The notes under the pieces: model-generated
The model's input: the letters and a program-made list of their open reading frames with translations, nothing else
The model's database searches: none
What the model was told of the DNA's origin: nothing
Part shown: one piece after another, positions 1-52,732 of the stretch
Position numbering within the stretch: the first letter of the stretch is position 1
How the letters are laid out: each line of letters starts with the position of its first letter
IMG/VR virus record: IMGVR_UViG_3300042294_004185
Location: 1 to 52,732 of that record
Origin: a virus
Length of the DNA: 52,732 nucleotides
Reading direction: 5' to 3' (one strand)
Made by a program: the position numbers and the translations under genes

Positions 1-23
1 TGACGAAGCCACCCCTTTCTTTC

Positions 24-42
24 ATTTAGAATTATTCTAAAT
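24..42. repeat. 8-bp perfect hairpin repeat
   Basis: The arms ATTTAGAA and TTCTAAAT are exact complements around a 3-base loop. The hairpin lies just past the stop of the leftmost complete gene. It is very AT-rich and no T-run follows it in the minus direction, so it is at best a weak terminator or an RNA-stabilising 3' hairpin. Confidence 0.35.
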
Positions 43-49
43 AGTTAGA

Positions 50-727
50 TTAATTACCAAAAAATTCTTTTCTTCTTCTATTTACTTCTTGATCAAAAGC
101 TTCTTCTCCTTTTGCTTTCCAACTTAAATAATCTTTATATTGTGCAGGAAAATTAGCTACCCATTTATTAACAGCATCATAAGCTCGTTTAACTGTGGAA
201 GTTGATGGGTTTCGTCTAGCAATAGGAACATCAAATTGACCATCCCACCATCCCATCATGTCTCCATCAACATGAAATCTGAATTGGTTTGGGAATGATA
301 TGGTGTAAATTTTTGCTCCTGTTTTGGCTTCTAAATCTTTGGCCATTTTTTCAAAATCATTAAACATTTCTTCTCTTGTAGGAAGATTTTCATCTTCGTT
401 TAAACTTTCATTTTTCTTTAAGAAAGCAGCTACTTCAGCTGGATTAGTTGATTCAAATTCGGGTTCATCATCATATGAACCAATTTCGTCTTGATTAACA
501 GTATTGTCCCACACTACGTACATATTTTCACCTCCTTCATCACTTTCATCATAGTGAACAACAGCATATTTACCAACTACTAATGTAGCTTCTTCTGTGT
601 CTGGGGATGTTTCGAAATCAGGTAATGCTGCTATTTGTGATGTTAAATCTTCATTTAAACGAGATTGAAAAGTAATTTTATTTTCAACCAACCATTGTTT
701 TGCGTTAAAATTATCTGCTTTTTTCAT
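50..727 (-). CDS. Putative internal head (prohead-core) protein with cleavable leader
   Basis: This 225-aa protein has no enzyme motif I recognise. Its first 26 residues (MKKADNFN... to SRLNE) are nearly the same as those of the next gene upstream, while the rest of the two proteins differs. The leader ends in L-N-E, which fits the (L/I)-x-E cleavage rule of the T4 prohead protease gp21; T4 internal proteins likewise start with a short shared leader that is removed at such a site. A second LNE occurs near residue 110. The body is acidic and Trp-rich in its second half (WWDGQFD near residue 160). My inference is a protein packed into the capsid through the leader and trimmed there. The start is fixed by the shared leader. 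The gene lies 6 bases downstream of its leader-sharing neighbour. Confidence 0.55.
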   Translation of the reverse strand: MKKADNFNAKQWLVENKITFQSRLNEDLTSQIAALPDFETSPDTEEATLVVGKYAVVHYDESDEGGENMYVVWDNTVNQDEIGSYDDEPEFESTNPAEVAAFLKKNESLNEDENLPTREEMFNDFEKMAKDLEAKTGAKIYTISFPNQFRFHVDGDMMGWWDGQFDVPIARRNPSTSTVKRAYDAVNKWVANFPAQYKDYLSWKAKGEEAFDQEVNRRRKEFFGN

Positions 728-733
728 TTTGTT

Positions 734-1279
734 TTATTTAAAAGAGTTTGGTGTTAATTTGTCTTTAATATTTTCAAAAGATGCATTTAAATCATCTTTC
801 CATTCAGACTGTCCTAATAAGTAATTTATAAACTTAGTAGCTTCACCACTGTCAGGAATACTACCTATTACATCATTAGATGTAGAGGAATTATTTAATA
901 CAAAATTATCACCTTTAAGTTTTATTTGCATTGTTGCTTCTTTACCATCAGCAACTTTAGTGAAAACAAATTTAATAGTAGGATTACTACTAAACATGTT
1001 AGAGAAAAATCCTTCTTTAACTTTTGGTTTTTCAAATATTACATCTTTAAGTTTGTAATTGTAATTAGCATACCTTTTATATAAAGGATTTACTAATACA
1101 GATAAACTAAATTCATCTGGTTGAGATGAGGCTTCTTCTCCTGATGGGTTTTTAATGTTTTTAGTAGCAGCAGCAACAGCCCCCATTTGCCCTGCTAAGG
1201 CCTCATTTAGGCGAGATTGGATAGTGATTTTATTTTCAACTAACCATTTACCCGGATTAAAGTTGTCTGCTTTTTTCAT
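734..1279 (-). CDS. Putative internal head protein sharing the N-terminal leader
   Basis: This 181-aa protein starts with the same leader type as the gene just downstream (MKKADNFN, then WLVENKIT, then QSRLNE), followed here by Ala-Leu-Ala. LNE followed by Ala is a good match to the T4 gp21 cleavage rule. The rest is a lysine-rich, mostly polar domain with no family I can name. The paired genes and their divergent bodies suggest duplication of the leader and different cargoes delivered to the capsid. Its start codon overlaps the stop of the gene upstream, so translation is probably coupled. The function of the mature part is unknown. Confidence 0.55.
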   Translation of the reverse strand: MKKADNFNPGKWLVENKITIQSRLNEALAGQMGAVAAATKNIKNPSGEEASSQPDEFSLSVLVNPLYKRYANYNYKLKDVIFEKPKVKEGFFSNMFSSNPTIKFVFTKVADGKEATMQIKLKGDNFVLNNSSTSNDVIGSIPDSGEATKFINYLLGQSEWKDDLNASFENIKDKLTPNSFK

Positions 1280-1980
1280 TATTTTACAATACCTGCTCTG
1301 TATTTCATTTTATGGATAAAGTTTTCATCTATTTCTTCTTCATTATTATCCATCATCCCTTGTCTCATAAGCTTTTTTCTAAAGTCAGGAACACTTTCAA
1401 TCCAACTAATTAAAGCTGTTTCACCACCTGGATTGTCATTAAAGAAATCTTCAAATGATTCATATCCTATAGTTTGGATATAGTTCTCTACATTAGTAGT
1501 ACCATAGTAACCTTCTTTTACTTCTTTTTTGGCTTCCATAGTTTGATCAGGACGTTCAGGCATCATAGCGAATTTACCTTTTAAATGAGCTAAAGCCATT
1601 TCTAAATCTGTAGTCATTGATCTAATACCTTCGTTTTTAACGGTAGTCCACTCTTCATTTTCATTATCCCAAATGTAACCATAATCAGCACCAACAGAAT
1701 CAATTTCAGAAGCTATAGTCATCATAGCTTCATTAAAATCATCAGGTAATTGAGTTACATCAGGCATTGATTTATTTGCAGCTTCCCATTCACCTGTTTC
1801 AGGATTTAAATATGAAATATATCCTACATTAGCAATTTCTTCTGCTTTAGCATCACTATTATAGAATATTTCTAAACCTTTACCTAAATTTGAAGGATAA
1901 CCATCGTAGTGGTTGTATGTTGAAGTTAATCTTAGATCACCGTCTGTATCTAAATAACCAATAAGAGCTCTAGTTCCCAT
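1279..1980 (-). CDS. Conserved phage protein of unknown function (MGTRALIGY type)
   Basis: This 233-aa acidic protein begins with MGTRALIGYLD followed by a YNHYDGYPSNLG stretch. I associate that N-terminus with uncharacterised phage proteins of similar length, but I cannot name a function. The middle is rich in Glu, Asp and Trp, and the C-terminal part reads like a helical tail (LISWIESVPDFRKKLM). It is immediately followed by the two leader-bearing putative head proteins, and a TAATATTTATA motif lies 15 bases ahead of its start. Both point to late expression with virion genes, which is inference. Confidence 0.6.
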   Translation of the reverse strand: MGTRALIGYLDTDGDLRLTSTYNHYDGYPSNLGKGLEIFYNSDAKAEEIANVGYISYLNPETGEWEAANKSMPDVTQLPDDFNEAMMTIASEIDSVGADYGYIWDNENEEWTTVKNEGIRSMTTDLEMALAHLKGKFAMMPERPDQTMEAKKEVKEGYYGTTNVENYIQTIGYESFEDFFNDNPGGETALISWIESVPDFRKKLMRQGMMDNNEEEIDENFIHKMKYRAGIVK

Positions 1981-1994
1981 AGTTTAATATATGT

Positions 1995-2005
1995 TATAAA
2001 TATTA
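1995..2005 (-). promoter_or_regulatory. Putative late-gene motif TAATATTTATA
   Basis: An exact 11-base copy of a motif also found at 32512, 34889 and 41810. The first three bases are the stop codon of the gene upstream. It lies 15 bases ahead of the MGTRALIGY gene. It could be a late promoter box or a translation signal. Confidence 0.4.
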
Positions 2006-2434
2006 CAAAGAGTATTTTAATTTAAAAGAATCAATATAACTTTCACCTACAGCTACATCTAAAATAATAGCATTATCAGGAACACCTGGTAGTGTAGGAG
2101 CTGAAATAATGTAATCAATATTTTCATTATTCCAAACTTTCATTTTAGTTTTAGCATTTGAACGTTCTGATGTTTTGAATACCATTACAACAGGTTGACC
2201 ATTATATGCTTTACCTTTTTCTGCTTTAAATTTTTCATGTTTATAGCCTTTAGGATAAGTAACTTCTACTTTATAAGGACCATTAGCATTTTTACTTTTA
2301 TCATAGTACCAAGTTGATTTAGTTCCTTCATTTTGATACTTTTCATTAGCAAACTCATAATAAGTTCTTTCGAATTTGTCTAATACTACAGCAGGTACCT
2401 CAGCAGGTCTACCTCTACGTTCTGTTTTTTCCAT
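2003..2434 (-). CDS. Small basic protein with AT-hook-like N-terminus
   Basis: This is a 143-aa protein of unknown function. Its N-terminus has RRGRPAEVP, an AT-hook-like RGRP core that could touch AT-rich DNA. The rest is Lys/Tyr-rich and possibly a beta-rich domain. An upstream in-frame ATG would add five residues, but I chose the second ATG. The AAATAAAGGTTATG leader that ends there is also found ahead of two other genes whose starts are not in doubt (3174 and 40397), each downstream of the same promoter type. The gene has its own promoter and is probably expressed early. Confidence 0.6.
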   Translation of the reverse strand: MEKTERRGRPAEVPAVVLDKFERTYYEFANEKYQNEGTKSTWYYDKSKNANGPYKVEVTYPKGYKHEKFKAEKGKAYNGQPVVMVFKTSERSNAKTKMKVWNNENIDYIISAPTLPGVPDNAIILDVAVGESYIDSFKLKYSL

Positions 2435-2455
2435 AACCTTTATTTCCATGTCGTT

Positions 2456-2486
2456 AATATACGAATTCTATTTTAAAAAGCCAAAT
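2456..2486 (-). promoter_or_regulatory. Early-type promoter, ATTTGG-N19-TATATT
   Basis: On the minus strand an ATTTGG box is followed 19 bases later by TATATT, then a leader ending AAAGGTTATG. The arrangement matches eight other sites in the window base for base in spacing, and resembles the Bacteroidetes -33 TTTG and -7 TAnnTTTG consensus. Confidence 0.75.
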
Positions 2487-2704
2487 TACCTGTACATGAC
2501 TATTATATCACCAAAATGTTTATCTAAAACATTAATTAGATTTTCATAGTTACCACTTGTCATTTCATTTTTAACTGGTTCCCATTCAATACCTGTTTTG
2601 TGACATAAATCTTTAGCAAGACCTAATAAAGCAAAAGCATTACCTTCAGGACCCATTAAATCGATTTCGATTTTAGTTTTTTTAGGACGTTTATTTGTTA
2701 TCAT
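2486..2704 (-). CDS. Conserved small phage protein, unknown function
   Basis: A 72-aa protein with the pattern KIEIDLMGPEGNAFALLGLAKDL, then NEMTSGNYENLINVLDKHFGD. It reads like a compact alpha/beta protein and I associate this pattern with short uncharacterised proteins of T4-like phages. There is no catalytic motif. Its start overlaps the stop of the SWIM-finger gene upstream, so the two are probably co-translated. Its stop codon abuts the -33 box of the next promoter. Confidence 0.6.
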   Translation of the reverse strand: MITNKRPKKTKIEIDLMGPEGNAFALLGLAKDLCHKTGIEWEPVKNEMTSGNYENLINVLDKHFGDIIVMYR

Positions 2705-3174
2705 TAGTTTAATTGTTTACGAACTTCTTGAACATGTTTACAGCCTTTGTTTCTATCTTTAGCTCTGTAGAAACCACTACAATTACAAGTTAATTTTAAA
2801 CCTGATTTTTTAACTGTATAAAAATGACCTGGATCACTTGATGATTCAAATTTCCAAACATCTTTTTCAACAGGTACTTCTATTTTTTCAGGTTTAATCC
2901 ATTCAATATCATTCAATGTTGTTTCAGGATGAACTTCCTGCCAAGTAGGAACAATATATTTTTTACCTGATGTAGATGAAATAAACAATGTTGGTGGTAA
3001 CATAGCATGAATATATTCATACTTAAATAAATGACTACTACCACTTACTAAATGAGGAGCTGGTTTGAAACCATAAGATGTTCCTTTAGTATGTTTAATA
3101 AATCTGTTAGTGTAGGTAATTTCTTGACCTAAGATATTTACTTTGTACGTTTCTGTTACTTTATGTAATGCCAT
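2704..3174 (-). CDS. SWIM-type zinc-finger protein
   Basis: This 156-aa protein ends in a SWIM-like zinc finger: C130-x-C132, then C145-x-H147 (CNC followed by CKH). SWIM fingers bind DNA or proteins and occur in recombination and chromatin factors. The first 110 residues are a beta-rich region with no motif I know. The start has the AAATAAAGGTTATG leader of this phage's early genes and its own promoter. It forms a two-gene unit with the 72-aa gene downstream. A DNA-binding accessory role is inference. Confidence 0.6.
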   Translation of the reverse strand: MALHKVTETYKVNILGQEITYTNRFIKHTKGTSYGFKPAPHLVSGSSHLFKYEYIHAMLPPTLFISSTSGKKYIVPTWQEVHPETTLNDIEWIKPEKIEVPVEKDVWKFESSSDPGHFYTVKKSGLKLTCNCSGFYRAKDRNKGCKHVQEVRKQLN

Positions 3175-3195
3175 AACCTTTATTTCTATGACATG

Positions 3196-3226
3196 AATAT
3201 ACGAAAGGGATTTTAAGAAGCCAAAC
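3196..3226 (-). promoter_or_regulatory. Early-type promoter, GTTTGG-N19-TATATT
   Basis: GTTTGG, 19 bases, TATATT, then a short leader to the SWIM-finger gene. The -33 box lies inside the last codons of the small gene upstream, so the promoter sits within coding sequence. Confidence 0.75.
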
Positions 3227-3386
3227 CTTTTTTTTCTTCTTGCATCTCTTCTTTAAGTAACTGAACATCTAATGTAAGAGCAACACATAAACGTTCTAAA
3301 GCATCCCAATCATATTGTGCTATTTTAGCTAAAATATCATCAGGGATGCTTTGAAAAAACTCTATTGCGCTTCCATCAATCTTCAT
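3213..3386 (-). CDS. Small acidic/helical protein, 57 aa
   Basis: Translation of the minus strand gives MKIDGSAIEFFQSIPDD..., then a Leu-rich stretch and a Lys/Glu-rich end. It has no known motif. It starts inside the 3' end of the 41-aa gene upstream (11-base overlap), which is typical of coupled small genes here. Its last codons carry the -33 box of the next promoter. Confidence 0.55.
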   Translation of the reverse strand: MKIDGSAIEFFQSIPDDILAKIAQYDWDALERLCVALTLDVQLLKEEMQEEKKGLAS

Positions 3387-3501
3387 GTAAAATATCCTTT
3401 AACCAATCAGGATTTTTCTTTTTAATTTTACCTTTAGTTTTTTGTTCTTCTAACCAAATTCTTAGAACTGCCAATTTTTGATTGTTGCTTGTTTTACTCA
3501 T
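3376..3501 (-). CDS. Small basic protein, 41 aa
   Basis: The reading frame gives MSKTSNNQKLAVLRIWLEEQ followed by a Lys-rich run and NPDWLKDILHED. It is strongly basic in the middle with a hydrophobic helix before it. I know no family for it. It sits 8 bases after a basic 51-aa gene and overlaps the next small gene, consistent with one transcript. Confidence 0.5.
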   Translation of the reverse strand: MSKTSNNQKLAVLRIWLEEQKTKGKIKKKNPDWLKDILHED

Positions 3502-3509
3502 AAATGTTT

Positions 3510-3665
3510 TTAACCTTGTCCTACTGAAACTTTAATATAATTTTTTGAATTTTTATTTTTACTCATTTTTGTTTTTGCGTGAACACCTTTTCTTGATTTT
3601 TTAGGTTTTTTTCTGTAGAGTGAAGATGCACTACTTAATGTTGATTTTTTCTTTGTTGCTGCCAT
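3510..3665 (-). CDS. Small very basic protein, 51 aa (RKGVHAKTK type)
   Basis: The product is 51 aa with about a third Lys/Arg: MAATKKKSTL..., then KKPKKSRKGVHAKTKMSKNKNSKNY and a VGQG end (given here in parts of one protein). I associate the KKSRKGVHAK core with short conserved proteins in phages of this type. Its composition suggests nucleic-acid or capsid binding, which is inference. It lies 24 bases after the lytic transglycosylase gene and heads a run of three small genes. Confidence 0.6.
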   Translation of the reverse strand: MAATKKKSTLSSASSLYRKKPKKSRKGVHAKTKMSKNKNSKNYIKVSVGQG

Positions 3666-3689
3666 GCTGATACATACATGGCTTTATAA

Positions 3690-4223
3690 TTAAAGTCTTT
3701 CCCATTTACTTTTGTAATCTTTGTTAGTAGTAGCATAAATAGCATACTCATTTCTAATTGGTTGACCTGAATTATAAGCACCACAAGCCAAAGTCCAATC
3801 ATGGTGAATTGAATACCATTTACGAAGCATCTGCATACTAATTTTAACATTTAAGTCAATATTATTACGTAATTCTTTTTCAGTAACGCGTTTTTTAGCG
3901 TATGGTTGCGCCCATCTTGTAATAATTTGCATAGGCCCTACAGCACCAGCAGATGACGTTCTACGATGTTCATAATCAAAATCAAATGGGCCTCTATAAC
4001 GTGTTTCTAGATAAGCAACATTGTAAGCAATGTGTTTTGGGATACCGAAACTATCACTCCAATGTTCAATTGATTCGTACATTTGGAGTGAAGTAGTTCC
4101 AGCAGCTAAATCTAGTCTGTCTTCAAATTCATCCATTCTTCTAGTAATGTTAAGATACATTAAGCATATAACACCCAGAACAATAATTAAATACCAACTT
4201 TTTAATTTAGCAAAAATTCCCAT
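3690..4223 (-). CDS. Membrane-anchored SLT-type lytic transglycosylase
   Basis: This 177-aa protein has one N-terminal membrane segment (about residues 9-25) and an SLT lysozyme-like domain. The catalytic Glu is E73 in YLETRYR. The AGAVGPMQI motif at 92-100 and the YNSGQP motif at 150-155 are the standard second and third SLT motifs. The enzyme cleaves the peptidoglycan glycan strand between MurNAc and GlcNAc. With the membrane anchor it probably acts from the inner membrane into the periplasm, as an endolysin with a signal anchor or a wall-opening factor. Four bases upstream ends a second one-pass membrane protein, so the pair may form the lysis module. I see no holin that I can name. Confidence 0.85.
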   Translation of the reverse strand: MGIFAKLKSWYLIIVLGVICLMYLNITRRMDEFEDRLDLAAGTTSLQMYESIEHWSDSFGIPKHIAYNVAYLETRYRGPFDFDYEHRRTSSAGAVGPMQIITRWAQPYAKKRVTEKELRNNIDLNVKISMQMLRKWYSIHHDWTLACGAYNSGQPIRNEYAIYATTNKDYKSKWERL

Positions 4224-4227
4224 AGTT

Positions 4228-4542
4228 TTATTTTGTCAAAGGGTTAGCAATTTTAGCAGCATACATTCTGAAAATAGCACTACCTACTGAGTCGCTATAG
4301 ATAATATACTGACCTGTTTTACGGTCCATAATTATCAATTTGTCTTCAGAATCGATAGCAATTCTAACTTCTTTATTCAAGATAGTTTCATTTACTGCTT
4401 GTGGTTTCATTTTCAATTCTTGAAAATAATAACCTAATCCAAAACCAGCAATCAAAGTTGATGCTACAATAGTGACGTTCATAAAACGAGCGAATGCTGT
4501 TTTAAACTTTTCTTTGAACTCTTCTGTGATTAAATTTTTCAT
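4228..4542 (-). CDS. One-pass membrane protein next to the transglycosylase
   Basis: This 104-aa protein has a membrane segment at about residues 22-40 (TIVASTLIAGFGLGYYF) after a basic helix, and a small soluble C-terminal domain. The basic residues come first, so the C-terminus may face the periplasm. It is transcribed directly into the transglycosylase gene 4 bases away. A lysis role (holin or spanin-like) is possible, but no motif shows it. It has its own promoter-like sequence. Confidence 0.55.
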   Translation of the reverse strand: MKNLITEEFKEKFKTAFARFMNVTIVASTLIAGFGLGYYFQELKMKPQAVNETILNKEVRIAIDSEDKLIIMDRKTGQYIIYSDSVGSAIFRMYAAKIANPLTK

Positions 4543-4558
4543 AACTATTTTTGTTGTA

Positions 4559-4589
4559 AATATAATGATAGGATTTTAAATCCCCACGT
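4559..4589 (-). promoter_or_regulatory. Promoter, variant -33 box, N19, TATATT
   Basis: The -33 box is ACGTGG, weaker than the usual TTTGG or CTTGG, but the 19-base spacing to TATATT and the short leader ending TAGTTATG match the family. It would drive the membrane protein and transglycosylase genes. Confidence 0.55.
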
Positions 4590-4593
4590 TAAA

Positions 4594-4926
4594 TTAAGAT
4601 TTTTTTGGTCTTCCTCTTTGTTTAACAACAGGGTTCTTAAGTTCATTAATAGTACTTACTATTCTAGAACAATCTTCATACATTTCTTCTCTGATATAGT
4701 AAGGTAAATTTTCTTCTAATGTTGAAGCAAAATGTTGTCTTTCAACAGTAATGTCATATATTTCACCTTCTTCTAAACAAGTAATAGATAAAACATGTAC
4801 GTGTTTTTTCTTTGTATGTATATTTTCTAAAATACCACTTACAATAGCTTTTGCTATTCTAATATCTTTATTGTCTACTAATTCCTGAAATTCTTCAGTG
4901 TTATTGACTGTGATTTCTGCTACCAT
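4594..4926 (-). CDS. Unknown protein with C-terminal AT-hook-like tail
   Basis: This 110-aa protein is mostly acidic with a basic end, KQRGRPKKS, whose RGRP core resembles an AT-hook. The middle contains HTKKKHVHVLSITCLEEG, likely a beta hairpin. No family recognised. A second AT-hook-like protein is encoded at 2003-2434, so short DNA-binding tails recur in this block. Confidence 0.5.
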   Translation of the reverse strand: MVAEITVNNTEEFQELVDNKDIRIAKAIVSGILENIHTKKKHVHVLSITCLEEGEIYDITVERQHFASTLEENLPYYIREEMYEDCSRIVSTINELKNPVVKQRGRPKKS

Positions 4927-4928
4927 AA

Positions 4929-5114
4929 TTAAAATAATTTAAAAAAGTCTGTGTTAATATTCTTTTCCTTTAATTTACTAAATTTTTCTTGCTCTTCCAA
5001 GGTTTTGGTGGCAAGTTTTTCAAGATGTTTTTGCTTTTGGGAGTCAAAATCATTCACAATAGCATCGTGTTTTTTGTTTTTACCCTTTTTTAATAATGGT
5101 ACTCTTTTTTTCAT
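4929..5114 (-). CDS. Small charged helical protein, 61 aa
   Basis: Lys/Glu-rich and probably helical or coiled (EKLATKTLEEQEKFSKLKEK). No motif. Its start overlaps the stop of the HTH/HNH gene upstream by 4 bases (ATGA type), so it is probably translated with it. Confidence 0.5.
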   Translation of the reverse strand: MKKRVPLLKKGKNKKHDAIVNDFDSQKQKHLEKLATKTLEEQEKFSKLKEKNINTDFFKLF

Positions 5115-5755
5115 AGGCGAGAAATATATTCACTACCATCATCTACAGGTTTCGGGTCATATAGTCCTAATTCTCTAAGTCGTTGTTGAGTATAATCATC
5201 TACTTCCCAATCAACTTTTGATTCATTTTTAACTAAATGATCTTCAAGCCCCTCTAGCTGTTTGTCGCTAAATATGTCTCCGATTTGGAGGAAATAACAA
5301 TTGTAACAAAGCATTTCTAAATTCTCTAGTCTATAATGTTGTTTGTTACCATCCTTAAAATTCATTATAAGCGGCATTTTATAGTCTAGTACGCGATGCT
5401 CATGAAAACCACACGAATAGCATTCCTCTTTCATATAACCCTCTTGTAACAACCTATATTTAATTTTATTTGGGTTGAATGAAGAGGGGTCAATTCTACC
5501 TTCTATTAAATCTAATAAAGCAAAATCCTTTCTTGGGTTACCATTACTTAAAAATTTAGGAATACCTTTACCTGATTGGTTTTTATGTTGTTCAAATAAA
5601 TTTGGGTAACCAGGTTCAGTAGCATCGTAACGTTTTGCCCACATCTTATAATGAATATAAGAACAATTCAAATAACGTGCTGCTGCTTTATTTGATTTGG
5701 TTTTAGCCATAGCAGCTAAAATCATTTCCTTACCAAGTGGTCTTGCTTTAGGCAT
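5111..5755 (-). CDS. Helix-turn-helix protein with HNH-like zinc domain
   Basis: This 214-aa protein has two parts. Residues about 8-42 look like a helix-turn-helix (KAAARYLNCSYIHYKMWAKRY). Residues 112-154 hold two Cys pairs (C112-x2-C115 and C150-x2-C153) around DGN, H140 and the LENLEMLCYNCY pattern that is typical of HNH endonucleases. HNH enzymes nick or cut DNA with one metal ion. Here the first His of the usual motif is not obvious, so it could be a DNA-binding protein with a dead HNH fold or a homing-type nuclease. It lies between the DksA-like gene and a small gene, overlapping both by a few bases. Confidence 0.65.
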   Translation of the reverse strand: MPKARPLGKEMILAAMAKTKSNKAAARYLNCSYIHYKMWAKRYDATEPGYPNLFEQHKNQSGKGIPKFLSNGNPRKDFALLDLIEGRIDPSSFNPNKIKYRLLQEGYMKEECYSCGFHEHRVLDYKMPLIMNFKDGNKQHYRLENLEMLCYNCYFLQIGDIFSDKQLEGLEDHLVKNESKVDWEVDDYTQQRLRELGLYDPKPVDDGSEYISRL

Positions 5756-6057
5756 TATTCTTCCTCGTTTGATTTTACCTCTCTAAATCCATAAGGAATT
5801 TCTTGTTGAGGTTCATCCGTTGGTTCAAGTAATTTATTTCCTGCTTTACGTAGTTTATTTTCTGCTTCAATATATGCTTTATATTCATCGTGTTCTAGAT
5901 GAATAGTTTCAATCCAAGTATGGTCACCTTCACCTTTCATTACAGTGATTGTACCTTTTTTCTGTACACCTGAGCAATTAACACATGTTTTAGCTGTTGG
6001 GAGTGCTTTAATTCTACCTTCAGGTATTACATCTCCACATTTTACACAATTTTTCAT
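5755..6057 (-). CDS. DksA/TraR-type C4 zinc-finger protein
   Basis: This 100-aa protein starts with the zinc finger of the DksA/TraR family: C4-x2-C7 and C25-x2-C28, with GDVIPEGRIKALPTA between, as in the C-terminal finger of DksA. In bacteria DksA binds RNA polymerase through its secondary channel and changes promoter response. Here the finger comes first and the long coiled coil of DksA is missing, with only a short helical stretch after it (about residues 55-75). It may still bind host RNA polymerase, but it could be a plain zinc finger. It is followed within one base by the HTH/HNH gene. Confidence 0.65.
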   Translation of the reverse strand: MKNCVKCGDVIPEGRIKALPTAKTCVNCSGVQKKGTITVMKGEGDHTWIETIHLEHDEYKAYIEAENKLRKAGNKLLEPTDEPQQEIPYGFREVKSNEEE

Positions 6058-6060
6058 AAC

Positions 6061-6444
6061 TTATTTGTTTTTTTCTATATTATCTATTCTTTTTAAAAAT
6101 TCCCAAAGTTGTTCTGCTGTTTCTACCAGTACATCTTCTTCTTTACCATCAATATGATCATTAAATTTAATAGGCATTATTTCTCCTTCTTTATTATATC
6201 GATCATATACCCACCATAAAATGATATCTGTTTTCCATTCACCATATTTTAGGTGTAATAGATTTTCAATCATTATATAAAAAGGTTCTTCATAGGAAGT
6301 AATATTTAAATTATGTTGTTCTAATGAAGCTGTTCGTTCAAAACAATCATTAAGTAAATTAATTATATCTACTAAAATCTCCTTTTCACTTAAATCCTTT
6401 TTCTTTTTAGATTTAATATTTACATTTTTACCAAAATTTTTCAT
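6061..6444 (-). CDS. Unknown acidic/helical protein, 127 aa
   Basis: No family recognised. A Lys-rich N-terminus is followed by helical stretches (EILVDIINLLNDCFERTASLEQ), an aromatic core (YGEWKTDIILWWVYDRY) and a helical end (AEQLWEFLKRIDNI). Its ATG overlaps the TGA of the 52-aa gene upstream, pointing to coupled translation. Confidence 0.5.
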   Translation of the reverse strand: MKNFGKNVNIKSKKKKDLSEKEILVDIINLLNDCFERTASLEQHNLNITSYEEPFYIMIENLLHLKYGEWKTDIILWWVYDRYNKEGEIMPIKFNDHIDGKEEDVLVETAEQLWEFLKRIDNIEKNK

Positions 6445-6599
6445 AGGATAGTTGTTACGCCAAATATTTTTAAAAACTCTTTTAATGGTAATTGTTTACG
6501 TTCAGCAAATATTTTAGCTGCTTGTAATCTGGAAGTTGTAATTACCCGACCAATTGTTTCTTGATCTTTATCTCTTTTGCTATAGAATTTAAATATCAT
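6441..6599 (-). CDS. Small unknown protein, 52 aa
   Basis: The frame gives MIFKFYSKRDKDQETIGRVI, then TTSRLQAAKIFAERKQLPLK and a short hydrophobic end. The part RLQAAKIFAERKQLPLKEFL reads as two helices. Both ends overlap the neighbours by 4 bases, which fits the packing of the region and supports the frame. No function is known to me. Confidence 0.55.
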   Translation of the reverse strand: MIFKFYSKRDKDQETIGRVITTSRLQAAKIFAERKQLPLKEFLKIFGVTTIL

Positions 6600-7525
6600 A
6601 TTCTAATGTATTTATTTTGTTGTTCTTCTAAGGAATTAATAGTAACTTTTAAATTTCCTATTTCAAATACTCCTAAATCATTTGTTTCTTTTACAATATC
6701 ATTTAGTTGTTGAATATAACTATAATCCTCTTGAGTAAATTTACTACCTTCTAATTCAACAACTATATCTTCACCACCGTTGAACCAATACTCTATACTT
6801 TCTTTATCACCAGAATTAATTTGACCGTTGATTATAACTTTTTTATTATACACTACATTATGTTCTGATTTTCTGAATCCCCATTTTTTAACAAACTTTT
6901 TATTTGATTCTATTTCAATAGGTAAATAATCACCAACACGAGATGTTTTACTAACAAAGTGATAAACATGAGCTGAACTTACTTTTTGTTCATATCCTGC
7001 TAATTTATGTCGTAGATGTAAGTCATCATCCTCACAAAATAATTTAAAAGTATATCCATCTATACCTAAATAATCTTCTTTCATACAACCAAAAAACATT
7101 TGAGCACCACCAAATGGGCCAACTGGTTCTAATAGATCATGTTCAATTTTAATATCTAAAAACTTTTGATAATTAAAAGAAATTAAATCTGTTCCACAGT
7201 CAACAACTTTTTTACCTGGGAATTCATTAGGGAATGTAGGTGGTTCTACTCTAGTATAAGCAGTGATTCTGCCTTTAACAATGTCTTTATCCATTTGTTC
7301 TACAAATCCAGGTTTAATAACCATATCATTATGTAATAAGATTATTTTTTCACCTTTTGCTTTAGCAACAGCATTATTATAATTAACACCCATAGTTACA
7401 GTATTATCTTCTGATACTATAATTTCTACTTGTGTTTCGTCAGGATAAATTTCTCGAATATTTTTTACTAAGTTATTCGTATACTCGGAATTTGTTTTGT
7501 TTGTTGGAATAATTAATGATATCAT
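6596..7525 (-). CDS. Family 2 glycosyltransferase (GT-A fold)
   Basis: This 309-aa protein opens with the GT2 beta strand MISLIIPTNK and has SED at 38-40 and HND at 65-67, the place of the DxD metal motif that holds the nucleotide-sugar. CEDDD at 164-168 fits the catalytic-base region. It would transfer a sugar from a nucleotide donor in the cytoplasm. The last 90 residues form an extra domain with no motif I know. It overlaps the 52-aa gene downstream and the next glycosyltransferase-like gene upstream by 4 bases each, and closes the 13-kb glycan block. Acceptor unknown: host surface glycan or virion protein. Confidence 0.8.
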   Translation of the reverse strand: MISLIIPTNKTNSEYTNNLVKNIREIYPDETQVEIIVSEDNTVTMGVNYNNAVAKAKGEKIILLHNDMVIKPGFVEQMDKDIVKGRITAYTRVEPPTFPNEFPGKKVVDCGTDLISFNYQKFLDIKIEHDLLEPVGPFGGAQMFFGCMKEDYLGIDGYTFKLFCEDDDLHLRHKLAGYEQKVSSAHVYHFVSKTSRVGDYLPIEIESNKKFVKKWGFRKSEHNVVYNKKVIINGQINSGDKESIEYWFNGGEDIVVELEGSKFTQEDYSYIQQLNDIVKETNDLGVFEIGNLKVTINSLEEQQNKYIRI

Positions 7526-8475
7526 TGTACAAGTTCTCCGTTAATATTGTTTGGTAATATATTTTTTTCTTTTAGTTGACTAATACCTTTTTTAATATAT
7601 TCAGGTAATTTAGCTTCAAATTCTTTTCTTTGATTTGGAACATCATTTATTTTTAATCTATCTCTATAATATTTAGTAAAACCATCAGCTCCATCTTTTA
7701 ATAATGGGCCTGATGGATACATCCATATTGTTTCTCCTTGTAAAAGATATTGTTGAAAATCTATTTTATTAAGTTTACAAAAATTAGAAAGCATCATAGA
7801 ATAATGATCCCAAGGACCATATCCCTCCCAATCATCTTGTACAGGACATAAATCTTCATAAAATGCTTTATTATATAAATCCATCCACCCAGCAAATTTA
7901 CTATTAGACAAAGGTAATAATCCTATTTCTTCATTTGAATTTTTATTATCATATCTAATATCAAAAATATCTACAGTTAAATAATCACTATAAGGAATAT
8001 TCATATATTTAGGATTTGTTATTCTATCCCAATCACTATCTCCTACTTTTGAAATTTGGGGGGTAATTACAAAATATTTACTTGTAACTAATTTAGCTGA
8101 TTCTATTAGATATGTTAAAACATATTCACTAAAATAAGTATCGGGGCAAATTGTTATATAATAATCTATATCTTTATCTATGGCTTCTCTTTGTTGGTTT
8201 AAATGACCATATAATTTATCCCCTTCATATATTTTACTATTTACTTTGTAATCACTTAATAATAAAAGTAAAGTATTAAATTTATCAATAAAATAATCTT
8301 TAGGTAATTTACTTTCTTCCCAATTATATAAATAACTTGTAAGATTTAATTCAATATCTAAAGTTATATTTACGTCCGCTGGTAAGTGATATTTGGATTT
8401 TTTTAATTGAGTGAACATTAATAAAGTATAATCAATGTCCCAGGGCATTATATGACTTATTATTTTAATATTCAT
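7522..8475 (-). CDS. Putative glycosyltransferase
   Basis: This 317-aa protein is recognised only weakly. The stretch IDYYITICPDTYFSEYVLTYLIESA resembles the region after the first sugar-nucleotide site of GT-A enzymes, with the Asp of PDTYF as a possible metal ligand. A later NSKFAGWMDLYNKAF and GPWDHYSMMLSNF resemble acceptor loops of this fold. Its place inside the glycan operon, with overlaps of 4 and 11 bases to its neighbours, supports the call. The base composition is very AT-rich. It may instead be a structural or regulatory protein of the pathway. Confidence 0.5.
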   Translation of the reverse strand: MNIKIISHIMPWDIDYTLLMFTQLKKSKYHLPADVNITLDIELNLTSYLYNWEESKLPKDYFIDKFNTLLLLLSDYKVNSKIYEGDKLYGHLNQQREAIDKDIDYYITICPDTYFSEYVLTYLIESAKLVTSKYFVITPQISKVGDSDWDRITNPKYMNIPYSDYLTVDIFDIRYDNKNSNEEIGLLPLSNSKFAGWMDLYNKAFYEDLCPVQDDWEGYGPWDHYSMMLSNFCKLNKIDFQQYLLQGETIWMYPSGPLLKDGADGFTKYYRDRLKINDVPNQRKEFEAKLPEYIKKGISQLKEKNILPNNINGELVQ

Positions 8476-9241
8476 TTTTCAATTCATTATAAACATTTTT
8501 TATACCTTGTTCTAAACCAATAAAATTCAATCCTAAATTTATAAATTCTCCATTAAAAGGTGGAGCCATATTCCATTCTTTTATATTAATATTTACTTTA
8601 TGGTCATCTAAATTATTAATAATTTTAGCAACATCATACAAAGTAGTAGAATAATTATAACTACAATTTATTTCTTTAGGTAAATTATTTGTTTTTATAC
8701 AATAATCCATTAATGTAATTAAATCTTCCATATAGAAAAAATCCATATATTTATTTTGAAAAATTTCTATATCTTTTTTAGTAATATAATTACGAATATT
8801 AGTTTTAACAAACTTAGATTCTAATTCATTTTCATTAAATACGGCAAATATTCTTATATTATAAAAATTATCCTTATTTTGTATTGATTCATTTATTACT
8901 TTTTTACTTAATCCATAAAATGTATCTTGTTTTTCAGCCCCTGAGCCGAAATAGAAAAGTCTATTAAAGTGGTCTTTACATTCTAATAAATTATAATACA
9001 TTTTTAAATTATTATCTAAAGTAGTAGAAGTTTCAGGTTCTAATCGAAGTCCTCCTTCTACAGCACAATGTATAATAACATCAAAGTGTTTATCTTTTAA
9101 ATATTCTTTAACATTTTGTAGATTTGTTACATCTAATTCTTTACGAGAAGCACATGTGATATTATAATTAGTTTTTAAAGCGTTATATAATGATTTGCCT
9201 ATATAACCATTAGCTCCAGTAATTAAAATTCTTGTATCCAT
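8465..9241 (-). CDS. NAD-dependent sugar epimerase/reductase (extended SDR)
   Basis: This 258-aa protein has the Rossmann motif ITGANGYIGKSL (GxxGxxG) at the N-terminus and a YGLSK catalytic pair (Tyr-x3-Lys) near residue 125, preceded by the FYFGSGA strand. This is the pattern of extended SDRs such as GDP-fucose synthase, ColC and 4-ketoreductases. It probably reduces or epimerises a 4-keto nucleotide sugar with NAD(P)H. With the His-type DegT enzyme of this block it would be the natural last reducing step for a deoxy sugar. At 258 aa it is shorter than typical epimerases (about 310). It overlaps the TPP-enzyme gene by 19 bases. Confidence 0.75.
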   Translation of the reverse strand: MDTRILITGANGYIGKSLYNALKTNYNITCASRKELDVTNLQNVKEYLKDKHFDVIIHCAVEGGLRLEPETSTTLDNNLKMYYNLLECKDHFNRLFYFGSGAEKQDTFYGLSKKVINESIQNKDNFYNIRIFAVFNENELESKFVKTNIRNYITKKDIEIFQNKYMDFFYMEDLITLMDYCIKTNNLPKEINCSYNYSTTLYDVAKIINNLDDHKVNINIKEWNMAPPFNGEFINLGLNFIGLEQGIKNVYNELKNEY

Positions 9242-10962
9242 TGTATATTATTTAATCCTCCAGGTATAAAATTTTTATTTTTATCTAAAACAGGTATTAC
9301 TCTAGGTTCATGAGATTCATTTTCATCTGTAAAAATTTCTAATACAGATGGTTTGTTATTTTTCAGAAATTTTTCTAGTACAGAATCTATTTCATCATGA
9401 TTTTTTATACTAAAATAAGGTAAATCATATGCTTTAACTAATTTCTTAAAATTTGGAAAAGTAACCCCACTACTTTCTTCAGAAGCTACGTATTTACCTT
9501 TAAATAAAAACTTTTGAGTTAATTTAATAGATAAATAACCGTTATTATTTAAAATAATTAATTTAATAGGTAAATTATTATGTTTCATGGTTTGTAATTC
9601 ATGAATATTTAAATGTAAACTACCATCACCTTCTAAACAAATTACTCTAGTATTATTACTACTTGCTCCTATTGCTGCTGGAAGTCCATACCCCATAGGG
9701 GCACAACCTGTATTTGTAATTAGTCTTTGGTTTCCTTTTAATTTTAAAACCTGCATAGTAACCACATTTGCTGAGCCGTCACTAGTAATAATGTGATCTT
9801 TTTCTGTTAAATGATTATTCAGTTTTTCAATAAAATGATAATTACTAACAGTATTAATTTTATTTCTATGTTTATCTAATACAGTAATATTATTTAGAAA
9901 TTTATTTTGAACATATGTTTGCCAATCTGTTGATGTTAAATTTAAAGATTGTTGATTTAATTTATTTAATAAAATTTTAGCATCCGTAGTTACTTTATAA
10001 TCAGGAAATAAAGATGGTTTATTTAATTCATTTGAATCTATATCTGTGTATATTTTATAAGCATTTTGTGCAAAGGATTTAAAATTATAACCTGTTTGTC
10101 TAATATATAATCTTGAACCTATTGTTAAAAGAAAATCACATTCATCTAATAAATTATTAGCACATATTTGAGCATGAGTCCCAAATCGTCCAGCATAATT
10201 TATGTAATCTTCGTTTATTATATCATTTCCATTTACGGCTGTAATAACAGGAACATTAGTTTTATTTAAAAATTCTTTTAGTTCATCAATACCACCACTT
10301 AATCTAACTCCATTACCTACAATGATTAAGGGCTTTTTTGAGTTATTAAATTTTTCTACTATATGGTTAATTTCTTCATTTGTTGGTTTTGGTGTATTAT
10401 CTTCAGGAATAAATGATTCTAGTTCTTCTGGGTTGATGTCAAAAGATTGAGTATTCAAAGGTAAATCTAACCATACAGGGCCTGGTCTACCACTTGTAGC
10501 TTCAAAACATGCTTTTTCTAAATGATATCTAATAGTTTTAGGATCATTTACTTGAACAGCATATTTAGTCATATTTTTTACTGAATCTATTATATTAAAT
10601 TCTTGGTCTCCTAATTGTCTTAATGGAAGATTTGTATAATTAGTAGTCATTTCTTTGTTTACTTGACCACTAATAACAATCATAGGAATAGAATCTAACC
10701 AACTACATAATACACCAGTTAATGTGTTTGTTCCTCCGGGACCACTAGTTACAATACAACAACCCATTTTATCATGCATTCTAGCATAACCTTCAGCAGC
10801 CATAGCAGAAGCTTGTTCGTGATGATTAGCTATGTACTTTATATTTTCAACAGTTCCTAAAGAATCCATTAAAAAAATACATCCACCTCCAGATAAAGTA
10901 AAAAAAGTATCTACTTTATATGAATCTCTTAAAAACTGTATTACATAGTCTGATAATCTCAT
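9223..10962 (-). CDS. Acetolactate-synthase-like TPP-dependent enzyme
   Basis: This 579-aa protein has the full three-domain layout of the acetolactate synthase family. The activating Glu is E49 in NHHEQA. The central domain has the Rossmann-like VGNGVRLSGG stretch, and the TPP/Mg motif GDGS at 445-448 runs to NNN at about 472-474. These enzymes split pyruvate and transfer a two-carbon unit. In sugar clusters a homologue (YerE) adds that unit to a 4-keto sugar to make a branched sugar such as yersiniose. Other relatives hydrolyse cyclitol diones (IolD type). Placement among sugar genes, and no amino-acid pathway nearby, favours a sugar role. Which reaction it does cannot be read from sequence by eye. 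Confidence 0.85.
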   Translation of the reverse strand: MRLSDYVIQFLRDSYKVDTFFTLSGGGCIFLMDSLGTVENIKYIANHHEQASAMAAEGYARMHDKMGCCIVTSGPGGTNTLTGVLCSWLDSIPMIVISGQVNKEMTTNYTNLPLRQLGDQEFNIIDSVKNMTKYAVQVNDPKTIRYHLEKACFEATSGRPGPVWLDLPLNTQSFDINPEELESFIPEDNTPKPTNEEINHIVEKFNNSKKPLIIVGNGVRLSGGIDELKEFLNKTNVPVITAVNGNDIINEDYINYAGRFGTHAQICANNLLDECDFLLTIGSRLYIRQTGYNFKSFAQNAYKIYTDIDSNELNKPSLFPDYKVTTDAKILLNKLNQQSLNLTSTDWQTYVQNKFLNNITVLDKHRNKINTVSNYHFIEKLNNHLTEKDHIITSDGSANVVTMQVLKLKGNQRLITNTGCAPMGYGLPAAIGASSNNTRVICLEGDGSLHLNIHELQTMKHNNLPIKLIILNNNGYLSIKLTQKFLFKGKYVASEESSGVTFPNFKKLVKAYDLPYFSIKNHDEIDSVLEKFLKNNKPSVLEIFTDENESHEPRVIPVLDKNKNFIPGGLNNIQWIQEF

Positions 10963-11965
10963 TTTCTTCTAATCTAATTGTATTGAATATAATATTTTTA
11001 TCTGGGAAAACCAAGTTTATTTGGCCAGTGTTTTTCTTATCTGATTTAATTGTTTTTATAATGTTTTCAATATTAAACCATTTTTTATCTATATTAATAT
11101 GTTCAATTAATGATAAACCTATTTTATTAATAATGGTATAGTCTAAATTTGTTTCTATATTTAATTCTTTAAGTATATCATTTATAATTAAAATACCTAA
11201 TATCACTGCTGAACCATGAGGGAGTTTATAATTGGATGTAATTTCTAATGCATGACCAAAGGTATGTCCATAATTTAATAATTTTCTTAAACCTTGATCA
11301 AATTCATCTATTTCAATTATTGATATCTTATACTCTAAACATTCTCTAATTAATTGATTTAAATTTTCTTTAGAAAAAATATTTTTATTTAATTTATTTT
11401 GTAATATTTTAAATTTAAATACTTCTCCTAAACCACTTTTAAAATCTTCTTCACTTAAGGTTTGTAAAAATTTATCACAAATTAATATTTCTGTTGGAGG
11501 ATAAAATGTACCTAAGATATTTTTTATAGAACTAAAATTAATAGATGTTTTTCCCCCAACACAACTATCACATTGAGATAATAAGGTAGTAGGCACAAAT
11601 TTGTATTTAATACCTCTACTATAGATACTACAACAAAAACCAGCTACATCTTGTAAAGTACCTCCCCCAATAATAACAACTTCTGTATTAGATTTAAATT
11701 GGTTTTGAGTAAAGGTTTTTAATAATATTTCAATATGGTCAAAAGATTTTGTAGTTTCATTACATTCATAAAATATTTTATTAGATAAAGAATTAAAATC
11801 GTAATATTTTTCTAAATTTTTATCTATAATAAACCAACTTTGTTTATTTAAATTATTTAATAAATCTTCTATAGTATTATGAAAAGTTACTTTATAATTA
11901 TTTAAATTAGATTTAACTTTTAGAGGTACAAGAGTACCCTCCGTCAATTGTAATGTTTTGTCCAT
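10916..11965 (-). CDS. Dehydroquinate-synthase-like sugar phosphate cyclase
   Basis: This 349-aa protein matches the AroB fold. IIGGGTLQDVAGF (98-110) binds NAD, PTTLLSQCDSCVGGKT (125-140) is the signature loop, GLGEVFKF carries the zinc ligand E181, and YGHTFGHALE with LPHG supplies the zinc His residues. The family cyclises sugar phosphates: dehydroquinate synthase itself, 2-deoxy-scyllo-inosose synthase and valiolone synthases. No other shikimate gene is present, so a role in making a carbocyclic or unusual sugar is more likely than aromatic synthesis. The start overlaps the SDR gene by 53 bases and its end overlaps the TPP gene by 47, both longer than usual here. No other in-frame ATG is close, so the start is uncertain. 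Confidence 0.8.
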   Translation of the reverse strand: MDKTLQLTEGTLVPLKVKSNLNNYKVTFHNTIEDLLNNLNKQSWFIIDKNLEKYYDFNSLSNKIFYECNETTKSFDHIEILLKTFTQNQFKSNTEVVIIGGGTLQDVAGFCCSIYSRGIKYKFVPTTLLSQCDSCVGGKTSINFSSIKNILGTFYPPTEILICDKFLQTLSEEDFKSGLGEVFKFKILQNKLNKNIFSKENLNQLIRECLEYKISIIEIDEFDQGLRKLLNYGHTFGHALEITSNYKLPHGSAVILGILIINDILKELNIETNLDYTIINKIGLSLIEHINIDKKWFNIENIIKTIKSDKKNTGQINLVFPDKNIIFNTIRLEENEIIRLCNTVFKRFI

Positions 11966-12575
11966 TTATGTAAGTATTTTCAATTGTTAAAAAATAAACT
12001 AGTTTAGATATTTCATCAATATTACCTAGTCTTTTTAATGGAATTTGGTTTTTTATATTTTCTAAATCTTCTTTAGTATTATTTTGAAGAGTTAAATCTG
12101 TTAAAATATAACCTGGAGAGATAGTGTTGCATAATATATTATGTTCTGAGAATTCACTTACTATGGTTTTAGTAAGACTATGAAGAGCATTTTTACTGGC
12201 ACTATAACTACCTCTAAGGTTTTTAGCATAATCAATCCATATACTTCCTATATTAACAATTCGTCCATATTTTTTATTCTTTAATAAAGGTAAAAAATGT
12301 TGACAAATAATAAAAGGAGATAAATAATTAATGTTTAAAGTCTTATTTAAATTTTCTATAGTTTCATTTTCTATACTGTTCAAATAATTTACTCCAGCAT
12401 TATTTATAATAACATCTACATCTTTTATTGTTGTTAAATAAGATTTAACATGTTCTAAATTTGATAAATCCATTTCTTTTTTTGAAGGTGAGAGTACAAC
12501 ATGACCCTGTTTTTCAAAAAAATCTTTTATACCTTTACCAATTCCTCTTGAACCTCCTGTTAATAATACAATCAT
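11913..12575 (-). CDS. Short-chain dehydrogenase/reductase
   Basis: This 220-aa classical SDR shows TGGSRGIGKGI (cofactor site), NNAGVNYL (the NNAG strand), a catalytic Ser in NIGSIW, and YSASKNALH (Tyr-x3-Lys), ending with INGQNITIDGG as in many oxidoreductases of this class. It would oxidise or reduce a hydroxyl/keto group of a sugar or small precursor with NAD(P)H. It lies between the aldolase and the cyclase gene, abutting the former and overlapping the latter. The AT-rich coding style matches its neighbours. The substrate is unknown. Confidence 0.85.
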   Translation of the reverse strand: MIVLLTGGSRGIGKGIKDFFEKQGHVVLSPSKKEMDLSNLEHVKSYLTTIKDVDVIINNAGVNYLNSIENETIENLNKTLNINYLSPFIICQHFLPLLKNKKYGRIVNIGSIWIDYAKNLRGSYSASKNALHSLTKTIVSEFSEHNILCNTISPGYILTDLTLQNNTKEDLENIKNQIPLKRLGNIDEISKLVYFLTIENTYINGQNITIDGGYSCTSKS

Positions 12576-13372
12576 TATATATCTGCAGACTGATTAATTC
12601 TGTCTTGGATCATTTGAATACGTTTATTCTCTTTATCAGCTTGAAATTGATATGTTTCTTTTTTATTAACTAACCATTCATATTCAAACATTTGTCCTTT
12701 AGCTAAAGCTTTACTTAAGTTTTTTAGTGCTTTAGAAGGATCATAAATAGCATATCTAGTTTCAAATTTATCTAAAAGACCCTCTTTATAAAGTTCTTTT
12801 AAAAAACTATAAGAATCAGTAGTAATAGCTCCTCCTAAATTAGCAGTTAATCCTATTTGTTTTGCTTTTGTAAAAATATCTTTTGTCATTTTTAACATTT
12901 CAGGAGAATTAACATATTTTCTATCCTTACCCATAGATGAAACAAAATCAACTCTTCCTACTGTAACAGCATATAAATCTTTACTTTCTTTTACATTTAA
13001 TATTTCATCAATATTTTTATATGATTGAATAGTTTCAATATTAACAATTAATTCTAAGGACTCAACTATATCAGGAGATAAATTAGTATGGACACAGTTA
13101 ATAAATTTAGTTAATCCAAATCCAGATTCAACCATAGGTGCTACTAAACCTTTAACTCCAATAACTGATGAATCTTGAATATCTCTTGATGCTTCTGGTC
13201 CTCCTATTTTTAGAGTTAGTTTTGTTTTTGCTTGGTTACAGATTTCTTTTAACCTAAGAACTTCATTAAAAGTAGCTCCTTCATCTTCGAAACTGGTTTT
13301 GATTCCTATTAAACCATGGTTTTCTACCATGTCTGTTAAAATAGAAACGCATTTAAATTCTCTTGTATTCAT
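12575..13372 (-). CDS. HpcH/HpaI-type aldolase (citrate lyase family)
   Basis: This 265-aa protein has the TIM-barrel pattern of HpcH/HpaI aldolases: KLTLKIGGPEASRD, GVKGLVAPMVESGF (Glu for the metal) and LELIVNIETIQSY. The family joins or splits pyruvate- or acetyl-derived units and aldehydes with a divalent metal. In this block it could make or use the carbon unit handled by the TPP enzyme, or a keto acid for an unusual sugar. Its start follows the methyltransferase gene by 6 bases and its stop touches the SDR start. A direct role in sugar formation is inference. Confidence 0.75.
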   Translation of the reverse strand: MNTREFKCVSILTDMVENHGLIGIKTSFEDEGATFNEVLRLKEICNQAKTKLTLKIGGPEASRDIQDSSVIGVKGLVAPMVESGFGLTKFINCVHTNLSPDIVESLELIVNIETIQSYKNIDEILNVKESKDLYAVTVGRVDFVSSMGKDRKYVNSPEMLKMTKDIFTKAKQIGLTANLGGAITTDSYSFLKELYKEGLLDKFETRYAIYDPSKALKNLSKALAKGQMFEYEWLVNKKETYQFQADKENKRIQMIQDRINQSADI

Positions 13373-13378
13373 ATTAAA

Positions 13379-14041
13379 TTATTTTTTATGTATAATAATA
13401 GTTTTATAAGCATTTTGAATATCCGGATGTACATCTATTTGAGATATATTATCTTCTAGATATTTTTTTTCTTGTTCTGTTAAAAATTCTGAATCTGCTA
13501 TTTTTTGTTCTTTTAGTTTTGTAATAAAATCAAAAGTTTCATCGTTTCTAATACAACAACAAGGTAAATCTCTTTCAGTTACATCTTCTAATATATAAAA
13601 ACCTTTTGATTTCACATATTTAAATAAATGTCCTAAAGAAATTATTTGATGATTATGTTGATGAGAACCATCTTCTAATATAAAATCAAAATCCTTAGAA
13701 CCAAATTCATAATACATGTTAGTTAAATCCTCTCTAGAACTTTGATCTCCCTTATAAAATTTTACTCTTTCTCCCAATTCTGTTTCTAGTTCTTTCATAT
13801 CTACTATATCAAAAGTATGTATAAAAGCTTTTGAAAAATAATCATGCCACATCCTAACAGAATGTCCTCCTGTAGTACCTTCCATGCATATTCCTACTTC
13901 TAATAATCTAATAGATTCATTTCTCCACCTTGATAAGTAACTATCATATATAGGAGTATATCCATGTTTACTACTTTTTGGATATTGTGTGCCTTTATCT
14001 GTATTATAATAATTAGCTAATTCATCTAAAGTTTTTTCCAT
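13379..14041 (-). CDS. Sugar O-methyltransferase-like protein (demethylmacrocin type)
   Basis: This 220-aa SAM-dependent methyltransferase has LANYYNTDKGTQ at the start, LLEVGICMEGT (SAM loop), HTFDIVDM, and FILEDGSHQHNHQI. That set is typical of the family of the macrolide sugar methyltransferases and related LPS enzymes, where the Asp and His of DGSH bind the metal next to the sugar hydroxyl. It probably methylates a hydroxyl of a deoxy sugar. It sits between the DegT-type gene and the aldolase gene with 3-6 base gaps, so it belongs to the same transcript. The length is usual for the family. Confidence 0.75.
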   Translation of the reverse strand: MEKTLDELANYYNTDKGTQYPKSSKHGYTPIYDSYLSRWRNESIRLLEVGICMEGTTGGHSVRMWHDYFSKAFIHTFDIVDMKELETELGERVKFYKGDQSSREDLTNMYYEFGSKDFDFILEDGSHQHNHQIISLGHLFKYVKSKGFYILEDVTERDLPCCCIRNDETFDFITKLKEQKIADSEFLTEQEKKYLEDNISQIDVHPDIQNAYKTIIIHKK

Positions 14042-14044
14042 ACT

Positions 14045-15187
14045 TTATTTACTAAAAAATTCTTTGATTTTATCACAAACGTAATCTACATCCTCAACAG
14101 TCATACCATGATGAGCACCTAACAAGAATCCATTTTTCATAATAGTATCTGAGTTTTTAAATTCTTGTAGGTACTCTCTATATACTGGATGACGAGTAAC
14201 ATTACCAGCGAATGTAACACGGGTCTGCACGTTGTTGTTTTCTAAAAAGTTTAGCAATTCATAACGTTTTTCAGTTTGTAAAGGAATAGCTAACCAGTTT
14301 GGTTGAATTGAATCATCAGGTAAAATTAAATCACCTACACCTTTAAGATTTTCAATATAACGTTCAATGTTTTCTCTTCTAATTTGTGAGAATTTTTCAA
14401 AACGGTGTAATTGAACTAATCCAAAAGCAGCATTCATTTCACAAGCTTTCATATGATATCCTAATACAGAATATAAAAACTTATGGTCATAAGGAATACC
14501 GTCTACAATGTGATTAAAACGATCATCCATAATTTCCGAATCATCACCCAAACGACCCCAGTCTCTGTATTGTAGACACTTAGTAACGTGTTTTTTATCA
14601 TTAAACATTACCATACCACCAACACCACCTGCTGTAATAACGTGTGAAGCATAAAAACTAGTTGTTGCTACATCGCTTTCAGGAGTTTCAGTAATTGTGT
14701 CAGCTGAATCTTCAATCAAAATAATATCTGTTCTGCCTAACAATTTAATTTCTTGCTTCAATTTAGCCCAATTTGGTTTATTACCAATCAAATTAGGTAA
14801 CATAATAGCTTTTACATCAGGAGTAATTGCTGCTACTACTTGGTCAATATCAGCTACATAGTCATTTAATCCTACATCTACAAATTTAGGTTTATAACCT
14901 AATTGAATAATAGGAGCTAATGTAGTTGAGAATGTACAAGCAGGAGTAATAATTTTACATCCTTTAGGTAGATCCAAAGAAGCAATAGCTAACAAACAAG
15001 CTGATGAACCTGAATTAACAAATACACCAAACTTTTTACCAAAACGTTTAGCAATTTTTTCTTCAAATTCAACTGATTTAGGACCTTGTCCACCTAACCA
15101 TCCTGAGCGTAGTGATTCTTCTACAGCTTTAATTTCTTCTTCGCCATAAGATTCAAACTTATAAGGGGCGTACCATATTTTTTTCAT
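14045..15187 (-). CDS. DegT-family PLP enzyme with His for the catalytic Lys (sugar 3-dehydratase-like)
   Basis: This 380-aa protein is a full DegT/DnrJ/EryC1 member: SGWLGGQGP near residue 28, VNSGSSACLLA (58-68), IIEDSAD with D160 facing the PLP ring, then TSFYASHVIT. In aminotransferases the sixth residue of the SF[HY]xx[K] motif is the Lys that binds PLP. Here it is H182. That swap is the mark of ColD and RfbH-type enzymes, which remove the 3-hydroxyl of a 4-keto-6-deoxy sugar instead of transaminating. A 3-deoxy sugar is the expected product. The coding style is less AT-rich than the genes to its left, as in the phage core. It overlaps the GT10 gene by 4 bases. Confidence 0.85.
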   Translation of the reverse strand: MKKIWYAPYKFESYGEEEIKAVEESLRSGWLGGQGPKSVEFEEKIAKRFGKKFGVFVNSGSSACLLAIASLDLPKGCKIITPACTFSTTLAPIIQLGYKPKFVDVGLNDYVADIDQVVAAITPDVKAIMLPNLIGNKPNWAKLKQEIKLLGRTDIILIEDSADTITETPESDVATTSFYASHVITAGGVGGMVMFNDKKHVTKCLQYRDWGRLGDDSEIMDDRFNHIVDGIPYDHKFLYSVLGYHMKACEMNAAFGLVQLHRFEKFSQIRRENIERYIENLKGVGDLILPDDSIQPNWLAIPLQTEKRYELLNFLENNNVQTRVTFAGNVTRHPVYREYLQEFKNSDTIMKNGFLLGAHHGMTVEDVDYVCDKIKEFFSK

Positions 15188-15996
15188 ATTAATTTATTGT
15201 GTTTAAAAATTTGTGTGATTGTGTTTACTATATTTTGCTCGTAATTTACATACTCTAAAGCCAATTTCCAATTTTTATTAATTATTTCTTTTCGATTTTC
15301 GTAATAACTTTCATTTAGTTGATTAGTTATATAAATTAAATCATCTATGTTATTAAATGTTATAATACCGTCTATATCAAAGTAATCTCCTATATTTGAA
15401 CAACCCCAATAAATTGGAATTGTCTTTAATAAAAAACAATCTAATATTTTTTCAGTAAAATAACCTCTATGAGATGTATTTTCAATTACTATTCCAAACT
15501 GAGAATCTCCAAATATAAATTTTTTACCTAAACGAGCATCTTCAATATTATTTCTATCTCCATATGTTTCATAAAACTTAAGAGGAATACTAAATTCATT
15601 TTGTCTTGCTAAAGCTTCATGTCTTAAAGAATGACCATATGTTTTTAATAATTTACCACATAAATGAGATAATTGAAACTTTTTATCATGTTCTTTATTG
15701 TATTGATCGGGTTGTAACCAAGTATGTCCAAAAGGTTGATAAACAGCATTATCACAATTATTTAGTACTTTATCACTTTGTGTTAAAATAATATTAAATA
15801 ATTCTTTATTTTGAATAGTCCAATCATGTAAACCAAAATATTCATTTGGTTCCTGAAATGATATAATGTTTATATCTGATAATTCATCTTGTGATTGGGG
15901 TGGAGTTTCTACAAATAAAGAAAAATCCAAATGAGATAAGTGTTGTAATTTATCTTTAAAAACTTGCTCATTAAAATGAGATACTTTTAATTTCAT
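15184..15996 (-). CDS. GT10-type fucosyltransferase-like glycosyltransferase
   Basis: This 270-aa protein has, at 167-198, the C-terminal donor motif of alpha-1,3-fucosyltransferases: FGIVIENTSHRGYFTEKI followed by LDCFLLKTIPIYWG. The family moves L-fucose or a similar deoxy sugar from a GDP donor. The N-terminal half is divergent. In this operon it could attach the deoxy sugar made by the neighbouring enzymes. No membrane segment is visible, so it acts in the cytoplasm. It overlaps both neighbours by 4 bases. Whether the donor is GDP-linked is inference. Confidence 0.8.
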   Translation of the reverse strand: MKLKVSHFNEQVFKDKLQHLSHLDFSLFVETPPQSQDELSDINIISFQEPNEYFGLHDWTIQNKELFNIILTQSDKVLNNCDNAVYQPFGHTWLQPDQYNKEHDKKFQLSHLCGKLLKTYGHSLRHEALARQNEFSIPLKFYETYGDRNNIEDARLGKKFIFGDSQFGIVIENTSHRGYFTEKILDCFLLKTIPIYWGCSNIGDYFDIDGIITFNNIDDLIYITNQLNESYYENRKEIINKNWKLALEYVNYEQNIVNTITQIFKHNKLI

Positions 15997-16601
15997 AACG
16001 TATTATAAAACTCGTTTTGTTTTTCTTGTCTTTCTATTGTTTTAGGGTGTAATAAACAAAATTCATCTTCAGCAGGTAAAACAGCATATTTTTTAAATCC
16101 ATCTAACCTTTCGTGTACCTTGTTTATCCATTTTATTGTTGGAATATTTTTATATATTCTCCATTGATAATCAGGAAAATTAATTCTATCACCTTCTACA
16201 TTCCATTTCCATTTCTGGATATGTTCCTCGGTGAGACCACTTACGGTATTAATCCGAGGAACTAAGTATACATCCACATCAGGATTGCTCTCTAAAATAC
16301 CTGGTAACATATTAAGTAAATCTGTATTAGGTAATTCATCAGCATCTATTTGGAAGATATATTCTCCAGAACAGTGTTTAATTAATTCATTTTTATAGGC
16401 AGCAAAATCTTTATTTAATGGATAAAAATGATGTTTAATACCCCTGTTTACTATTACACCAACAACTTCATTTGTACAATTATCTTTATCGATTTGAATA
16501 ATTATTTCATATTCAGGGTACAAAGCTCGTTCTTGGAGGTAATCCAATAGAGTTTCTAATTCTTTATGTTCATTACAAACTGTTATCGCTATGCTTATCA
16601 T
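15993..16601 (-). CDS. Family 2 glycosyltransferase (LPS type)
   Basis: About 202 aa. The GT2 start ISIAITVCNEHKELETLL is followed by IIIQIDKDNC, NELIKHCSGEYIFQIDADELP (the DAD metal motif) and a WIYK/VHERL acceptor region typical of small LPS glycosyltransferases. An ATG eight codons upstream would lengthen the overlap with the zinc-ribbon gene to 53 bases. I chose the second ATG, because the family begins within a few residues of the first strand. It overlaps the GT10 gene by 4 bases. Confidence 0.8.
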   Translation of the reverse strand: MISIAITVCNEHKELETLLDYLQERALYPEYEIIIQIDKDNCTNEVVGVIVNRGIKHHFYPLNKDFAAYKNELIKHCSGEYIFQIDADELPNTDLLNMLPGILESNPDVDVYLVPRINTVSGLTEEHIQKWKWNVEGDRINFPDYQWRIYKNIPTIKWINKVHERLDGFKKYAVLPAEDEFCLLHPKTIERQEKQNEFYNTL

Positions 16602-17061
16602 CTTCGTCTTCTGGTAGGACTCCAATATACACTAAAGCTTCAATATAATCACGTTCAGGGAACATATAGAGAGTAGTCATATCCATTCTCCATTCATAGT
16701 ATTGTCCTTCTTTTCCTGGAATTGGATATTTGGTTTTTTCTTCTTCGGTTACAGGAACTGCTTTTACAGCTGCCCAGCCCCAATTATCTTTAGAAGCCCC
16801 ATTAGCAAATATCATTCCTTTTTCAGGAACATTTGTTGTTGATGGCATCCAAGTTAATCCATTTTCATCAACATAAAGCAAATCTTTATATAATTCAGGT
16901 AATACTTCAAGCTGTCTATTGTAAAATTCTTCTCCTTCTTTCATTAAAGAATTAGTCATAAAACCGCATCCATAACAAAAATACGTTTTAATGTCTTGAT
17001 TTACTTCTTCTACGTAGCAAGCATCTGAGCCGCAACGAGCACATGTTATTAAATTATCCAT
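16573..17061 (-). CDS. Zinc-ribbon protein of unknown function
   Basis: This 162-aa protein starts with a zinc ribbon: CARC at residues 7-10 and CYGC about 20 residues later. The rest is a compact acidic domain rich in Trp, Tyr and Pro (GLTWMPSTTN, KDNWGWAAVKAVPV) and ends in an acidic tail. I cannot name it. It sits inside the glycan block between glycosyltransferases, overlapping the GT4 gene by 8 bases. It may be a phage core gene around which the block assembled. Confidence 0.55.
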   Translation of the reverse strand: MDNLITCARCGSDACYVEEVNQDIKTYFCYGCGFMTNSLMKEGEEFYNRQLEVLPELYKDLLYVDENGLTWMPSTTNVPEKGMIFANGASKDNWGWAAVKAVPVTEEEKTKYPIPGKEGQYYEWRMDMTTLYMFPERDYIEALVYIGVLPEDEDDKHSDNSL

Positions 17062-18352
17062 TTTGTTCTACTGTTTTAATTTTTGGTAACTCTATTTTTT
17101 TAAGTTTTGGTATTGTTAATTTTACTTCTTCTGGAAATTCTGGAATGTATTGAGTTAGATAATTACTTATTTTTTCTTGCATTTTATTCCAACTAAATTC
17201 ATTTTTACTTATAAAGGCTTGACGTTTAGCTTTATCAGTATAATTTTTATAATTTTCAAATACATCTTTTAAATAATGTCCTATTTCCATATGGTTTGGA
17301 CTTAACCAACTTGATTCTTTTAATAACCATTGGTTTGCAGAACTTGGATGTACAGGAGTTAATTGACCACCAATCAAATTTGTAAATTCAGCATTCAAGA
17401 AATCTAATTGACCTGACCAACCTGTAGTAATTAATGGCTTTTTGACTAAAGTAAATTCAAGTAATGGACGACCATAACCTTCTCCTTTAGTTAAATTAAT
17501 CATTGCTTTTACTTTAGAATGATTATAAAGTTCATTCATTTCAGCATCTGTAAATTCACCATGAAGTAAATAAATATTAGGTAAATTCTTTGATGGAATT
17601 GATTTCCTAATTTTATTAATTTTTTTAAGTATTTCTTCTCTATCAAGATAAGATGAACCTGCTCCTGATGTTTTTAAGATTAAAGCTGGTTTATTGGCTT
17701 TATTTTTAAAGGTTTCATAAAATGCTTTAATTAATAATCCAACATTTTTTCTATCCTCACCCATATCACCAGCCATCCAATGTCCTACAAACAAATAGGC
17801 AAATTTTTCTTTAATTTGAATATCTAATGAACAAGGAGTATCAATTACTTTATATGTATTTAAATCTGCTCCTTCAAATAATACTTCAACTGGTTTTTTA
17901 AGTTCAATAATTCCTAATAATTGATTTGAATTAGGATCTCTTTTTTCAAATTTTGATTCTTCAAATACTTTTTTAGAATGATTTGATGAAACAAAGTTTA
18001 AATCCATTCTATTCAATCCTTCAATCCAATCACCAGCACATAAAGTAGTTTCAATACCTGCTGTAAATCCAATATTGTATTTTCCTACTGGTTGGAATTC
18101 ATTTGGGATTGTTACTTGGGCCCAAATTTGAGGTTGAAATGTTAATTGATTATTAGGTACAACTAAACTATATAGAAAATTCCATTCAGGATTATCACTA
18201 CAAAATCCAAAAGGACAAGCTCCCCAACGTTGGGATAATAGTTTAACGTCGTATTTATCTGTTTCAATAATGGCTTTAATTAAATCTCTTGAACGAGCAC
18301 CGTAGCCACTGTAGGTATCAAAAGGGCAACTTATAACAAATGTTGGTTTCAT
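17054..18352 (-). CDS. GT4-type glycosyltransferase (GT-B fold)
   Basis: This 432-aa protein starts with VISCPFDTYSGYGARSRDL, the N-terminal pattern of GT-B enzymes. It has FVGHWMAGDMGEDRKNVGLLI in the donor domain and EGYGRPLLEFTLVKKPLI, the E-x7-E motif that binds the nucleotide-sugar in GT4 enzymes. It would transfer a sugar with retention of configuration. It is followed one base away by a second GT4-like protein upstream, and the two may act in turn. The coding style is closer to the phage core than the sugar-building genes. The acceptor is unknown. Confidence 0.8.
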   Translation of the reverse strand: MKPTFVISCPFDTYSGYGARSRDLIKAIIETDKYDVKLLSQRWGACPFGFCSDNPEWNFLYSLVVPNNQLTFQPQIWAQVTIPNEFQPVGKYNIGFTAGIETTLCAGDWIEGLNRMDLNFVSSNHSKKVFEESKFEKRDPNSNQLLGIIELKKPVEVLFEGADLNTYKVIDTPCSLDIQIKEKFAYLFVGHWMAGDMGEDRKNVGLLIKAFYETFKNKANKPALILKTSGAGSSYLDREEILKKINKIRKSIPSKNLPNIYLLHGEFTDAEMNELYNHSKVKAMINLTKGEGYGRPLLEFTLVKKPLITTGWSGQLDFLNAEFTNLIGGQLTPVHPSSANQWLLKESSWLSPNHMEIGHYLKDVFENYKNYTDKAKRQAFISKNEFSWNKMQEKISNYLTQYIPEFPEEVKLTIPKLKKIELPKIKTVEQNG

Positions 18353-19788
18353 TAATATAACAATTTATGGTTTATAATTCTATCTTCTACTTCATTAACA
18401 TTAATCAATTCAAATTTTTCTCTTGGTTTCCAAGTTGAAAATAATTCATTAAATGCTTCTATTACTCTTTTACCTTGATATTCAGCAGTAAATCCAGCTT
18501 CATCACTCATAGCCCATTCTTTTCCGGCTAAACCTCTATTTTTACGTTCTTCAGGACCTAAGTTATACACAGCCATAATTTGTTCAGCTGCATCTTCTGG
18601 ATTGCAAGTGTCATCCCAAATGTATGGAGTTGGGGGAGAACCTACTAATGTTCTAGAACTTGGGAATACGGGAAAAGCCCACTTACCGTGTTTTTTATAA
18701 GTGCCTTTATGGTTTGAAGGTACATCTGCATTTGGTGTAAACCAATTACCATTTTCATCTTCAAATCTCATTTGATCTTGCATACCACCAGTTACGTTAG
18801 CGATAATAGGATTACCTGCTAATATAGCTTCTGTTAAACTTAATCCCCAACCTTCATTAGAAGTTAATAGAATTTGACAGTCTGTACTGTTATAAAGTAA
18901 ATTCATTTGTTGTGGATTGAAAACACTATCTGTAAAGATAACATTATATTGTTCTCCGTTAGCTAATAATTCAATTACAGCATCCAAATCAGTACCATGT
19001 TCATTAACATGTTCGGTATGTAATACTAAAGCACATTTTTTAGCTTTTTCAATAGGTAATTGATCTATAAAATATCTATATGCTAAAATAGTATCTGGGA
19101 TTTGTTTACGTCTAATATTTCTAGAATTAAATAGTAGAGCAAAATCATATTCTTTATCTTTAAATAATTTCTTTTTAAATTCTTTTAATTCAGAATCATT
19201 TTTATCTAAAGGTTTAAAAATATCAGTATTTAGTCCGTGAGGAATATATTTTAAAATTCTCTTATCGGCTTTATCTCCTAATACTAATTTATTAATGTTT
19301 ACAGTTTGTTTTGAAATACCCATCAACAAATCACAGGCCTCATAAAAAGGTTTGTTATATAATGGAGCAGGATAATCATCCCAAATATTTAAATATGTAA
19401 TAGGAATATGTTTTCTAATTTCATTTTCCATAGAAAACACCCAAACAAAATATCTTGGATCTGTAATCAACATAATAGCGTCTGGTTTTTCAACAGCCAT
19501 CAATTGTCTTAAAATATCTGGATTTCCATATTCATGGACTGGATATAGAGTTACTGAAGCATCTTTTAATCCTGTGGTCTCATTAGTTGAGGGAGATAAG
19601 TCTAATCTTTTTCCAAATTCAGGATGTTGAATTGCTCCTCCTAAATTTACCCAATTAAAATGTTGTGCTGTGTGCAAAACTATTTCTTTACCTACGTTAG
19701 CGATACCAGAATGTACTCTAATATCATCACAAATAAGCATAATTTTCTTCCTCTTATCAGGAGGTAAGTAAGCAAAACTTGAATTCAT
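18352..19788 (-). CDS. GT4-type glycosyltransferase (GT-B fold)
   Basis: This 478-aa protein has a GT-B pattern: IMLICDDIRVHSGIANVGKE at the N-terminus, LLFNSRNIRRKQIPDTILA opening the donor domain, and NEGWGLSLTEAILAGNPII with the E-x7-E motif. A WDDYPAPLYNKPFYEACDLL stretch resembles the linker of related enzymes. It probably works with the GT4 gene just downstream. It lies 7 bases after the small RHH-like gene, so it is probably the first enzyme gene of the transcript. The substrate is not readable from the sequence. Confidence 0.8.
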   Translation of the reverse strand: MNSSFAYLPPDKRKKIMLICDDIRVHSGIANVGKEIVLHTAQHFNWVNLGGAIQHPEFGKRLDLSPSTNETTGLKDASVTLYPVHEYGNPDILRQLMAVEKPDAIMLITDPRYFVWVFSMENEIRKHIPITYLNIWDDYPAPLYNKPFYEACDLLMGISKQTVNINKLVLGDKADKRILKYIPHGLNTDIFKPLDKNDSELKEFKKKLFKDKEYDFALLFNSRNIRRKQIPDTILAYRYFIDQLPIEKAKKCALVLHTEHVNEHGTDLDAVIELLANGEQYNVIFTDSVFNPQQMNLLYNSTDCQILLTSNEGWGLSLTEAILAGNPIIANVTGGMQDQMRFEDENGNWFTPNADVPSNHKGTYKKHGKWAFPVFPSSRTLVGSPPTPYIWDDTCNPEDAAEQIMAVYNLGPEERKNRGLAGKEWAMSDEAGFTAEYQGKRVIEAFNELFSTWKPREKFELINVNEVEDRIINHKLLY

Positions 19789-19795
19789 GTATTTT

Positions 19796-19990
19796 TTAAT
19801 TTTTAATTTCTAAATTGTTGTGTGAATGAACTTTTTTACGAAAATCTTCATCGGTAAGGTACAAATGAATAGTGCGGTCGGCAAGTTTTTGTAAAGAAAA
19901 TTTGTACTTAACACAGGCAATCTTGAAATCCTCGAATAACTCACTCTGTACTTTTACAGAGGTTAATGTCATATCCTTTTTATTTGTCAT
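19796..19990 (-). CDS. Ribbon-helix-helix-like small DNA-binding protein
   Basis: This 64-aa protein has TLTSVKVQSELFEDFKIACV followed by a second helix (FSLQKLADRTIHLYL). One beta strand followed by two helices is the ribbon-helix-helix layout of Arc/MetJ-type repressors, which bind DNA as dimers. As the first gene ahead of the glycan block, it could control that block or its own promoter, which is inference. A leader with CGACATTAAA... resembles the one ahead of the gp32-like gene. Confidence 0.6.
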   Translation of the reverse strand: MTNKKDMTLTSVKVQSELFEDFKIACVKYKFSLQKLADRTIHLYLTDEDFRKKVHSHNNLEIKN

Positions 19991-20018
19991 AGCTTTTATT
20001 AATTTAATGTCGTATATA

Positions 20019-20049
20019 AATATATTAGGATTCTTTAAGATATACCTTT
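20019..20049 (-). promoter_or_regulatory. Weak promoter candidate ahead of the RHH gene
   Basis: TATATT is present, with CAAAGG 20 bases away rather than TTTGG at 19, so the match is poor. What supports it is the leader CGACATTAAAT.. that closely follows the one downstream of the promoter at 48106. It would be the only promoter seen ahead of the 13-kb glycan block. Confidence 0.35.
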
Positions 20050-20988
20050 GTTACACAATTCTTTATTATCTTTAAAAGGACAGTATTTACAATTATTAAG
20101 TGAAGGATTAGGTTCGTGAACGACATCCTTATAAGAACCATCATTATTAAATACACCTTCTATAAAACTTGTTATAGCATTTACTGCTTTATTTACTTTT
20201 ACTTTACCAGATGCTGGAGAATATTCTTGGATTCTGGAGGTAGGGTATGGGGAGTCTTTCCATATTTTACGTTTAACTATAAAGAATTCAATATCAATGT
20301 TATCAATATCAACACCAAATTGTTTAGCAAAAAAGTATTTATAAAGTATTAGTTGAAATTGTTTTGTTTCATCTTTTTTCTCATAATCACTCCAACCCTT
20401 AGTAGATGTTTTAATATCTAATATCTTGAATTTATTTAGTGTTTCATTATATAAAACAACATCTAAATAACCTTTATATAAAACATTATTAAATTGAGAT
20501 AGTGGAGTTAAAACAATAGGAACCTCACATCCAATTAAATGCCATCCCCTTTTCCCAAAAATACCTGCTCTATTTTTCTTTACTGCTTTAATAATTTCTA
20601 ATCCATCATCAAAAAATTCTCTCATTTGAACAGGATCACTAAAATGAACCTTTTTATTTGAGGTATAATCTTTTAAGTATGTTTCTCTAAAACGTTCTTC
20701 AAAATAAGCATCTAAATCAATTCGGTCAGCAGCGGCACCACTTTGCTCATATATAGTTGTTATATAATGTTGTAAAGTTTCATGTAATGCCGTTCCAAAC
20801 GTCATATGAATTGATGATTCAGACGTATAAAAACCATCTTTATACTGTAAAGACCACTTACGTGGACAATTAGTATACATCGAAAGTTGACTATACGAAA
20901 TCGATTTATGGATTGCGTAGTTAACTTCGTTTACTGGTTGTTTTTTAATCTGTTTTACAAGTGCAGGTATTTTTTTCTTTTTTCCCAA
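20035..20988 (-). CDS. RecB-like PD-(D/E)xK nuclease with Cys cluster
   Basis: This 317-aa protein has the order of motifs of RecB/Cas4-type nucleases: SYSQLSMYTNCPRKW (C41), GTALHE (65-70), GYLDVVLY with D176, ILDIKTS with D191-x-K193, and Q212 in the QhxxY region. It ends in C300-x2-C303...C312. One Cys near the start plus three near the end is the layout that holds an iron-sulphur cluster in AddB and Cas4. It probably degrades or trims DNA ends during phage recombination or host-DNA breakdown. A short basic N-terminus precedes the domain. It lies 3 bases after the MazG-like gene. Confidence 0.8.
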   Translation of the reverse strand: MGKKKKIPALVKQIKKQPVNEVNYAIHKSISYSQLSMYTNCPRKWSLQYKDGFYTSESSIHMTFGTALHETLQHYITTIYEQSGAAADRIDLDAYFEERFRETYLKDYTSNKKVHFSDPVQMREFFDDGLEIIKAVKKNRAGIFGKRGWHLIGCEVPIVLTPLSQFNNVLYKGYLDVVLYNETLNKFKILDIKTSTKGWSDYEKKDETKQFQLILYKYFFAKQFGVDIDNIDIEFFIVKRKIWKDSPYPTSRIQEYSPASGKVKVNKAVNAITSFIEGVFNNDGSYKDVVHEPNPSLNNCKYCPFKDNKELCNKGIS

Positions 20989-20991
20989 AAC

Positions 20992-21246
20992 CTATTTTTT
21001 ACCTTTTAGCATTTGGATCACTTTTTCTAAGTATAGAGCTAAATCCATTGCTTCTTCTTTGGCATGTTGTAAATAATCTAATACTGATAAGTCTGTTCTA
21101 TCTAAAGTATTATTGTATTTTTCTTTACCCATTTCAGCTCTAGTAATGTGTTCATCGATAACCGAATCAACAATAGAGTCTGTTTTTAATATTGTACGAG
21201 TTTCAACACCGTGTCTAACTCCGTAAATTTCACTGTTTTTTGTCAT
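20992..21246 (-). CDS. MazG-like small NTP pyrophosphohydrolase candidate
   Basis: This 84-aa protein has a stretch (EKYNNTLDRTDLSVLDYLQH, then AKEEAMDLALYLEKVIQ) resembling the helical metal-binding part of small all-alpha NTP pyrophosphatases, where the EEAxDLALY acids bind Mg. Such enzymes remove unwanted dNTPs or (p)ppGpp-type nucleotides. It is shorter than full MazG domains (about 100 aa). It overlaps the clamp-loader gene upstream by 4 bases. Confidence 0.55.
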   Translation of the reverse strand: MTKNSEIYGVRHGVETRTILKTDSIVDSVIDEHITRAEMGKEKYNNTLDRTDLSVLDYLQHAKEEAMDLALYLEKVIQMLKGKK

Positions 21247-21662
21247 TGTACTTCTTTTAATAACTTTTTAATTTCTTTTTCATCAACACCTGCCCTTTCA
21301 AGAATCATCTCTACTCCTTCTCTTTTAAGAATATAAAGATAGTCTTCAGCTTCCCCAAGGGAAATTGTATAATGATCAGCAATGTGTTGTAACACTTTTT
21401 CGTTTGGTTTTTTACGTGAACTTTTCACGTACTTAAGGAAGACATTCTTTTTAGGTAACATATGGCAGTAGTATTTATAGATTTTTTCTTTTTCAGGCAA
21501 CGGTATTCTTTGGCCATAGTTAGCAACCTCTGTATACCCCTCATACATACTAACAAACCGGTGAACCATGTAAGAATTAAACGAATTTTGCTGGTCTTCA
21601 GTAAAAGAAGACCAAGCAGATTTCGTTGTTGTTATCTCTTTAAGCCAATCAAATATTGTCAT
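21243..21662 (-). CDS. 62: Clamp loader small subunit (T4 gp62-like)
   Basis: This 139-aa protein fits the phage clamp loader small subunit: FDWLKEITTTKSAW at the start, a central MVHRFVSM... helix set, a PKKNVFLKYVKSSRK basic stretch, and a C-terminal DHYTISLGEAEDYLYIL... helix pair that resembles the end of gp62. With gp44 it opens the clamp around the primer end in an ATP-driven step. Its place beside the gp44-like gene supports the call, since similarity in this family is low. T4 gp62 is longer (187 aa). It overlaps the gene upstream by 14 bases. Confidence 0.7.
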   Translation of the reverse strand: MTIFDWLKEITTTKSAWSSFTEDQQNSFNSYMVHRFVSMYEGYTEVANYGQRIPLPEKEKIYKYYCHMLPKKNVFLKYVKSSRKKPNEKVLQHIADHYTISLGEAEDYLYILKREGVEMILERAGVDEKEIKKLLKEVQ

Positions 21663-21903
21663 TTACTTCTTCTTCGAATTCAGCTCTTAATTCTTTAGGA
21701 AGCAATTCTACTAGTACCTTACCTGTAGCTACATCATAAAAACATGGAATTGGAATAACTCCATCTTCTTGAGTACCAGTTACAAAACGAGATACTTTAC
21801 GCAAAATAACCCCTTCAGCAAATACTTGATTACCTTCAGGTGATGTGATTGGTCTTGTGTTTTTAATGTCGATATTGACATTCATTTGTGGTTTATTTGT
21901 CAT
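21649..21903 (-). CDS. Small unknown protein within the replication block, 84 aa
   Basis: The likely product is MTNKPQMNVNIDIKNTRPIT... of 84 aa, a beta-rich pattern (GVILRKVSRFV, GVIPIPCFYDVATGKVL). An ATG ten codons upstream would lengthen the overlap with the membrane-protein gene. I chose the second, which overlaps it by only 11 bases. No family recognised. Confidence 0.55.
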   Translation of the reverse strand: MTNKPQMNVNIDIKNTRPITSPEGNQVFAEGVILRKVSRFVTGTQEDGVIPIPCFYDVATGKVLVELLPKELRAEFEEEVNDNI

Positions 21904-22096
21904 TGTTTTCTTTATTATGTTTTTTCCATTCAATCCAGAATCCAGTTGCTACTAATAAATTCATACCAACTGAAGCCCATAATTCATAAATGTCTTCATA
22001 TATGTTCATAGTTAAGTGAATATGTCCTACTGCCCAAAAAGGTATAGACAAATTACTAGCTACCCATACTATAAAGAACATTATAAATTTTTTCAT
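21893..22096 (-). CDS. Small two-pass membrane protein, 67 aa
   Basis: Two hydrophobic segments are visible, about residues 5-25 and 40-57 (WASVGMNLLVATGFWIEW), with a charged tail. It lies between clamp-loader genes and overlaps the gp44-like gene by 4 bases. Its function is unknown; a membrane role during infection is a guess. Confidence 0.5.
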   Translation of the reverse strand: MKKFIMFFIVWVASNLSIPFWAVGHIHLTMNIYEDIYELWASVGMNLLVATGFWIEWKKHNKENNDK

Positions 22097-23031
22097 ATAA
22101 CTCTTTTATTTGAAATTAATGACAAGATTCTGGATACCAAAGCCATTATATTAATTTCTTTATCTAATCTAAAATTAGCATGATATTGATACTCTTCAAT
22201 ATAAATTACTATCTCACCTACACTTAATGGAGCATACTTTTCTACATTGTCATACAAGTATCTAAACATGTCTTCAAAATCATTTACATTTGAGTCAGCA
22301 ATTATTTGTCTAATGTTATTAAACGATTTAGCTGTTGGTTTCATTAATTCCGCGAGCACCTTGTTTTTATAGCTATTAGACACTAATATACTTTTATCTA
22401 CAACGATTTCATCACCATTAACACTCATTTGTAGTGTGTTAAGCATTTTACGAATATCAGGATAATGTTGATTAATAACTAATTTTAAATCATCAGCACT
22501 ACAATCAACTTCTTCCTGTTTAAAGATATCCATAATATGATAAGCAATCTCTTGTTTAGATGGAGGTACAATTTTTAATACCTGACAACGAGATTGTAGA
22601 GGATCAATTACACGTTCAATATAATTACAAGTTAAAATAAAACGAGTTGACCTTGAAAATGTTTCAATAATATTACGGAGCGCTGCTTGACCTTGGATTG
22701 TAATATAATCTGCTTCATCCAAGATAATTACTTTAAATGGTTTAAATGAGGCAACAGAGGCAAAACTTTTAACTTTTTCCCTAATTGTGTCAATTCCATT
22801 TTCATCACTAGCATTAATGTACAAATATTCACAATCTAAATTATTAACAATAAGTTTTGCTAATGTAGTTTTACCTGTACCTGCTGTTCCGTAAAATAGG
22901 AAGTTTTGAATATCATTTTGTTTTAAGTAATGAGAAATAGTTTGTTTGATATTTTCATTACCAACATAATCTTCAAGTGTTTGACTACGGTATTTTTCAA
23001 CCCATAATGTATGCTCTCTCTTAGTACTCAT
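22093..23031 (-). CDS. 44: Clamp loader large subunit (T4 gp44-like AAA+ ATPase)
   Basis: This 312-aa RFC-type AAA+ protein starts with LWVEKYRSQTLEDYVG (the RFC box), then Walker A GTAGTGKT (48-55), Walker B VIILDEAD near 101-108, and the arginine finger SRC (147-149). It would form the ATPase ring that loads the sliding clamp, together with the gp62-like protein encoded just downstream. The length matches T4 gp44 (319 aa). It overlaps the unknown gene upstream by 11 bases and lies in the same transcript as the chaperonin genes. Confidence 0.92.
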   Translation of the reverse strand: MSTKREHTLWVEKYRSQTLEDYVGNENIKQTISHYLKQNDIQNFLFYGTAGTGKTTLAKLIVNNLDCEYLYINASDENGIDTIREKVKSFASVASFKPFKVIILDEADYITIQGQAALRNIIETFSRSTRFILTCNYIERVIDPLQSRCQVLKIVPPSKQEIAYHIMDIFKQEEVDCSADDLKLVINQHYPDIRKMLNTLQMSVNGDEIVVDKSILVSNSYKNKVLAELMKPTAKSFNNIRQIIADSNVNDFEDMFRYLYDNVEKYAPLSVGEIVIYIEEYQYHANFRLDKEINIMALVSRILSLISNKRVI

Positions 23032-23287
23032 AGTCTCCGTAAATTGAATATTGTTTAGGTTTTGGTTCTTTAATTTCTACTTCTTCAGAAAAGATAGCAT
23101 AAAGTTTACCTTGAGCTAAATCTAAACGAAATGCTTTTGGTTTAACTGTATTAAGTTGAAACCATGCTTCTAAAGCTTCAGTTAATCCTTTTTGAATAGC
23201 ATTAACATTACTTATTTTCCATTGGTCACCTGGTGGTACACGACTACCAATTTCAATTAATTTTTCTTTAATTTCTGTTTTACTCAT
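23021..23287 (-). CDS. Unknown protein, 88 aa
   Basis: A helical N-terminal half (KLIEIGSRVPPGDQWKISNV...) and a beta-like end with KPKQYSIYGDYEY. No family recognised. It overlaps both neighbours by a few bases and sits between GroEL-linked genes and the clamp loader, so it is probably co-transcribed with them. Confidence 0.5.
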   Translation of the reverse strand: MSKTEIKEKLIEIGSRVPPGDQWKISNVNAIQKGLTEALEAWFQLNTVKPKAFRLDLAQGKLYAIFSEEVEIKEPKPKQYSIYGDYEY

Positions 23288-23472
23288 AACTTAATTTGTT
23301 CAATCAGGTAAGGCAGTAGGTCTTCATATCTCCAATTTACAGTTACATAATCGGATTTCATCAAACCAACATACAAATAATTAGTTCCCGGTACAAAATA
23401 AAACTCTTTGATTCGATAATTAAGTTCATTAATTTGAATCTGTTTACCTATAAGACCTACTGCGTCCTGCAT
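23284..23472 (-). CDS. Unknown small protein, 62 aa
   Basis: A beta-rich sequence (IGKQIQINELNYRIKEFYFV, YLYVGLMKSDYVTVNW) that looks like a small barrel domain. No motif. It is 10 bases after the GroEL gene and overlaps the next gene by 4 bases. Confidence 0.5.
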   Translation of the reverse strand: MQDAVGLIGKQIQINELNYRIKEFYFVPGTNYLYVGLMKSDYVTVNWRYEDLLPYLIEQIKL

Positions 23473-23482
23473 AATCGTTAAT

Positions 23483-25421
<1,939 letters not shown>

Positions 25422-25425
25422 ATTT

Positions 25426-25746
25426 TTAAATTCCTAAATTAACTAATTGATTGATTTCTTCTTGAATGTTTTTAAACATTTCAATATATTCTTGAATTGA
25501 ATTATAACTTTTTTTATCATTAACTTTATTACGAGCAATTGTCTTTAAACAATTTCCAAAATTACTATAATGACCTAATGCTTTAGTATATTCTTTACCA
25601 GGTTTATTATCTTCAGTATATCTAGTATCTGGAGTAATTGTTTGATAAACAGTATAGCAGTAAGCATCTTTACCTATAAAATAAGGTTCGATTCTAGGAT
25701 CTCTGATAACTGTGATTGATGATAATTCTTCTTTTTCTTTTGTCAT
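25426..25746 (-). CDS. Unknown protein ahead of groES, 106 aa
   Basis: It begins with a charged stretch, then VIRDPRIEPYFIGKDAYCYTVYQ, suggesting a small beta domain followed by helices (SYNSIQEYIEMFKNIQEEI). No family recognised. A strong early-type promoter lies 23 bases ahead, inside the gene upstream, so this gene is probably the first of the groES-groEL-clamp loader transcript. Confidence 0.6.
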   Translation of the reverse strand: MTKEKEELSSITVIRDPRIEPYFIGKDAYCYTVYQTITPDTRYTEDNKPGKEYTKALGHYSNFGNCLKTIARNKVNDKKSYNSIQEYIEMFKNIQEEINQLVNLGI

Positions 25747-25759
25747 AACTTATGTTTGT

Positions 25760-25984
25760 TTATGTGGTAATATACGAATCCTTTGTTACTTCTCCAAGTT
25801 CTTCTTCAATAATTTGTGCTTCTTCAATAAATCTAACAAACCATAAAAGACCATCTTTTCTAAAGACGTGTGTACAATCATTTTTCCACTTAATGTATTC
25901 TACATCTATTTGTTTATTTTCGGGAATTTGATCAATTACTTGATACAAAGTTCCATCACTCGTTTTAATTAAATGTAATTTCAT
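25760..25984 (-). CDS. Unknown small protein, 74 aa
   Basis: The sequence MKLHLIKTSDGTLYQVIDQI... to an acidic helix (EEAQIIEEELGEV) gives a mixed alpha/beta protein with no motif. Its last codons contain the -33 and -7 boxes of the promoter for the next gene. It starts downstream of the hsp20 gene, close to one arm of an inverted repeat. Confidence 0.5.
   Translation of the reverse strand: MKLHLIKTSDGTLYQVIDQIPENKQIDVEYIKWKNDCTHVFRKDGLLWFVRFIEEAQIIEEELGEVTKDSYITT
25769..25799 (-). promoter_or_regulatory. Early-type promoter, ACTTGG-N19-TATATT, inside a gene
   Basis: ACTTGG and TATATT are exactly 19 bases apart and a leader ending AAGTTATG follows. The whole promoter lies in the 3' end of the 74-aa gene. 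It should drive the 106-aa gene, groES, groEL and the clamp-loader genes. Confidence 0.75.
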
Positions 25985-25989
25985 AACCT

Positions 25990-26007
25990 GTGAAACCTTA
26001 GGAGAAC
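25990..26007. repeat. Left arm of inverted repeat around hsp20
   Basis: GTGAAACCTTAGG followed by AGAAC is the complement of the sequence at 26481-26497 (13 exact bases, then GAAC after a one-base gap). The two arms enclose the hsp20 gene. The left arm lies between hsp20 and the next gene. Confidence 0.5.
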
Positions 26008-26011
26008 GGTT

Positions 26012-26452
26012 TTACTTAATTGTTAATAGTTTTGTTTTTGTTTCTTTACTGTGTGGAATGGAAATTTTTAATAAGCCATTTTCCATTTTGGCTTCAGATT
26101 GTGATAAGTCAAATTGTGAGGAAATTTTGTAACCAATATTAATAGAACGTTTAGCTATTCCTCTATGAATGTATCTAACTAAACCTAAGTCCTCAGTATC
26201 AATACCTTCAGTTTTTGCTTTATCATAACTGATTTTAAGGATGTCTCCTTCAACCCCAATTTCTAAATCTTCTTTGTCAAGACCGGTACAAGCCACTTCA
26301 AAGTGGAGTCCATCTTTATTTTCGTAAATGTCAATTGGGTGTGGGATTTTTGCTTCTTCAGCAGGGAAGAAGTGTGAGTTCGACTCAAAAAAGTTCTTAA
26401 ACAGAATGTCGAACGGTGTTAGTTCTCTTTCAAATAATTTTAAATTTGTCAT
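26012..26452 (-). CDS. Small heat-shock protein Hsp20
   Basis: This 146-aa protein has an alpha-crystallin domain (about residues 38-146): IDIYENKDGLHFEVACTGLD, LEIGVEGDILKISYDK, a YIHRGIAKRSINIGY stretch (like the RxFxRxFxL strand), and AKMENGLLKISIPHSKE at the end (the GxLxI pattern). Small heat-shock proteins hold unfolded proteins for refolding, and here would pass them to the GroEL/GroES also encoded by this phage. Relatives occur in cyanophages. Its leader has a true Shine-Dalgarno (AGGAG) that may pair with an upstream sequence, see the next entry. Confidence 0.92.
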   Translation of the reverse strand: MTNLKLFERELTPFDILFKNFFESNSHFFPAEEAKIPHPIDIYENKDGLHFEVACTGLDKEDLEIGVEGDILKISYDKAKTEGIDTEDLGLVRYIHRGIAKRSINIGYKISSQFDLSQSEAKMENGLLKISIPHSKETKTKLLTIK

Positions 26453-26460
26453 AATTTTTA

Positions 26461-26497
26461 TCTCCTAAGATGATTTTTGTGTTCCCTAAGGTTTCAC
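26461..26497 (-). promoter_or_regulatory. hsp20 leader with SD site and possible RNA thermometer; right repeat arm
   Basis: On the RNA sense, CCUUAG can pair with CUUAGG just before and inside the AGGAG ribosome site, with one U-U mismatch, and a 4-bp AUCU/AGAU hairpin also covers it. hsp20 genes often carry such heat-melted hairpins (ROSE and fourU types). AGGAG lies 9 bases before the ATG and is unusual in this window. The pairing is found by eye only. Positions 26481-26497 are also the second arm of the inverted repeat. Confidence 0.45.
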
Positions 26498-26521
26498 TTT
26501 ATCGGTTATACATATATGGTT

Positions 26522-27262
26522 TTAATAATCCTTCGCAATTACATAATACTCGCTTTTAATATTTCCGTTATCAAACGCAAGTTTCATGATTCCATCTAAA
26601 TTAATTCCCATAACACAGTGTGCTACGTCTTTATTACAATACATAATTTCTTTAATCATGTTTGAATCATAATTAACTTTAAAATCATTTGGCAAATCAT
26701 GAGTTTCAATATCTGGTAAGTAAAATGATACTTTATTTGAGTATTCAATATTACCACCAAATACCATTTCCAATTGTAAATCACCATCAGCGTTAGTAAA
26801 TGGTTTAAATACAACAGTATCGGTTTCGGCCAAAGCAGATTTTGCTCGCACTATAGAATTTATACTTTCGTTATCTAACGTAGCTTCAATATTATATGCT
26901 TCATCACCAACATACTCACCTGCTGTAGGGATAATCATTGTATCTGCTAAAGCATAATTAAGTGTAAATTGATTATCTGCTATAATAAGCTTTGTAATTA
27001 ATTTATGTTGTTTAACATATTCCAAACTTAAAGGACCATTTGTAATAGCTAATAGTTTAAGCAATTGAGTAGTATTACTAATACCAATTGATGAATCCTC
27101 TAAATCAAAATTGTCACAAGTAACAACTCCAATCATTGATTTATCAGGAGCTTTAAATTTGATTGTTAATTTGTTGTCTTGAATATCCCACTTAACGGCC
27201 TCATTTTTACCATTTAGGAAATACTTTGAAATAATTGAAACTAGATCTAATTTATTTATCAT
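26522..27262 (-). CDS. 45: Sliding clamp (T4 gp45-like)
   Basis: This 246-aa protein has the clamp pattern of two similar halves: IKFKAPDKSMIGVVTCDNF with LKLLAITN in the first, and an alternating strand pattern with NDFKVNYDSNMIKEIMYCN in the second. T4 gp45 is 228 aa. It would form a trimeric ring behind the polymerase, with the polymerase gene starting 3 bases downstream. The clamp-loader genes are on the same strand farther down. The call rests on position as well as sequence, because clamps diverge strongly. Confidence 0.8.
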   Translation of the reverse strand: MINKLDLVSIISKYFLNGKNEAVKWDIQDNKLTIKFKAPDKSMIGVVTCDNFDLEDSSIGISNTTQLLKLLAITNGPLSLEYVKQHKLITKLIIADNQFTLNYALADTMIIPTAGEYVGDEAYNIEATLDNESINSIVRAKSALAETDTVVFKPFTNADGDLQLEMVFGGNIEYSNKVSFYLPDIETHDLPNDFKVNYDSNMIKEIMYCNKDVAHCVMGINLDGIMKLAFDNGNIKSEYYVIAKDY

Positions 27263-27264
27263 GT

Positions 27265-29859
27265 TTAAAATTTAAAAAACTTGTTTATGTTTGGATTAAG
27301 TACTACAGCACCCCATCCTAAATCGGAATATAATGACTCTAATTTGTTTTTCATAACTGAATCAAATAAGCCGTCTCTATCTATATATTTTTCTACAAAA
27401 TCTCTGATTTCCTGAGGGTCATTATAACCGTTAAATCCTATAACATCAATTCTATAAGGATTATCCTTTAAATAAGCAATAAACATTTTATCACCAATTT
27501 GAAATTTAGGATATTTTTTGTCTAAACCTTTAAATTTTAAAATATCGTTATAGTAAATTGCTGCTTTAGTATTAATAGGGCATTTTAGTCCTAATTTAGA
27601 AAATATTTCACCAGCACCTGGAGGTCCAGCTAAATATTCACTCATTTTCTTTAATCCTGTAGGTTTAAGGATTTTTTCCCAACCAATTGTTCTTAATTCG
27701 TTTCTAAAATCTAATATTTGTTTATCAATATCTGATTTAGGTTTACCAAACATAATTTCATTAATAATATGTTCACCGAATTTTTTAAACAATGGTGGGA
27801 AATTTGATTTCATCAAATCTAATCCTTTAACATCTAATTCATCTGTTGGTACACCTTCTTTATTAACAATATGTTGAGCGTATCTTCTCTTACCTGCAAA
27901 GTAACCTCTATCAAGTACAACCTCTTGTTTTAATTCAAAGTAATGAGGTTCATTAGGATAACTAATATTAAATAATTCTTGTACTAGAGTATGTAAATTT
28001 TCATTTGCTAATTTTTGAATTTCAGTAGCAACTTTAAGTACCTCTTGTACAATTGTTTCTTGATCTGCTGTAACTAATTTAGGGTTACGTTTTAAGATTA
28101 AATCTTTAACCTGAATGAATAGTGAATCGGTATCTGATGTAACAATATAATCTTTATCTTCTGTACCTAATTCTTGATTTAACCAATTATTTACAAATAC
28201 AATAGATTCTTGAGTTAAGCGTTGACCTGTTAAAGTAATTGCTTTACTAATAAATTTATTTCCATCAGTGTATCTCCAACCATTAATAGCAAATACCCCG
28301 TAAACGTCATTTAATTTAATTTTATACGCGTGTTGACGCCTATCGTAAAAAGATCCCATAACAGGGTCGTTATCTTCTTTATATGCTTTTTTCATGAGTT
28401 TTTTATACTCTTGACGTTTAGCAAACCAGTCAGATAAAATTTCACATACAACACTTGATTTGTCTTTACGGAACATCACTCCAGGTGCTGATATAATTAA
28501 ATCATTACCTTCAATAATTTCTATTAAGTCACCTACTTTAACTTGTGTATGAGATAATCTACGATCCTTTTTAACTTTTTCAATAGTAACAACAGTGTTA
28601 GAATCCATTGCTTTAAGTTCTTTAAGTGACCATTGGTTATCAAATTTACCTCTATTTACAACACGTCCAACTAACGTTTCAATACCCATATTAAGTGAAC
28701 GAATAATAGAAGGATACAAAGATGTAAAATCCAAGTCAATAACCCACTCATATAGTCCTGGTGTTGGATCTTTTAAATAACCACCAGCATATTCTTCTTG
28801 TAATGTTTGAAGTGCTGGATTATAAGTAGTAGGTTTATTAGGTGAAACTATACCTTTACGTTTTAGGTAAGTTAAAATAGCACCTTCATTTAATACTGTT
28901 GAAAAATAAATCGATTCATAAGTTGTATGACATAAGTGACCAATTGTAACTGTCAGCTCCATAAACTTCATTCGTTTTTCAAGCTCAACAATAATTTCAA
29001 CGTCACGTAAGTTATACTCAATAAACTTATCTACGTCTTCAGCAAATAATCTATCAAGTGAACCTTGATACTCAATCTTTTCTAATTTAGCATATTTTTT
29101 ACCAATATCACCTAAACGATAAGATGGCTCTTGTTTTGTAATAAACTTTTTAAACAAAAGCATATAATCAAGATGGTTAATACCTCCTAAGTTAACAGGT
29201 TGATCTTGATACTGAGGTGTAAATTTGATTTTACCAATTGGGGATAAAGTATTGGCCAAAGATTCGCCCATTACTTTTTTAATACGATAATATAAATAAG
29301 GTATATCAAAGAAACCACTATTCCAACCTGTAATAATTGTAGGGTCTAATTCATACCACTTATCTAAAAATCCACTCAATAATTCTTTTTCAGATGTATA
29401 AGGAATAATAATTTTGTCTTCAGACTCGGCTTTAGACATTTTACCTTCTTTATCTAAAATTAAACAGAAATATTTTTTAGAATTATGGTCATATAAAGCA
29501 ACAGCTGTTATTTCACCTTTAGGATCTTTAATATTTTCCTCAGTTAATGCTCCCGCTACTACACACTCAATATCAAGATAAACTATGTTATGGAATTTAG
29601 GTGTATCGTCAGATTCGTAATAGTAGTCTACTAACAGGCGAGTTAATTTATCAACGTCTTTTTCAAAGTATTTAGGGTCTTTCCAATCATCCATTCTTTT
29701 GGTTGGAGACACCCTAGTACCTTCTAACGTTTCAAACTCGCCATCAGGATCAGGTTGATATAAGGTAGGCCAGTGTTGTAAGGTTTTAAACCCTTCCCAT
29801 CTGTCATCTCTTAAATAATACTGTTTTTCTTCCTTATCGTAGTAGACCGCTTGATACAT
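27265..29859 (-). CDS. 43: Family B DNA polymerase (T4 gp43-like)
   Basis: This 864-aa polymerase has all expected motifs. 3'-5' exonuclease: VYLDIEC (D96, E98), GWNSGFFDIPYL (178-189) and YNLRDV (282-287). Polymerase: motif A DLDFTSLYPSII (375-386), motif B KIKLNDVYGVFA (514-525) and motif C SDTDS with D577 and D579. The length is near T4 gp43 (898 aa). It replicates phage DNA with the clamp encoded 3 bases upstream. I see no intein or frameshift. The gene for the dUTPase-like enzyme abuts its start. Confidence 0.96.
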   Translation of the reverse strand: MYQAVYYDKEEKQYYLRDDRWEGFKTLQHWPTLYQPDPDGEFETLEGTRVSPTKRMDDWKDPKYFEKDVDKLTRLLVDYYYESDDTPKFHNIVYLDIECVVAGALTEENIKDPKGEITAVALYDHNSKKYFCLILDKEGKMSKAESEDKIIIPYTSEKELLSGFLDKWYELDPTIITGWNSGFFDIPYLYYRIKKVMGESLANTLSPIGKIKFTPQYQDQPVNLGGINHLDYMLLFKKFITKQEPSYRLGDIGKKYAKLEKIEYQGSLDRLFAEDVDKFIEYNLRDVEIIVELEKRMKFMELTVTIGHLCHTTYESIYFSTVLNEGAILTYLKRKGIVSPNKPTTYNPALQTLQEEYAGGYLKDPTPGLYEWVIDLDFTSLYPSIIRSLNMGIETLVGRVVNRGKFDNQWSLKELKAMDSNTVVTIEKVKKDRRLSHTQVKVGDLIEIIEGNDLIISAPGVMFRKDKSSVVCEILSDWFAKRQEYKKLMKKAYKEDNDPVMGSFYDRRQHAYKIKLNDVYGVFAINGWRYTDGNKFISKAITLTGQRLTQESIVFVNNWLNQELGTEDKDYIVTSDTDSLFIQVKDLILKRNPKLVTADQETIVQEVLKVATEIQKLANENLHTLVQELFNISYPNEPHYFELKQEVVLDRGYFAGKRRYAQHIVNKEGVPTDELDVKGLDLMKSNFPPLFKKFGEHIINEIMFGKPKSDIDKQILDFRNELRTIGWEKILKPTGLKKMSEYLAGPPGAGEIFSKLGLKCPINTKAAIYYNDILKFKGLDKKYPKFQIGDKMFIAYLKDNPYRIDVIGFNGYNDPQEIRDFVEKYIDRDGLFDSVMKNKLESLYSDLGWGAVVLNPNINKFFKF

Positions 29860-30356
29860 TACTTTTTATATGCTGTGTTTAAACCCTGCCACTGACCATC
29901 ATACTGTTCTCCAACTTCATCTACTTTCCAGAATGCAATTTGTCCAATACGAGCATTTTTTTCAATAATAATAACACTTGTTACAATCATTGTTGTGTTC
30001 ATTTGATCACAATAGAATCCTGGATCCCACCAAGGTGATTCGATAATAGTTCCTGTACGGTACAAAGATGAACGGTGAGTAATTTTAGCAGCAGCATCAG
30101 CAGGTACTTTAATACCTTCGTTAAATGTAACCGAATAAACACCCTTTTCAAGTCTCCAACATTCCTTACCATCAATAAGTTGTGTGAAGACTTCTTCATA
30201 ACCATCTGGATTAATGTAAGTTTTGTCTTTGTAAACAACAGAACCAACATTAATCGCTTCAATTTTACAAACTGATAAGTCAATACCAATTTGTGCACGT
30301 TTAGAGAAATCAGATTCAATAACGTGATTTGCGATTTGATTTGAATTTAATAACAT
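29859..30356 (-). CDS. dUTPase/dCTP-deaminase superfamily enzyme
   Basis: This 165-aa protein has the fold signature: GIDLSV near residue 24, ITHRSSLYRTGTIIESPWWDPGF (the RSS nucleotide loop) and KNARIGQIAFWKVDEVG. Both dUTPases and dCTP deaminases carry these. The Glu of a deaminase would lie in that last region. The pattern R-S-S-L then SPWWDPGF is closer to the Dcd side, but length and motifs do not decide it. It supplies dUMP for thymidylate or keeps uracil out of DNA. It overlaps the polymerase gene and the small gene upstream by a few bases. Confidence 0.8.
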   Translation of the reverse strand: MLLNSNQIANHVIESDFSKRAQIGIDLSVCKIEAINVGSVVYKDKTYINPDGYEEVFTQLIDGKECWRLEKGVYSVTFNEGIKVPADAAAKITHRSSLYRTGTIIESPWWDPGFYCDQMNTTMIVTSVIIIEKNARIGQIAFWKVDEVGEQYDGQWQGLNTAYKK

Positions 30357-30526
30357 TACTTTAATTTATTTAAAATTTTATCCCAAAACAAGTCTAACTT
30401 GTCTTTTCTTGCTTTACAGCCACAATCATCATAGCCCATTTTTTTGGCTATAAAGAGGGCAATACGGTAACCTTGCCCTAAGGTAATAATGTTTATTACC
30501 TTTTCAACAAAACCACCTAGCTTCAT
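30356..30526 (-). CDS. Small conserved phage protein with CGC motif, 56 aa
   Basis: The frame gives MKLGGFVEKVINIITLGQGY, then a hydrophobic stretch and GYDDCGCKARKDKLDLF. The order IAKKMG, DCGC, RK and LF is one I associate with small unnamed phage proteins. A Cys pair (C36, C38) may bind metal. It overlaps the FolE stop by one base and the dUTPase-like start by three. Confidence 0.55.
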   Translation of the reverse strand: MKLGGFVEKVINIITLGQGYRIALFIAKKMGYDDCGCKARKDKLDLFWDKILNKLK

Positions 30527-31218
30527 TAGATCTGATGTCCTCCGTTGTTGATTTTCAAGCTGTCAAAAAATTCCTTACGTGCTTGATTTTCGTTGTTCAA
30601 GAATACTCCTGATGCTTTTGTAGTAACCATTGAAGCTCCTTGATGTTTAACACCTCTACAGCTTACACAATTGTGAGTAGCAACTACAGTTACAATTACA
30701 CCTTTGTTGTTTTCACAGATTTTATCTACTGCTTGGTGGATTGCTGATGTAAGTTGTTCTTGAATAGCTCCTCTACGTCCAAAATGCTCAACAATACGAT
30801 TTAATTTAGACAAACCAATTACTGAACCATTTTCACCTACAATGTAACCAATATGAACTACACCTCCGATTGTTTGGTGGTGATGAGAACACATTGAGGT
30901 AAGTGGGATGTTACGTTCAATAACAATACCATCATAACCATCACTAGGGAATGAGGTAATGTCACTCATAGCATCATAACGGCCTTTCCACAAATCAAAT
31001 ACATAAGCTTTAGCTACACGACGAGGGGTGTCTGCTGAATTTGGATCGTTTCTCCAATCACATTGTAAAGCATCTAAAAATTTACCATATGCTTCTGCTG
31101 CCTCATCTACCATTGACCATTTTTCTTTCTCAGTAAATGGGAAACCAGGAGCAATACCATTGGCATAACCTTGTTTTACACACTCTAGATCGAGTGTAAA
31201 TGTTTTATTTTTTTCCAT
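30526..31218 (-). CDS. folE: GTP cyclohydrolase I
   Basis: This 230-aa protein has the family motifs MCSHHHQTIGGVVHIGY (zinc ligands C110 and H113), GLSKLNRIVEHFGRR, and THNCVSCRGVKHQG with C184 as the third zinc ligand. It opens GTP to dihydroneopterin triphosphate, the first step of both folate and 7-deazaguanine synthesis. No folate gene is seen here, but QueD, QueE, QueC and a DpdA/TGT-like gene are all in the window, so the 7-deazaguanine route is the likely job. It has its own promoter, and LamG-like virion genes separate it from the other pathway genes. Confidence 0.93.
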   Translation of the reverse strand: MEKNKTFTLDLECVKQGYANGIAPGFPFTEKEKWSMVDEAAEAYGKFLDALQCDWRNDPNSADTPRRVAKAYVFDLWKGRYDAMSDITSFPSDGYDGIVIERNIPLTSMCSHHHQTIGGVVHIGYIVGENGSVIGLSKLNRIVEHFGRRGAIQEQLTSAIHQAVDKICENNKGVIVTVVATHNCVSCRGVKHQGASMVTTKASGVFLNNENQARKEFFDSLKINNGGHQI

Positions 31219-31230
31219 AACTTATATTGT

Positions 31231-31261
31231 AATATAATGAATTTATTTTTGATAACCAAAT
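31231..31261 (-). promoter_or_regulatory. Early-type promoter ahead of folE, ATTTGG-N19-TATATT
   Basis: Exact 19-base spacing, and a leader ending AAGTTATG. The -33 box ends on the first base of the stop codon of the virion gene upstream. It gives folE an early start independent of the late genes next to it. Confidence 0.75.
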
Positions 31262-32235
31262 TAAAGTCCAAATCTTCCTTTTTGGGCGTTATAATTTTGT
31301 GATATTTCAGATGATGATAAAATCCTATTATAAATTCTATAAATACCTCCATTACCGGAAAAATAACCTTGTTCTGCCCATCTTGCTATTACAACGTTAG
31401 TAGTACCAATAAAAGAGGCTATAGTACCTGTTCCTTGAGATACATTATTTTTAAATATTTGACAAGCACCATTTGAAGCATTAAAAGTATAGACAATTTG
31501 ATACCAGTTATTTACAGTAACAGTTCCAGCAGAAAAATCCGAAGCATAATGTCCTTGATAAATCACTCCATTTCTGAATACTAAGTGTAAACCTTGTCTA
31601 AAACCTTGTTGATCAGTACCAAACATTGTTCTATCACCTGATAAATTTGTAGGATAAACCCATGCTTCCATAGTATAATTAGCATCATAAAACCCTAATT
31701 GTGTTGCTGTTTTACCCGTATTACAATAATCATCTGTTCCATCCCACACAATCGAACCACTATTAGCAGAATTAAACGCAGGATTATTTATTAATGTTCC
31801 ATTATTAGAATTCCCACTCAAATCATACCAAGTAGATCCTGTTGTTGGATATGAAGGATCAAAACCCGCATCATAATTCAACATTAATCCATTAGTTACA
31901 ATACCTTCATAGTTAAAATTAACACATAGTTTATCTGTTTGAGTAGCAAAATATTCTAAACATTGAGCTACTGTTGTATAACCTGCTGGAGAACCTACAG
32001 TCCCAGCAATATTTCTATTTGTGATATTAATTAATTGTGTATCATTAGCAGGACAATAAATACTAGGACCACCAGATGCTTTATTTAAATAAATTGTATA
32101 ACCACCAGATGGAGGATCGATACCATTAAAAAATGTTAGTCCATAATCAGCAGTATTATTACCAATTAACATATTGCCTTTTCTAAGACAACCTGTTGGT
32201 GTAGCACCTGTTGAATATTTTATTACGTTAGGCAT
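31261..32235 (-). CDS. LamG-type adhesin-like virion protein, copy A
   Basis: This 324-aa protein has two parts. The N-terminal 130 residues (from MPNVIKYSTGATPTGCLRKGNMLIG, including GPSIYCPANDTQL) are shared with the gene at 32520-33554. The rest is a concanavalin-A-like lectin domain: LSGNSNNGTLINNPAF, IVWDGTDDY, YTMEAWVYP and GGIYRIYNRILSSSEI, as in LamG jelly-roll proteins. Both copies end YNAQKGRFGL. Such domains on tail fibres bind sugars on the host. The pair probably are receptor-binding or decoration proteins with different sugar-binding faces. Confidence 0.75.
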   Translation of the reverse strand: MPNVIKYSTGATPTGCLRKGNMLIGNNTADYGLTFFNGIDPPSGGYTIYLNKASGGPSIYCPANDTQLINITNRNIAGTVGSPAGYTTVAQCLEYFATQTDKLCVNFNYEGIVTNGLMLNYDAGFDPSYPTTGSTWYDLSGNSNNGTLINNPAFNSANSGSIVWDGTDDYCNTGKTATQLGFYDANYTMEAWVYPTNLSGDRTMFGTDQQGFRQGLHLVFRNGVIYQGHYASDFSAGTVTVNNWYQIVYTFNASNGACQIFKNNVSQGTGTIASFIGTTNVVIARWAEQGYFSGNGGIYRIYNRILSSSEISQNYNAQKGRFGL

Positions 32236-32240
32236 TTAAA

Positions 32241-32507
32241 TTAAATAGGATAAGGTGGAGTCCACTCAGGTGTAGATAAAATAGTTAAAATTTCATTGTA
32301 AGTATATTCTTGAGATTTACTTGTTAAACTAGATACTGATGAAGGCATTGGCATATCATATTTAACAAATGTTTTTGTTTCATCAACAGATTTTCTAACT
32401 GTATCAGCATCTGTTTCAAATACTTGATTAAAATTAATTTTATTAAGTTCTGTTACATTAAATATAACAAAACGTCTGTCGGGGTATTGTTCTTGTTCTA
32501 GTGACAT
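32241..32507 (-). CDS. Small protein between the LamG genes, possible fibre accessory
   Basis: This 88-aa acidic protein begins MSLEQEQYPDRRFVIFNV, with TDADTVRKSVDETKTFVKYD and EYTYNEILTILSTPEWTPP. I associate this pattern with short genes that accompany LamG-type fibre genes in phages of this kind. It might be a fibre assembly factor or a small structural part, but no motif proves it. A TAATATTTATA motif lies 5 bases before its start. Confidence 0.55.
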   Translation of the reverse strand: MSLEQEQYPDRRFVIFNVTELNKINFNQVFETDADTVRKSVDETKTFVKYDMPMPSSVSSLTSKSQEYTYNEILTILSTPEWTPPYPI

Positions 32508-32511
32508 ATGG

Positions 32512-32522
32512 TATAAATATTA
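32512..32522 (-). promoter_or_regulatory. Putative late-gene motif TAATATTTATA
   Basis: Exact copy. The TAA is the stop codon of LamG copy B. It lies a few bases ahead of the small gene's ATG. Confidence 0.4.
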
Positions 32523-33554
32523 AAGGCCGAAGCGACCTTTTTGAGCGTTGTAGTTTTGGGTGACTTCTGTTGATAGAAGAGCACGATTATATATTAGCAA
32601 ATTATATTGCGTCATTTGAGGTGACCATCCACCAGAGGGAAAATTACCTAATATGTCCGTAGTTGATTGTGATAGACCTGAGCTTTTAGTTGCTGTATTT
32701 GTATAAATTTCACTATTATTTAAATATATTTTAGTAGTTGCCTGCGTAGATGAAATAGGTGTCCAAGTTAATACACAGTGGTAAAAAGTATTTACACTTA
32801 ATGTTGTTGATGTCAAATGTAACCAAGGATTATAACTATCACCTGCACCTATCCACCACCTTAAAACAGGATTTCCCCCATTTGCATTAATAGAAAAATG
32901 CCAAAAATTATTACTTGCACCACCACTACCTCTATATAATATACTTCTTCCATCTCCATTAGGAATTGAAAAATCAGATGGTAATTTTATCCAAGTCAAA
33001 ATAGAAATTCCATTTGGATATAAACTGTTAAAAAAAGAATCATTAACACCATCACAAGTCATAATATCATCAATTCCATCATAAACTATCCCCCCACTAT
33101 TAGCCGAATTATATGTAGGACCATTTGTTAATGTTTCGTTTCTATTATTTCCACTTAAATCATAAAGTGTTGTTCCCGTTGTAGGATATGAACCAACAAA
33201 CCCAGCATCTGTGTTTAATACTAACCCATTAGTAACTATACCTTCATAGTTTATATTAACACATAATTTGTCAGACTGTCCAGCAAAATAATTTAAACAT
33301 TGAGCAGCTGTTGTATAATTTGCCCCCGCAATTTGATTAGTAATAAAAATTAATTGAGTATTGTTAGCAGGGCAATAAATACTAGGACCACCACTAGCTT
33401 TATTTAAATAAACAGTATAGCCACCAGATGGAGGGTCAATGCCGCTAAAAAAAGAGGATCCATAGTTAGCTGTGTTATTAGCAATTAACATATTACCTTT
33501 TTTTAGGCAACCTGTTTCAACAGCTCCTGTTGTATATTTTATTCCGTTAGGCAT
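32520..33554 (-). CDS. LamG-type adhesin-like virion protein, copy B
   Basis: This 344-aa paralogue of the protein at 31261-32235 has the same N-terminal region (PPSGGYTVYLNKASGG, GPSIYCPANNTQL) and the same YNAQKGRFGL end, but a more different lectin domain (LSGNNRNETLTNGPTYN, MTQYNLLIYNRALLSTEV). Conserved ends and a variable middle fit a host-range protein under selection. Both are probably exposed on the virion. The C-terminal motif may serve for assembly or trimer formation, which is inference. Confidence 0.75.
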   Translation of the reverse strand: MPNGIKYTTGAVETGCLKKGNMLIANNTANYGSSFFSGIDPPSGGYTVYLNKASGGPSIYCPANNTQLIFITNQIAGANYTTAAQCLNYFAGQSDKLCVNINYEGIVTNGLVLNTDAGFVGSYPTTGTTLYDLSGNNRNETLTNGPTYNSANSGGIVYDGIDDIMTCDGVNDSFFNSLYPNGISILTWIKLPSDFSIPNGDGRSILYRGSGGASNNFWHFSINANGGNPVLRWWIGAGDSYNPWLHLTSTTLSVNTFYHCVLTWTPISSTQATTKIYLNNSEIYTNTATKSSGLSQSTTDILGNFPSGGWSPQMTQYNLLIYNRALLSTEVTQNYNAQKGRFGL

Positions 33555-33558
33555 TTAT

Positions 33559-33569
33559 CATAAATATGA
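33559..33569 (-). promoter_or_regulatory. Imperfect late-gene motif
   Basis: TCATATTTATG on the minus strand differs by two bases from TAATATTTATA and lies between the stop of the upstream gene and the LamG copy B start. It is the weakest member of the set. Confidence 0.3.
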
Positions 33570-34070
33570 CTAATCTTCAGCCATAATGCCTGTAATATAC
33601 TTTTGATTACGTTTTAATCCATTTTCAGCATCTAAACCATATCCAATCAACCAATGTTCGTTAGTTAATTCAAATCCATAAATTAAATCGGGATGTTTAG
33701 AATAATGTTTTTTAAATAATGTTACAGGAATAATAGATTTAGGATTATTATATTGAAGATGTTTTATCAAATGATTCATAGTATTACCTGAATCATAAAT
33801 GTCATCTATAAGATAAACATCTTTTCCTTCAATATCAACAGTAATTGATTTTAAAATTCTTATTTCACCCTGCTTAGTTCCATCGTAAGATTTCGCACTA
33901 ACAAAATCTATTTCACAATCATCTACTTGTTTAACCAAGTCCGTAAAAAACATAAACGCGCCATTTAAAACGCATATAAACACGGGTGGATTTTCGTGTT
34001 GATTCTTTTTAATTTTATAGGCAATCTCACCTACTTTGTTTTTAATTTCTAATTCTGAGAACAATATCAT
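33570..34070 (-). CDS. Hypoxanthine/guanine phosphoribosyltransferase
   Basis: This 166-aa protein has the PRPP motif VYLIDDIYDSGNTM (85-98) and VCVLNGAFMFF-like GAFMF in the flexible loop region. It joins a purine base to PRPP to give a nucleotide. In this window it sits beside a 7-deazaguanine pathway, so it might salvage guanine or even a deazapurine base, but ordinary purine salvage is the first guess. It overlaps the thioredoxin-like gene upstream by 4 bases. Confidence 0.85.
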   Translation of the reverse strand: MILFSELEIKNKVGEIAYKIKKNQHENPPVFICVLNGAFMFFTDLVKQVDDCEIDFVSAKSYDGTKQGEIRILKSITVDIEGKDVYLIDDIYDSGNTMNHLIKHLQYNNPKSIIPVTLFKKHYSKHPDLIYGFELTNEHWLIGYGLDAENGLKRNQKYITGIMAED

Positions 34071-34312
34071 AAAATAACTTTTTTCAAAAACTCGGTAATT
34101 TCTTTTATACCTTCAAATTTATGTTTTCCATTTTGATCTTCCAACATAAATGTAGGAACCCATTTAATATCAAGAGATTCAATTAACATGCCTTCTTCAT
34201 AAGTGTTAATAGAAGTAATTTCAAATATTTGTTTTAATTCCTCTATTACAGGTTTTAAATCCTGACATTTAGGACATTCGGGGTTATAGAAGAAGGTTAA
34301 TTTTGGTTTCAT
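34067..34312 (-). CDS. Thioredoxin/glutaredoxin-like protein with CPKC site
   Basis: This 81-aa protein has FFYNPECPKCQDLKPV (CxxC redox site), a WVPTF cis-proline segment and a C-terminal helix. It could reduce the ribonucleotide reductase or a disulphide in a phage protein. A second thioredoxin with a CGPC site is encoded at 37010-37258. It overlaps the nuclease gene upstream by 4 bases. Confidence 0.75.
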   Translation of the reverse strand: MKPKLTFFYNPECPKCQDLKPVIEELKQIFEITSINTYEEGMLIESLDIKWVPTFMLEDQNGKHKFEGIKEITEFLKKVIL

Positions 34313-34884
34313 TTTATTAAGTATTTTTTAAAGTCTGAGTATTCGGGAGTTTTGTTTGGGAAATAATATTTTTCTGTTTTATTATTAAATGTAATTATTT
34401 TATAAAATCCATCAGGAACTGTAGCTCCAGTAGCTAATTTTAAAGACGTTGTACTATACACCATTCTAATTTCTACACTAACTGTGGTGGTTGCTGCTAG
34501 GTCGCGCTCATATGACTCTAATATACGCCATACACCGCGATTTAAGCGCTCATGTTGTAAAACACAATTTGCATAAGTAAATGTTTTATATAATAATTCT
34601 TTTGTACAATTAAAATCAGCAGCAGGAGCACAATGTCCTTTATCATAAACATTATTTGCATAATCATTATTATCAGAAGTAATCAAATTAGGTTCAGCAT
34701 AAAAATCCATTCCTGTACGAGGTGCTTTACCATTAGGACATTGAACAGTATATTTAACCCATTTTGGTTGTTGTAATACTTCAGAATAAACTTCTGTAAA
34801 AATGTCTGTTTTAAGATAGACTGAATCTCTTTGAGCAAATGCTACTAAAGGTAATAAAAATAATACTAATAATAATTTTTTCAT
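34309..34884 (-). CDS. Secreted DNA/RNA non-specific endonuclease (beta-beta-alpha metal)
   Basis: This 191-aa protein starts with a Sec signal peptide: a Lys pair, LLLVLFLLPLVAF and AQ as a likely cut site near residue 17. The mature part has YDKGHCAPAADF, the variant of the DRGH motif with the catalytic His, and NCVLQHERLNRGVWRILE, in which the first Asn binds the metal, as in NUC1-type nucleases. It would be exported to the periplasm or beyond and degrade DNA there, for example incoming competitor DNA or biofilm DNA. Phage nucleases usually stay in the cytoplasm, so the signal peptide is unusual. The KGH for RGH change needs testing. Confidence 0.8.
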   Translation of the reverse strand: MKKLLLVLFLLPLVAFAQRDSVYLKTDIFTEVYSEVLQQPKWVKYTVQCPNGKAPRTGMDFYAEPNLITSDNNDYANNVYDKGHCAPAADFNCTKELLYKTFTYANCVLQHERLNRGVWRILESYERDLAATTTVSVEIRMVYSTTSLKLATGATVPDGFYKIITFNNKTEKYYFPNKTPEYSDFKKYLIK

Positions 34885-34888
34885 ATAT

Positions 34889-34899
34889 TATAAATATTA
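34889..34899 (-). promoter_or_regulatory. Putative late-gene motif TAATATTTATA
   Basis: Exact copy ahead of the nuclease gene. The TAA is the stop of the DUF2452-type gene. Four bases separate it from the start codon. Confidence 0.4.
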
Positions 34900-35268
34900 C
34901 ATTTTATTCCATTTATTGTTGGAATCTAATACAAAACTACCTACACATTCATATTTCCATTCATTAGGTTTAATCATTGATAAAAATATATTTCCATCTC
35001 TTCCAACATATAAATGATATGTTTGTCCTATAACTGGTTCGAAATTAAATTTAGCATTATAAACTAATTCGTTCCATTTATATTCCTCTACTAATTTTTT
35101 ATATTCATCTTTTAATTCATTAAATCTAGTTTGTAGTTGATGATTTACTTTAATAGAATTAATAGATTTCCAGATAGTGGTATCTTCAACCCTAATAGCA
35201 GGAGCACTTACATTACTACCATAAGGTAATAATCCCGGGTTTTCAGCTACATTATCTGGTTTTTTCAT
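34897..35268 (-). CDS. DUF2452-like conserved protein
   Basis: This 123-aa protein starts MKKPDNVAENPGLLPYGSNV, the pattern I recall for DUF2452, a family of unknown function found in bacteria and phages. The middle is helical (QTRFNELKDEYKKLVEEYKW) and the end a small beta domain (GQTYHLYVGRDGNIFLSM). It overlaps the thioesterase gene by 4 bases. No reaction is known for the family. Confidence 0.65.
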   Translation of the reverse strand: MKKPDNVAENPGLLPYGSNVSAPAIRVEDTTIWKSINSIKVNHQLQTRFNELKDEYKKLVEEYKWNELVYNAKFNFEPVIGQTYHLYVGRDGNIFLSMIKPNEWKYECVGSFVLDSNNKWNKM

Positions 35269-35666
35269 AGTTTTGAGGGAGGGGTGTTGAATATTCTTTT
35301 AACTTGTTCTGATATTGGGATAGGAACACCTTCTTCATCTACACGAACAAAAGTCATATTGGTAGCAAGTAAAACAACTTCATCACCTCTAAATACATTG
35401 TATGCTCTTGCTTCTACATTAAATGTAGCTGATGTGTTTCCTATTTTAACTAATTGAGCATAAATTTTAACAAGTTGTTTTTCTTTGGCAGGTTTTTTAA
35501 ACACACACTTATCCATAGCAATAGTAATCATGTTTTGACTTCTACATCTTTCCATAGCATAGGCAGCAACAGCAGCATCTAACCAGCTAAGTAATTTACC
35601 ACCAAATAGATTACCATGAAAACCTAAATCTGATTTTTTAACGGGGTGGGTTGATAATAAATTCAT
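35265..35666 (-). CDS. Hotdog-fold acyl-CoA thioesterase
   Basis: This 133-aa protein matches the YciA/acyl-CoA thioesterase pattern: LGFHGNLFGGKLLSWLDAAV with the central hotdog helix, AMDKCVFKKPAKEKQLVKIY and a typical strand end (ATNMTFVRVDEEG). It would cleave the thioester of acyl-CoA, perhaps altering host lipid metabolism. Such genes are rare in phages. It sits in the 7-deazaguanine transcript next to QueE, overlapping it by one base. The call is firm, but its substrate and reason for being here are not known. Confidence 0.8.
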   Translation of the reverse strand: MNLLSTHPVKKSDLGFHGNLFGGKLLSWLDAAVAAYAMERCRSQNMITIAMDKCVFKKPAKEKQLVKIYAQLVKIGNTSATFNVEARAYNVFRGDEVVLLATNMTFVRVDEEGVPIPISEQVKRIFNTPPSKL

Positions 35667-36457
35667 TAAACAGCTCTCTTAGTATCATAACTAATAATGT
35701 GGTCACGACCTGTCCAATTATAACCCATTTCAAATGCTTTTTCTAATGAAATAGGATATTGTTTAATTAATTCCTCTCTGTTATCTCCAGCAGGCATCAA
35801 CCAAGTTTTATTTTTAGGAATATTCATTTCAACTCTAAATCCCTCAATTTCATCCATTGTGGTTTGAGTACCATCATAAACTGGTTTATAATGAAAATCA
35901 GTATGATAGTCTAATGTTTTACGAATTGCCTCTTTATTTAAACGAAGTTTATTATGTTGGTCAATCATTTTTTGATCAACGAGTTTACCCATTGGAGTGG
36001 TAGTGTCAAGGCTAGGAACAGAATTACTAAACTTTGGAGATAAAGATACCAACCCAAATGGATAATCGGTTTCAATAAAGTGACTACCTTCTGTTTCAAT
36101 GGTTATACATATACCACGCTCGTGAGCAAAGTGAGTTAATTCATTACACAAATCAGGTTGCATAGTTGGTGAACCTCCAGTTAACATCATTTCTTTAATT
36201 TCAGGATTTTCATCATAAATCTTAATAATGTCGTTAAATGTATAAATACCTTTTTCTGGGTGGATACTTGTGTACCAAGAATCACACCAACCTCCAGCAC
36301 CAAACCAACATCTATGAGTACAACCTGTTGTTCTAATAGCTACTGTTGGGCGACCTTGTCTTGAACCTTCACTTTGAATACAAGTATAAACTTCAAGTAC
36401 AGGTAATTTTTTGTTATAGTCGAGAATACGACCTGGTTTTTTAGTTTCTGTTGTCAT
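35666..36457 (-). CDS. queE: 7-carboxy-7-deazaguanine synthase QueE (radical SAM)
   Basis: This 263-aa radical SAM protein has IQSEGSRQGRPTVAIRTTGC, then the cluster Cys C46-x3-C50 and C58, and MLTGGSPTMQPDL for SAM binding. It converts 6-carboxy-tetrahydropterin to CDG with ring contraction. The Cys spacing is odd: the usual CX3CX2C has the third Cys at 53, while here five extra residues give CX3CX7C, so the cluster loop is longer. It abuts the QueD gene by one base. It forms part of a DpdA/QueC/QueD/QueE unit. Confidence 0.88.
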   Translation of the reverse strand: MTTETKKPGRILDYNKKLPVLEVYTCIQSEGSRQGRPTVAIRTTGCTHRCWFGAGGWCDSWYTSIHPEKGIYTFNDIIKIYDENPEIKEMMLTGGSPTMQPDLCNELTHFAHERGICITIETEGSHFIETDYPFGLVSLSPKFSNSVPSLDTTTPMGKLVDQKMIDQHNKLRLNKEAIRKTLDYHTDFHYKPVYDGTQTTMDEIEGFRVEMNIPKNKTWLMPAGDNREELIKQYPISLEKAFEMGYNWTGRDHIISYDTKRAV

Positions 36458-37017
36458 TAGAATTCATATTTTGAGTTTGAACGATATTCATTTAGATATT
36501 TTTCCATATCATCTTTAGACATAGGTTTAATATCTTCTTGGTAAATGCTAGAATTTTTATCTGCTTCCCAACATTCTACTTTGGTTACTTTAACTCTACC
36601 ACCACCTTGTTTAGATAATACATCATTAAATTTATCATATACTAATTTAGCAGCAGATTCAGCTCCAATTTTATCCATAATACGTAAATGACATACTGTT
36701 GGATTCATTGAAACAAATAAATCTAAATATGGATCATCTTTTTCAATTAATAAAGTATGATCCCACATATAATCCATCCAATCTTTTAATCCATTACCTG
36801 GAGTTGGTTTGGCATCTACTGATTTAAATCCACCATAGTCTTGAATCCAATTCATTTCATCTAATTGGTTTTCTTCTAATGGTTCTACTGATTCAAACCA
36901 TACTTTAAATTTTAAAGCATAACCATGAAGTAGTTGACAATGTGAATGTTGTGCTTTCCATTGTCTAATAGCAACTGAATAGTTGTCAAATAATTTTGTT
37001 GATTGATATTTACCCAT
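36457..37017 (-). CDS. queD: 6-carboxy-5,6,7,8-tetrahydropterin synthase QueD
   Basis: This 186-aa protein has the family core: QHSHCQLLHGY with catalytic C27 and H31, MWDHTLLI with the Asp-His pair (D86, H87), and VECWEADKNS with the Glu that binds the substrate (E148). It turns dihydroneopterin triphosphate, made by FolE, into 6-carboxy-tetrahydropterin. One usual zinc His is a Tyr (HGY for HGH), so zinc binding may be altered. It overlaps the thioredoxin gene by 8 bases. Confidence 0.88.
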   Translation of the reverse strand: MGKYQSTKLFDNYSVAIRQWKAQHSHCQLLHGYALKFKVWFESVEPLEENQLDEMNWIQDYGGFKSVDAKPTPGNGLKDWMDYMWDHTLLIEKDDPYLDLFVSMNPTVCHLRIMDKIGAESAAKLVYDKFNDVLSKQGGGRVKVTKVECWEADKNSSIYQEDIKPMSKDDMEKYLNEYRSNSKYEF

Positions 37018-37258
37018 TGTTAATAAATTGCATTACTTGTTCATATGATTTCGCACCTACAAATCTACGAACTTCTTGTCCGTTTTCCACGAGTATTACA
37101 GTAGGAACACTCATAACATTTGCACCACGAGCTCTATCCATTTCATAATCAATGTTAATTTTTTGAACACCAATTTGTTGTCCTACTTTATCCATAACTG
37201 GACCTAATGCTTGGCAAGGACCACACCAAGGGGCTGTAAAATAAAATAATTGTTTCAT
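37010..37258 (-). CDS. Thioredoxin (CGPC type)
   Basis: This 82-aa protein starts QLFYFTAPWCGPCQALGPVM with the full WCGPC redox site, then the cis-proline SVPTVILV and FVGAKSYEQV near the end. It is a little shorter than host thioredoxins (105 aa). It may reduce the phage ribonucleotide reductase or another enzyme in this transcript. It overlaps both neighbours by a few bases. Confidence 0.88.
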   Translation of the reverse strand: MKQLFYFTAPWCGPCQALGPVMDKVGQQIGVQKINIDYEMDRARGANVMSVPTVILVENGQEVRRFVGAKSYEQVMQFINNG

Positions 37259-37410
37259 ACTAATTCTTCGATAATTCCTATAAGTTCACTAAATATAAGT
37301 ACTGTAGTTGCAGCTACCAAGCTAAATGGAATAAGTCCATAACCGGCAATTCGTACTCCTGATTTGATAAAACTAATAGTTTGATGTTTTTTAGGATCTG
37401 GTTGTTTCAT
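37255..37410 (-). CDS. Small membrane protein, 51 aa
   Basis: The frame gives MKQPDPKKHQTISFIKSGVR, then a hydrophobic segment (about residues 21-42: IAGYGLIPFSLVAATTVLIF) and a short acidic end. Overlaps of 4 bases on both sides support the frame. I associate the KKHxTxSFIKSGxRIAGY pattern with other phage small genes, without known function. Confidence 0.6.
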   Translation of the reverse strand: MKQPDPKKHQTISFIKSGVRIAGYGLIPFSLVAATTVLIFSELIGIIEELV

Positions 37411-37625
37411 TTTAATAATTCTTCTTCGTTAATTAATTCGGCTCCATAAGTAAATTCTAAAAGCCGTGTTGTATTTTCTTTATGTAATGGTTTTGCTTCA
37501 AACCAATTACCGGACCATTGAGCAGAACCTCCTTTTAATCCGGTAAATACCTCCCCTGCTCTATTAATTACTACATACATAGGAACAGAGGGAGGTGATT
37601 TTCTATACTGTTTTCGTGTGTTCAT
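37407..37625 (-). CDS. Conserved small phage protein, 72 aa
   Basis: A basic start, a beta-rich centre (MYVVINRAGEVFTGLKGGSA) with WSGNWFEAKPL, and an acidic end. No family I can name. It overlaps QueC by 23 bases at the start and the small membrane protein by 4 at the end, so it probably is expressed with the QueC gene. Confidence 0.55.
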   Translation of the reverse strand: MNTRKQYRKSPPSVPMYVVINRAGEVFTGLKGGSAQWSGNWFEAKPLHKENTTRLLEFTYGAELINEEELLK

Positions 37626-38502
37626 CTAGAACGGAAGATACGTACTCTTTTACAAATTCCCAAGTTACTGGTCCGAATTCGTCAGCATAACTTACAGGAT
37701 CTTTACGACCTAGTTTTATAAATGCTTCTACTCGTTCAACAGATGATGCTGATTTGTAATCACTAAACCAATCTTCTTCTTCAACAATACCACCATCTTC
37801 AGTATCATAATATACTGTTAATTTAATTGGTTTATAGGATGTATTAGTACGTCTATAAACTTCATCAAAATTAAGTCCAAGGGTATGACAACAAATCTCA
37901 CCATCAACTAAAATACCATACTTATCATCTTCAAGATATGGAGTATAATAAGTTACTTTTTCAGCACCCCAGTTACCTGCTTTAAATGCTTCATAATCAA
38001 TATCTCTAAATTCTTGTCTACAATCAGGATAAATTGCATGGTCACCAGCATGAATACCCATTGCAATAACACATTCTGTATTTTTAGATTCTGCAATTGA
38101 TAAGGCAACGGCTTGAATAATTGAACTAAAGATTTTGTTACGATTAGGAACAACAGTCGCTTTCATATTTTCTTCAGCATAGTGTCCTTCAGGAACTTCT
38201 GCTCCACCTGTTACAAGTGCTGAATTTAGTAGTTGACTCAATCCATCAAGTTTAATTACTTGATAATTAACTTTAGGAAAGTGATGTAAAATAACTTCTG
38301 ATGTTTCAGATTTGTATTTAACTTCATCTGCTTTACTATTTAAATAATCAACTAAAGACTGTGCACGTTCAAGTTCAACTGAATGTTTTTGTCCATAATC
38401 AAAGGATAATGCTGTAACTTCATAGCCATTGGCGAGTAGATGAAGCAGCAAGGTAGAGCTATCCATTCCTCCACTTAGTGATAATACTGCTTGTTTATTC
38501 AT
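37603..38502 (-). CDS. queC: 7-cyano-7-deazaguanine synthase QueC, lacking the zinc site
   Basis: This 299-aa protein begins with the ATP-pyrophosphatase loop SLSGGMDSSTLLL (S10 to S16) and has FDYGQKHSVEL and VPNRNKIF, as in QueC. QueC makes preQ0 from CDG with ATP and ammonia. Its normal zinc site is four Cys: one before a Tyr (SCY) and three in CGxCxxCxxR. Here these read TNTSYKP and D248...S251...S254...R257, so all four Cys are replaced while the rest of the motif (VERVEAFIKLGRKDP) is kept. There is an insertion of about 20 residues before it. It could be active without zinc or could make an amide product. Its start overlaps the small gene upstream. Confidence 0.88.
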   Translation of the reverse strand: MNKQAVLSLSGGMDSSTLLLHLLANGYEVTALSFDYGQKHSVELERAQSLVDYLNSKADEVKYKSETSEVILHHFPKVNYQVIKLDGLSQLLNSALVTGGAEVPEGHYAEENMKATVVPNRNKIFSSIIQAVALSIAESKNTECVIAMGIHAGDHAIYPDCRQEFRDIDYEAFKAGNWGAEKVTYYTPYLEDDKYGILVDGEICCHTLGLNFDEVYRRTNTSYKPIKLTVYYDTEDGGIVEEEDWFSDYKSASSVERVEAFIKLGRKDPVSYADEFGPVTWEFVKEYVSSVLDEHTKTV

Positions 38503-38627
38503 TTTGACATTCTTTTTAATACTTCTAATCTATTTTGAGTAATTTTCCATTTATTTTCACGAATAGCTTGTAATGCTTTTTCGATTTCTTTATCCCATAC
38601 AGGATTTATTTCAGGTTGTTTTTTCAT
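38499..38627 (-). CDS. Small helical protein, 42 aa
   Basis: Translation gives MKKQPEINPVWDKEIEKALQ, then a basic helix ending VLKRMSK. No motif. Its TGA overlaps the QueC ATG (ATGA), which supports the frame and coupled translation. Confidence 0.5.
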   Translation of the reverse strand: MKKQPEINPVWDKEIEKALQAIRENKWKITQNRLEVLKRMSK

Positions 38628-38629
38628 AA

Positions 38630-38839
38630 TTAAAATGGTAAATTATCTATTTGTTCAACTTTAAAATACTTATCTAACCAATCTTTAGGATAAAGCATTA
38701 CTTTACCTGTATATCTTGGGTTTGAAATTTCTCGAATTGTACGAGATATTTTTTCTTCAGCCGCTGCTTTATAAACATTAGCTCCTAATTCTTTACCTGC
38801 TGGTTTGCCAAGGTAATCAAAAAGTGATATCATTTCCAT
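38630..38839 (-). CDS. Conserved small protein, 69 aa
   Basis: The start MEMISLFDYLGKPAGKELGANVYKAA and the helix/turn pattern suggest a compact alpha protein. I associate it with short genes in related phages, but the function is unknown. It lies 2 bases after the 42-aa gene and 5 bases before the DpdA-like gene in the same transcript. Confidence 0.55.
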   Translation of the reverse strand: MEMISLFDYLGKPAGKELGANVYKAAAEEKISRTIREISNPRYTGKVMLYPKDWLDKYFKVEQIDNLPF

Positions 38840-38844
38840 ATATT

Positions 38845-39621
38845 TTATTTTAATAACTTTCTAAACATTCTTAAATTCCAATCCAACAAATTATAATCTA
38901 ATTCTGTGGTATAGAAATTATCATTCATATTTGATTTTGGTTTATCAAGTAAACCATTTCGACCATATTGAATACCATCTAAAGTTGCCATAATAGGATT
39001 TGATGTATCAATAGTTTCAATAAATCCAGCATCTTTATACCAACTAAATTCTTGTGGTACCTGACAACCTAATAAATGTACTCTATCATTTGGTTGAATT
39101 AAACCCATACTATACATTCTACCTATTACTTCAATTCTACCTAATGCTTTTGCTAAATTTTTATTAGGATGATTAGAATGATCTAAATAATATTCAGCAC
39201 CATAAGAGAATGCAATTTTCTTATAACCTAAATCTCTATACGTTTGATAACAAAGCATAGCATCTAAGAAATTCTGTGCTTGAACTACTGCTACCTTAGT
39301 AACTTCTTTAGGTAATTCAATTTGGGCCCAAAATCTAGCATTAACAATAGATTGAGTTGTATCTTGCCAAACATCAGGTACAATAAATTCATTTGGTTTT
39401 AACTCGTTAATCCAGTGTATTAAACGAGATTTATCATATGCTACTCCTAATTCATGTAATGAATTATCCATTATCATATACACACCTTGTTTTTTAACTT
39501 TATAAAAAAAGTCTTTGTAATCTTCGTCTTGATCTAACAAATGAGGTAAACAATACTGATAGTCATTAAAATCTAGACTATCTTCTAATAAACAAATAGG
39601 AACTTCATGACTAATTTTCAT
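38845..39621 (-). CDS. dpdA: DpdA/TGT-like DNA 7-deazaguanine transglycosylase candidate
   Basis: This 258-aa protein reads like the TGT barrel: MIMDNSLHELG (an acid in the base pocket), LKPNEFIVPDVWQDT, VAVVQAQN, the HLLGC strand and IDTSNP with a possible nucleophile Asp. DpdA proteins swap guanine in DNA for preQ0 or a related base. A TGT acting on tRNA would be longer and carry a zinc site, which is absent. With queC, queD, queE and folE in the window, this is the natural last step. It heads the transcript and has its own early promoter. I read the family from fold motifs and context, so the exact subgroup is uncertain. Confidence 0.75.
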   Translation of the reverse strand: MKISHEVPICLLEDSLDFNDYQYCLPHLLDQDEDYKDFFYKVKKQGVYMIMDNSLHELGVAYDKSRLIHWINELKPNEFIVPDVWQDTTQSIVNARFWAQIELPKEVTKVAVVQAQNFLDAMLCYQTYRDLGYKKIAFSYGAEYYLDHSNHPNKNLAKALGRIEVIGRMYSMGLIQPNDRVHLLGCQVPQEFSWYKDAGFIETIDTSNPIMATLDGIQYGRNGLLDKPKSNMNDNFYTTELDYNLLDWNLRMFRKLLK

Positions 39622-39627
39622 AACTGT

Positions 39628-39658
39628 AATATAATAATAATTTTTTATTTTACCAAAT
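39628..39658 (-). promoter_or_regulatory. Early-type promoter ahead of the DpdA-like gene, ATTTGG-N19-TATATT
   Basis: Exact spacing and an ACAGTTATG leader 7 bases before the start codon. It probably starts the DpdA-QueC-QueD-QueE transcript. The -33 box touches the stop of the gene upstream. Confidence 0.75.
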
Positions 39659-40170
39659 TAAAATTTAGGGGGAGGTTGGATTTTAGGTAGATTTCTTGAG
39701 TTTTTATATGCCTCTAGAAATTCAGGTATAGTACCTTCAAACGATTCAAACATCTCTTTGATTTGATCTTCATTACCACCAAAACTATTTTTAACATCTT
39801 TGACAAATGTGGTCCAACGATTCAACTCATCACGTTCAGCATCATTCAACAAACGCTTTCTACGCTCCCAATACAATTTTGTAATTTGTCTTTCAGCCCA
39901 ACCAAAATTTTCCATAGCACCTGTATAAGTAGATTTGAATTTTTTAATTTCTTGTTCTTCAAACCAAAATTCCCATTCACGCTGTTTCCAATAAGGTGAA
40001 ACATCATAATCACCATTTTTTGCCTTATCCCAAATAGAAGCCATTTTAGACAACGATTTGTGCTCTTGATAACGCCTCCACCAAAAAAACTTATTATACG
40101 TTTTATTTGGTTTTGGAGGAGTTGGATCGTAAGTGGCTTTCCACTCTAAAAAATCTTGAATTACACTCAT
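39658..40170 (-). CDS. Unknown Trp/Lys-rich protein, 170 aa
   Basis: Very rich in Trp, Tyr, Lys and Glu (KTYNKFFWWRRYQEHK, REWEFWFEEQEIKKFK, WAERQITKLYWERRKR), so an all-helical, perhaps coiled protein. No family recognised. Its start overlaps the 76-aa gene's stop by 4 bases. A packaging or structural role is a guess only. Confidence 0.5.
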   Translation of the reverse strand: MSVIQDFLEWKATYDPTPPKPNKTYNKFFWWRRYQEHKSLSKMASIWDKAKNGDYDVSPYWKQREWEFWFEEQEIKKFKSTYTGAMENFGWAERQITKLYWERRKRLLNDAERDELNRWTTFVKDVKNSFGGNEDQIKEMFESFEGTIPEFLEAYKNSRNLPKIQPPPKF

Positions 40171-40397
40171 ATACCCATTTCCTTTTTTAAATCATATTCT
40201 TCTTTTTCAACCTCAGAATACACATTAAGGTTTAAATAAGTGTTATTCCAAGCATTATGAAACAAATTTTTAGCTTCTTCAGCATCCCATGCTTTACAAA
40301 ACTCATACTCCTCTTGAGTAAGGATTTCTTTATTAAACATCAATTCTTGGTACTTTCTGTACTCTTGCTCTACTTCGTAAATTTTTTGATTCATCAT
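40167..40397 (-). CDS. Unknown acidic helical protein, 76 aa
   Basis: Helical with many Glu and Tyr (YEVEQEYRKYQELM, QEEYEFCKAWDAEEAK). No motif. It has the AAATAAAGGTTATG leader and its own early promoter, and is followed directly by the 170-aa gene. Confidence 0.55.
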   Translation of the reverse strand: MMNQKIYEVEQEYRKYQELMFNKEILTQEEYEFCKAWDAEEAKNLFHNAWNNTYLNLNVYSEVEKEEYDLKKEMGI

Positions 40398-40422
40398 AAC
40401 CTTTATTTCTTATTACTCGGTG

Positions 40423-40453
40423 AATATACAAAAGGGATTTGACAAAGCCAAAT
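40423..40453 (-). promoter_or_regulatory. Early-type promoter, ATTTGG-N19-TATATT, overlapping a terminator
   Basis: The -33 box ATTTGG is part of the downstream hairpin arm of the terminator of the EF-hand gene upstream. Spacing is 19 and the leader ends AAAGGTTATG. Confidence 0.75.
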
Positions 40454-40456
40454 CCC
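40434..40456 (-). terminator. Terminator hairpin, 8-bp stem
   Basis: On the minus strand GGGATTTG pairs with CAAATCCC around a 7-base loop and the 3' arm is followed by TTTTG. It lies 24 bases past the stop of the EF-hand membrane protein gene. The T-run is short, so efficiency is uncertain. It shares its arm with the promoter of the next gene. Confidence 0.5.
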
Positions 40457-40479
40457 CTCGCAAAGTTTTTAAAAGTTTT

Positions 40480-41805
40480 TTAGAAGTAAGTTATAGTATT
40501 ATCGTCATCTTTTTTATTCTTTAAAGACCCTAATTCCATACTTAATTTTTTTATTTCTTCTATTTGTTTATTAATGTTACTTAATTCTTCTGGGTTGAAA
40601 TTGTAATATTGTTTTACATTATCTACAACGCCTTCAACTTGTTTATTTAGTTGATTTAATTTTGATGCTGTTTCTGGGTCTAGATTAGCTGCTTTTGCTT
40701 CTTCTTCATCTATATAACCATCATTATTAGTATCTGCTTCTTCAAATACTTGTTGTAATTCTTCTTCCTCTATTACACCATCTCCGTCTAAATCTAGATT
40801 TTTAGATTCTTGTTCTTGTTCTTCATAATATAGTTTACCTGTTTTAGGATCTACAAATACAGGAATAGGTTTTTCTTTTTCTTGTTCCTGTTGTTCCCAA
40901 TTTTGATAATCTACTAAACTAGCTTCTTCCCATTCTTTTATTTCATCTTCTAAATCATCGTATGCCTCTACTACTTTTCTCATATCCTCTACTTTTTCTT
41001 CTATTGGTGTTTCTCTACGTTTAGTAAGTTGGGCAAAAGCAAAGTTAGCGGCTATAACAAGAGCAATAGCTAATGGATCAAACACAAATATAATAACTAA
41101 TATGTACCAGTTAATAATTCGGTCCATAGCAACTCCAGTAAGAGTACTTAAATATTTTAATGGACCTAATTCACTTTCAGCTGTAGCTGTATTTTTAATT
41201 TCTAATATTTTGGTTTCTAAAGAAAAAATAGAATCATTTACTACATCTAATTTAGCAGATAGTTTTTCATCTGATTTAGAGGCATTTTCTATCTGTTTAA
41301 TAGTAGCATTATTTGATCTTACTACTAAATTACCTTTTTTATCAGTATATTGAGTAGTTGAACCCTTAGATAATGTACCTTTTAGTTCTGATAGTGATTG
41401 TTTTTCTTTAAGAATACCATCTCTATTACTTTCATAAAGTTTCTTTTTAGTTTCTAAAGATGCTATTTTAGAATCAACAATACTTGTTTGGTCCGCAGTT
41501 TTCTGATATGCTGAAGATAAGTAACCATAAATACCAGCAGAGGTAATTAATATTAATACTGCTGCTGCTATAGTTAAATAAGTTCTTAATATTTTATTTA
41601 GTTTATTCCAGTACTGATAAAGTAAAGAAGCAATTACTAATTTAGATATTTCTAGAGAAGCTGCCATAATGATTACAGCGGTACTAGCCCCAGCAAATAA
41701 CATGCTAAGGCCAGTAACACTATAAACTGCAGCAGATGCACTTACAGATAGTGCGGAAAGTGCGATTATTAAAGGAAATATCCTTTCTTTTATACTGTTC
41801 CACAT
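40480..41805 (-). CDS. Membrane protein with coiled coil and two EF-hands
   Basis: This 441-aa protein has hydrophobic segments near residues 9-30, 35-62 and 75-95, a long coiled-coil region (100-210), and a further membrane stretch (232-258, NWYILVIIFVFDPLAIALVIAANF). The C-terminal half has two complete EF-hand loops, D338-x-D340-x-D342-G to E349 and D358-x-N360-x-D362-G to E369, so it should bind calcium. EF-hands are rare in phage proteins. It may join the phage or its tail to the host envelope, or sense calcium at the membrane. Phages of this group have a related membrane protein without a known role. A late motif lies just ahead of its start. Confidence 0.7.
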   Translation of the reverse strand: MWNSIKERIFPLIIALSALSVSASAAVYSVTGLSMLFAGASTAVIIMAASLEISKLVIASLLYQYWNKLNKILRTYLTIAAAVLILITSAGIYGYLSSAYQKTADQTSIVDSKIASLETKKKLYESNRDGILKEKQSLSELKGTLSKGSTTQYTDKKGNLVVRSNNATIKQIENASKSDEKLSAKLDVVNDSIFSLETKILEIKNTATAESELGPLKYLSTLTGVAMDRIINWYILVIIFVFDPLAIALVIAANFAFAQLTKRRETPIEEKVEDMRKVVEAYDDLEDEIKEWEEASLVDYQNWEQQEQEKEKPIPVFVDPKTGKLYYEEQEQESKNLDLDGDGVIEEEELQQVFEEADTNNDGYIDEEEAKAANLDPETASKLNQLNKQVEGVVDNVKQYYNFNPEELSNINKQIEEIKKLSMELGSLKNKKDDDNTITYF

Positions 41806-41809
41806 ATCT

Positions 41810-41820
41810 TATAAATATTA
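41810..41820 (-). promoter_or_regulatory. Putative late-gene motif TAATATTTATA
   Basis: Exact copy. The TAA is the stop of the RNR gene and the EF-hand gene begins 5 bases further on. It separates early RNR from the membrane protein. Confidence 0.4.
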
Positions 41821-43674
41821 AACTACCTCACAGGCTCCACCTGCACAAGCGGCTTGATCCATTAACGCTGTATTATCACTCATTTCAACAACTCGTGACA
41901 AATCTACCTCGTGTAATGATTTTACTGCTTCGTTAAATTGTTCTTCAGTAATGGTTTCAAAAGGTGCTTGTTTGTAAGTACCTAAATCCTCAGGTAAGAA
42001 TGACAATGCGGTAAAATATTCTTTATTTTCATAAAGCCATTCTCCAACTGCAGGCCATTCATCTTGTTTAATAGTAACAGTAGCTGATACGTTATGCATG
42101 TTAGCACCTTTTCTATGTCCTGGTTTAATCCAATTTTTGTTAATTGTTTTAATACGCTCTAACATATCCATAGCTGATTCTTTACGTGTAATAGCACCTT
42201 CTGGAGCACGTTGAGGAACAGAAACAATTGATTGAAGATTTGGTTTAAAGAAATCATCTTCCAACATTTCAGGATGGTAAATACTTAAGTAAGTATACAA
42301 AGCTTCATTTTTACCTAAACGGATTCTACGTAAATAGAAATCATCATGCCAAGCGTGAATACCTGAACTAGTACCTAATACTAAAGATGTAGTACCTGAT
42401 GGTTTAACTGTAGTAACACGAGCTGCTTTATTAATACCTAATACTTTAGCTAAACGTTCGTTTTCCTCACAAGCTACTTTAGCTGCTTCTTTCATATTTA
42501 ACTTAAACACAGCACCTGAAGCAATACCTGTCATTCCAATACCTAGCAATGCTTCTTTTTCAGTTGTTTTTCTCCAAACATCTCTTAAGTAATGGAAATC
42601 AGTATATGAAGCTTGTAATGTACCAATAAATGCTGCTGCTTTAGCTCTTGCATTATATTCTTCTTGAGTTTCAATATCGCTAGCGTTAATTTCACACAAG
42701 TTACAGAATTGATTAGCTTTTAAGTTAATTTCAGCACAAGGGTTTGTTCCAGCATCTTTATCATTTGTAAAGATAAATCCAGGTTCACCACTATTAGATG
42801 CCTCAATTTTACCCCACAAATTCATAAATGTTTCTTTATCAATCATATTACGAAGTAATACTGCTGAGTTATTAGCACGACCACGTTGTGGATTATTTTC
42901 CCACCAGTTACCAAACTTACAAGTCAACATATCTTCATCATGTAAATTGAATAAAGCAATTAACGCTGCTCTACGAATACCACCTGATAATACAGCATCA
43001 GCTAAGTGACAAATAATATCGTGACATTCCAATGTTGTTAATTTTTCACCATCATTTTTACGGTCTAAAATAGCTTGCATATGAATCAAAGCAATTTTCA
43101 ATGGTTCAGGACCTGGTGCTTTACCACCAACTGTAATCAACGAAGCACCTTTAGCTCTAATGTCTCTAAAGTCAAATAGAGGAGCAGTTGATGTTTGTCC
43201 AAAATATGCTTTAGTCAACATACGAACAGCATCAGCCCATCCTTCAATAGAATCACCTACTAAATAACGCTTTGATTTCAAAGGTTTTCTAATTTCAGGT
43301 AGTTTTTCTACGTGGTGGGTTTGTACTGAGTACCCTACTCCACAGCCTGAAAGTAATAAAAACATAATTTCAGAGAATGCTCTAAAATCATCAATTGGTA
43401 AGTAAGAACAGTTAAAAATACGAGCATTGTTTATTTCAATTGGTTTACCAGCAAATTGCATTGAACGCATTGAAGGTAATACCTTTTTGTCATAAACATA
43501 CTTGTAAGCGGCTTCAATTTCTTCAGCCAATTGTGGAAATTTCTTTAAATGCATTTCCTTGTTTCGAGTTACTAGCTCGTCCCATGTTTCTCTTCTGTTT
43601 TTTTCAGGTACGAATTTCGCATACTTGAGATGGGTAGTAATTTCAGACAAAATTTGTGATTCTGTGGTTAACAT
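41818..43674 (-). CDS. B12-dependent ribonucleoside-triphosphate reductase (class II, RTPR type)
   Basis: This 618-aa protein matches monomeric class II RNR: SMRSMQFAGKPIE, FNCSYL with C89, LLSGCGVGYSVQ, VGDSIEGWADAV, GGIRRAALIALF, NPCAEINL with thiyl Cys C313 and Glu E315, and C324 as the C89 partner. VKPSGTTSLVLGTSSGIHAW follows. The C-terminal redox pair is C610 and C615 (CAGGAC). These reduce NTPs to dNTPs with adenosylcobalamin and need no oxygen or second subunit, so the phage depends on host cobalamin. It is shorter than the 740-aa Lactobacillus enzyme. Phage thioredoxins encoded in this window may reduce the pair. Confidence 0.92.
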   Translation of the reverse strand: MLTTESQILSEITTHLKYAKFVPEKNRRETWDELVTRNKEMHLKKFPQLAEEIEAAYKYVYDKKVLPSMRSMQFAGKPIEINNARIFNCSYLPIDDFRAFSEIMFLLLSGCGVGYSVQTHHVEKLPEIRKPLKSKRYLVGDSIEGWADAVRMLTKAYFGQTSTAPLFDFRDIRAKGASLITVGGKAPGPEPLKIALIHMQAILDRKNDGEKLTTLECHDIICHLADAVLSGGIRRAALIALFNLHDEDMLTCKFGNWWENNPQRGRANNSAVLLRNMIDKETFMNLWGKIEASNSGEPGFIFTNDKDAGTNPCAEINLKANQFCNLCEINASDIETQEEYNARAKAAAFIGTLQASYTDFHYLRDVWRKTTEKEALLGIGMTGIASGAVFKLNMKEAAKVACEENERLAKVLGINKAARVTTVKPSGTTSLVLGTSSGIHAWHDDFYLRRIRLGKNEALYTYLSIYHPEMLEDDFFKPNLQSIVSVPQRAPEGAITRKESAMDMLERIKTINKNWIKPGHRKGANMHNVSATVTIKQDEWPAVGEWLYENKEYFTALSFLPEDLGTYKQAPFETITEEQFNEAVKSLHEVDLSRVVEMSDNTALMDQAACAGGACEVV

Positions 43675-43689
43675 TTGTTTTTTAATAAA

Positions 43690-45051
43690 TTAATTAGTTA
43701 GTTCGAAAAATTTTTGTTTAATAAGGGCTTTATCTACAGAATCGATGCCTCCAAAAGTTGATGATTGAGGTGTTGTAGGTGTATCGTCATCGTCTTCCAT
43801 TTGGGATGATACCTCAAAGTGTCCTGTTGAAGTATCTACTTTGACAGAATAGGTCATACCGTCCATTCCGTATCGATTTTTCATAATGTGAAATCTTCCT
43901 GTCCCATTTACTTTATCTTGACGTTTCCTTGATAAGGATATAGCAACATCGGTAACCATCATTTTATCATAGCTACCTGCGGCTTTATCACCTTCAATAA
44001 TATCATCTTTTGCACCAGCTCGGTTTACTTGAGACACACTCCAAATAGGTAGTTTTAATTCTCTAGCAAGTCCTTTAGTACTAATATAAATATCATCTAT
44101 TTCGTCCTTACGCTCACCATTCTTTCTTTTAGAACGAAGAAGGTCAACATAATCGATAATAACTAGATCTGGTTTAAAATCTAAGTCAATACATTTTTTA
44201 ACATGCGATTCAATTGTAGAAATTGTTGCTTTTCCTGTAGGGAATTCTTTAATAATAAGTTGACCTTGTAACTGAGTAATAACTTCTTCAACCTTATCTT
44301 TATGTTTAATAATATTACCTACAGGAATATTGGTGAAGAAGGCATCATAACGTCTACCAACATAATCTGCTCCTAATTCAAGTGTATAGTGTAAAACATT
44401 ATAACCTAATTTAACAGCATAACCACCTAAAGCAACTAATGACCAAGATTTACCACCACCTGGGCTACCAAAAATCAATCCGAAGTCACCATCACCTAAT
44501 CCACCTTGTAACAATTCATTAAATGGTTCAAATGGTGTAGGAACTACTACTCTATGATCTTGTCTGTAACGAGATTCGGTATCTTTATTGTACTCGTGTC
44601 CAATATTTTTGTCTTGACCCGCTTTAAGTGCGTTATCAACAATTGTTCTAATTGAATCATAGTCTCCTGCGTTTAGGAAATCTACGCTTGTTAACAACGC
44701 TTTTTTAAGCTGTTGATTCTTACAAAAATTACTAAACTCTTCTTCTACATACTTAAGATCCTCGTCTGATGCTTTATAAGCTTCACGGAGTTGTTCTTTG
44801 ATAGATACTTGTAATACTTCATTGTCGATCTTTTTAAGTTCTACTTTGAGAACATCCATAGTAGGACAAGTGTGGTATTTTTGGTAATATTTTAGAATTT
44901 CTTTGATAATCCACTTGTGAGCTTGATTATCAAAATATTCTTCACTTAACACATCTTGAATATTCAAGAGAAATTCCTTGTGTGTTAGCAAAGAGGATAA
45001 AACTTTGATTTGAAAACCGACGCCATAGGCGTTTAGATTGTTTAATGTCAT
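43690..45051 (-). CDS. 41: Replicative DNA helicase (DnaB/T4 gp41-like)
   Basis: This 453-aa protein has an N-terminal helical domain (1-150) and a RecA-type motor: Walker A GSPGGGKS (195-202), LHYTLELGADYVGRRYDAF (H1a-type Glu), Walker B DLVIIDYVDLL with D300, and SVSQVNRAG (H3) with an arginine finger stretch after. It unwinds DNA at the fork as a hexamer and needs a primase. No primase gene is seen in this window. Its start is 5 bases after the exonuclease gene. The length is close to T4 gp41 (475 aa). Confidence 0.92.
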   Translation of the reverse strand: MTLNNLNAYGVGFQIKVLSSLLTHKEFLLNIQDVLSEEYFDNQAHKWIIKEILKYYQKYHTCPTMDVLKVELKKIDNEVLQVSIKEQLREAYKASDEDLKYVEEEFSNFCKNQQLKKALLTSVDFLNAGDYDSIRTIVDNALKAGQDKNIGHEYNKDTESRYRQDHRVVVPTPFEPFNELLQGGLGDGDFGLIFGSPGGGKSWSLVALGGYAVKLGYNVLHYTLELGADYVGRRYDAFFTNIPVGNIIKHKDKVEEVITQLQGQLIIKEFPTGKATISTIESHVKKCIDLDFKPDLVIIDYVDLLRSKRKNGERKDEIDDIYISTKGLARELKLPIWSVSQVNRAGAKDDIIEGDKAAGSYDKMMVTDVAISLSRKRQDKVNGTGRFHIMKNRYGMDGMTYSVKVDTSTGHFEVSSQMEDDDDTPTTPQSSTFGGIDSVDKALIKQKFFELTN

Positions 45052-45056
45052 ATAAC

Positions 45057-46094
45057 TTATTTTGTAAAACTATTTAATATTTTGTAAACATTGTTGATTG
45101 TAAATTCAGGATTTTTGATCATATGACCTAATCCATCTTCATGGTAAAATCGTAAAAAAGCTTCAGTATTCAAAGCTGGAGTTGATTCTTCTACAACATT
45201 TTCTAAATATTCTTTTTCTGTATCATCCATTAATGGATTACTTAGATCCATAATACGATAGTTGTTTTCTAATCTCTCCATATCAAATACTACTCTTGAA
45301 TATACGACATGTTCCTTATGTTTAGCAGCACTTATTTCAATAATATCTTGAAATGTAAGTGGACGTTCTGCTAATTCAGGGAATTTTTTAAGTAACCCTT
45401 TTTCACCTAATCCTTTAACACCTGCTACTTTATCTGATTGGTCACCCAATAATGTTTTATACAGAATAAAATTCTCAGTTAATACACCAAAATTTTCTTT
45501 AACTAATTTTTTGGTATAAAATTCTTTTTCTCCAGGACGATAAAGTATAACATTTTCGTTTACTAATTGAACAAAGTCTTTATCGTTAGATACTATGAAT
45601 ACTTGAGAATTATGTTTTTTAGGTAAAATATCACTTAAGTAAGCAATAATATCATCGGCCTCTACTTTATCTAAACTTAATGTTTTAACGGGTAGGCATT
45701 TTAAATAATGAATTAATCTTACTATTTGGTCAACTTTAGAATCATGTTCATCTTCTAATGAATCAAAAGTATCCCAGTTTGTGATACGAACTAAATTACG
45801 ACCTGATTTGTATTCAGGTAATAGATTTTTTCTGTTTACTGATGAACCCGTTCCATCAAATACTACATAAACAGATGTTGGTTGGATTTGATTAATTAAA
45901 GCATTAAGAGAACGAATAAAACCCCCTAAACCGCCAATGTGAACTCCTTGCTCATTTACAAGGTTCATCATTGCGAAGTTCCTAAAAAACAAATTTAGTC
46001 CATCAATCAATAGTACTCGCTCGTGTGGACTGGTAGAACTTTCTTCTTGCTTATCCATTTGGTTTAGGAGGTTTAATAGTTCGTTCTTGTTCAT
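45057..46094 (-). CDS. 5'-3' exonuclease/RNase H (FEN-like)
   Basis: This 345-aa protein has the FEN order of motifs: VLLIDGLNLFFRNF with D31, a YVVFDGTG acid pair, EADDIIAYLSD and IVSNDKDFVQL (metal acids), and LLGDQSDKVAGVKGLGEKG with helix-hairpin-helix DNA binding. It removes RNA primers and 5' flaps, as T4 Rnh does. It lies between UvsX and the helicase in the replication transcript. Confidence 0.9.
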   Translation of the reverse strand: MNKNELLNLLNQMDKQEESSTSPHERVLLIDGLNLFFRNFAMMNLVNEQGVHIGGLGGFIRSLNALINQIQPTSVYVVFDGTGSSVNRKNLLPEYKSGRNLVRITNWDTFDSLEDEHDSKVDQIVRLIHYLKCLPVKTLSLDKVEADDIIAYLSDILPKKHNSQVFIVSNDKDFVQLVNENVILYRPGEKEFYTKKLVKENFGVLTENFILYKTLLGDQSDKVAGVKGLGEKGLLKKFPELAERPLTFQDIIEISAAKHKEHVVYSRVVFDMERLENNYRIMDLSNPLMDDTEKEYLENVVEESTPALNTEAFLRFYHEDGLGHMIKNPEFTINNVYKILNSFTK

Positions 46095-46133
46095 ATGTGC
46101 TGGAATGTAATAAATTTCTTTGACGTCTCCTAA

Positions 46134-47219
46134 TTAATCAGGCTCTTGCTCAAAAATATTCATTGAACTTTCTAACACATCTTCTTCCTCGTAAATATCG
46201 AAATCCATACCACCCAAAATCTTACTCCATTCTGAAGCATGATCATCTTTGTATGCTTTAATTTCTTTATCAGTATCATTAATAAAACCGTGTGGGGTCA
46301 TAATAATTTTACCTCGAGTTGTAACACCATTAATGTGGTTTTTATCAATTTGAATATTTGTACGTTTAGCAAATTCAACTTGTTTACCATCTTTAATAGC
46401 TTTGATTTTACTGGTACCAGCATTTGAAACATTACCGAATGTAATTACAAACGTAGCGTCAAACCACATAGCAAATCCACCTTTATTCATCAACTTAGGT
46501 TGTCCCATAGGTACTTCAGCTTTTGCTGTCCAAACCTTGTTAACACATACCAATGTATTAGTGTATGGTGAACTTTCTTTACGTGATAATGTAATTTTTT
46601 GGTTTACGTTGTTACCAAACTGTGTACTCATAGCACCAGCATTCCATTCATTGTTATTTTTGTTTGATTTAACAGACAATTCACAAGGAACTGAACCGAT
46701 TGAATCCCACAAGAACAATAAATCATAAGGTAGATTACCTTTTTTCTGTTCATCAAGCAAATCTAAAATAAATGCGGCTACATCTTCAATTGTGTGTAAA
46801 GTTTCCCTATCTACGTAAAGGAAAAATCCACTATAATTTCCAACCTCACCAGTTTCTTCATCTACTTCAGTGTTTACTTGCATTCCCATTTGAACTGCGT
46901 GTTCCCAATTCCATTTCATCTCAGTAATAATAAACACGGGTAGTACACCTGCTTTTTGAGCAGCAACTGCTGCCTCAATCAACGCTGTTGTTTTTCCTGT
47001 GTCACTATGTCCACGAAGTAGAACAATGTGCCCAGTAGGAATACCAGGCACACTTGTTACTTCTTGAAATGCAGGACTAAGGGGAATCCACTTCTGTTCT
47101 TTAAACTTAACGTTACCATTAAGTAATTTCTTCTCCTTAAATTTATCTAAATTGAAATTAGATTTAATTTCTGCGGAGACTGCAGCCGTTAGCGATTCGC
47201 TTTTCTTAGTTTTTGCCAT
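46134..47219 (-). CDS. uvsX: UvsX-type RecA recombinase
   Basis: This 361-aa RecA-family ATPase has VLLRGHSDTGKTTALIE (Walker A at 70-78), VFIITEMKWNWEH with the catalytic Glu, LLFLWDSIGS (Walker B) and a loop 2 stretch near NAGAMSTQFGNNVNQK. It pairs single-strand ends with homologous DNA for recombination-dependent replication. The acidic C-terminal tail (IYEEEDVLESS) and 361 aa fit UvsX (391). The ssDNA-binding gene lies 13 bases upstream. Confidence 0.92.
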   Translation of the reverse strand: MAKTKKSESLTAAVSAEIKSNFNLDKFKEKKLLNGNVKFKEQKWIPLSPAFQEVTSVPGIPTGHIVLLRGHSDTGKTTALIEAAVAAQKAGVLPVFIITEMKWNWEHAVQMGMQVNTEVDEETGEVGNYSGFFLYVDRETLHTIEDVAAFILDLLDEQKKGNLPYDLLFLWDSIGSVPCELSVKSNKNNNEWNAGAMSTQFGNNVNQKITLSRKESSPYTNTLVCVNKVWTAKAEVPMGQPKLMNKGGFAMWFDATFVITFGNVSNAGTSKIKAIKDGKQVEFAKRTNIQIDKNHINGVTTRGKIIMTPHGFINDTDKEIKAYKDDHASEWSKILGGMDFDIYEEEDVLESSMNIFEQEPD

Positions 47220-47232
47220 AAATTTAATTTAA

Positions 47233-48078
47233 TTAGAAAGGTAGATCGTTGTCTTCATCTTCGTCAAACAAGGCATCAAATTTTTCTGCTTTGCTTGCTT
47301 TTGTAGTTTGAGGTGTTTTCAAAGCATAATTTTTAACAGGAGCTGCTTCTAATTCTGCTTCTACTTCATTCTCATCATCGATGATTGAACCTTCTTCTGG
47401 TTCTTCAGGTGACAACCAATTTTGCAATACTTCTTTCAAATCATCATAAGTTCTCTTACGTTGAAGTTCCAAAATGTCTGGTTGATCTGTAAGGAATTTA
47501 CCGATTTGAGAAGCATCTGCACTCAAAGCTGTAGTTTTAGGTTTAATTCTGATTGATGATTTAAGACCTTGGCGACCACCAATATCACCTTTAACTACAT
47601 CAACAGTAAAGTCACGACCTTCGTTGATGTCAGTGTAATCACCATAATCTTCATCCTCAGCAATACCTAAAAGTTGCATGTAAATTTCTTTACCAAATTC
47701 CCAAAGGCGTACACCTTTTTCTTCTTCACCACGTACAATAACGGGAGCATAAACCCTCATTTTAGGTTCAATTTTCTTAGCTAGCTGCCAGTTTTCTTTG
47801 TCGTTGGTTTTACGGAGTTGAGAAACAAATTCTACAACAGGATCTTTTTCACCCCAGTTAGTTAGGGAAAAGATAGGGAATTTAGAAATTACATAATGTA
47901 CAAAAACCTCTTTGAAAGGATTTTGAGGGTCCAATTTTGAAGGTACAATACGAATTTGGTACTTTCCTTCTTCTTTTGGTTTCCAGTAAACTTTTGAGTA
48001 ATCGATTTTTTCTTTCTTGCCTGTGTTGTTCGTCGACTGTAAAGCGTTTAGTCGTTGTTTGATAGCATTAATATCCAT
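47233..48078 (-). CDS. 32: Single-stranded DNA-binding protein (T4 gp32-like)
   Basis: This 281-aa protein shows a basic N-terminal part, a VYWKPKEEGKYQIRIVPSKL pattern typical of gp32-type binding, an OB-like core, and an acidic tail ending FDEDEDNDLPF which would contact partners. T4 gp32 has a zinc site with His and three Cys; here there is no Cys at all, so zinc cannot be bound. It coats ssDNA at the fork and helps UvsX and polymerase. It starts a transcript with its own promoter. Confidence 0.85.
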   Translation of the reverse strand: MDINAIKQRLNALQSTNNTGKKEKIDYSKVYWKPKEEGKYQIRIVPSKLDPQNPFKEVFVHYVISKFPIFSLTNWGEKDPVVEFVSQLRKTNDKENWQLAKKIEPKMRVYAPVIVRGEEEKGVRLWEFGKEIYMQLLGIAEDEDYGDYTDINEGRDFTVDVVKGDIGGRQGLKSSIRIKPKTTALSADASQIGKFLTDQPDILELQRKRTYDDLKEVLQNWLSPEEPEEGSIIDDENEVEAELEAAPVKNYALKTPQTTKASKAEKFDALFDEDEDNDLPF

Positions 48079-48105
48079 GATTTTATTTATTAGTTTAATG
48101 TCGGA

Positions 48106-48136
48106 AATATAAGAACGAGGTATTGTATAACCAAGT
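48106..48136 (-). promoter_or_regulatory. Early-type promoter ahead of the gp32-like gene, ACTTGG-N19-TATATT
   Basis: Exact spacing. The leader runs CGACATTAAAC... to the start 28 bases away. It would drive the ssDNA-binding, recombinase, exonuclease and helicase genes. Confidence 0.75.
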
Positions 48137-48600
48137 TAAAGTTCAACAATTTTAAAAACTTTTGTATTCAGTTGTTTCAACTCATTATGGTTGGTTAACA
48201 AAATACAGTTTTTATAGTGTTGCCAATTTACACGGTAAGATGGATCAACCACACCACCGTTTAATTTTTTTATTAGATCATTTAACGCATTAATAGTATA
48301 AAGCGTATTAGTTTCTTTCTTTCTATGTACTAAGATTGTATTTTGAGGAATACCCTCAACATTACCTTGCTCTACGTTGTATGTAACAACATACTCGTCT
48401 GTACTTTTAACATAAAGTATAAACATCTTATTATACATAATTGAATAAGACTTAGTCAATTCACTAATCAGTGCATCTAAATCCTCTAGTCCTGTAAATG
48501 TACAAAATAACTTATTGTTCACGTCTTTTATGTTTGTCGAATCGAAATCGTATCCGTCATACATATAGTCATTTTTCTGTAAAATCATATGTTTTTCCAT
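48136..48600 (-). CDS. Unknown protein next to the PolA-like gene, 154 aa
   Basis: The likely start is the ATG at 48600, whose AAGTTATG leader resembles those of other early genes. An ATG 11 codons upstream and one four codons downstream are also possible. The protein has YDFDSTNIKD, a helical middle and VVDPSYRVNWQHYKNCILLTN, with no family recognised. It overlaps the PolA-like gene by 32 bases, so the two are probably co-expressed. Confidence 0.5.
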   Translation of the reverse strand: MEKHMILQKNDYMYDGYDFDSTNIKDVNNKLFCTFTGLEDLDALISELTKSYSIMYNKMFILYVKSTDEYVVTYNVEQGNVEGIPQNTILVHRKKETNTLYTINALNDLIKKLNGGVVDPSYRVNWQHYKNCILLTNHNELKQLNTKVFKIVEL

Positions 48601-49858
48601 AACTTGTTTTTGTTTGTAACCTGTATTTATCAAATATTTGTCTTATCTCATTTTCTATATCATTTTCACCCTCACCTAGCTCAAACAAAAACGAATCGTA
48701 CGTATATAATACAATTTTTGTTTTGCGTCCTCGCAGTAGCTTATGTATATCTATCAATATATGAACATTCATTGCGGACTCCACATTCTGCAACATATAG
48801 TTAAACAGTTTTTGCGGATTCATATTCTCCAGCTCGCTCTTTTTAAAGCAATAACCCGAAATCGGCACGATAACTTGACCCGAGTTATTGAACTCTTTCC
48901 AGTTATTGTCTACAAATTGTTTTACTTGTTGAAAAAATTCAAGGTGCTCATACTCTTTAAAAACGCCTCCGTATAGCTGCTTAAACGTGATTTCTTTTGC
49001 TTCTTTATAACTCGTTTGGTAGAGATCCGCGAACGCTTGATGGACATCTGGAACGCCAAAATCATAGGCAAGTAAACGACCGACAATAGTAGGATGGTAT
49101 GCACTAATATCGAACTCAACGTACCCATGACTCGATATGTAACTCCTCCTTGAGCCATTGTCTTTGTTTATTGCTGCGAAATTAACGCCATTAAAAGAAT
49201 TACTTGGTCTACGTGTTGTTGTAGCCAAATTGTAGCTTGTGTAAATTCGATCGCCTTGGATTGAATAAAATTCATTGTTGAGCTCATAGTGTTTATCAAA
49301 TTCATATTTGTCTATTTTTAATCCGTTTTTTTCTATTCCAAAGAATGCAAGTACTGCCTTATTGTTGTAAAAATCAAAATATGGTGGTAATTCCTTTGGT
49401 ATTACACTACGAACTTGTTGATAAATATGTTCGCATTTTTCGTAGTGTTTGCTTATTGGTACAAGTTTATTAACCTTTGGATAATTCGTATGGTGAGAAT
49501 AAAAGTAATTATGTGCTTGTGTTTCGGTTTGTATATACGTAGGATTAAGAATGGATAGGTCGCACAAGCTTTTGATAGGAAAATAGTACAATGCGGATTT
49601 CTTATCGCGTACCCACACTTTATCTATTTTTTGTAGTAACGCGTCTATAACCGTTTTATTAAGCGAGGAAGTCTCACTATGGTCAACGCATAACATATAA
49701 CCTTTTGTGTCGTTAAACGGTCTTATATACACTAAAGACACGTCATTTAAAGCAGGGTGTATGTTATCGTGATACGGAATTATCTCTACGAATGCCTCTT
49801 GTATCGTCTTGTGGACTAGATAGTCCATCGATTCTTCTGTTTCTATAATCCAAAACAT
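48569..49858 (-). CDS. Compact family A DNA-polymerase-like protein
   Basis: This 429-aa protein reads like the palm and fingers of PolA. LATTTRRPSNSFNGVNFAAI is the template region, YVEFDISAYHPTIVGRLL is motif A with D250, KEAKEITFKQLYGG is motif B (K285/K288 to Y296-G297), NYMLQNVESAMNVHILIDIH is the helix before motif C, and LYTYDSFLFE is motif C with D388. The two metal Asp are kept but the HDE of motif C is YDS. The N-terminal 200 aa show no clear exonuclease acids. It is much shorter than a Klenow unit (about 600). It may be a repair or specialised polymerase beside the family B enzyme, or a primase substitute. It overlaps the virion gene by 95 bases. Confidence 0.72.
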   Translation of the reverse strand: MFWIIETEESMDYLVHKTIQEAFVEIIPYHDNIHPALNDVSLVYIRPFNDTKGYMLCVDHSETSSLNKTVIDALLQKIDKVWVRDKKSALYYFPIKSLCDLSILNPTYIQTETQAHNYFYSHHTNYPKVNKLVPISKHYEKCEHIYQQVRSVIPKELPPYFDFYNNKAVLAFFGIEKNGLKIDKYEFDKHYELNNEFYSIQGDRIYTSYNLATTTRRPSNSFNGVNFAAINKDNGSRRSYISSHGYVEFDISAYHPTIVGRLLAYDFGVPDVHQAFADLYQTSYKEAKEITFKQLYGGVFKEYEHLEFFQQVKQFVDNNWKEFNNSGQVIVPISGYCFKKSELENMNPQKLFNYMLQNVESAMNVHILIDIHKLLRGRKTKIVLYTYDSFLFELGEGENDIENEIRQIFDKYRLQTKTSYGKTYDFTEK

Positions 49859-50519
49859 AACCTTGATTTGTATCGTTAATATATGAACCCGAATTTAAAG
49901 TTCCAAGTTTAGGATAAAAATTAAGATAACCTCCACTTAATTCTATGTATCTGCTAAAACCAAATGCTTTATATTTTGCCTCTACTTGTTCAACAACGAT
50001 TTTATTTGTTCTAGCAACTTTTTCTTTTTCGCCTATTAATTCCCAAGGAATAGTTAAGGCATAATAAAGTTCCCAATAGTAATCACTACTGTTTTGAACT
50101 AAATTATCATAAGTATCTTTATTAATTTCTATAAAAACATAGTCATTAATTTGTTTAGCAAAGTATCTTTGAAATTCTCCTAACTCATAATCTTGTTGAG
50201 TAGGTTGTGGATAATAAGGAGTTGGTAATTTTCTATCAACAGGGCTTTTACCTAAAACTCGTAAATAATCATCTGCTAGTAAATCATTTTGAGTAGTAAT
50301 AGTAACATATAAAGGATTACTTGCTATTTCAATAGGACTTATTTCGGCTTTAATTATTTCTCTTGGAACACCATCGTTTTGATTTTTTCCAGTAAAAAAT
50401 GTTCCGTTATACAAACTATAATAATATCCAACATAGGATTCACCTGTACCTTTAATTACATATTCATCACCATTAGTGTAAAGGTCAGTTATAATTCTAT
50501 TTTTTGGGTAATAGGCCAT
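49764..50519 (-). CDS. Probable virion structural protein, 251 aa
   Basis: It starts MAYYPKNRIITDLYTNGDEY, a beta-rich sequence with aromatic repeats (YVGYYYSLYNGTFFTGKNQ) and a long polar C-terminus. I associate this N-terminal pattern with proteins near baseplate genes in related phages. It abuts the hub-like protein upstream. Its last 32 codons overlap the PolA-like gene and hold the promoter for it. The exact virion part is unknown. Confidence 0.55.
   Translation of the reverse strand: MAYYPKNRIITDLYTNGDEYVIKGTGESYVGYYYSLYNGTFFTGKNQNDGVPREIIKAEISPIEIASNPLYVTITTQNDLLADDYLRVLGKSPVDRKLPTPYYPQPTQQDYELGEFQRYFAKQINDYVFIEINKDTYDNLVQNSSDYYWELYYALTIPWELIGEKEKVARTNKIVVEQVEAKYKAFGFSRYIELSGGYLNFYPKLGTLNSGSYINDTNQGYVLDYRNRRIDGLSSPQDDTRGIRRDNSVSR
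49878..49908 (-). promoter_or_regulatory. Early-type promoter inside the virion gene, ACTTGG-N19-TATATT
   Basis: Exact spacing; leader ACGATACAAATCAAGGTTATG-like with AAGGTTATG at the PolA-like start. It shows that an early transcript begins inside the 3' end of the structural gene. It also supports the first ATG of the PolA-like gene. Confidence 0.7.
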
Positions 50520-52732
50520 TATTTAGTTGTTTTGGTTTGTTGAGCTGTATTTCCTAGGAATGATAAGTCTAAGAATTCTTTTACTTCATTAGGGGTAGTA
50601 GCTGTTGCACGTTGTCCTTTAGCTGATACTGTTAAACTATCTATTTTAGTTGTCCATTGATTACTAGTTATAGAATGTGTAATACCTTTAATAAGAAAAT
50701 CAATTTTGCCTTGTTTTTTTAGGCTATTTTTTTCTATAGAGGGTCTATAACTATAAGGTAAAATAGATTCTTCAACAGCAAAACGTTGATAGTTTACCAT
50801 TCCAGATAATCCATCCATTTCTAATGACATATTGAACGGAATAAAGAATGGAGCTGGTACTAATTCTTTTTCAGCATAACCTCCCATAACATATAAAGAA
50901 ACATCTCTATTAATTGATCTTAAAGTATCAACGTTATCTTTTTGGTACATAAAATCAATGTATAATTCTCTAAGAAAAGCATACATTTTTAACATATTCT
51001 GATTGAATAATACTTCTGGTGAGTCTGGTTTATTAGCTACTTTTCCACCTAAGCTTTCTGCGTCTAATTTATATGTTATAATTCTATCTTTTAGTCCTGT
51101 GTTTAATTTAGATAAAGCAGTAGCATTTTCACCTACAATATTTCCTTTTGCTTGGGCAGAAATAGTTGCCATTGCTGCCATATTAGGAGGTAATTGTACT
51201 TGGAAATCAACATTTCTTAAGAAACTACCTTTACCTGTACCTACTCCAGGTTCTACTCCAAAAGCTTTAAATATTGCTATATCAGGAGTATCATCTTTAG
51301 ATCTTTTTAAAATATTATCATCTATAATTTTTACCTCATTTTCTTCAGCATCATATATTGCCTGTAATTTATTAACATTACCTAAAGTATCATTAATATT
51401 ATTACAAAGTTCATTTAAATATTTTAATAAATTTACTTTACCATTTACGTCAACATTACTTGCTAATAATTTAGCACAGAAATCAATATTAACCATAATA
51501 TTCATTAATTTCCCTTGAAAAGGATTATTTTCAAATAAGTAATTACTTAAATTAGGTAAATTAGGAGTATTCTTTGTAAAAAATTCCCAACCATTTCCTT
51601 TTTTATCTTTTCCAGACATTGGAATTAAACAAACAAAAGGATCACACGATACTTGAAGAGGCCAAGACAAACAACGATTTAATTCAGGATCAGTATCAAT
51701 AGTAAACATGGCCACAGCATTAGGAGGTAATGGAGTTATTTTACCCGCTAATGTTTTTGAAAATTTATCATTAACAGTTGGTTGTTTAGTATTAACTGTT
51801 GGATTTTCGTTATTTTTAAGATTCTGTTGTTTATAAGCTGCCTCTTTTTGAATAGGATTTAAAGCATTATATTCTTTAGAACCAACTGTTGGTACATTTG
51901 ATGTTTGATTTTGAACAATTGGAGTTAAATCATAATATAATAGATTTTTTGTAATCCAATCTAATAAGTAACCAAATCTTACATAATATTGATCAAACTG
52001 ATGTTCTGAAACGCCTGTTTCTCCTGAGTTTGATGATTTTGCTTTATAAGATAAAACACAAAAATTATCAGGATCTATTTTTTTATTTGCTTTTAATCCA
52101 TCAATCCACCCCCATAAAACAGCATTTAATTTAGTTTTACCAGCACTTTCTTTAGCTGATTGTGGTGCCAATTCTTCTTTTTCTTTAGCTGCTTCTACGG
52201 CACGTTGAAGTTCTCTAAACTTTTTTTCAGCTGCTTCTTTTTCTTGATCTAATTTATTTCTATTAGCTTCTAATTCAGCATCCTTTTTTTCTTGTTGAGC
52301 TTGTTGTTCTATAAGTTTAACATATTGTCTAGCAATCAATATCATTTGATTATATGTTGTTATAGCTACTGGAGATAAACCAGTTATTACTACTTCAACA
52401 CCATTAGCATTAGTAATAGTTGTTCTATATGGTAAACCAGATTGAGAATCAAGTTGTATTCCATCAACAGTTTGGGCTCTTTCAAAAAAGTCATTAGGAT
52501 CTTTTCCCTCAATAATTTGATTTTGATAAACTTGAAAAGTTTTTTCTAATTTTGCAAGTTCTGTTTGATCTTGAGGAATAGCGAGAAAAAACTCTAAACG
52601 TGTTGTGTTAATATCGTCACCTAAATCATCATATTGTCTTTGTAATGCCTCTTGTTTTGCGGCTATTGATTCTGATTCTTTAGCTGAGTTATCTGTTTTA
52701 GAATTTAATTCTTTGTCTTTGGCTTCAAAAGC
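50519..52732 (-). CDS. Large virion protein, baseplate-hub-like C-terminus (5' end cut by window)
   Basis: The frame stays open from the stop at 50519 to the window edge, so at least 737 aa are present and the true start lies outside. An internal Met at 52345 is not the start, because the reading frame above it is coding-like. A Glu/Lys/Gln-rich coiled coil (about 52140-52330) follows the first part. The C-terminal GKIDFLIKGITHSITSNQWTTK pattern resembles the end of hub proteins of contractile tails (gp27/gp44-Mu type, with a repeated FxIxGITH...WTT). It probably forms part of the baseplate or tail. The other regions are not recognised. Confidence 0.6.
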   Translation of the reverse strand, partial: AFEAKDKELNSKTDNSAKESESIAAKQEALQRQYDDLGDDINTTRLEFFLAIPQDQTELAKLEKTFQVYQNQIIEGKDPNDFFERAQTVDGIQLDSQSGLPYRTTITNANGVEVVITGLSPVAITTYNQMILIARQYVKLIEQQAQQEKKDAELEANRNKLDQEKEAAEKKFRELQRAVEAAKEKEELAPQSAKESAGKTKLNAVLWGWIDGLKANKKIDPDNFCVLSYKAKSSNSGETGVSEHQFDQYYVRFGYLLDWITKNLLYYDLTPIVQNQTSNVPTVGSKEYNALNPIQKEAAYKQQNLKNNENPTVNTKQPTVNDKFSKTLAGKITPLPPNAVAMFTIDTDPELNRCLSWPLQVSCDPFVCLIPMSGKDKKGNGWEFFTKNTPNLPNLSNYLFENNPFQGKLMNIMVNIDFCAKLLASNVDVNGKVNLLKYLNELCNNINDTLGNVNKLQAIYDAEENEVKIIDDNILKRSKDDTPDIAIFKAFGVEPGVGTGKGSFLRNVDFQVQLPPNMAAMATISAQAKGNIVGENATALSKLNTGLKDRIITYKLDAESLGGKVANKPDSPEVLFNQNMLKMYAFLRELYIDFMYQKDNVDTLRSINRDVSLYVMGGYAEKELVPAPFFIPFNMSLEMDGLSGMVNYQRFAVEESILPYSYRPSIEKNSLKKQGKIDFLIKGITHSITSNQWTTKIDSLTVSAKGQRATATTPNEVKEFLDLSFLGNTAQQTKTTK

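Follow-up and report, generated by a model that had tools for sequence, protein, structure and literature searches.

The genes described here, from an uncultured phage, probably direct the synthesis of an unusual long-branched sugar with a repurposed enzyme of the aromatic pathway. The window, which is the whole stretch analysed here, corresponds to virus record IMGVR_UViG_3300042294_004185 (52,732 nucleotides; G000 in our numbering). With a probability of roughly one half, its locus would make a nucleotide-activated C4-branched deoxy sugar bearing a long hydroxylated branch. A C4-branched deoxy sugar as product is supported, whereas a plain two-carbon yersiniose is not.

The genes of this locus lie on the minus strand. 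A first-pass annotation had read in it a DegT protein, a TPP enzyme and an extended SDR, all of which were found: DegT (14045-15187; PF01041, 235 bits), TPP (9223-10962; three TPP domains, 104-112 bits each) and EPI (8465-9241), an RmlD/epimerase-like extended SDR (PF01370, 73.9 bits) proposed to reduce the branch ketone in the role of YerF. Three enzymes had been overlooked, namely ALD (12575-13372), an aldolase of the HpcH/HpaI fold, SDR (11913-12575), a FabG-type short-chain reductase (PF13561, 123 bits) and proposed ketone reductase, and CYC (10916-11965), a sugar-phosphate cyclase of the AroB/3-dehydroquinate synthase (DHQS) family. A promoter and terminator scan gave no signal above that of shuffled sequences.

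TPP shows a strong relationship with the YerE/JanthE-like ThDP-dependent lyases. Its best match among solved structures is JanthE from Janthinobacterium (PDB 8rph, 353 bits; 268 bits for the runner-up, an acetolactate synthase), and profile scores give the same picture, with 529 bits for JanthE and 368 for the next. In a tree where JanthE stands as the characterised YerE-like member, the YerE sequence itself not being among the rows, TPP falls inside the YerE/JanthE clade of 27 rows (support 100/99), with ALS, GCL and IolD outside. The first-pass annotation had asked for a phylogeny of TPP against YerE and acetolactate synthases, and would have been contradicted by a grouping with amino-acid acetolactate synthases or with cyclitol hydrolases (IolD); neither group enters the clade of TPP, and IolD-like cyclitol cleavage is rejected on the same placement. 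TPP retains the catalytic Glu49 and a canonical GDG cofactor motif, which differs from the CDG of JanthE and YerE-like lyases. Branched tertiary-alcohol sugars are the products of YerE-like enzymes, and we propose that TPP performs C-C coupling onto a 4-keto sugar.

The arrangement of the window is not due to chance, since the five-gene core ALD-SDR-CYC-TPP-EPI recurs in identical order on 15 other viral contigs. No complete viral cassette is without EPI, which is the closing gene on those 15 contigs. In the bacterial cluster L051, homologues of the cassette sit directly beside RfbF, RfbG and RfbH, all above curated cut-offs, and the other cellular loci long enough to read have the same kind of context. 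In the yersiniose pathway, rfbF-rfbG-rfbH serve to make the acceptor sugar. The branched-chain deoxy sugar pathway suggested by the first reading is supported, as TPP groups with JanthE and the bacterial enzymes linked to RfbF/G/H.

The two-carbon, yersiniose-type branch of that suggestion fared less well: ALD, CYC and the second SDR have no place in such a pathway, and related loci point to a longer alpha-keto acid as donor. Indeed, ALD is replaced by NeuB in L058, L094, L096 and L097, and by MhpE/MhpF in L095, a JanthE-like bacterial cluster, while the TPP of the window is paired with ALD-SDR-CYC instead. The ALD, NeuB and MhpE types are all makers of longer alpha-keto acids. A yersiniose-like pathway with pyruvate as donor, in which ALD, CYC and SDR would make a separate quinate-like acid or ulosonate decorating the same glycan, could draw on the active-site residues of CYC, which look like those of a normal DHQ synthase, on L099, an RfbF/G/H-TPP cluster without aldolase, and on YerE itself, which takes pyruvate as donor (PMC12247030). 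We nevertheless regard it as improbable. No other proteins of the cassette are as conserved as ALD and TPP, a strong TPP match being found in all eight genomes with a strong ALD match as against 9 of 387 other genomes; the L099-type TPP branches outside the clade of viral, ALD-, NeuB- and MhpE-linked enzymes; and there is no recurrent gene that could attach a cyclic acid. The YerE-like ErwE favours 4-hydroxy-2-oxoacids as donors (PMC12247030), and the literature searched does not state how long hydroxylated donors are supplied to YerE-like enzymes.

CYC resembles AroB in its active site. All 13 tested DHQS active-site residues, which we take to be R130, D146, K152, N162, E194, K197, K250, R264, N268, H271, H275, H287 and K356 in A. 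nidulans numbering, are identical to E. coli AroB in the window and viral CYC. However, its best NCBIfam model is TIGR04425 (AroB-related putative phospholyase), at 330 bits under a curated cut-off of 400, its score against AroB (TIGR01357) is 249 bits under an equivalog cut-off of 305, and it forms a lineage separate from the AroB sequences (support 87/85; residue comparison and tree both without L032, the AroB of G001). It also differs by its glycan loci and by its neighbour, SDR, which lies directly upstream of CYC and is adjacent to it in viral and cellular relatives, L011 excepted. The equivalents of K250, R264 and N268 are kept in CYC and lost in the EboD-like relative L033, which suggests a ulosonate as substrate. 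CYC also retains the residues by which DHQS binds the carboxylate of DAHP.

Two further explanations can be weighed at this point. In the first, the inosose- or valiolone-like ketone made by CYC would itself be the acceptor of TPP. CYC is indeed a member of the sugar-phosphate cyclase superfamily, and cyclic ketones are taken as acceptors in vitro by enzymes of the YerE type (PMC12247030), but CYC shows none of the residue changes that a sedoheptulose-type cyclase would be expected to have (L033 serving as control), the cellular clusters provide CDP-4-keto sugars as acceptors, and TPP and ALD are found without CYC in L004, L017, L030, L056 and L057, so that we consider such a cyclitol pathway very unlikely. 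In the second, which is the least probable of all the readings considered, TPP as acetolactate synthase and CYC as DHQ synthase would boost the making of branched-chain and aromatic amino acids in the infected host. The likeness of TPP to IlvB and of CYC to AroB exists at the level of annotation, and an ilvB-type viral gene in Chlorobium virus contigs has been tabulated as amino-acid auxiliary metabolism (PMC8226683). Yet CYC falls well below its equivalog cut-off, as does TPP with 352 bits against the 538 of IlvB, ALS is excluded from the clade of TPP, and the neighbours of both genes, in phages and cells alike, are glycosyltransferase and sugar-modifying genes. A phosphonate trio (PepM/Ppd/reductase) was also considered and rejected, CYC being AroB-like and TPP having three ALS/YerE-type domains.

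Exactly one of CYC or an HAD motif is present in 29 of 30 loci with ALD or NeuB (Fisher p 4e-6, uncorrected for relatedness); the exception, L011, has both, as well as both ALD and NeuB. Neither CYC nor HAD occurs in L095 (MhpE) or L099 (pyruvate-type). The TPP proteins of L051 and L056 are 86% identical, although one cluster carries SDR and CYC and the other HAD. An HAD-like domain is fused to ALD in L031, and in L004 and L094 the HAD protein was recognised by motif alone, with no Pfam match.

In the proposed pathway, ALD would join pyruvate to a sugar-phosphate aldehyde such as erythrose 4-phosphate, giving a phosphorylated 3-deoxy-2-ulosonate. On this substrate CYC would run the chemistry of dehydroquinate synthase (oxidation, phosphate loss and reduction), presumably stopping short of ring closure, and SDR would reduce the remaining ketone to yield a terminally deoxygenated alpha-keto acid. 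TPP would then decarboxylate this acid and join the resulting acyl unit to an NDP-4-keto-6-deoxy (or 3,6-dideoxy) hexose at its 4-ketone, and EPI would reduce the branch ketone. In L059, SDR and CYC occur alongside a gene of the CMP-transferase family, a setting that would require the 2-keto group to be preserved.

The order could also be reversed, TPP attaching a phosphorylated acyl chain that CYC then cyclises with loss of phosphate, after which SDR would reduce the ring ketone to leave a C-linked polyhydroxycyclohexane branch. The enzyme family of CYC normally cyclises, CYC has the full dehydroquinate-synthase residue set, and its exchange with a phosphatase (HAD) fits attachment before cyclisation too. 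We hold this order to be unlikely: the carboxylate-binding residues are kept in CYC, yet its substrate would have no carboxylate, and EPI would be left without an obvious substrate. To our knowledge, no natural sugar has a C-linked polyhydroxycyclohexane branch.

The role proposed for ALD in this pathway, making a 3-deoxy-2-ulosonate or its phosphate, draws on its fold. Its PF03328 score is 41.7 bits (Pfam cut-off 25), and an AlphaFold model (pLDDT 94.5) matches HpaI pyruvate aldolases with Z scores of 18.7-18.9 over 194-195 residues, HpaI and SbnG being among its best fold matches. In the alignment to HpaI, Glu113 and Asp142 occupy the metal-ligand positions of the class II pyruvate aldolases. 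ALD differs from these enzymes by an identity of about 14-16%, by a long C-terminal helix and by Lys55, which aligns with Arg70 of HpaI, presumably a pyruvate-binding residue; Arg does stand at this place in L059 and L060, which are canonical HpcH proteins.

Concerning the acceptor sugar, the window shares with the yersiniose A pathway (RfbF, RfbG, E1/RfbH, YerE, YerF) a YerE-clade TPP, a DegT-type protein and an SDR reductase, and differs by the additional ALD, CYC and SDR and by the lack in G000 of RfbF and RfbG, which that pathway requires and which L051 has. DegT is indeed His-type, as first described, carrying His where Lys is usual, and may be a 3-dehydratase for the acceptor sugar. Its likeness to RfbH and ColD extends to solved structures (E1 3bcx, 184 bits; ColD, 144 bits), but its assignment as an AscC/RfbH-type enzyme is weak: the CxC...C Fe-S motif, present in five of five RfbH compared, was not found in DegT, and the RfbH model NF011936 gives 251 bits under a cut-off of 423. 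DegT adjoins the cassette in the window, L001 and L004 only. The idea that a 4,6-dehydratase must be supplied from outside fits the window and G396, its nearest relative, neither of which has a PF16363 match (G000 possibly being a fragment), and does not hold for most other cassette phages. No PF00483 sugar nucleotidyltransferase was matched in this possibly fragmentary record either. These two absences, together with the missing Fe-S motif, Lys55 of ALD, locus L011 and the motif-only HAD assignments in L004 and L094, count against the proposed pathway.

From the gene content, the product would have the C12 skeleton of caryophyllose, which is 3,6-dideoxy-4-C-[1,3,4,5-tetrahydroxyhexyl]-hexose (PMC5706390). 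The predicted product has the same carbon and deoxy pattern as this sugar of the Mycobacterium marinum LOS (MMAR_2332; PMC5706390), a predicted likeness on paper that concerns this pattern only. Published accounts searched list no AroB-like or aldolase gene for the M. marinum LOS cluster, and the literature on TIGR04425 and on bradyrhizose yielded no usable route. We advance only tentatively that a DHQS-family enzyme turned deoxygenating makes, with the aldolase and SDR, 3,7-dideoxy-ulosonate donors for YerE-like lyases, and that this is the missing route to the C6 branches of caryophyllose-type C12 sugars, complete copies of which route circulate in aquatic phages to remodel glycans. If so, the AroB family would gain a new reaction type, branch length could be read from gene content, and phages would carry a rare-sugar pathway whose genes are easily miscounted as amino-acid auxiliary genes. 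The modular pattern (ALD, NeuB or MhpE; HAD or CYC with SDR) makes donor supply testable with purified enzymes.

A collection of phage records gave, for CYC and TPP, matches of no more than about 35% identity, which were of aroB or ilv type where annotated; these annotated matches are apparently bacterial DNA, and the collection thus yielded no named phage carrying the cassette. Plasmid matches reached about 38% identity at most, mainly to aroB and ilv where annotated. A profile search of genome contigs with the ALD alignment returned two loci only, one of them on a phage-like contig.

The sugar would be used by the neighbouring glycosyltransferases and methyltransferase. A GT2-family glycosyltransferase lies downstream (6596-7525, minus strand; PF00535, 27.9 bits). 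The GT10-type transferase that the first-pass annotation placed within 8465-15187 exists as a gene of the same glycan region (15184-15996, minus strand), but it lies almost entirely beyond that end, and its PF00852 score of 22.3 bits is under the cut-off of 23.9. Its sugar O-methyltransferase corresponds to MT (13379-14041), a SAM methyltransferase-like protein that matches PHROG 21658 ('methyltransferase', 63 bits) and no Pfam family, and is probably an accessory tailoring enzyme. MT is not part of the core in all relatives; a homologue stands directly upstream of ALD in L006, L007, L009, L010, L015 and L017.

The window carries seven minus-strand genes which, in the direction of transcription, encode a His-type DegT protein (14045-15187), a methyltransferase-like protein (13379-14041), an HpcH/HpaI-fold aldolase-like protein (ALD, 12575-13372; HpcH_HpaI PF03328, 41.7 bits, cut-off 25), a FabG-type reductase (SDR, 11913-12575), an AroB-like sugar-phosphate cyclase (CYC, 10916-11965), a YerE/JanthE-like ThDP lyase (TPP, 9223-10962) and an extended SDR (EPI, 8465-9241), with glycosyltransferase-like genes on both flanks. 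CYC scores 330 bits (cut-off 400) against TIGR04425, "AroB-related putative sugar phosphate phospholyase (cyclizing)", and 249 bits (cut-off 305) against AroB. The first-pass annotation, which proposed a yersiniose-like pathway with a two-carbon branch, had listed the DegT, methyltransferase, TPP and EPI genes but overlooked ALD, SDR and CYC. The phage origin of the window is firm, since this 52.7 kb IMG/VR record encodes a DNA polymerase, a clamp loader, a DnaB-like helicase, a ribonucleotide reductase and GroEL; the phage-encoded chaperonin lies at 23483-25093 (phrog_5725, 530 bits). With the first ATG as start, cassette neighbours overlap by 53 (11913-11965) and 47 bases (10916-10962), and because the overlap is at most 16 bases in most relatives, the actual start codons may be located further downstream. 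A 317-aa protein at 7522-8475 has no Pfam, NCBIfam or PHROG match; its homologue lies directly downstream of EPI in L001 (the nearest relative, 44%) and L004 (72%).

The solved structure closest to TPP is JanthE (8rph, 353 bits), a characterised YerE-like enzyme (PMC12188165, PMC12247030), followed by an acetolactate synthase (268); the family-profile version of the search gave 529 for JanthE versus 368 for the next. In a maximum-likelihood tree of 35 proteins, ten viral TPP enzymes form one clade (100/99) nested in a larger one of 27 rows (100/99) that also holds JanthE and 16 bacterial enzymes, while E. coli IlvB and IlvI, two Bacteroidota IlvB, GCL and three IolD fall outside. Phylogeny against acetolactate synthases and cyclitol hydrolases, proposed in the first-pass annotation, thus places the enzyme with JanthE and did not refute the proposal. 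TPP retains both catalytic Glu49 and the GDG motif for the cofactor.

IMG/VR was searched with ALD and TPP, and gene orders were compared in a synteny table. The cassette ALD-SDR-CYC-TPP-EPI was found in the same order and on one strand in 15 contigs besides the window (L001, L005, L006, L007, L008, L009, L010, L012, L013, L014, L016, L019, L020, L021 and L022), with one additional ORF separating ALD from SDR in L009. Conservation is highest for ALD and TPP (about 63-92% identity to the window); CYC and EPI fall to about 40-52%, except for the CYC of L001. Besides the window, DegT adjoins the cassette in L001 and L004 only, and it does not belong to the core. It resembles E1/RfbH (184 bits) and ColD (144 bits) and keeps the active-site His, but the CxC...C motif found in all five RfbH proteins compared is absent, so its assignment to the AscC/RfbH type is weak; DegT may have a ColD-like activity. 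In virus contig L017 the TPP gene (11268-12841) is split over several frames, reflecting a pseudogene or an assembly error.

Among related loci, TPP is accompanied by various enzymes that produce longer alpha-keto acids: ALD, a NeuB-family synthase (L058, L094, L096, L097), or an aldolase plus a dehydrogenase. The last is found in the bacterial locus L095, which encodes 4-hydroxy-2-oxovalerate aldolase and acylating acetaldehyde dehydrogenase, both above curated cut-offs, and whose TPP is the closest to JanthE among those compared; its gene set suggests that 4-hydroxy-2-oxovalerate is the natural donor of JanthE-like enzymes. The order at L095:4827-13870 is RfbF-RfbG-SDR-TPP-acetaldehyde dehydrogenase-4-hydroxy-2-oxovalerate aldolase-SDR-RfbH. 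L099 has no alpha-keto-acid maker, and its TPP branches outside the ALD-/NeuB-linked clade. The YerE-like enzyme ErwE favours 4-hydroxy-2-oxoacids over pyruvate (PMC12247030). Given these partner genes and the ErwE preference, TPP of the window most probably uses the ALD product or a derivative as donor rather than pyruvate, and the two-carbon branch finds no support.

ALD itself gave an AlphaFold model (pLDDT 94.5) with the fold of HpaI class II aldolases (Z 18.7-18.9 over about 195 residues; Foldseek E 2e-9), but SbnG and pyruvate kinases score nearly as high, so aldolase activity does not follow from the predicted fold by itself. Glu113 and Asp142 occupy metal-ligand positions and are unchanged across 12 viral sequences, whereas Lys55 replaces the Arg of canonical HpcH proteins.

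Among 30 ALD-/NeuB-type loci (including L053, which begins inside the cluster), 22 have CYC without HAD, seven a HAD motif without CYC, and one, L011, both (Fisher p 4e-6, a figure that overstates independence as the loci are related). HAD was called by Pfam or NCBIfam in L030, L056, L057 and L097, and by motif alone in L004, L017 and L094, the proteins of L004 and L094 having no Pfam match. In the bacterial clusters L051 and L056, whose TPP enzymes are 86% identical and whose gene orders are alike, SDR-CYC of the former stands at the exact place of HAD in the latter. In L031 (5963-7096), an ALD relative carries a fused HAD-like domain, and this domain shares 44% identity with the one of L004. 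Neither CYC nor HAD is present in L095 or L099, where the donor requires no sugar phosphate. The simplest reading of these observations is that the ALD or NeuB product is a phosphorylated ulosonate which loses its phosphate through either HAD hydrolysis or CYC chemistry. The L031 fusion lies beside an epimerase, a cytidylyltransferase-like protein and a cupin; its contig is phage-like and was binned as Altibacter. L011:10001-18056, in a 210 kb virus record, joins both module branches: ALD, SDR, a small HAD-motif protein, NeuB-family synthase, TPP, a diverged CYC, a kinase-like protein of 316 aa, a methyltransferase-like protein and EPI.

CYC keeps all tested dehydroquinate synthase active-site residues, including the K250, R264 and N268 equivalents lost in the EboD-like relative L033. 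This argues for a substrate bearing the DAHP carboxylate, that is, the ulosonate before decarboxylation. Ring closure at C2 would destroy the alpha-keto acid that TPP needs; an open-chain product would reconcile the two. In this reading CYC would perform oxidation, phosphate elimination and reduction and release an open-chain 2,6-diketone, which SDR would then reduce. At L059 (8252-14556), SDR and CYC accompany a cytidylyltransferase-family gene, an SIS isomerase and a canonical HpcH aldolase, with no TPP; this lends the same kind of support, as CMP-ulosonate activation would also require an intact C2. L060 (2851-11802) shares this gene set, and the two loci possibly represent a separate CMP-ulosonate pathway.

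A single good genome-contig match led us to the phylum of Arsenicibacter rosenii, of which 395 genomes were searched. In all eight genomes where ALD matched strongly, so did TPP, compared with 9 of the remaining 387, and CDP-3,6-dideoxyhexose genes lie near most of the TPP/ALD loci whose contigs extend far enough. The set preceding TPP-SDR-CYC-ALD and an epimerase-type SDR in L051 comprises glucose-1-phosphate cytidylyltransferase (458 bits, cut-off 300), CDP-glucose 4,6-dehydratase (487, cut-off 278) and RfbH (722, cut-off 423). These yersiniose-type acceptor genes strongly support a C4-branched deoxy sugar. Among viruses, an RmlB-like 4,6-dehydratase lies directly upstream of ALD in ten cassette contigs (PF16363, 198 bits in L005), and strong GDP_Man_Dehyd matches are frequent in cassette-carrying records; there is none in the window record or in the 154.8 kb record of L001, and no PF00483 sugar nucleotidyltransferase in the 14 viral records examined. 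In the window, the supply of acceptor sugar must thus rest on the host, as first proposed for the 4,6-dehydratase, or on unsequenced phage DNA.

If erythrose 4-phosphate is the aldehyde, the predicted donor is 3,7-dideoxyhept-2-ulosonate; joining it to a 3,6-dideoxy-4-ketohexose and reducing the adduct would give 3,6-dideoxy-4-C-(1,3,4,5-tetrahydroxyhexyl)hexose. This is the constitution of caryophyllose (PMC5706390), a C12 sugar with a tertiary C4 (PMC7821131); the match concerns constitution only, stereochemistry apart, and is no blind prediction, caryophyllose having been in view while the chemistry was derived. The branched deoxy sugar pathway of the first-pass annotation is well supported by the TPP clade and the bacterial acceptor genes. 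It is best read as leading to a caryophyllose-like sugar with a longer branch, by a route that puts an AroB-family enzyme to unusual use. Our literature search found no account of such a pathway in phages. An acetolactate synthase has been tabulated for Chlorobium virus contigs alongside rfbG, gmd and rfbE-type genes (PMC8226683), a set that may be related.

Follow-up and report, generated by a model that had tools for sequence, protein, structure and literature searches.

Gene Content of the Locus

The window, by which we mean the whole stretch of DNA analyzed (52,732 nucleotides), is a 52.7-kb IMG/VR fragment of a T4-like phage in which nearly all genes lie on the minus strand. The region of interest is flanked by genes for SSB, UvsX, a DnaB-type helicase, a family B DNA polymerase and ribonucleotide reductase, the last of which is thus also encoded in the window. 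A sequence-only reading of this DNA had proposed that FolE, QueD, QueE, QueC and a DpdA-like protein are all encoded here, and profile matches, together with the predicted fold of the DpdA-like protein, confirmed the five genes on the minus strand. FolE (GTP cyclohydrolase I; 30526..31218) matched PF01227 (E 5e-42) and PHROG 2197 (E 1e-57), and its gene showed 74.5% DNA identity to folE of Flavobacterium phage vB_FspM_immuto_2-6A (MW353175; hereafter immuto). QueE, the radical SAM 7-carboxy-7-deazaguanine synthase (35666..36457), matched PHROG 2076 ("QueE-like", E 4e-45) and was 64% identical to QueE of immuto; its match to TIGR03365 (E 4e-15) fell under the cut-off of that model, and the Pfam radical SAM match narrowly so. 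QueD (6-carboxytetrahydropterin synthase-like; 36457..37017) matched PF01242 (E 7e-10) and PHROG 2389 (E 1.5e-32), and a fold search of the PDB returned QueD2, E. coli QueD and PTPS. QueC (37603..38502) matched PF06508 (E 6e-35) and was 66% identical to its immuto counterpart. Two further minus-strand genes lie among them: a thioredoxin gene (trx, 37010..37258; PF00085, E 1e-17), which overlaps the start of queD and occupies the same place in closer relatives, and a gene for a hotdog (4HBT) thioesterase (35265..35666; PF03061, E 5e-17; 61% to the immuto thioesterase), which overlaps queE by one base.

A comparison covering 37 viral loci showed that the order dpdA, small ORF, queC, small ORF, trx, queD, queE, thioesterase, phosphoribosyltransferase (PRTase), folE, DNA polymerase was largely kept. 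Because this order recurs in more than 30 IMG/VR contigs, at 46–88% identity, the gene set is not a product of chance.

The DpdA-Like Protein

The putative DNA guanine transglycosylase (258 aa; 38845..39621, minus strand) was recognized by its tblastn relatives and by a fold match of its AlphaFold2 model. The ORF had no match in Pfam or NCBIfam, and its only profile match was PHROG 19058, whose function is not annotated. The closest named relative in tblastn searches was the "DNA guanine transglycosylase" of immuto (33%, E 4e-42); the hypothetical protein CPT_0056 of Campylobacter phage CP220 also matched, with 34% identity over 91% of the length (E 7e-34), and weaker matches were found in Cellulophaga phage phiST, Chryseobacterium phage MA9V-3 and Bacillus phages. 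A phmmer search against PDB sequences gave no match, and PADLOC gave a weak TGT match (E 0.008). When the family profile was compared with Tgt, DpdA1 and DpdA2 on sequence alone, hhalign gave a probability below 2%, although the catalytic motifs were in register; since this signal was weak, the assignment was taken instead from the predicted fold. The AlphaFold2 model had a pLDDT of 92, and a PDB fold search with it returned only TGT and DpdA entries among the 50 matches listed. In the VIA-align ranking, the DpdA structure 7ui4, a DNA preQ0 insertase, came first (Z 17.4, 228 residues), tied with TGTs at Z about 17. The modeled structure thus places the protein in the TGT/DpdA fold superfamily.

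Two aspartates, D52 (DNS/DNG) and D205 (DTS/DSC), were invariant in 13 diverse family members with identities down to 18–20%. In separate, weak hhalign alignments, they lined up with the phage DpdA1 DSG motif and E. coli Tgt Asp264. From this matching, made through sequence alignment alone and not by superposition, D52 and D205 are predicted to be the two catalytic aspartates (Asp102 and Asp280 in Z. mobilis TGT). The CxCxxC motif, which belongs to the zinc site (CxCxxC...H) of bacterial tRNA-TGT, was absent from the 258-aa sequence.

The last observation bears on whether the que genes serve tRNA queuosine, with the phage supplementing the preQ0 available for host tRNA, and with tRNA as the substrate of the TGT-like protein. 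The que genes of marine Bacteroidetes phages have been discussed as such a supply (PMC7198788), and the TGT fold is common to tRNA and DNA enzymes. However, besides the missing tRNA-TGT motif, no QueF, which bacteria need for preQ1, was found in the window or in the relatives searched, no tRNA gene was found within the 52.7-kb window, and the relatives of the DpdA-like protein sit in phages whose DNA is modified or presumed to be so. Taken together, these data make a role in tRNA modification very improbable.

Transcription of the Locus

The dpdA gene is preceded by a promoter-like element, TTTGG-N19-TATATT (core TTGG-N19-TATATT), at 39628..39656 on the minus strand, and folE is preceded by another at 31231..31259 on the same strand; such elements also lie ahead of several other genes. 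The pattern TTGG-N16..20-TATATT occurred 14 times on the transcribed strand, as against a mean of 1.3 in shuffled sequences and one occurrence on the other strand. Among the relatives, the TTGG-TATATT pattern stood upstream of dpdA in just 11 of 35 loci. Neither the canonical Bacteroidetes promoter (TANNTTTG) nor the canonical T4 late promoter (TATAAATA) was enriched on the transcribed strand, and a general sigma-70 scan gave no excess over shuffles. On the minus strand, a terminator scan gave no site in the interval from 39657 to 33975 and a weak site inside the PRTase gene; a stronger terminator-like hairpin was detected at 32540-32522 on the minus strand, ahead of the folE element. The single transcript proposed earlier is therefore plausible for dpdA-queC-queD-queE, which share a strand, overlap at several junctions and have no terminator between them, so that dpdA to queE could form one transcription unit. 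The folE gene, whose own promoter-like element the sequence-only reading had overlooked, can be a separate unit.

Metal Ligands of QueC and QueD

In an alignment of QueC, the ATP-pyrophosphatase motif SGGxDS was present as a conserved SGGMDS. The four C-terminal zinc cysteines, which the QueC proteins of E. coli, CAjan, CP220, Hedgerow and phiSM retain, were absent from the window, the whole clade and immuto. QueD keeps one of its three zinc histidines, with the equivalents of His16 and His33 replaced, and retains His31, the catalytic Cys27, Asp-His and Glu residues, and the PTPS fold. The sequence-only reading had noticed the missing ligands of neither enzyme. The same loss of His16 and His33, with the catalytic residues kept, was seen in QueD of immuto, phiST, phiSM and MA9V-3. 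A new conserved histidine directly ahead of the catalytic cysteine of QueD might help in metal binding.

Judged from these alignments, the loss of metal ligands could alter the activity of both enzymes. In a stronger form, the pathway would be impaired, with QueC and QueD doing something else or synthesis stopping earlier, at CDG or ADG. This is what the disappearance of all four QueC cysteines from the clade and immuto, and of two of the three QueD histidines from several Bacteroidota phages, might suggest; yet the ATP motif, the catalytic residues (Cys, His, Asp and Glu) and the folds as a whole have been retained under strong conservation, and genes with such changes persist across dozens of genomes. 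We consider an impaired pathway unlikely, and the altered metal sites of QueC and QueD are clear targets for enzymology.

A Phosphoribosyltransferase Tied to folE

Between the thioesterase gene and folE lies a minus-strand gene for an HGPRT-like purine PRTase (33570..34070), which the sequence-only reading had missed. The protein matched TIGR01203 (E 5e-37; score 127, under the equivalog cut-off of 150) and PF00156 (E 9e-26), and it matched the sequences of solved HGPRT/HGXPRT structures (E 1e-27). Its PRPP loop, DDxxDxGxT, is conserved. In the window, the gene is separated from folE by an insert (31261..33554, minus strand) that encodes a pair of paralogous proteins and a small ORF, and a relative (L021) likewise carries an insert at this point. 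Inserted cassettes aside, the PRTase gene adjoins folE in every relative covering both genes: it lies directly upstream, with a gap of at most 54 nt or an overlap, in 15 of the 16 loci with HGPRT and FolE.

This association persisted when either partner was exchanged. A Gpt-like PRTase replaces the HGPRT-like one in immuto and in the relatives L033, L034 and L037, and FolE2 (PF02649, E 4e-71) replaces FolE in L033 and L037, where the Gpt-like gene still stands directly upstream. Three combinations were thus observed, namely HGPRT with FolE1, Gpt-like PRTase with FolE1 (L034 and immuto) and Gpt-like PRTase with FolE2 (L033 and L037). With these swaps, and with two lineages of queD that are about 45% apart and occupy an identical position, the locus stands out as a hot spot where genes are exchanged in place. 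In VpKK5, MMDA13 and ply2008005c, the "GTP cyclohydrolase" encoded beside dpdA is about 300 aa long and consists of an N-terminal Gpt-like domain joined to FolE. Pfam made no call on the fused domain; it was identified from its tblastn match to the immuto PRTase (E about 1e-6) and from its PRPP loop, DDxxDSGxT.

A search with the PRTase alone led back to the same setting. In the best 80 of 468 viral loci, which are mutually related and not independent, deazaguanine genes were present in 78, and a cyclohydrolase gene lay at most 110 nt downstream of the PRTase in 56; where 6 kb of upstream sequence was available (49 of these 80 loci), QueE was found in 47, QueC in 44 and DpdA in 37. Given this relatedness, independent support comes from how many lineages there are and from the swaps. 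The immuto PRTase matched 40 phage records, about 36 of them in lineages whose checked member has deazaguanine genes, and the remaining four are unannotated metagenome-type contigs. Brevundimonas phage MaInes, with folE-XPRT and no adjacent que gene, was considered as a counter-example and rejected, as it carries QueC, QueD and QueE, along with a weak DpdA-like match, some 8–10 kb away. In PA5oct, the PRTase gene adjoins a QueE-like gene and FolE is encoded elsewhere in the genome; neither a QueC nor a match to the profile of the window's DpdA-like protein was found in this phage. No PF00156 PRTase was found in CP220, CAjan, 9g, Hedgerow, nt-1, phiSM or MA9V-3, seven phages in which DNA modification is demonstrated or presumed, so that recycling by such an enzyme would be optional and not a requirement. 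A literature search of limited range found no role for a PRTase in phage deazaguanine synthesis. That the PRTase is a new component of the deazaguanine module is well supported by these data.

Proposed Exchange of the Base and Recycling of Guanine

TGT-type exchange releases one guanine per inserted base, as is established for this enzyme family. In the scheme that we propose, FolE, QueD, QueE and QueC would make a 7-deazaguanine base from GTP, and the DpdA-like transglycosylase would place it in phage DNA after replication, expelling one guanine for each base exchanged; the exchanged base would shield the DNA against restriction. The PRTase encoded near folE would convert the freed guanine to GMP, and host kinases would carry GMP to GTP, the substrate of FolE. 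We put the probability of this scheme as a whole, that is, deazaguanine synthesis, DpdA exchange in DNA and guanine recycling by the PRTase, at roughly 0.85. The more general proposition, that a guanine-recycling PRTase is a recurrent and so far unrecognized part of phage 7-deazaguanine DNA modification, we hold to have somewhat better than an even chance. If true, the closed cycle would allow a phage to substitute its dG in large part or completely. The waste guanine of base exchange has apparently been unaccounted for so far; salvage tied to FolE would explain the supply for full replacement, and the PRTase link would offer a handle for recognizing such modification systems.

The strongest rival reading of the PRTase comes from the tubercidin cluster, where TubE is a CDG-specific PRTase encoded beside homologues of FolE and QueDE; its homologue ToyH has been proposed for the same step in toyocamycin synthesis (PMC6112128). 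By analogy, the phage enzyme would join PRPP to CDG, ADG or preQ0, and the resulting nucleotide could, after reduction, be built into DNA by the polymerase, beside or in place of base exchange. A modified-dGTP route was formerly proposed for Campylobacter phages (PMC6884629), and a ribonucleotide reductase is at hand in the window. However, the DpdA-like gene and its aspartates are kept throughout the clade, the PRTase is tied or fused to FolE, the first enzyme of the pathway and not one of the last, and its sequence, with the conserved DDxxDxG loop, is nearest to guanine and hypoxanthine enzymes. A PRTase acting on the product of the pathway thus appears doubtful to us, and recycling of guanine is the reading that we prefer.

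With regard to the base, the sequence-only reading had held that preQ0 or a relative is made and put into phage DNA. This remains the best-supported interpretation, to which the full gene set, the TGT/DpdA fold, the conserved aspartates, the missing CxCxxC motif and the relatives in phages with modified DNA all point. Because QueC is present, and neither QueF nor a formyltransferase of the immuto type was found in the window or in the relatives searched, the most likely inserted base on gene content would be preQ0 or its amide ADG. CAjan and Rosebush, with the same gene set, carry dPreQ0 (PMC6884629). Neither the window nor its relatives are likely to be complete genomes, so that a later-acting base-modifying enzyme may sit elsewhere in the genome. 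Palindromes of four bases containing G were depleted (O/E 0.71), a mixed and composition-dependent signal that is not what full restriction immunity would suggest.

Comparison with Known Systems

The nearest known system is that of immuto, which shares with the window FolE, QueD, QueE, a QueC without the zinc cysteines (66%), the DpdA-like protein (33%), the thioesterase and a PRTase gene directly upstream of folE. Unlike the window, immuto has QueF and a formyltransferase, a family A DNA polymerase and a Gpt-like instead of an HGPRT-like PRTase, and the order of its genes is scattered. CP220 and the Firehammerviruses are alike in their DpdA-like protein, QueC, QueD, FolE and T4-like genome, and differ in their scattered genes, the retained zinc cysteines of QueC and the lack of any detected PF00156 PRTase. 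In these Campylobacter phages, dADG reportedly replaces dG fully (Crippen, 2019). The DpdA3 subfamily of Cui et al. (2023, NAR), said to have been named for phages with complete replacement of G, presumably includes the Campylobacter and immuto proteins, and the same authors reportedly concluded that Campylobacter phages have a DpdA of this immuto/CP220 family. Hutinet (2019) reported the CP220 group as "highly modified by dADG", with no DpdA then known in Campylobacter phages (PMC6884629). On the tblastn relationship, the family described here supplies a transglycosylase candidate for them.

The Queuovirinae and similar DpdA1 phages (CAjan, 9g and VpKK5) also encode FolE, QueD, QueE, QueC and a DNA transglycosylase, and DNA modification has been proven for CAjan and 9g (PMC6884629). 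Their DpdA belongs to a distant family that tblastn from the window's DpdA-like protein did not detect, and in VpKK5-type phages the PRTase is fused to FolE, unlike in the window. Deazaguanine-modified phage DNA is an established form of counter-defense, of which the window would be a further example, from a widespread T4-like environmental clade.

Genes within and around the deazaguanine module

Between folE and the gene for an HGPRT-like purine phosphoribosyltransferase (PRTase; 33570-34070), the window encodes two paralogous proteins (31261-32235 and 32520-33554), which have in common an N-terminal GCLxKGNMLI region and a C-terminal NYNAQKGRFGL; judged by appearance, both are candidate LamG-like proteins. 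An insert of 3.3 kb was observed at the same PRTase-folE position in the related viral locus L021. With PRTase on one side and folE on the other, both paralogues lie within a metabolic operon. A gene for a YciA-like hotdog thioesterase (35265-35666) overlaps queE and is kept in relatives, the counterpart in Flavobacterium phage vB_FspM_immuto_2-6A (immuto; MW353175) being 61% identical. To our knowledge, no link exists between such a thioesterase and deazaguanine synthesis. At the queD position of otherwise syntenic contigs, two lineages that are ~45% identical alternate, as seen for the relatives L002 and L001. The queD product of the window is extended by an additional tail at its C terminus.

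In the jumbo phage PA5oct (locus L061, 2995-4372), a Gpt-like PRTase lies directly 5' of a QueE-like gene, with FolE located away from this pair; QueC was looked for in PA5oct and not found, and no match was obtained there to the profile built on the window DpdA-like protein and its family. A phage-encoded FolE2 (GTP cyclohydrolase IB) replaces FolE in the relatives L037 (12704-13741) and L033 (11566 on).

Promoter-like motif and other genes

A TTTGG/TTGG-N19-TATATT motif was found closely upstream of many window genes on the minus strand (e.g., 39628-39656, 31231-31259, 40423-40451, 48106-48134, 3196-3224, and 2456-2484), and probably represents a phage-specific promoter class. At some genes, a mere 6-12 nt separate the end of the -10 part from the start codon, a spacing which suggests that their mRNAs would be very short or leaderless.

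An AT-rich island (6596-19788) holds sugar genes, which encode glycosyltransferases, a DegT aminotransferase, a 3-dehydroquinate synthase-like protein, a TPP enzyme, an aldolase, and epimerases, perhaps for surface glycan or nucleotide-sugar synthesis. The window also encodes a GroEL-like chaperonin (23483-25093) together with Hsp20 (26012-26452); immuto, too, encodes GroEL, along with GroES.

Follow-up and report, generated by a model that had tools for sequence, protein, structure and literature searches.

A family of divergent family A DNA polymerases was named divPolA1 in section 13 of "DNA polymerase swapping in Caudoviricetes bacteriophages" (Yutin et al. 2024, Virol J 21:200, PMC11348598). 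The description in that section covers 14 phages, Flavobacterium phage vB_FspM_immuto (immuto) among them, and gives as traits a conserved palm, a truncated thumb, an inactivated 3'-5' exonuclease, and replication genes downstream. These phages are also described as having a regular polymerase of family A, B, or C, located near GroEL/GroES and nucleotide-modification genes (PMC11348598). The divPolA2 of barbaviruses, as described in the same paper, is likewise a second divergent PolA that lies beside PolB and lacks the exonuclease and a normal thumb; according to this description, it differs from divPolA1 in having an unrelated N-terminal domain and a variable neighborhood. In a literature text search, the name divPolA1 was found only in PMC11348598 and its preprint.

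Here we compare these systems with a locus in a viral DNA stretch of 52,732 nucleotides (the window). The original prediction, made from the sequence alone, had placed a second, compact family A polymerase beside a family B polymerase in this stretch. The features of the locus are listed in Table 1.

Table 1. Features of the divPolA1 locus and of the regular replicase cluster in the window
Feature	Position	Strand	Evidence
divPolA1 gene, compact family A polymerase of 429 aa	48569..49858	minus	tblastn, hhalign, AlphaFold2 model, Foldseek, published description
Shortened, inactivated 3'-5' exonuclease-like domain, residues 1-165	49364..49858	minus	conservation, model, Foldseek
T215-x-R217-P-x-N220 ... 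N226, counterpart of the Klenow TGRLSS/PNLQNIP segment (R668)	49181..49216	minus	alignments
Motif A DISAYH; D250 = Klenow D705, H255 replaces steric gate E710	49094..49111	minus	alignments
Motif B / O helix YKEAKEITFKQLYG; K288 = K758, F292 = F762, Y296 = Y766, Y284 replaces R754	48968..49009	minus	alignments
Q-helix segment N353 ... Q357, E360, N364 (Klenow N845/Q849)	48767..48802	minus	alignments
Motif C YTYDS; Y387 replaces H881, D388 = D882, S389 replaces E883	48692..48706	minus	alignments
Conserved partner ORF, 154 aa, ATG at 48600	48136..48600	minus	neighborhood conservation
gp32-type single-strand binding protein	47233..48078	minus	profile matches, neighborhood
UvsX-like recombinase	46134..47219	minus	profile matches, neighborhood
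5'-3' exonuclease, Pol I N-terminal / flap-endonuclease type	45057..46094	minus	profile matches, neighborhood
DnaB-type replicative helicase	43690..45051	minus	profile matches, neighborhood
Regular T4-type family B DNA polymerase, separate cluster	27265..29859	minus	PF00136, phrog_262
GroEL and GroES genes close to the regular polymerase, an arrangement published for divPolA1 phages	23483..25421	minus	profile match
Clamp loader large subunit (T4 gp44 type)	22093..23031	minus	profile match
Clamp loader small subunit (phrog_225)	21243..21662	minus	profile match

The window protein and its relatives

The predicted ORF was present. It starts with ATG and encodes the full 429 aa; its strand, left unstated in the original prediction, is the minus one. 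Against close relatives, dN/dS was about 0.09 to 0.18 in both halves of the gene, and the ORF is therefore not a chance one.

No close match had been known to the author of the prediction. However, the gene 1 product of immuto (MW353175-MW353177) is 36% identical to it over 94% of the query (tblastn, E 1e-79) and was already annotated as a DNA polymerase of family A, and the family itself had been published as divPolA1. A search of other phages, proposed together with the prediction, did reveal relatives. When the window protein was used as a tblastn query, clear matches (E below 1e-29) were obtained in only six of 50,697 phage records: the four immuto records (36%), Microcystis phage Mel-JY01 (29%), and the uncultured LR756508 phage (30%). 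The same six were returned when the Mel-JY01 protein was the query. Membership goes well beyond the 14 described genomes: a single scan of IMG/VR with the window protein yielded at least 590 confirmed relatives, and 312 and 109 were obtained with the immuto and Mel-JY01 proteins, respectively, these being counts of relatives sampled by similarity to the query, best matches first, with many contigs being fragments. The search for related loci with the LR756508 homologue as query returned none. The 268 full-length members fell into three clades, with 25 to 36% identity between the window and the other two clades.

Each trait of divPolA1 that we compared was found in the window: homology, palm, truncated thumb, dead exonuclease, downstream replication genes, and, elsewhere, a regular polymerase near GroEL/GroES and nucleotide genes, all of them shared with immuto. 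The regular enzyme differs, being PolA in immuto and PolB here; nothing excludes membership. On these comparisons, the window protein is a member of divPolA1, a known family.

Among bacterial genomes, divPolA1 was seen on seven MAG contigs, several of them from Flavobacteria. Contigs L407, L409, L411, and L413 were binned as Flavobacteriia MAGs, which is compatible with flavobacterial hosts. Perhaps the MAG contigs are phage contigs binned with their hosts.

Fold and active site

When searched as a single sequence, the 429-aa protein matched no Pfam family, including PF00476, because it is too divergent for such a search. PHROG hmmscan with the same protein and hhalign against single T7 gp5 or T7 RNAP sequences gave no informative match, and in a profile search of PDB sequences Klenow came up no better than E 0.45, although its motifs were aligned in register. 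A relative at locus L083 matched phrog_17 at E 2e-10, and a profile-profile comparison with four phage PolA proteins (hhalign) gave a probability of 97.7 and E 1.8e-12 over residues of about 188 to 421.

The AlphaFold2 model of the window protein, built from a 54-sequence alignment, had a mean pLDDT of 92.6 and a pTM of 0.90. Structure prediction had been proposed as a check, and the palm was there, within a right-hand polymerase fold whose motifs A, B, and C follow the order of family A. The best 50 PDB matches listed by Foldseek were all family A DNA polymerases (best E 1.5e-16). Pol I large fragments matched best, and the apicoplast Pol, Pol nu, Pol theta, and phage G20c Pol I were also among them; TM to Klenow 1kfd, normalized by query length, was 0.72. 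Together, the alignments and the predicted structure establish a family A DNA polymerase at the fold/superfamily level, which bears out the original assignment. Two other identities did not fit. An RNA polymerase was not the best structural match, as the best 50 listed were DNA polymerases. A DnaG or archaeo-eukaryotic primase (TOPRIM or AEP fold) does not fit either, as the fold is that of PolA and the DnaG of relatives is a separate gene.

With the Klenow fragment, divPolA1 shares the fold but is about 170 residues shorter, has almost no thumb, and has a dead exonuclease. The exonuclease part, previously described as not visible, is present as a shortened N-terminal remnant whose catalytic acids are lost. 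The exo I DxE pair and the exo II Asp are gone, and there is no conserved DEDD set (motif register by eye against Klenow); E140 may sit near the exo III Asp, where the register is uncertain. H34, H60, K86, and K87 are invariant or almost so in this domain. Between E176, in the IEKNG motif, and R217, the alignment leaves only 41 residues (vs. 127 in Klenow and 152 in phage P60), and the model has only a 7-residue helix there. This short connection suggests that the thumb is missing or minimal, with most of it gone.

Counterparts of Klenow R668, D705, K758, F762, Y766, N845, Q849, and D882 were identified, with a numbering that rests on the alignment and on established knowledge of Pol I. As the original prediction had it, D250 and D388 are kept and motif C reads YDS. 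Both Asp residues are invariant in the 268 full-length members, as are R217, H255, K288, F292, Y296, Q357, E360, N364, Y385, Y387, and K417; N353 is kept in 267 of them. Four departures from canonical family A enzymes are fixed or nearly so in the same set: His255 for Glu710, Tyr284 for Arg754 (267/268), Tyr387 for His881, and Ser or Ala at 389 for Glu883. At those positions, seven full-size PolA proteins from immuto and related phages have retained Glu, Arg, and His-Asp-Gln, showing that the changes are specific to divPolA1. With R754, E710, H881, and E883 all replaced, the chemistry may not be the same as in Pol I.

The replacement of several canonical positions would also be compatible with a catalytically dead polymerase retained for a structural or regulatory role. 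However, drift would be expected in a dead enzyme, and the metal-binding Asp pair, K288, F292, Y296, and Q357 do not vary over three deep clades. We consider a dead polymerase extremely unlikely and divPolA1 probably active.

Partner gene and neighboring replication genes

The ORF downstream of divPolA1 overlaps its end by 32 bp in the window. Of the 268 loci, 260 have a homologue of this ORF downstream of divPolA1 and on its strand; the contig ends there in the remaining eight, and hence every locus with room for the gene (260 of 260) has it. A reciprocal search starting from the partner found divPolA1 in 80 of 80 loci, all close relatives of the window clade. The partner was also present in all 20 large records (window included), and among the 50,697 phage records it was confined to the six with divPolA1 (a further match at E 0.7 was not counted). 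Its motif NTILVHRKKETNTLYTINALNxLI is highly conserved; the variant form VHRKK(E/D)(T/S)NTLYTINALN describes the family at window 48136-48600 (minus strand), L081:1346-1801, and L082:15927-16316.

No relative of the partner protein was detected in Pfam, PHROG, or PDB sequences. Its model (pLDDT 79.8) had no Foldseek fold match below E 0.05, with CASTOR/ACT and origin-binding-type folds matching weakly above that value. The product of this gene is probably the working partner of divPolA1, and the two proteins may form a complex. The text of the divPolA1 section makes no mention of this gene (PMC11348598); the constant partner and the conserved replacements at four active-site positions of divPolA1 are new here.

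The gene order in the window is divPolA1, partner, gp32, UvsX, 5'-3' exonuclease, and DnaB. Immuto has the same order from divPolA1 to DnaB, plus one extra gene. The Mel-JY01 cluster is interrupted by extra genes and has a more distant RecA-like protein as its recombinase. Judged by these neighbors, divPolA1 would act in replication or recombination; gap filling, D-loop extension, lesion bypass, and primer work would all fit this neighborhood.

For lesion bypass, as performed by the family A enzymes theta and nu, one could cite the lost proofreading, the altered active site, the position of divPolA1 as a second polymerase beside a replicase, and the neighboring UvsX gene. However, the thumb of theta and nu is complete and carries insertions, and such a thumb is absent from divPolA1. 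Moreover, divPolA1 was present in every relative examined and sits in the core replication cluster, which suggests a routine role and not one restricted to damage. A lesion-bypass enzyme is thus an unlikely reading.

Regular replicases, primase, and possible roles

The family B polymerase of the window had been recognized correctly (PF00136, E 2.7e-33; phrog_262, E 5e-159). GroEL, GroES, and Hsp20 genes lie close to it (23483-26452, minus strand). Among 19 other large records, PolB was found in 11 and a full-size PolA in 7, and neither was found in one 114-kb fragment. A strong clamp-loader match accompanied PolB, and with PolA there was no clamp-loader match better than E 1e-4. The pair of divPolA1 and its partner is constant while the replicase machinery, either PolB with clamp loader or PolA, is exchanged. 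Being fixed while the phages swap replicase and clamp loader, divPolA1 probably does something that a replicase does not.

Three divPolA1 phages have a split PolB gene, with the break at roughly position 570 of the phrog_262 profile in each (G019:92575-95695, G029:53171-56525, and LR756508.1:259363-267278), suggesting a shared insertion or fission site.

It is divPolA1, and not the regular polymerase, that sits in the conserved replication cluster, as would be expected if divPolA1 were the main replicase and the regular polymerase an auxiliary. Yet divPolA1 lacks a thumb and would lack proofreading, and the window has a full T4-type PolB with exonuclease domain together with a clamp loader. 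This division of labor is very unlikely.

No primase was found in the window, and a priming role for the compact polymerase had been considered for this reason. The statement is true of the window, which is a 52.7-kb fragment. In related records of at least 128 kb, phrog_47 (DnaG type) was detected at E 1e-29 or better in 13 of 13, and the DnaG-type primase of immuto has an intact CxxC pair, VEG, and DRD (zinc and TOPRIM motifs). The small size of the fragment is therefore the best explanation for the lack of a primase gene in the window, and a primase role deduced from that lack is ruled out. A repair role, also considered at that time, or an accessory one would be the best reading of the present data.

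Independently of the missing primase, divPolA1 could be a primer-making or primer-extending polymerase that accepts ribonucleotides, in parallel to the single-subunit RNA polymerases derived from PolA. All 268 members have His instead of the steric-gate Glu, whereas full-size PolA proteins of the same phage group keep Glu, the O-helix Arg, and HDQ. T7-type RNA polymerase likewise has no steric-gate Glu, and the Ser after the motif C Asp in the window clade matches its HDS. A truncated thumb suits short products, as in primases, and the gene is clustered with helicase and gp32. On the other hand, His at the steric gate need not admit rNTPs, and F292 matches Pol I and not RNAP, which has Met there. 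T7-type RNA polymerase also keeps the O-helix Arg, is far larger, and is not among the best 50 fold matches, all of those listed being DNA polymerases. Because DnaG coexists with divPolA1, we regard ribonucleotide use in priming as improbable.

The reading we favor, with slightly more confidence than doubt, is that divPolA1 is an active, non-proofreading accessory polymerase that fills gaps or extends strands together with gp32, UvsX, and the 5'-3' exonuclease. With only palm, fingers, and the inactive remnant of an exonuclease left, and a thumb that is minimal or missing, it would hold DNA only briefly and have low processivity. It would work as a two-protein unit with the product of the small downstream gene; that this partner, whose model has no fold match, stands in for the lost thumb as a DNA grip is a guess. 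The unit would carry out short-patch synthesis on gp32-coated DNA, its substrates being gaps left after primer removal by the 5'-3' exonuclease or the ends of strand invasion by UvsX (D-loop extension), while bulk replication would be left to PolB, or to the full-size PolA in immuto relatives.

A bolder version, which we rate as unlikely, is a two-subunit, thumb-less polymerase with altered sugar selectivity owing to the invariant His gate, whose partner acts as a detachable thumb or clamp. Such an enzyme would make or extend mixed RNA/DNA primers at forks or at D-loops made by UvsX, independently of the replicase family. The partner and the four altered positions make the questions testable: rNTP acceptance, the need for the partner, and essentiality in cultured immuto. 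Family A polymerases this small, lacking both thumb and proofreading, might also be of use as tools.

Several other genes lie on the minus strand of the window. At 41818-43674 (minus strand), there is a 618-aa ribonucleotide reductase large subunit with a hint of a B12-type insertion domain (PF21995, E 1e-5). EF-hand calcium-binding motifs (PF13202, E 7e-9), unusual for a phage, occur in a 441-aa protein encoded at 40480-41805 (minus strand), and similar proteins were seen in 17 loci of the window clade. QueE, QueD, QueC, and GTP cyclohydrolase genes are located at 35666-38502 and 30526-31218 (minus strand). Together, these genes point to 7-deazaguanine modification of the DNA; the same holds for immuto, in which DpdA is encoded as well.
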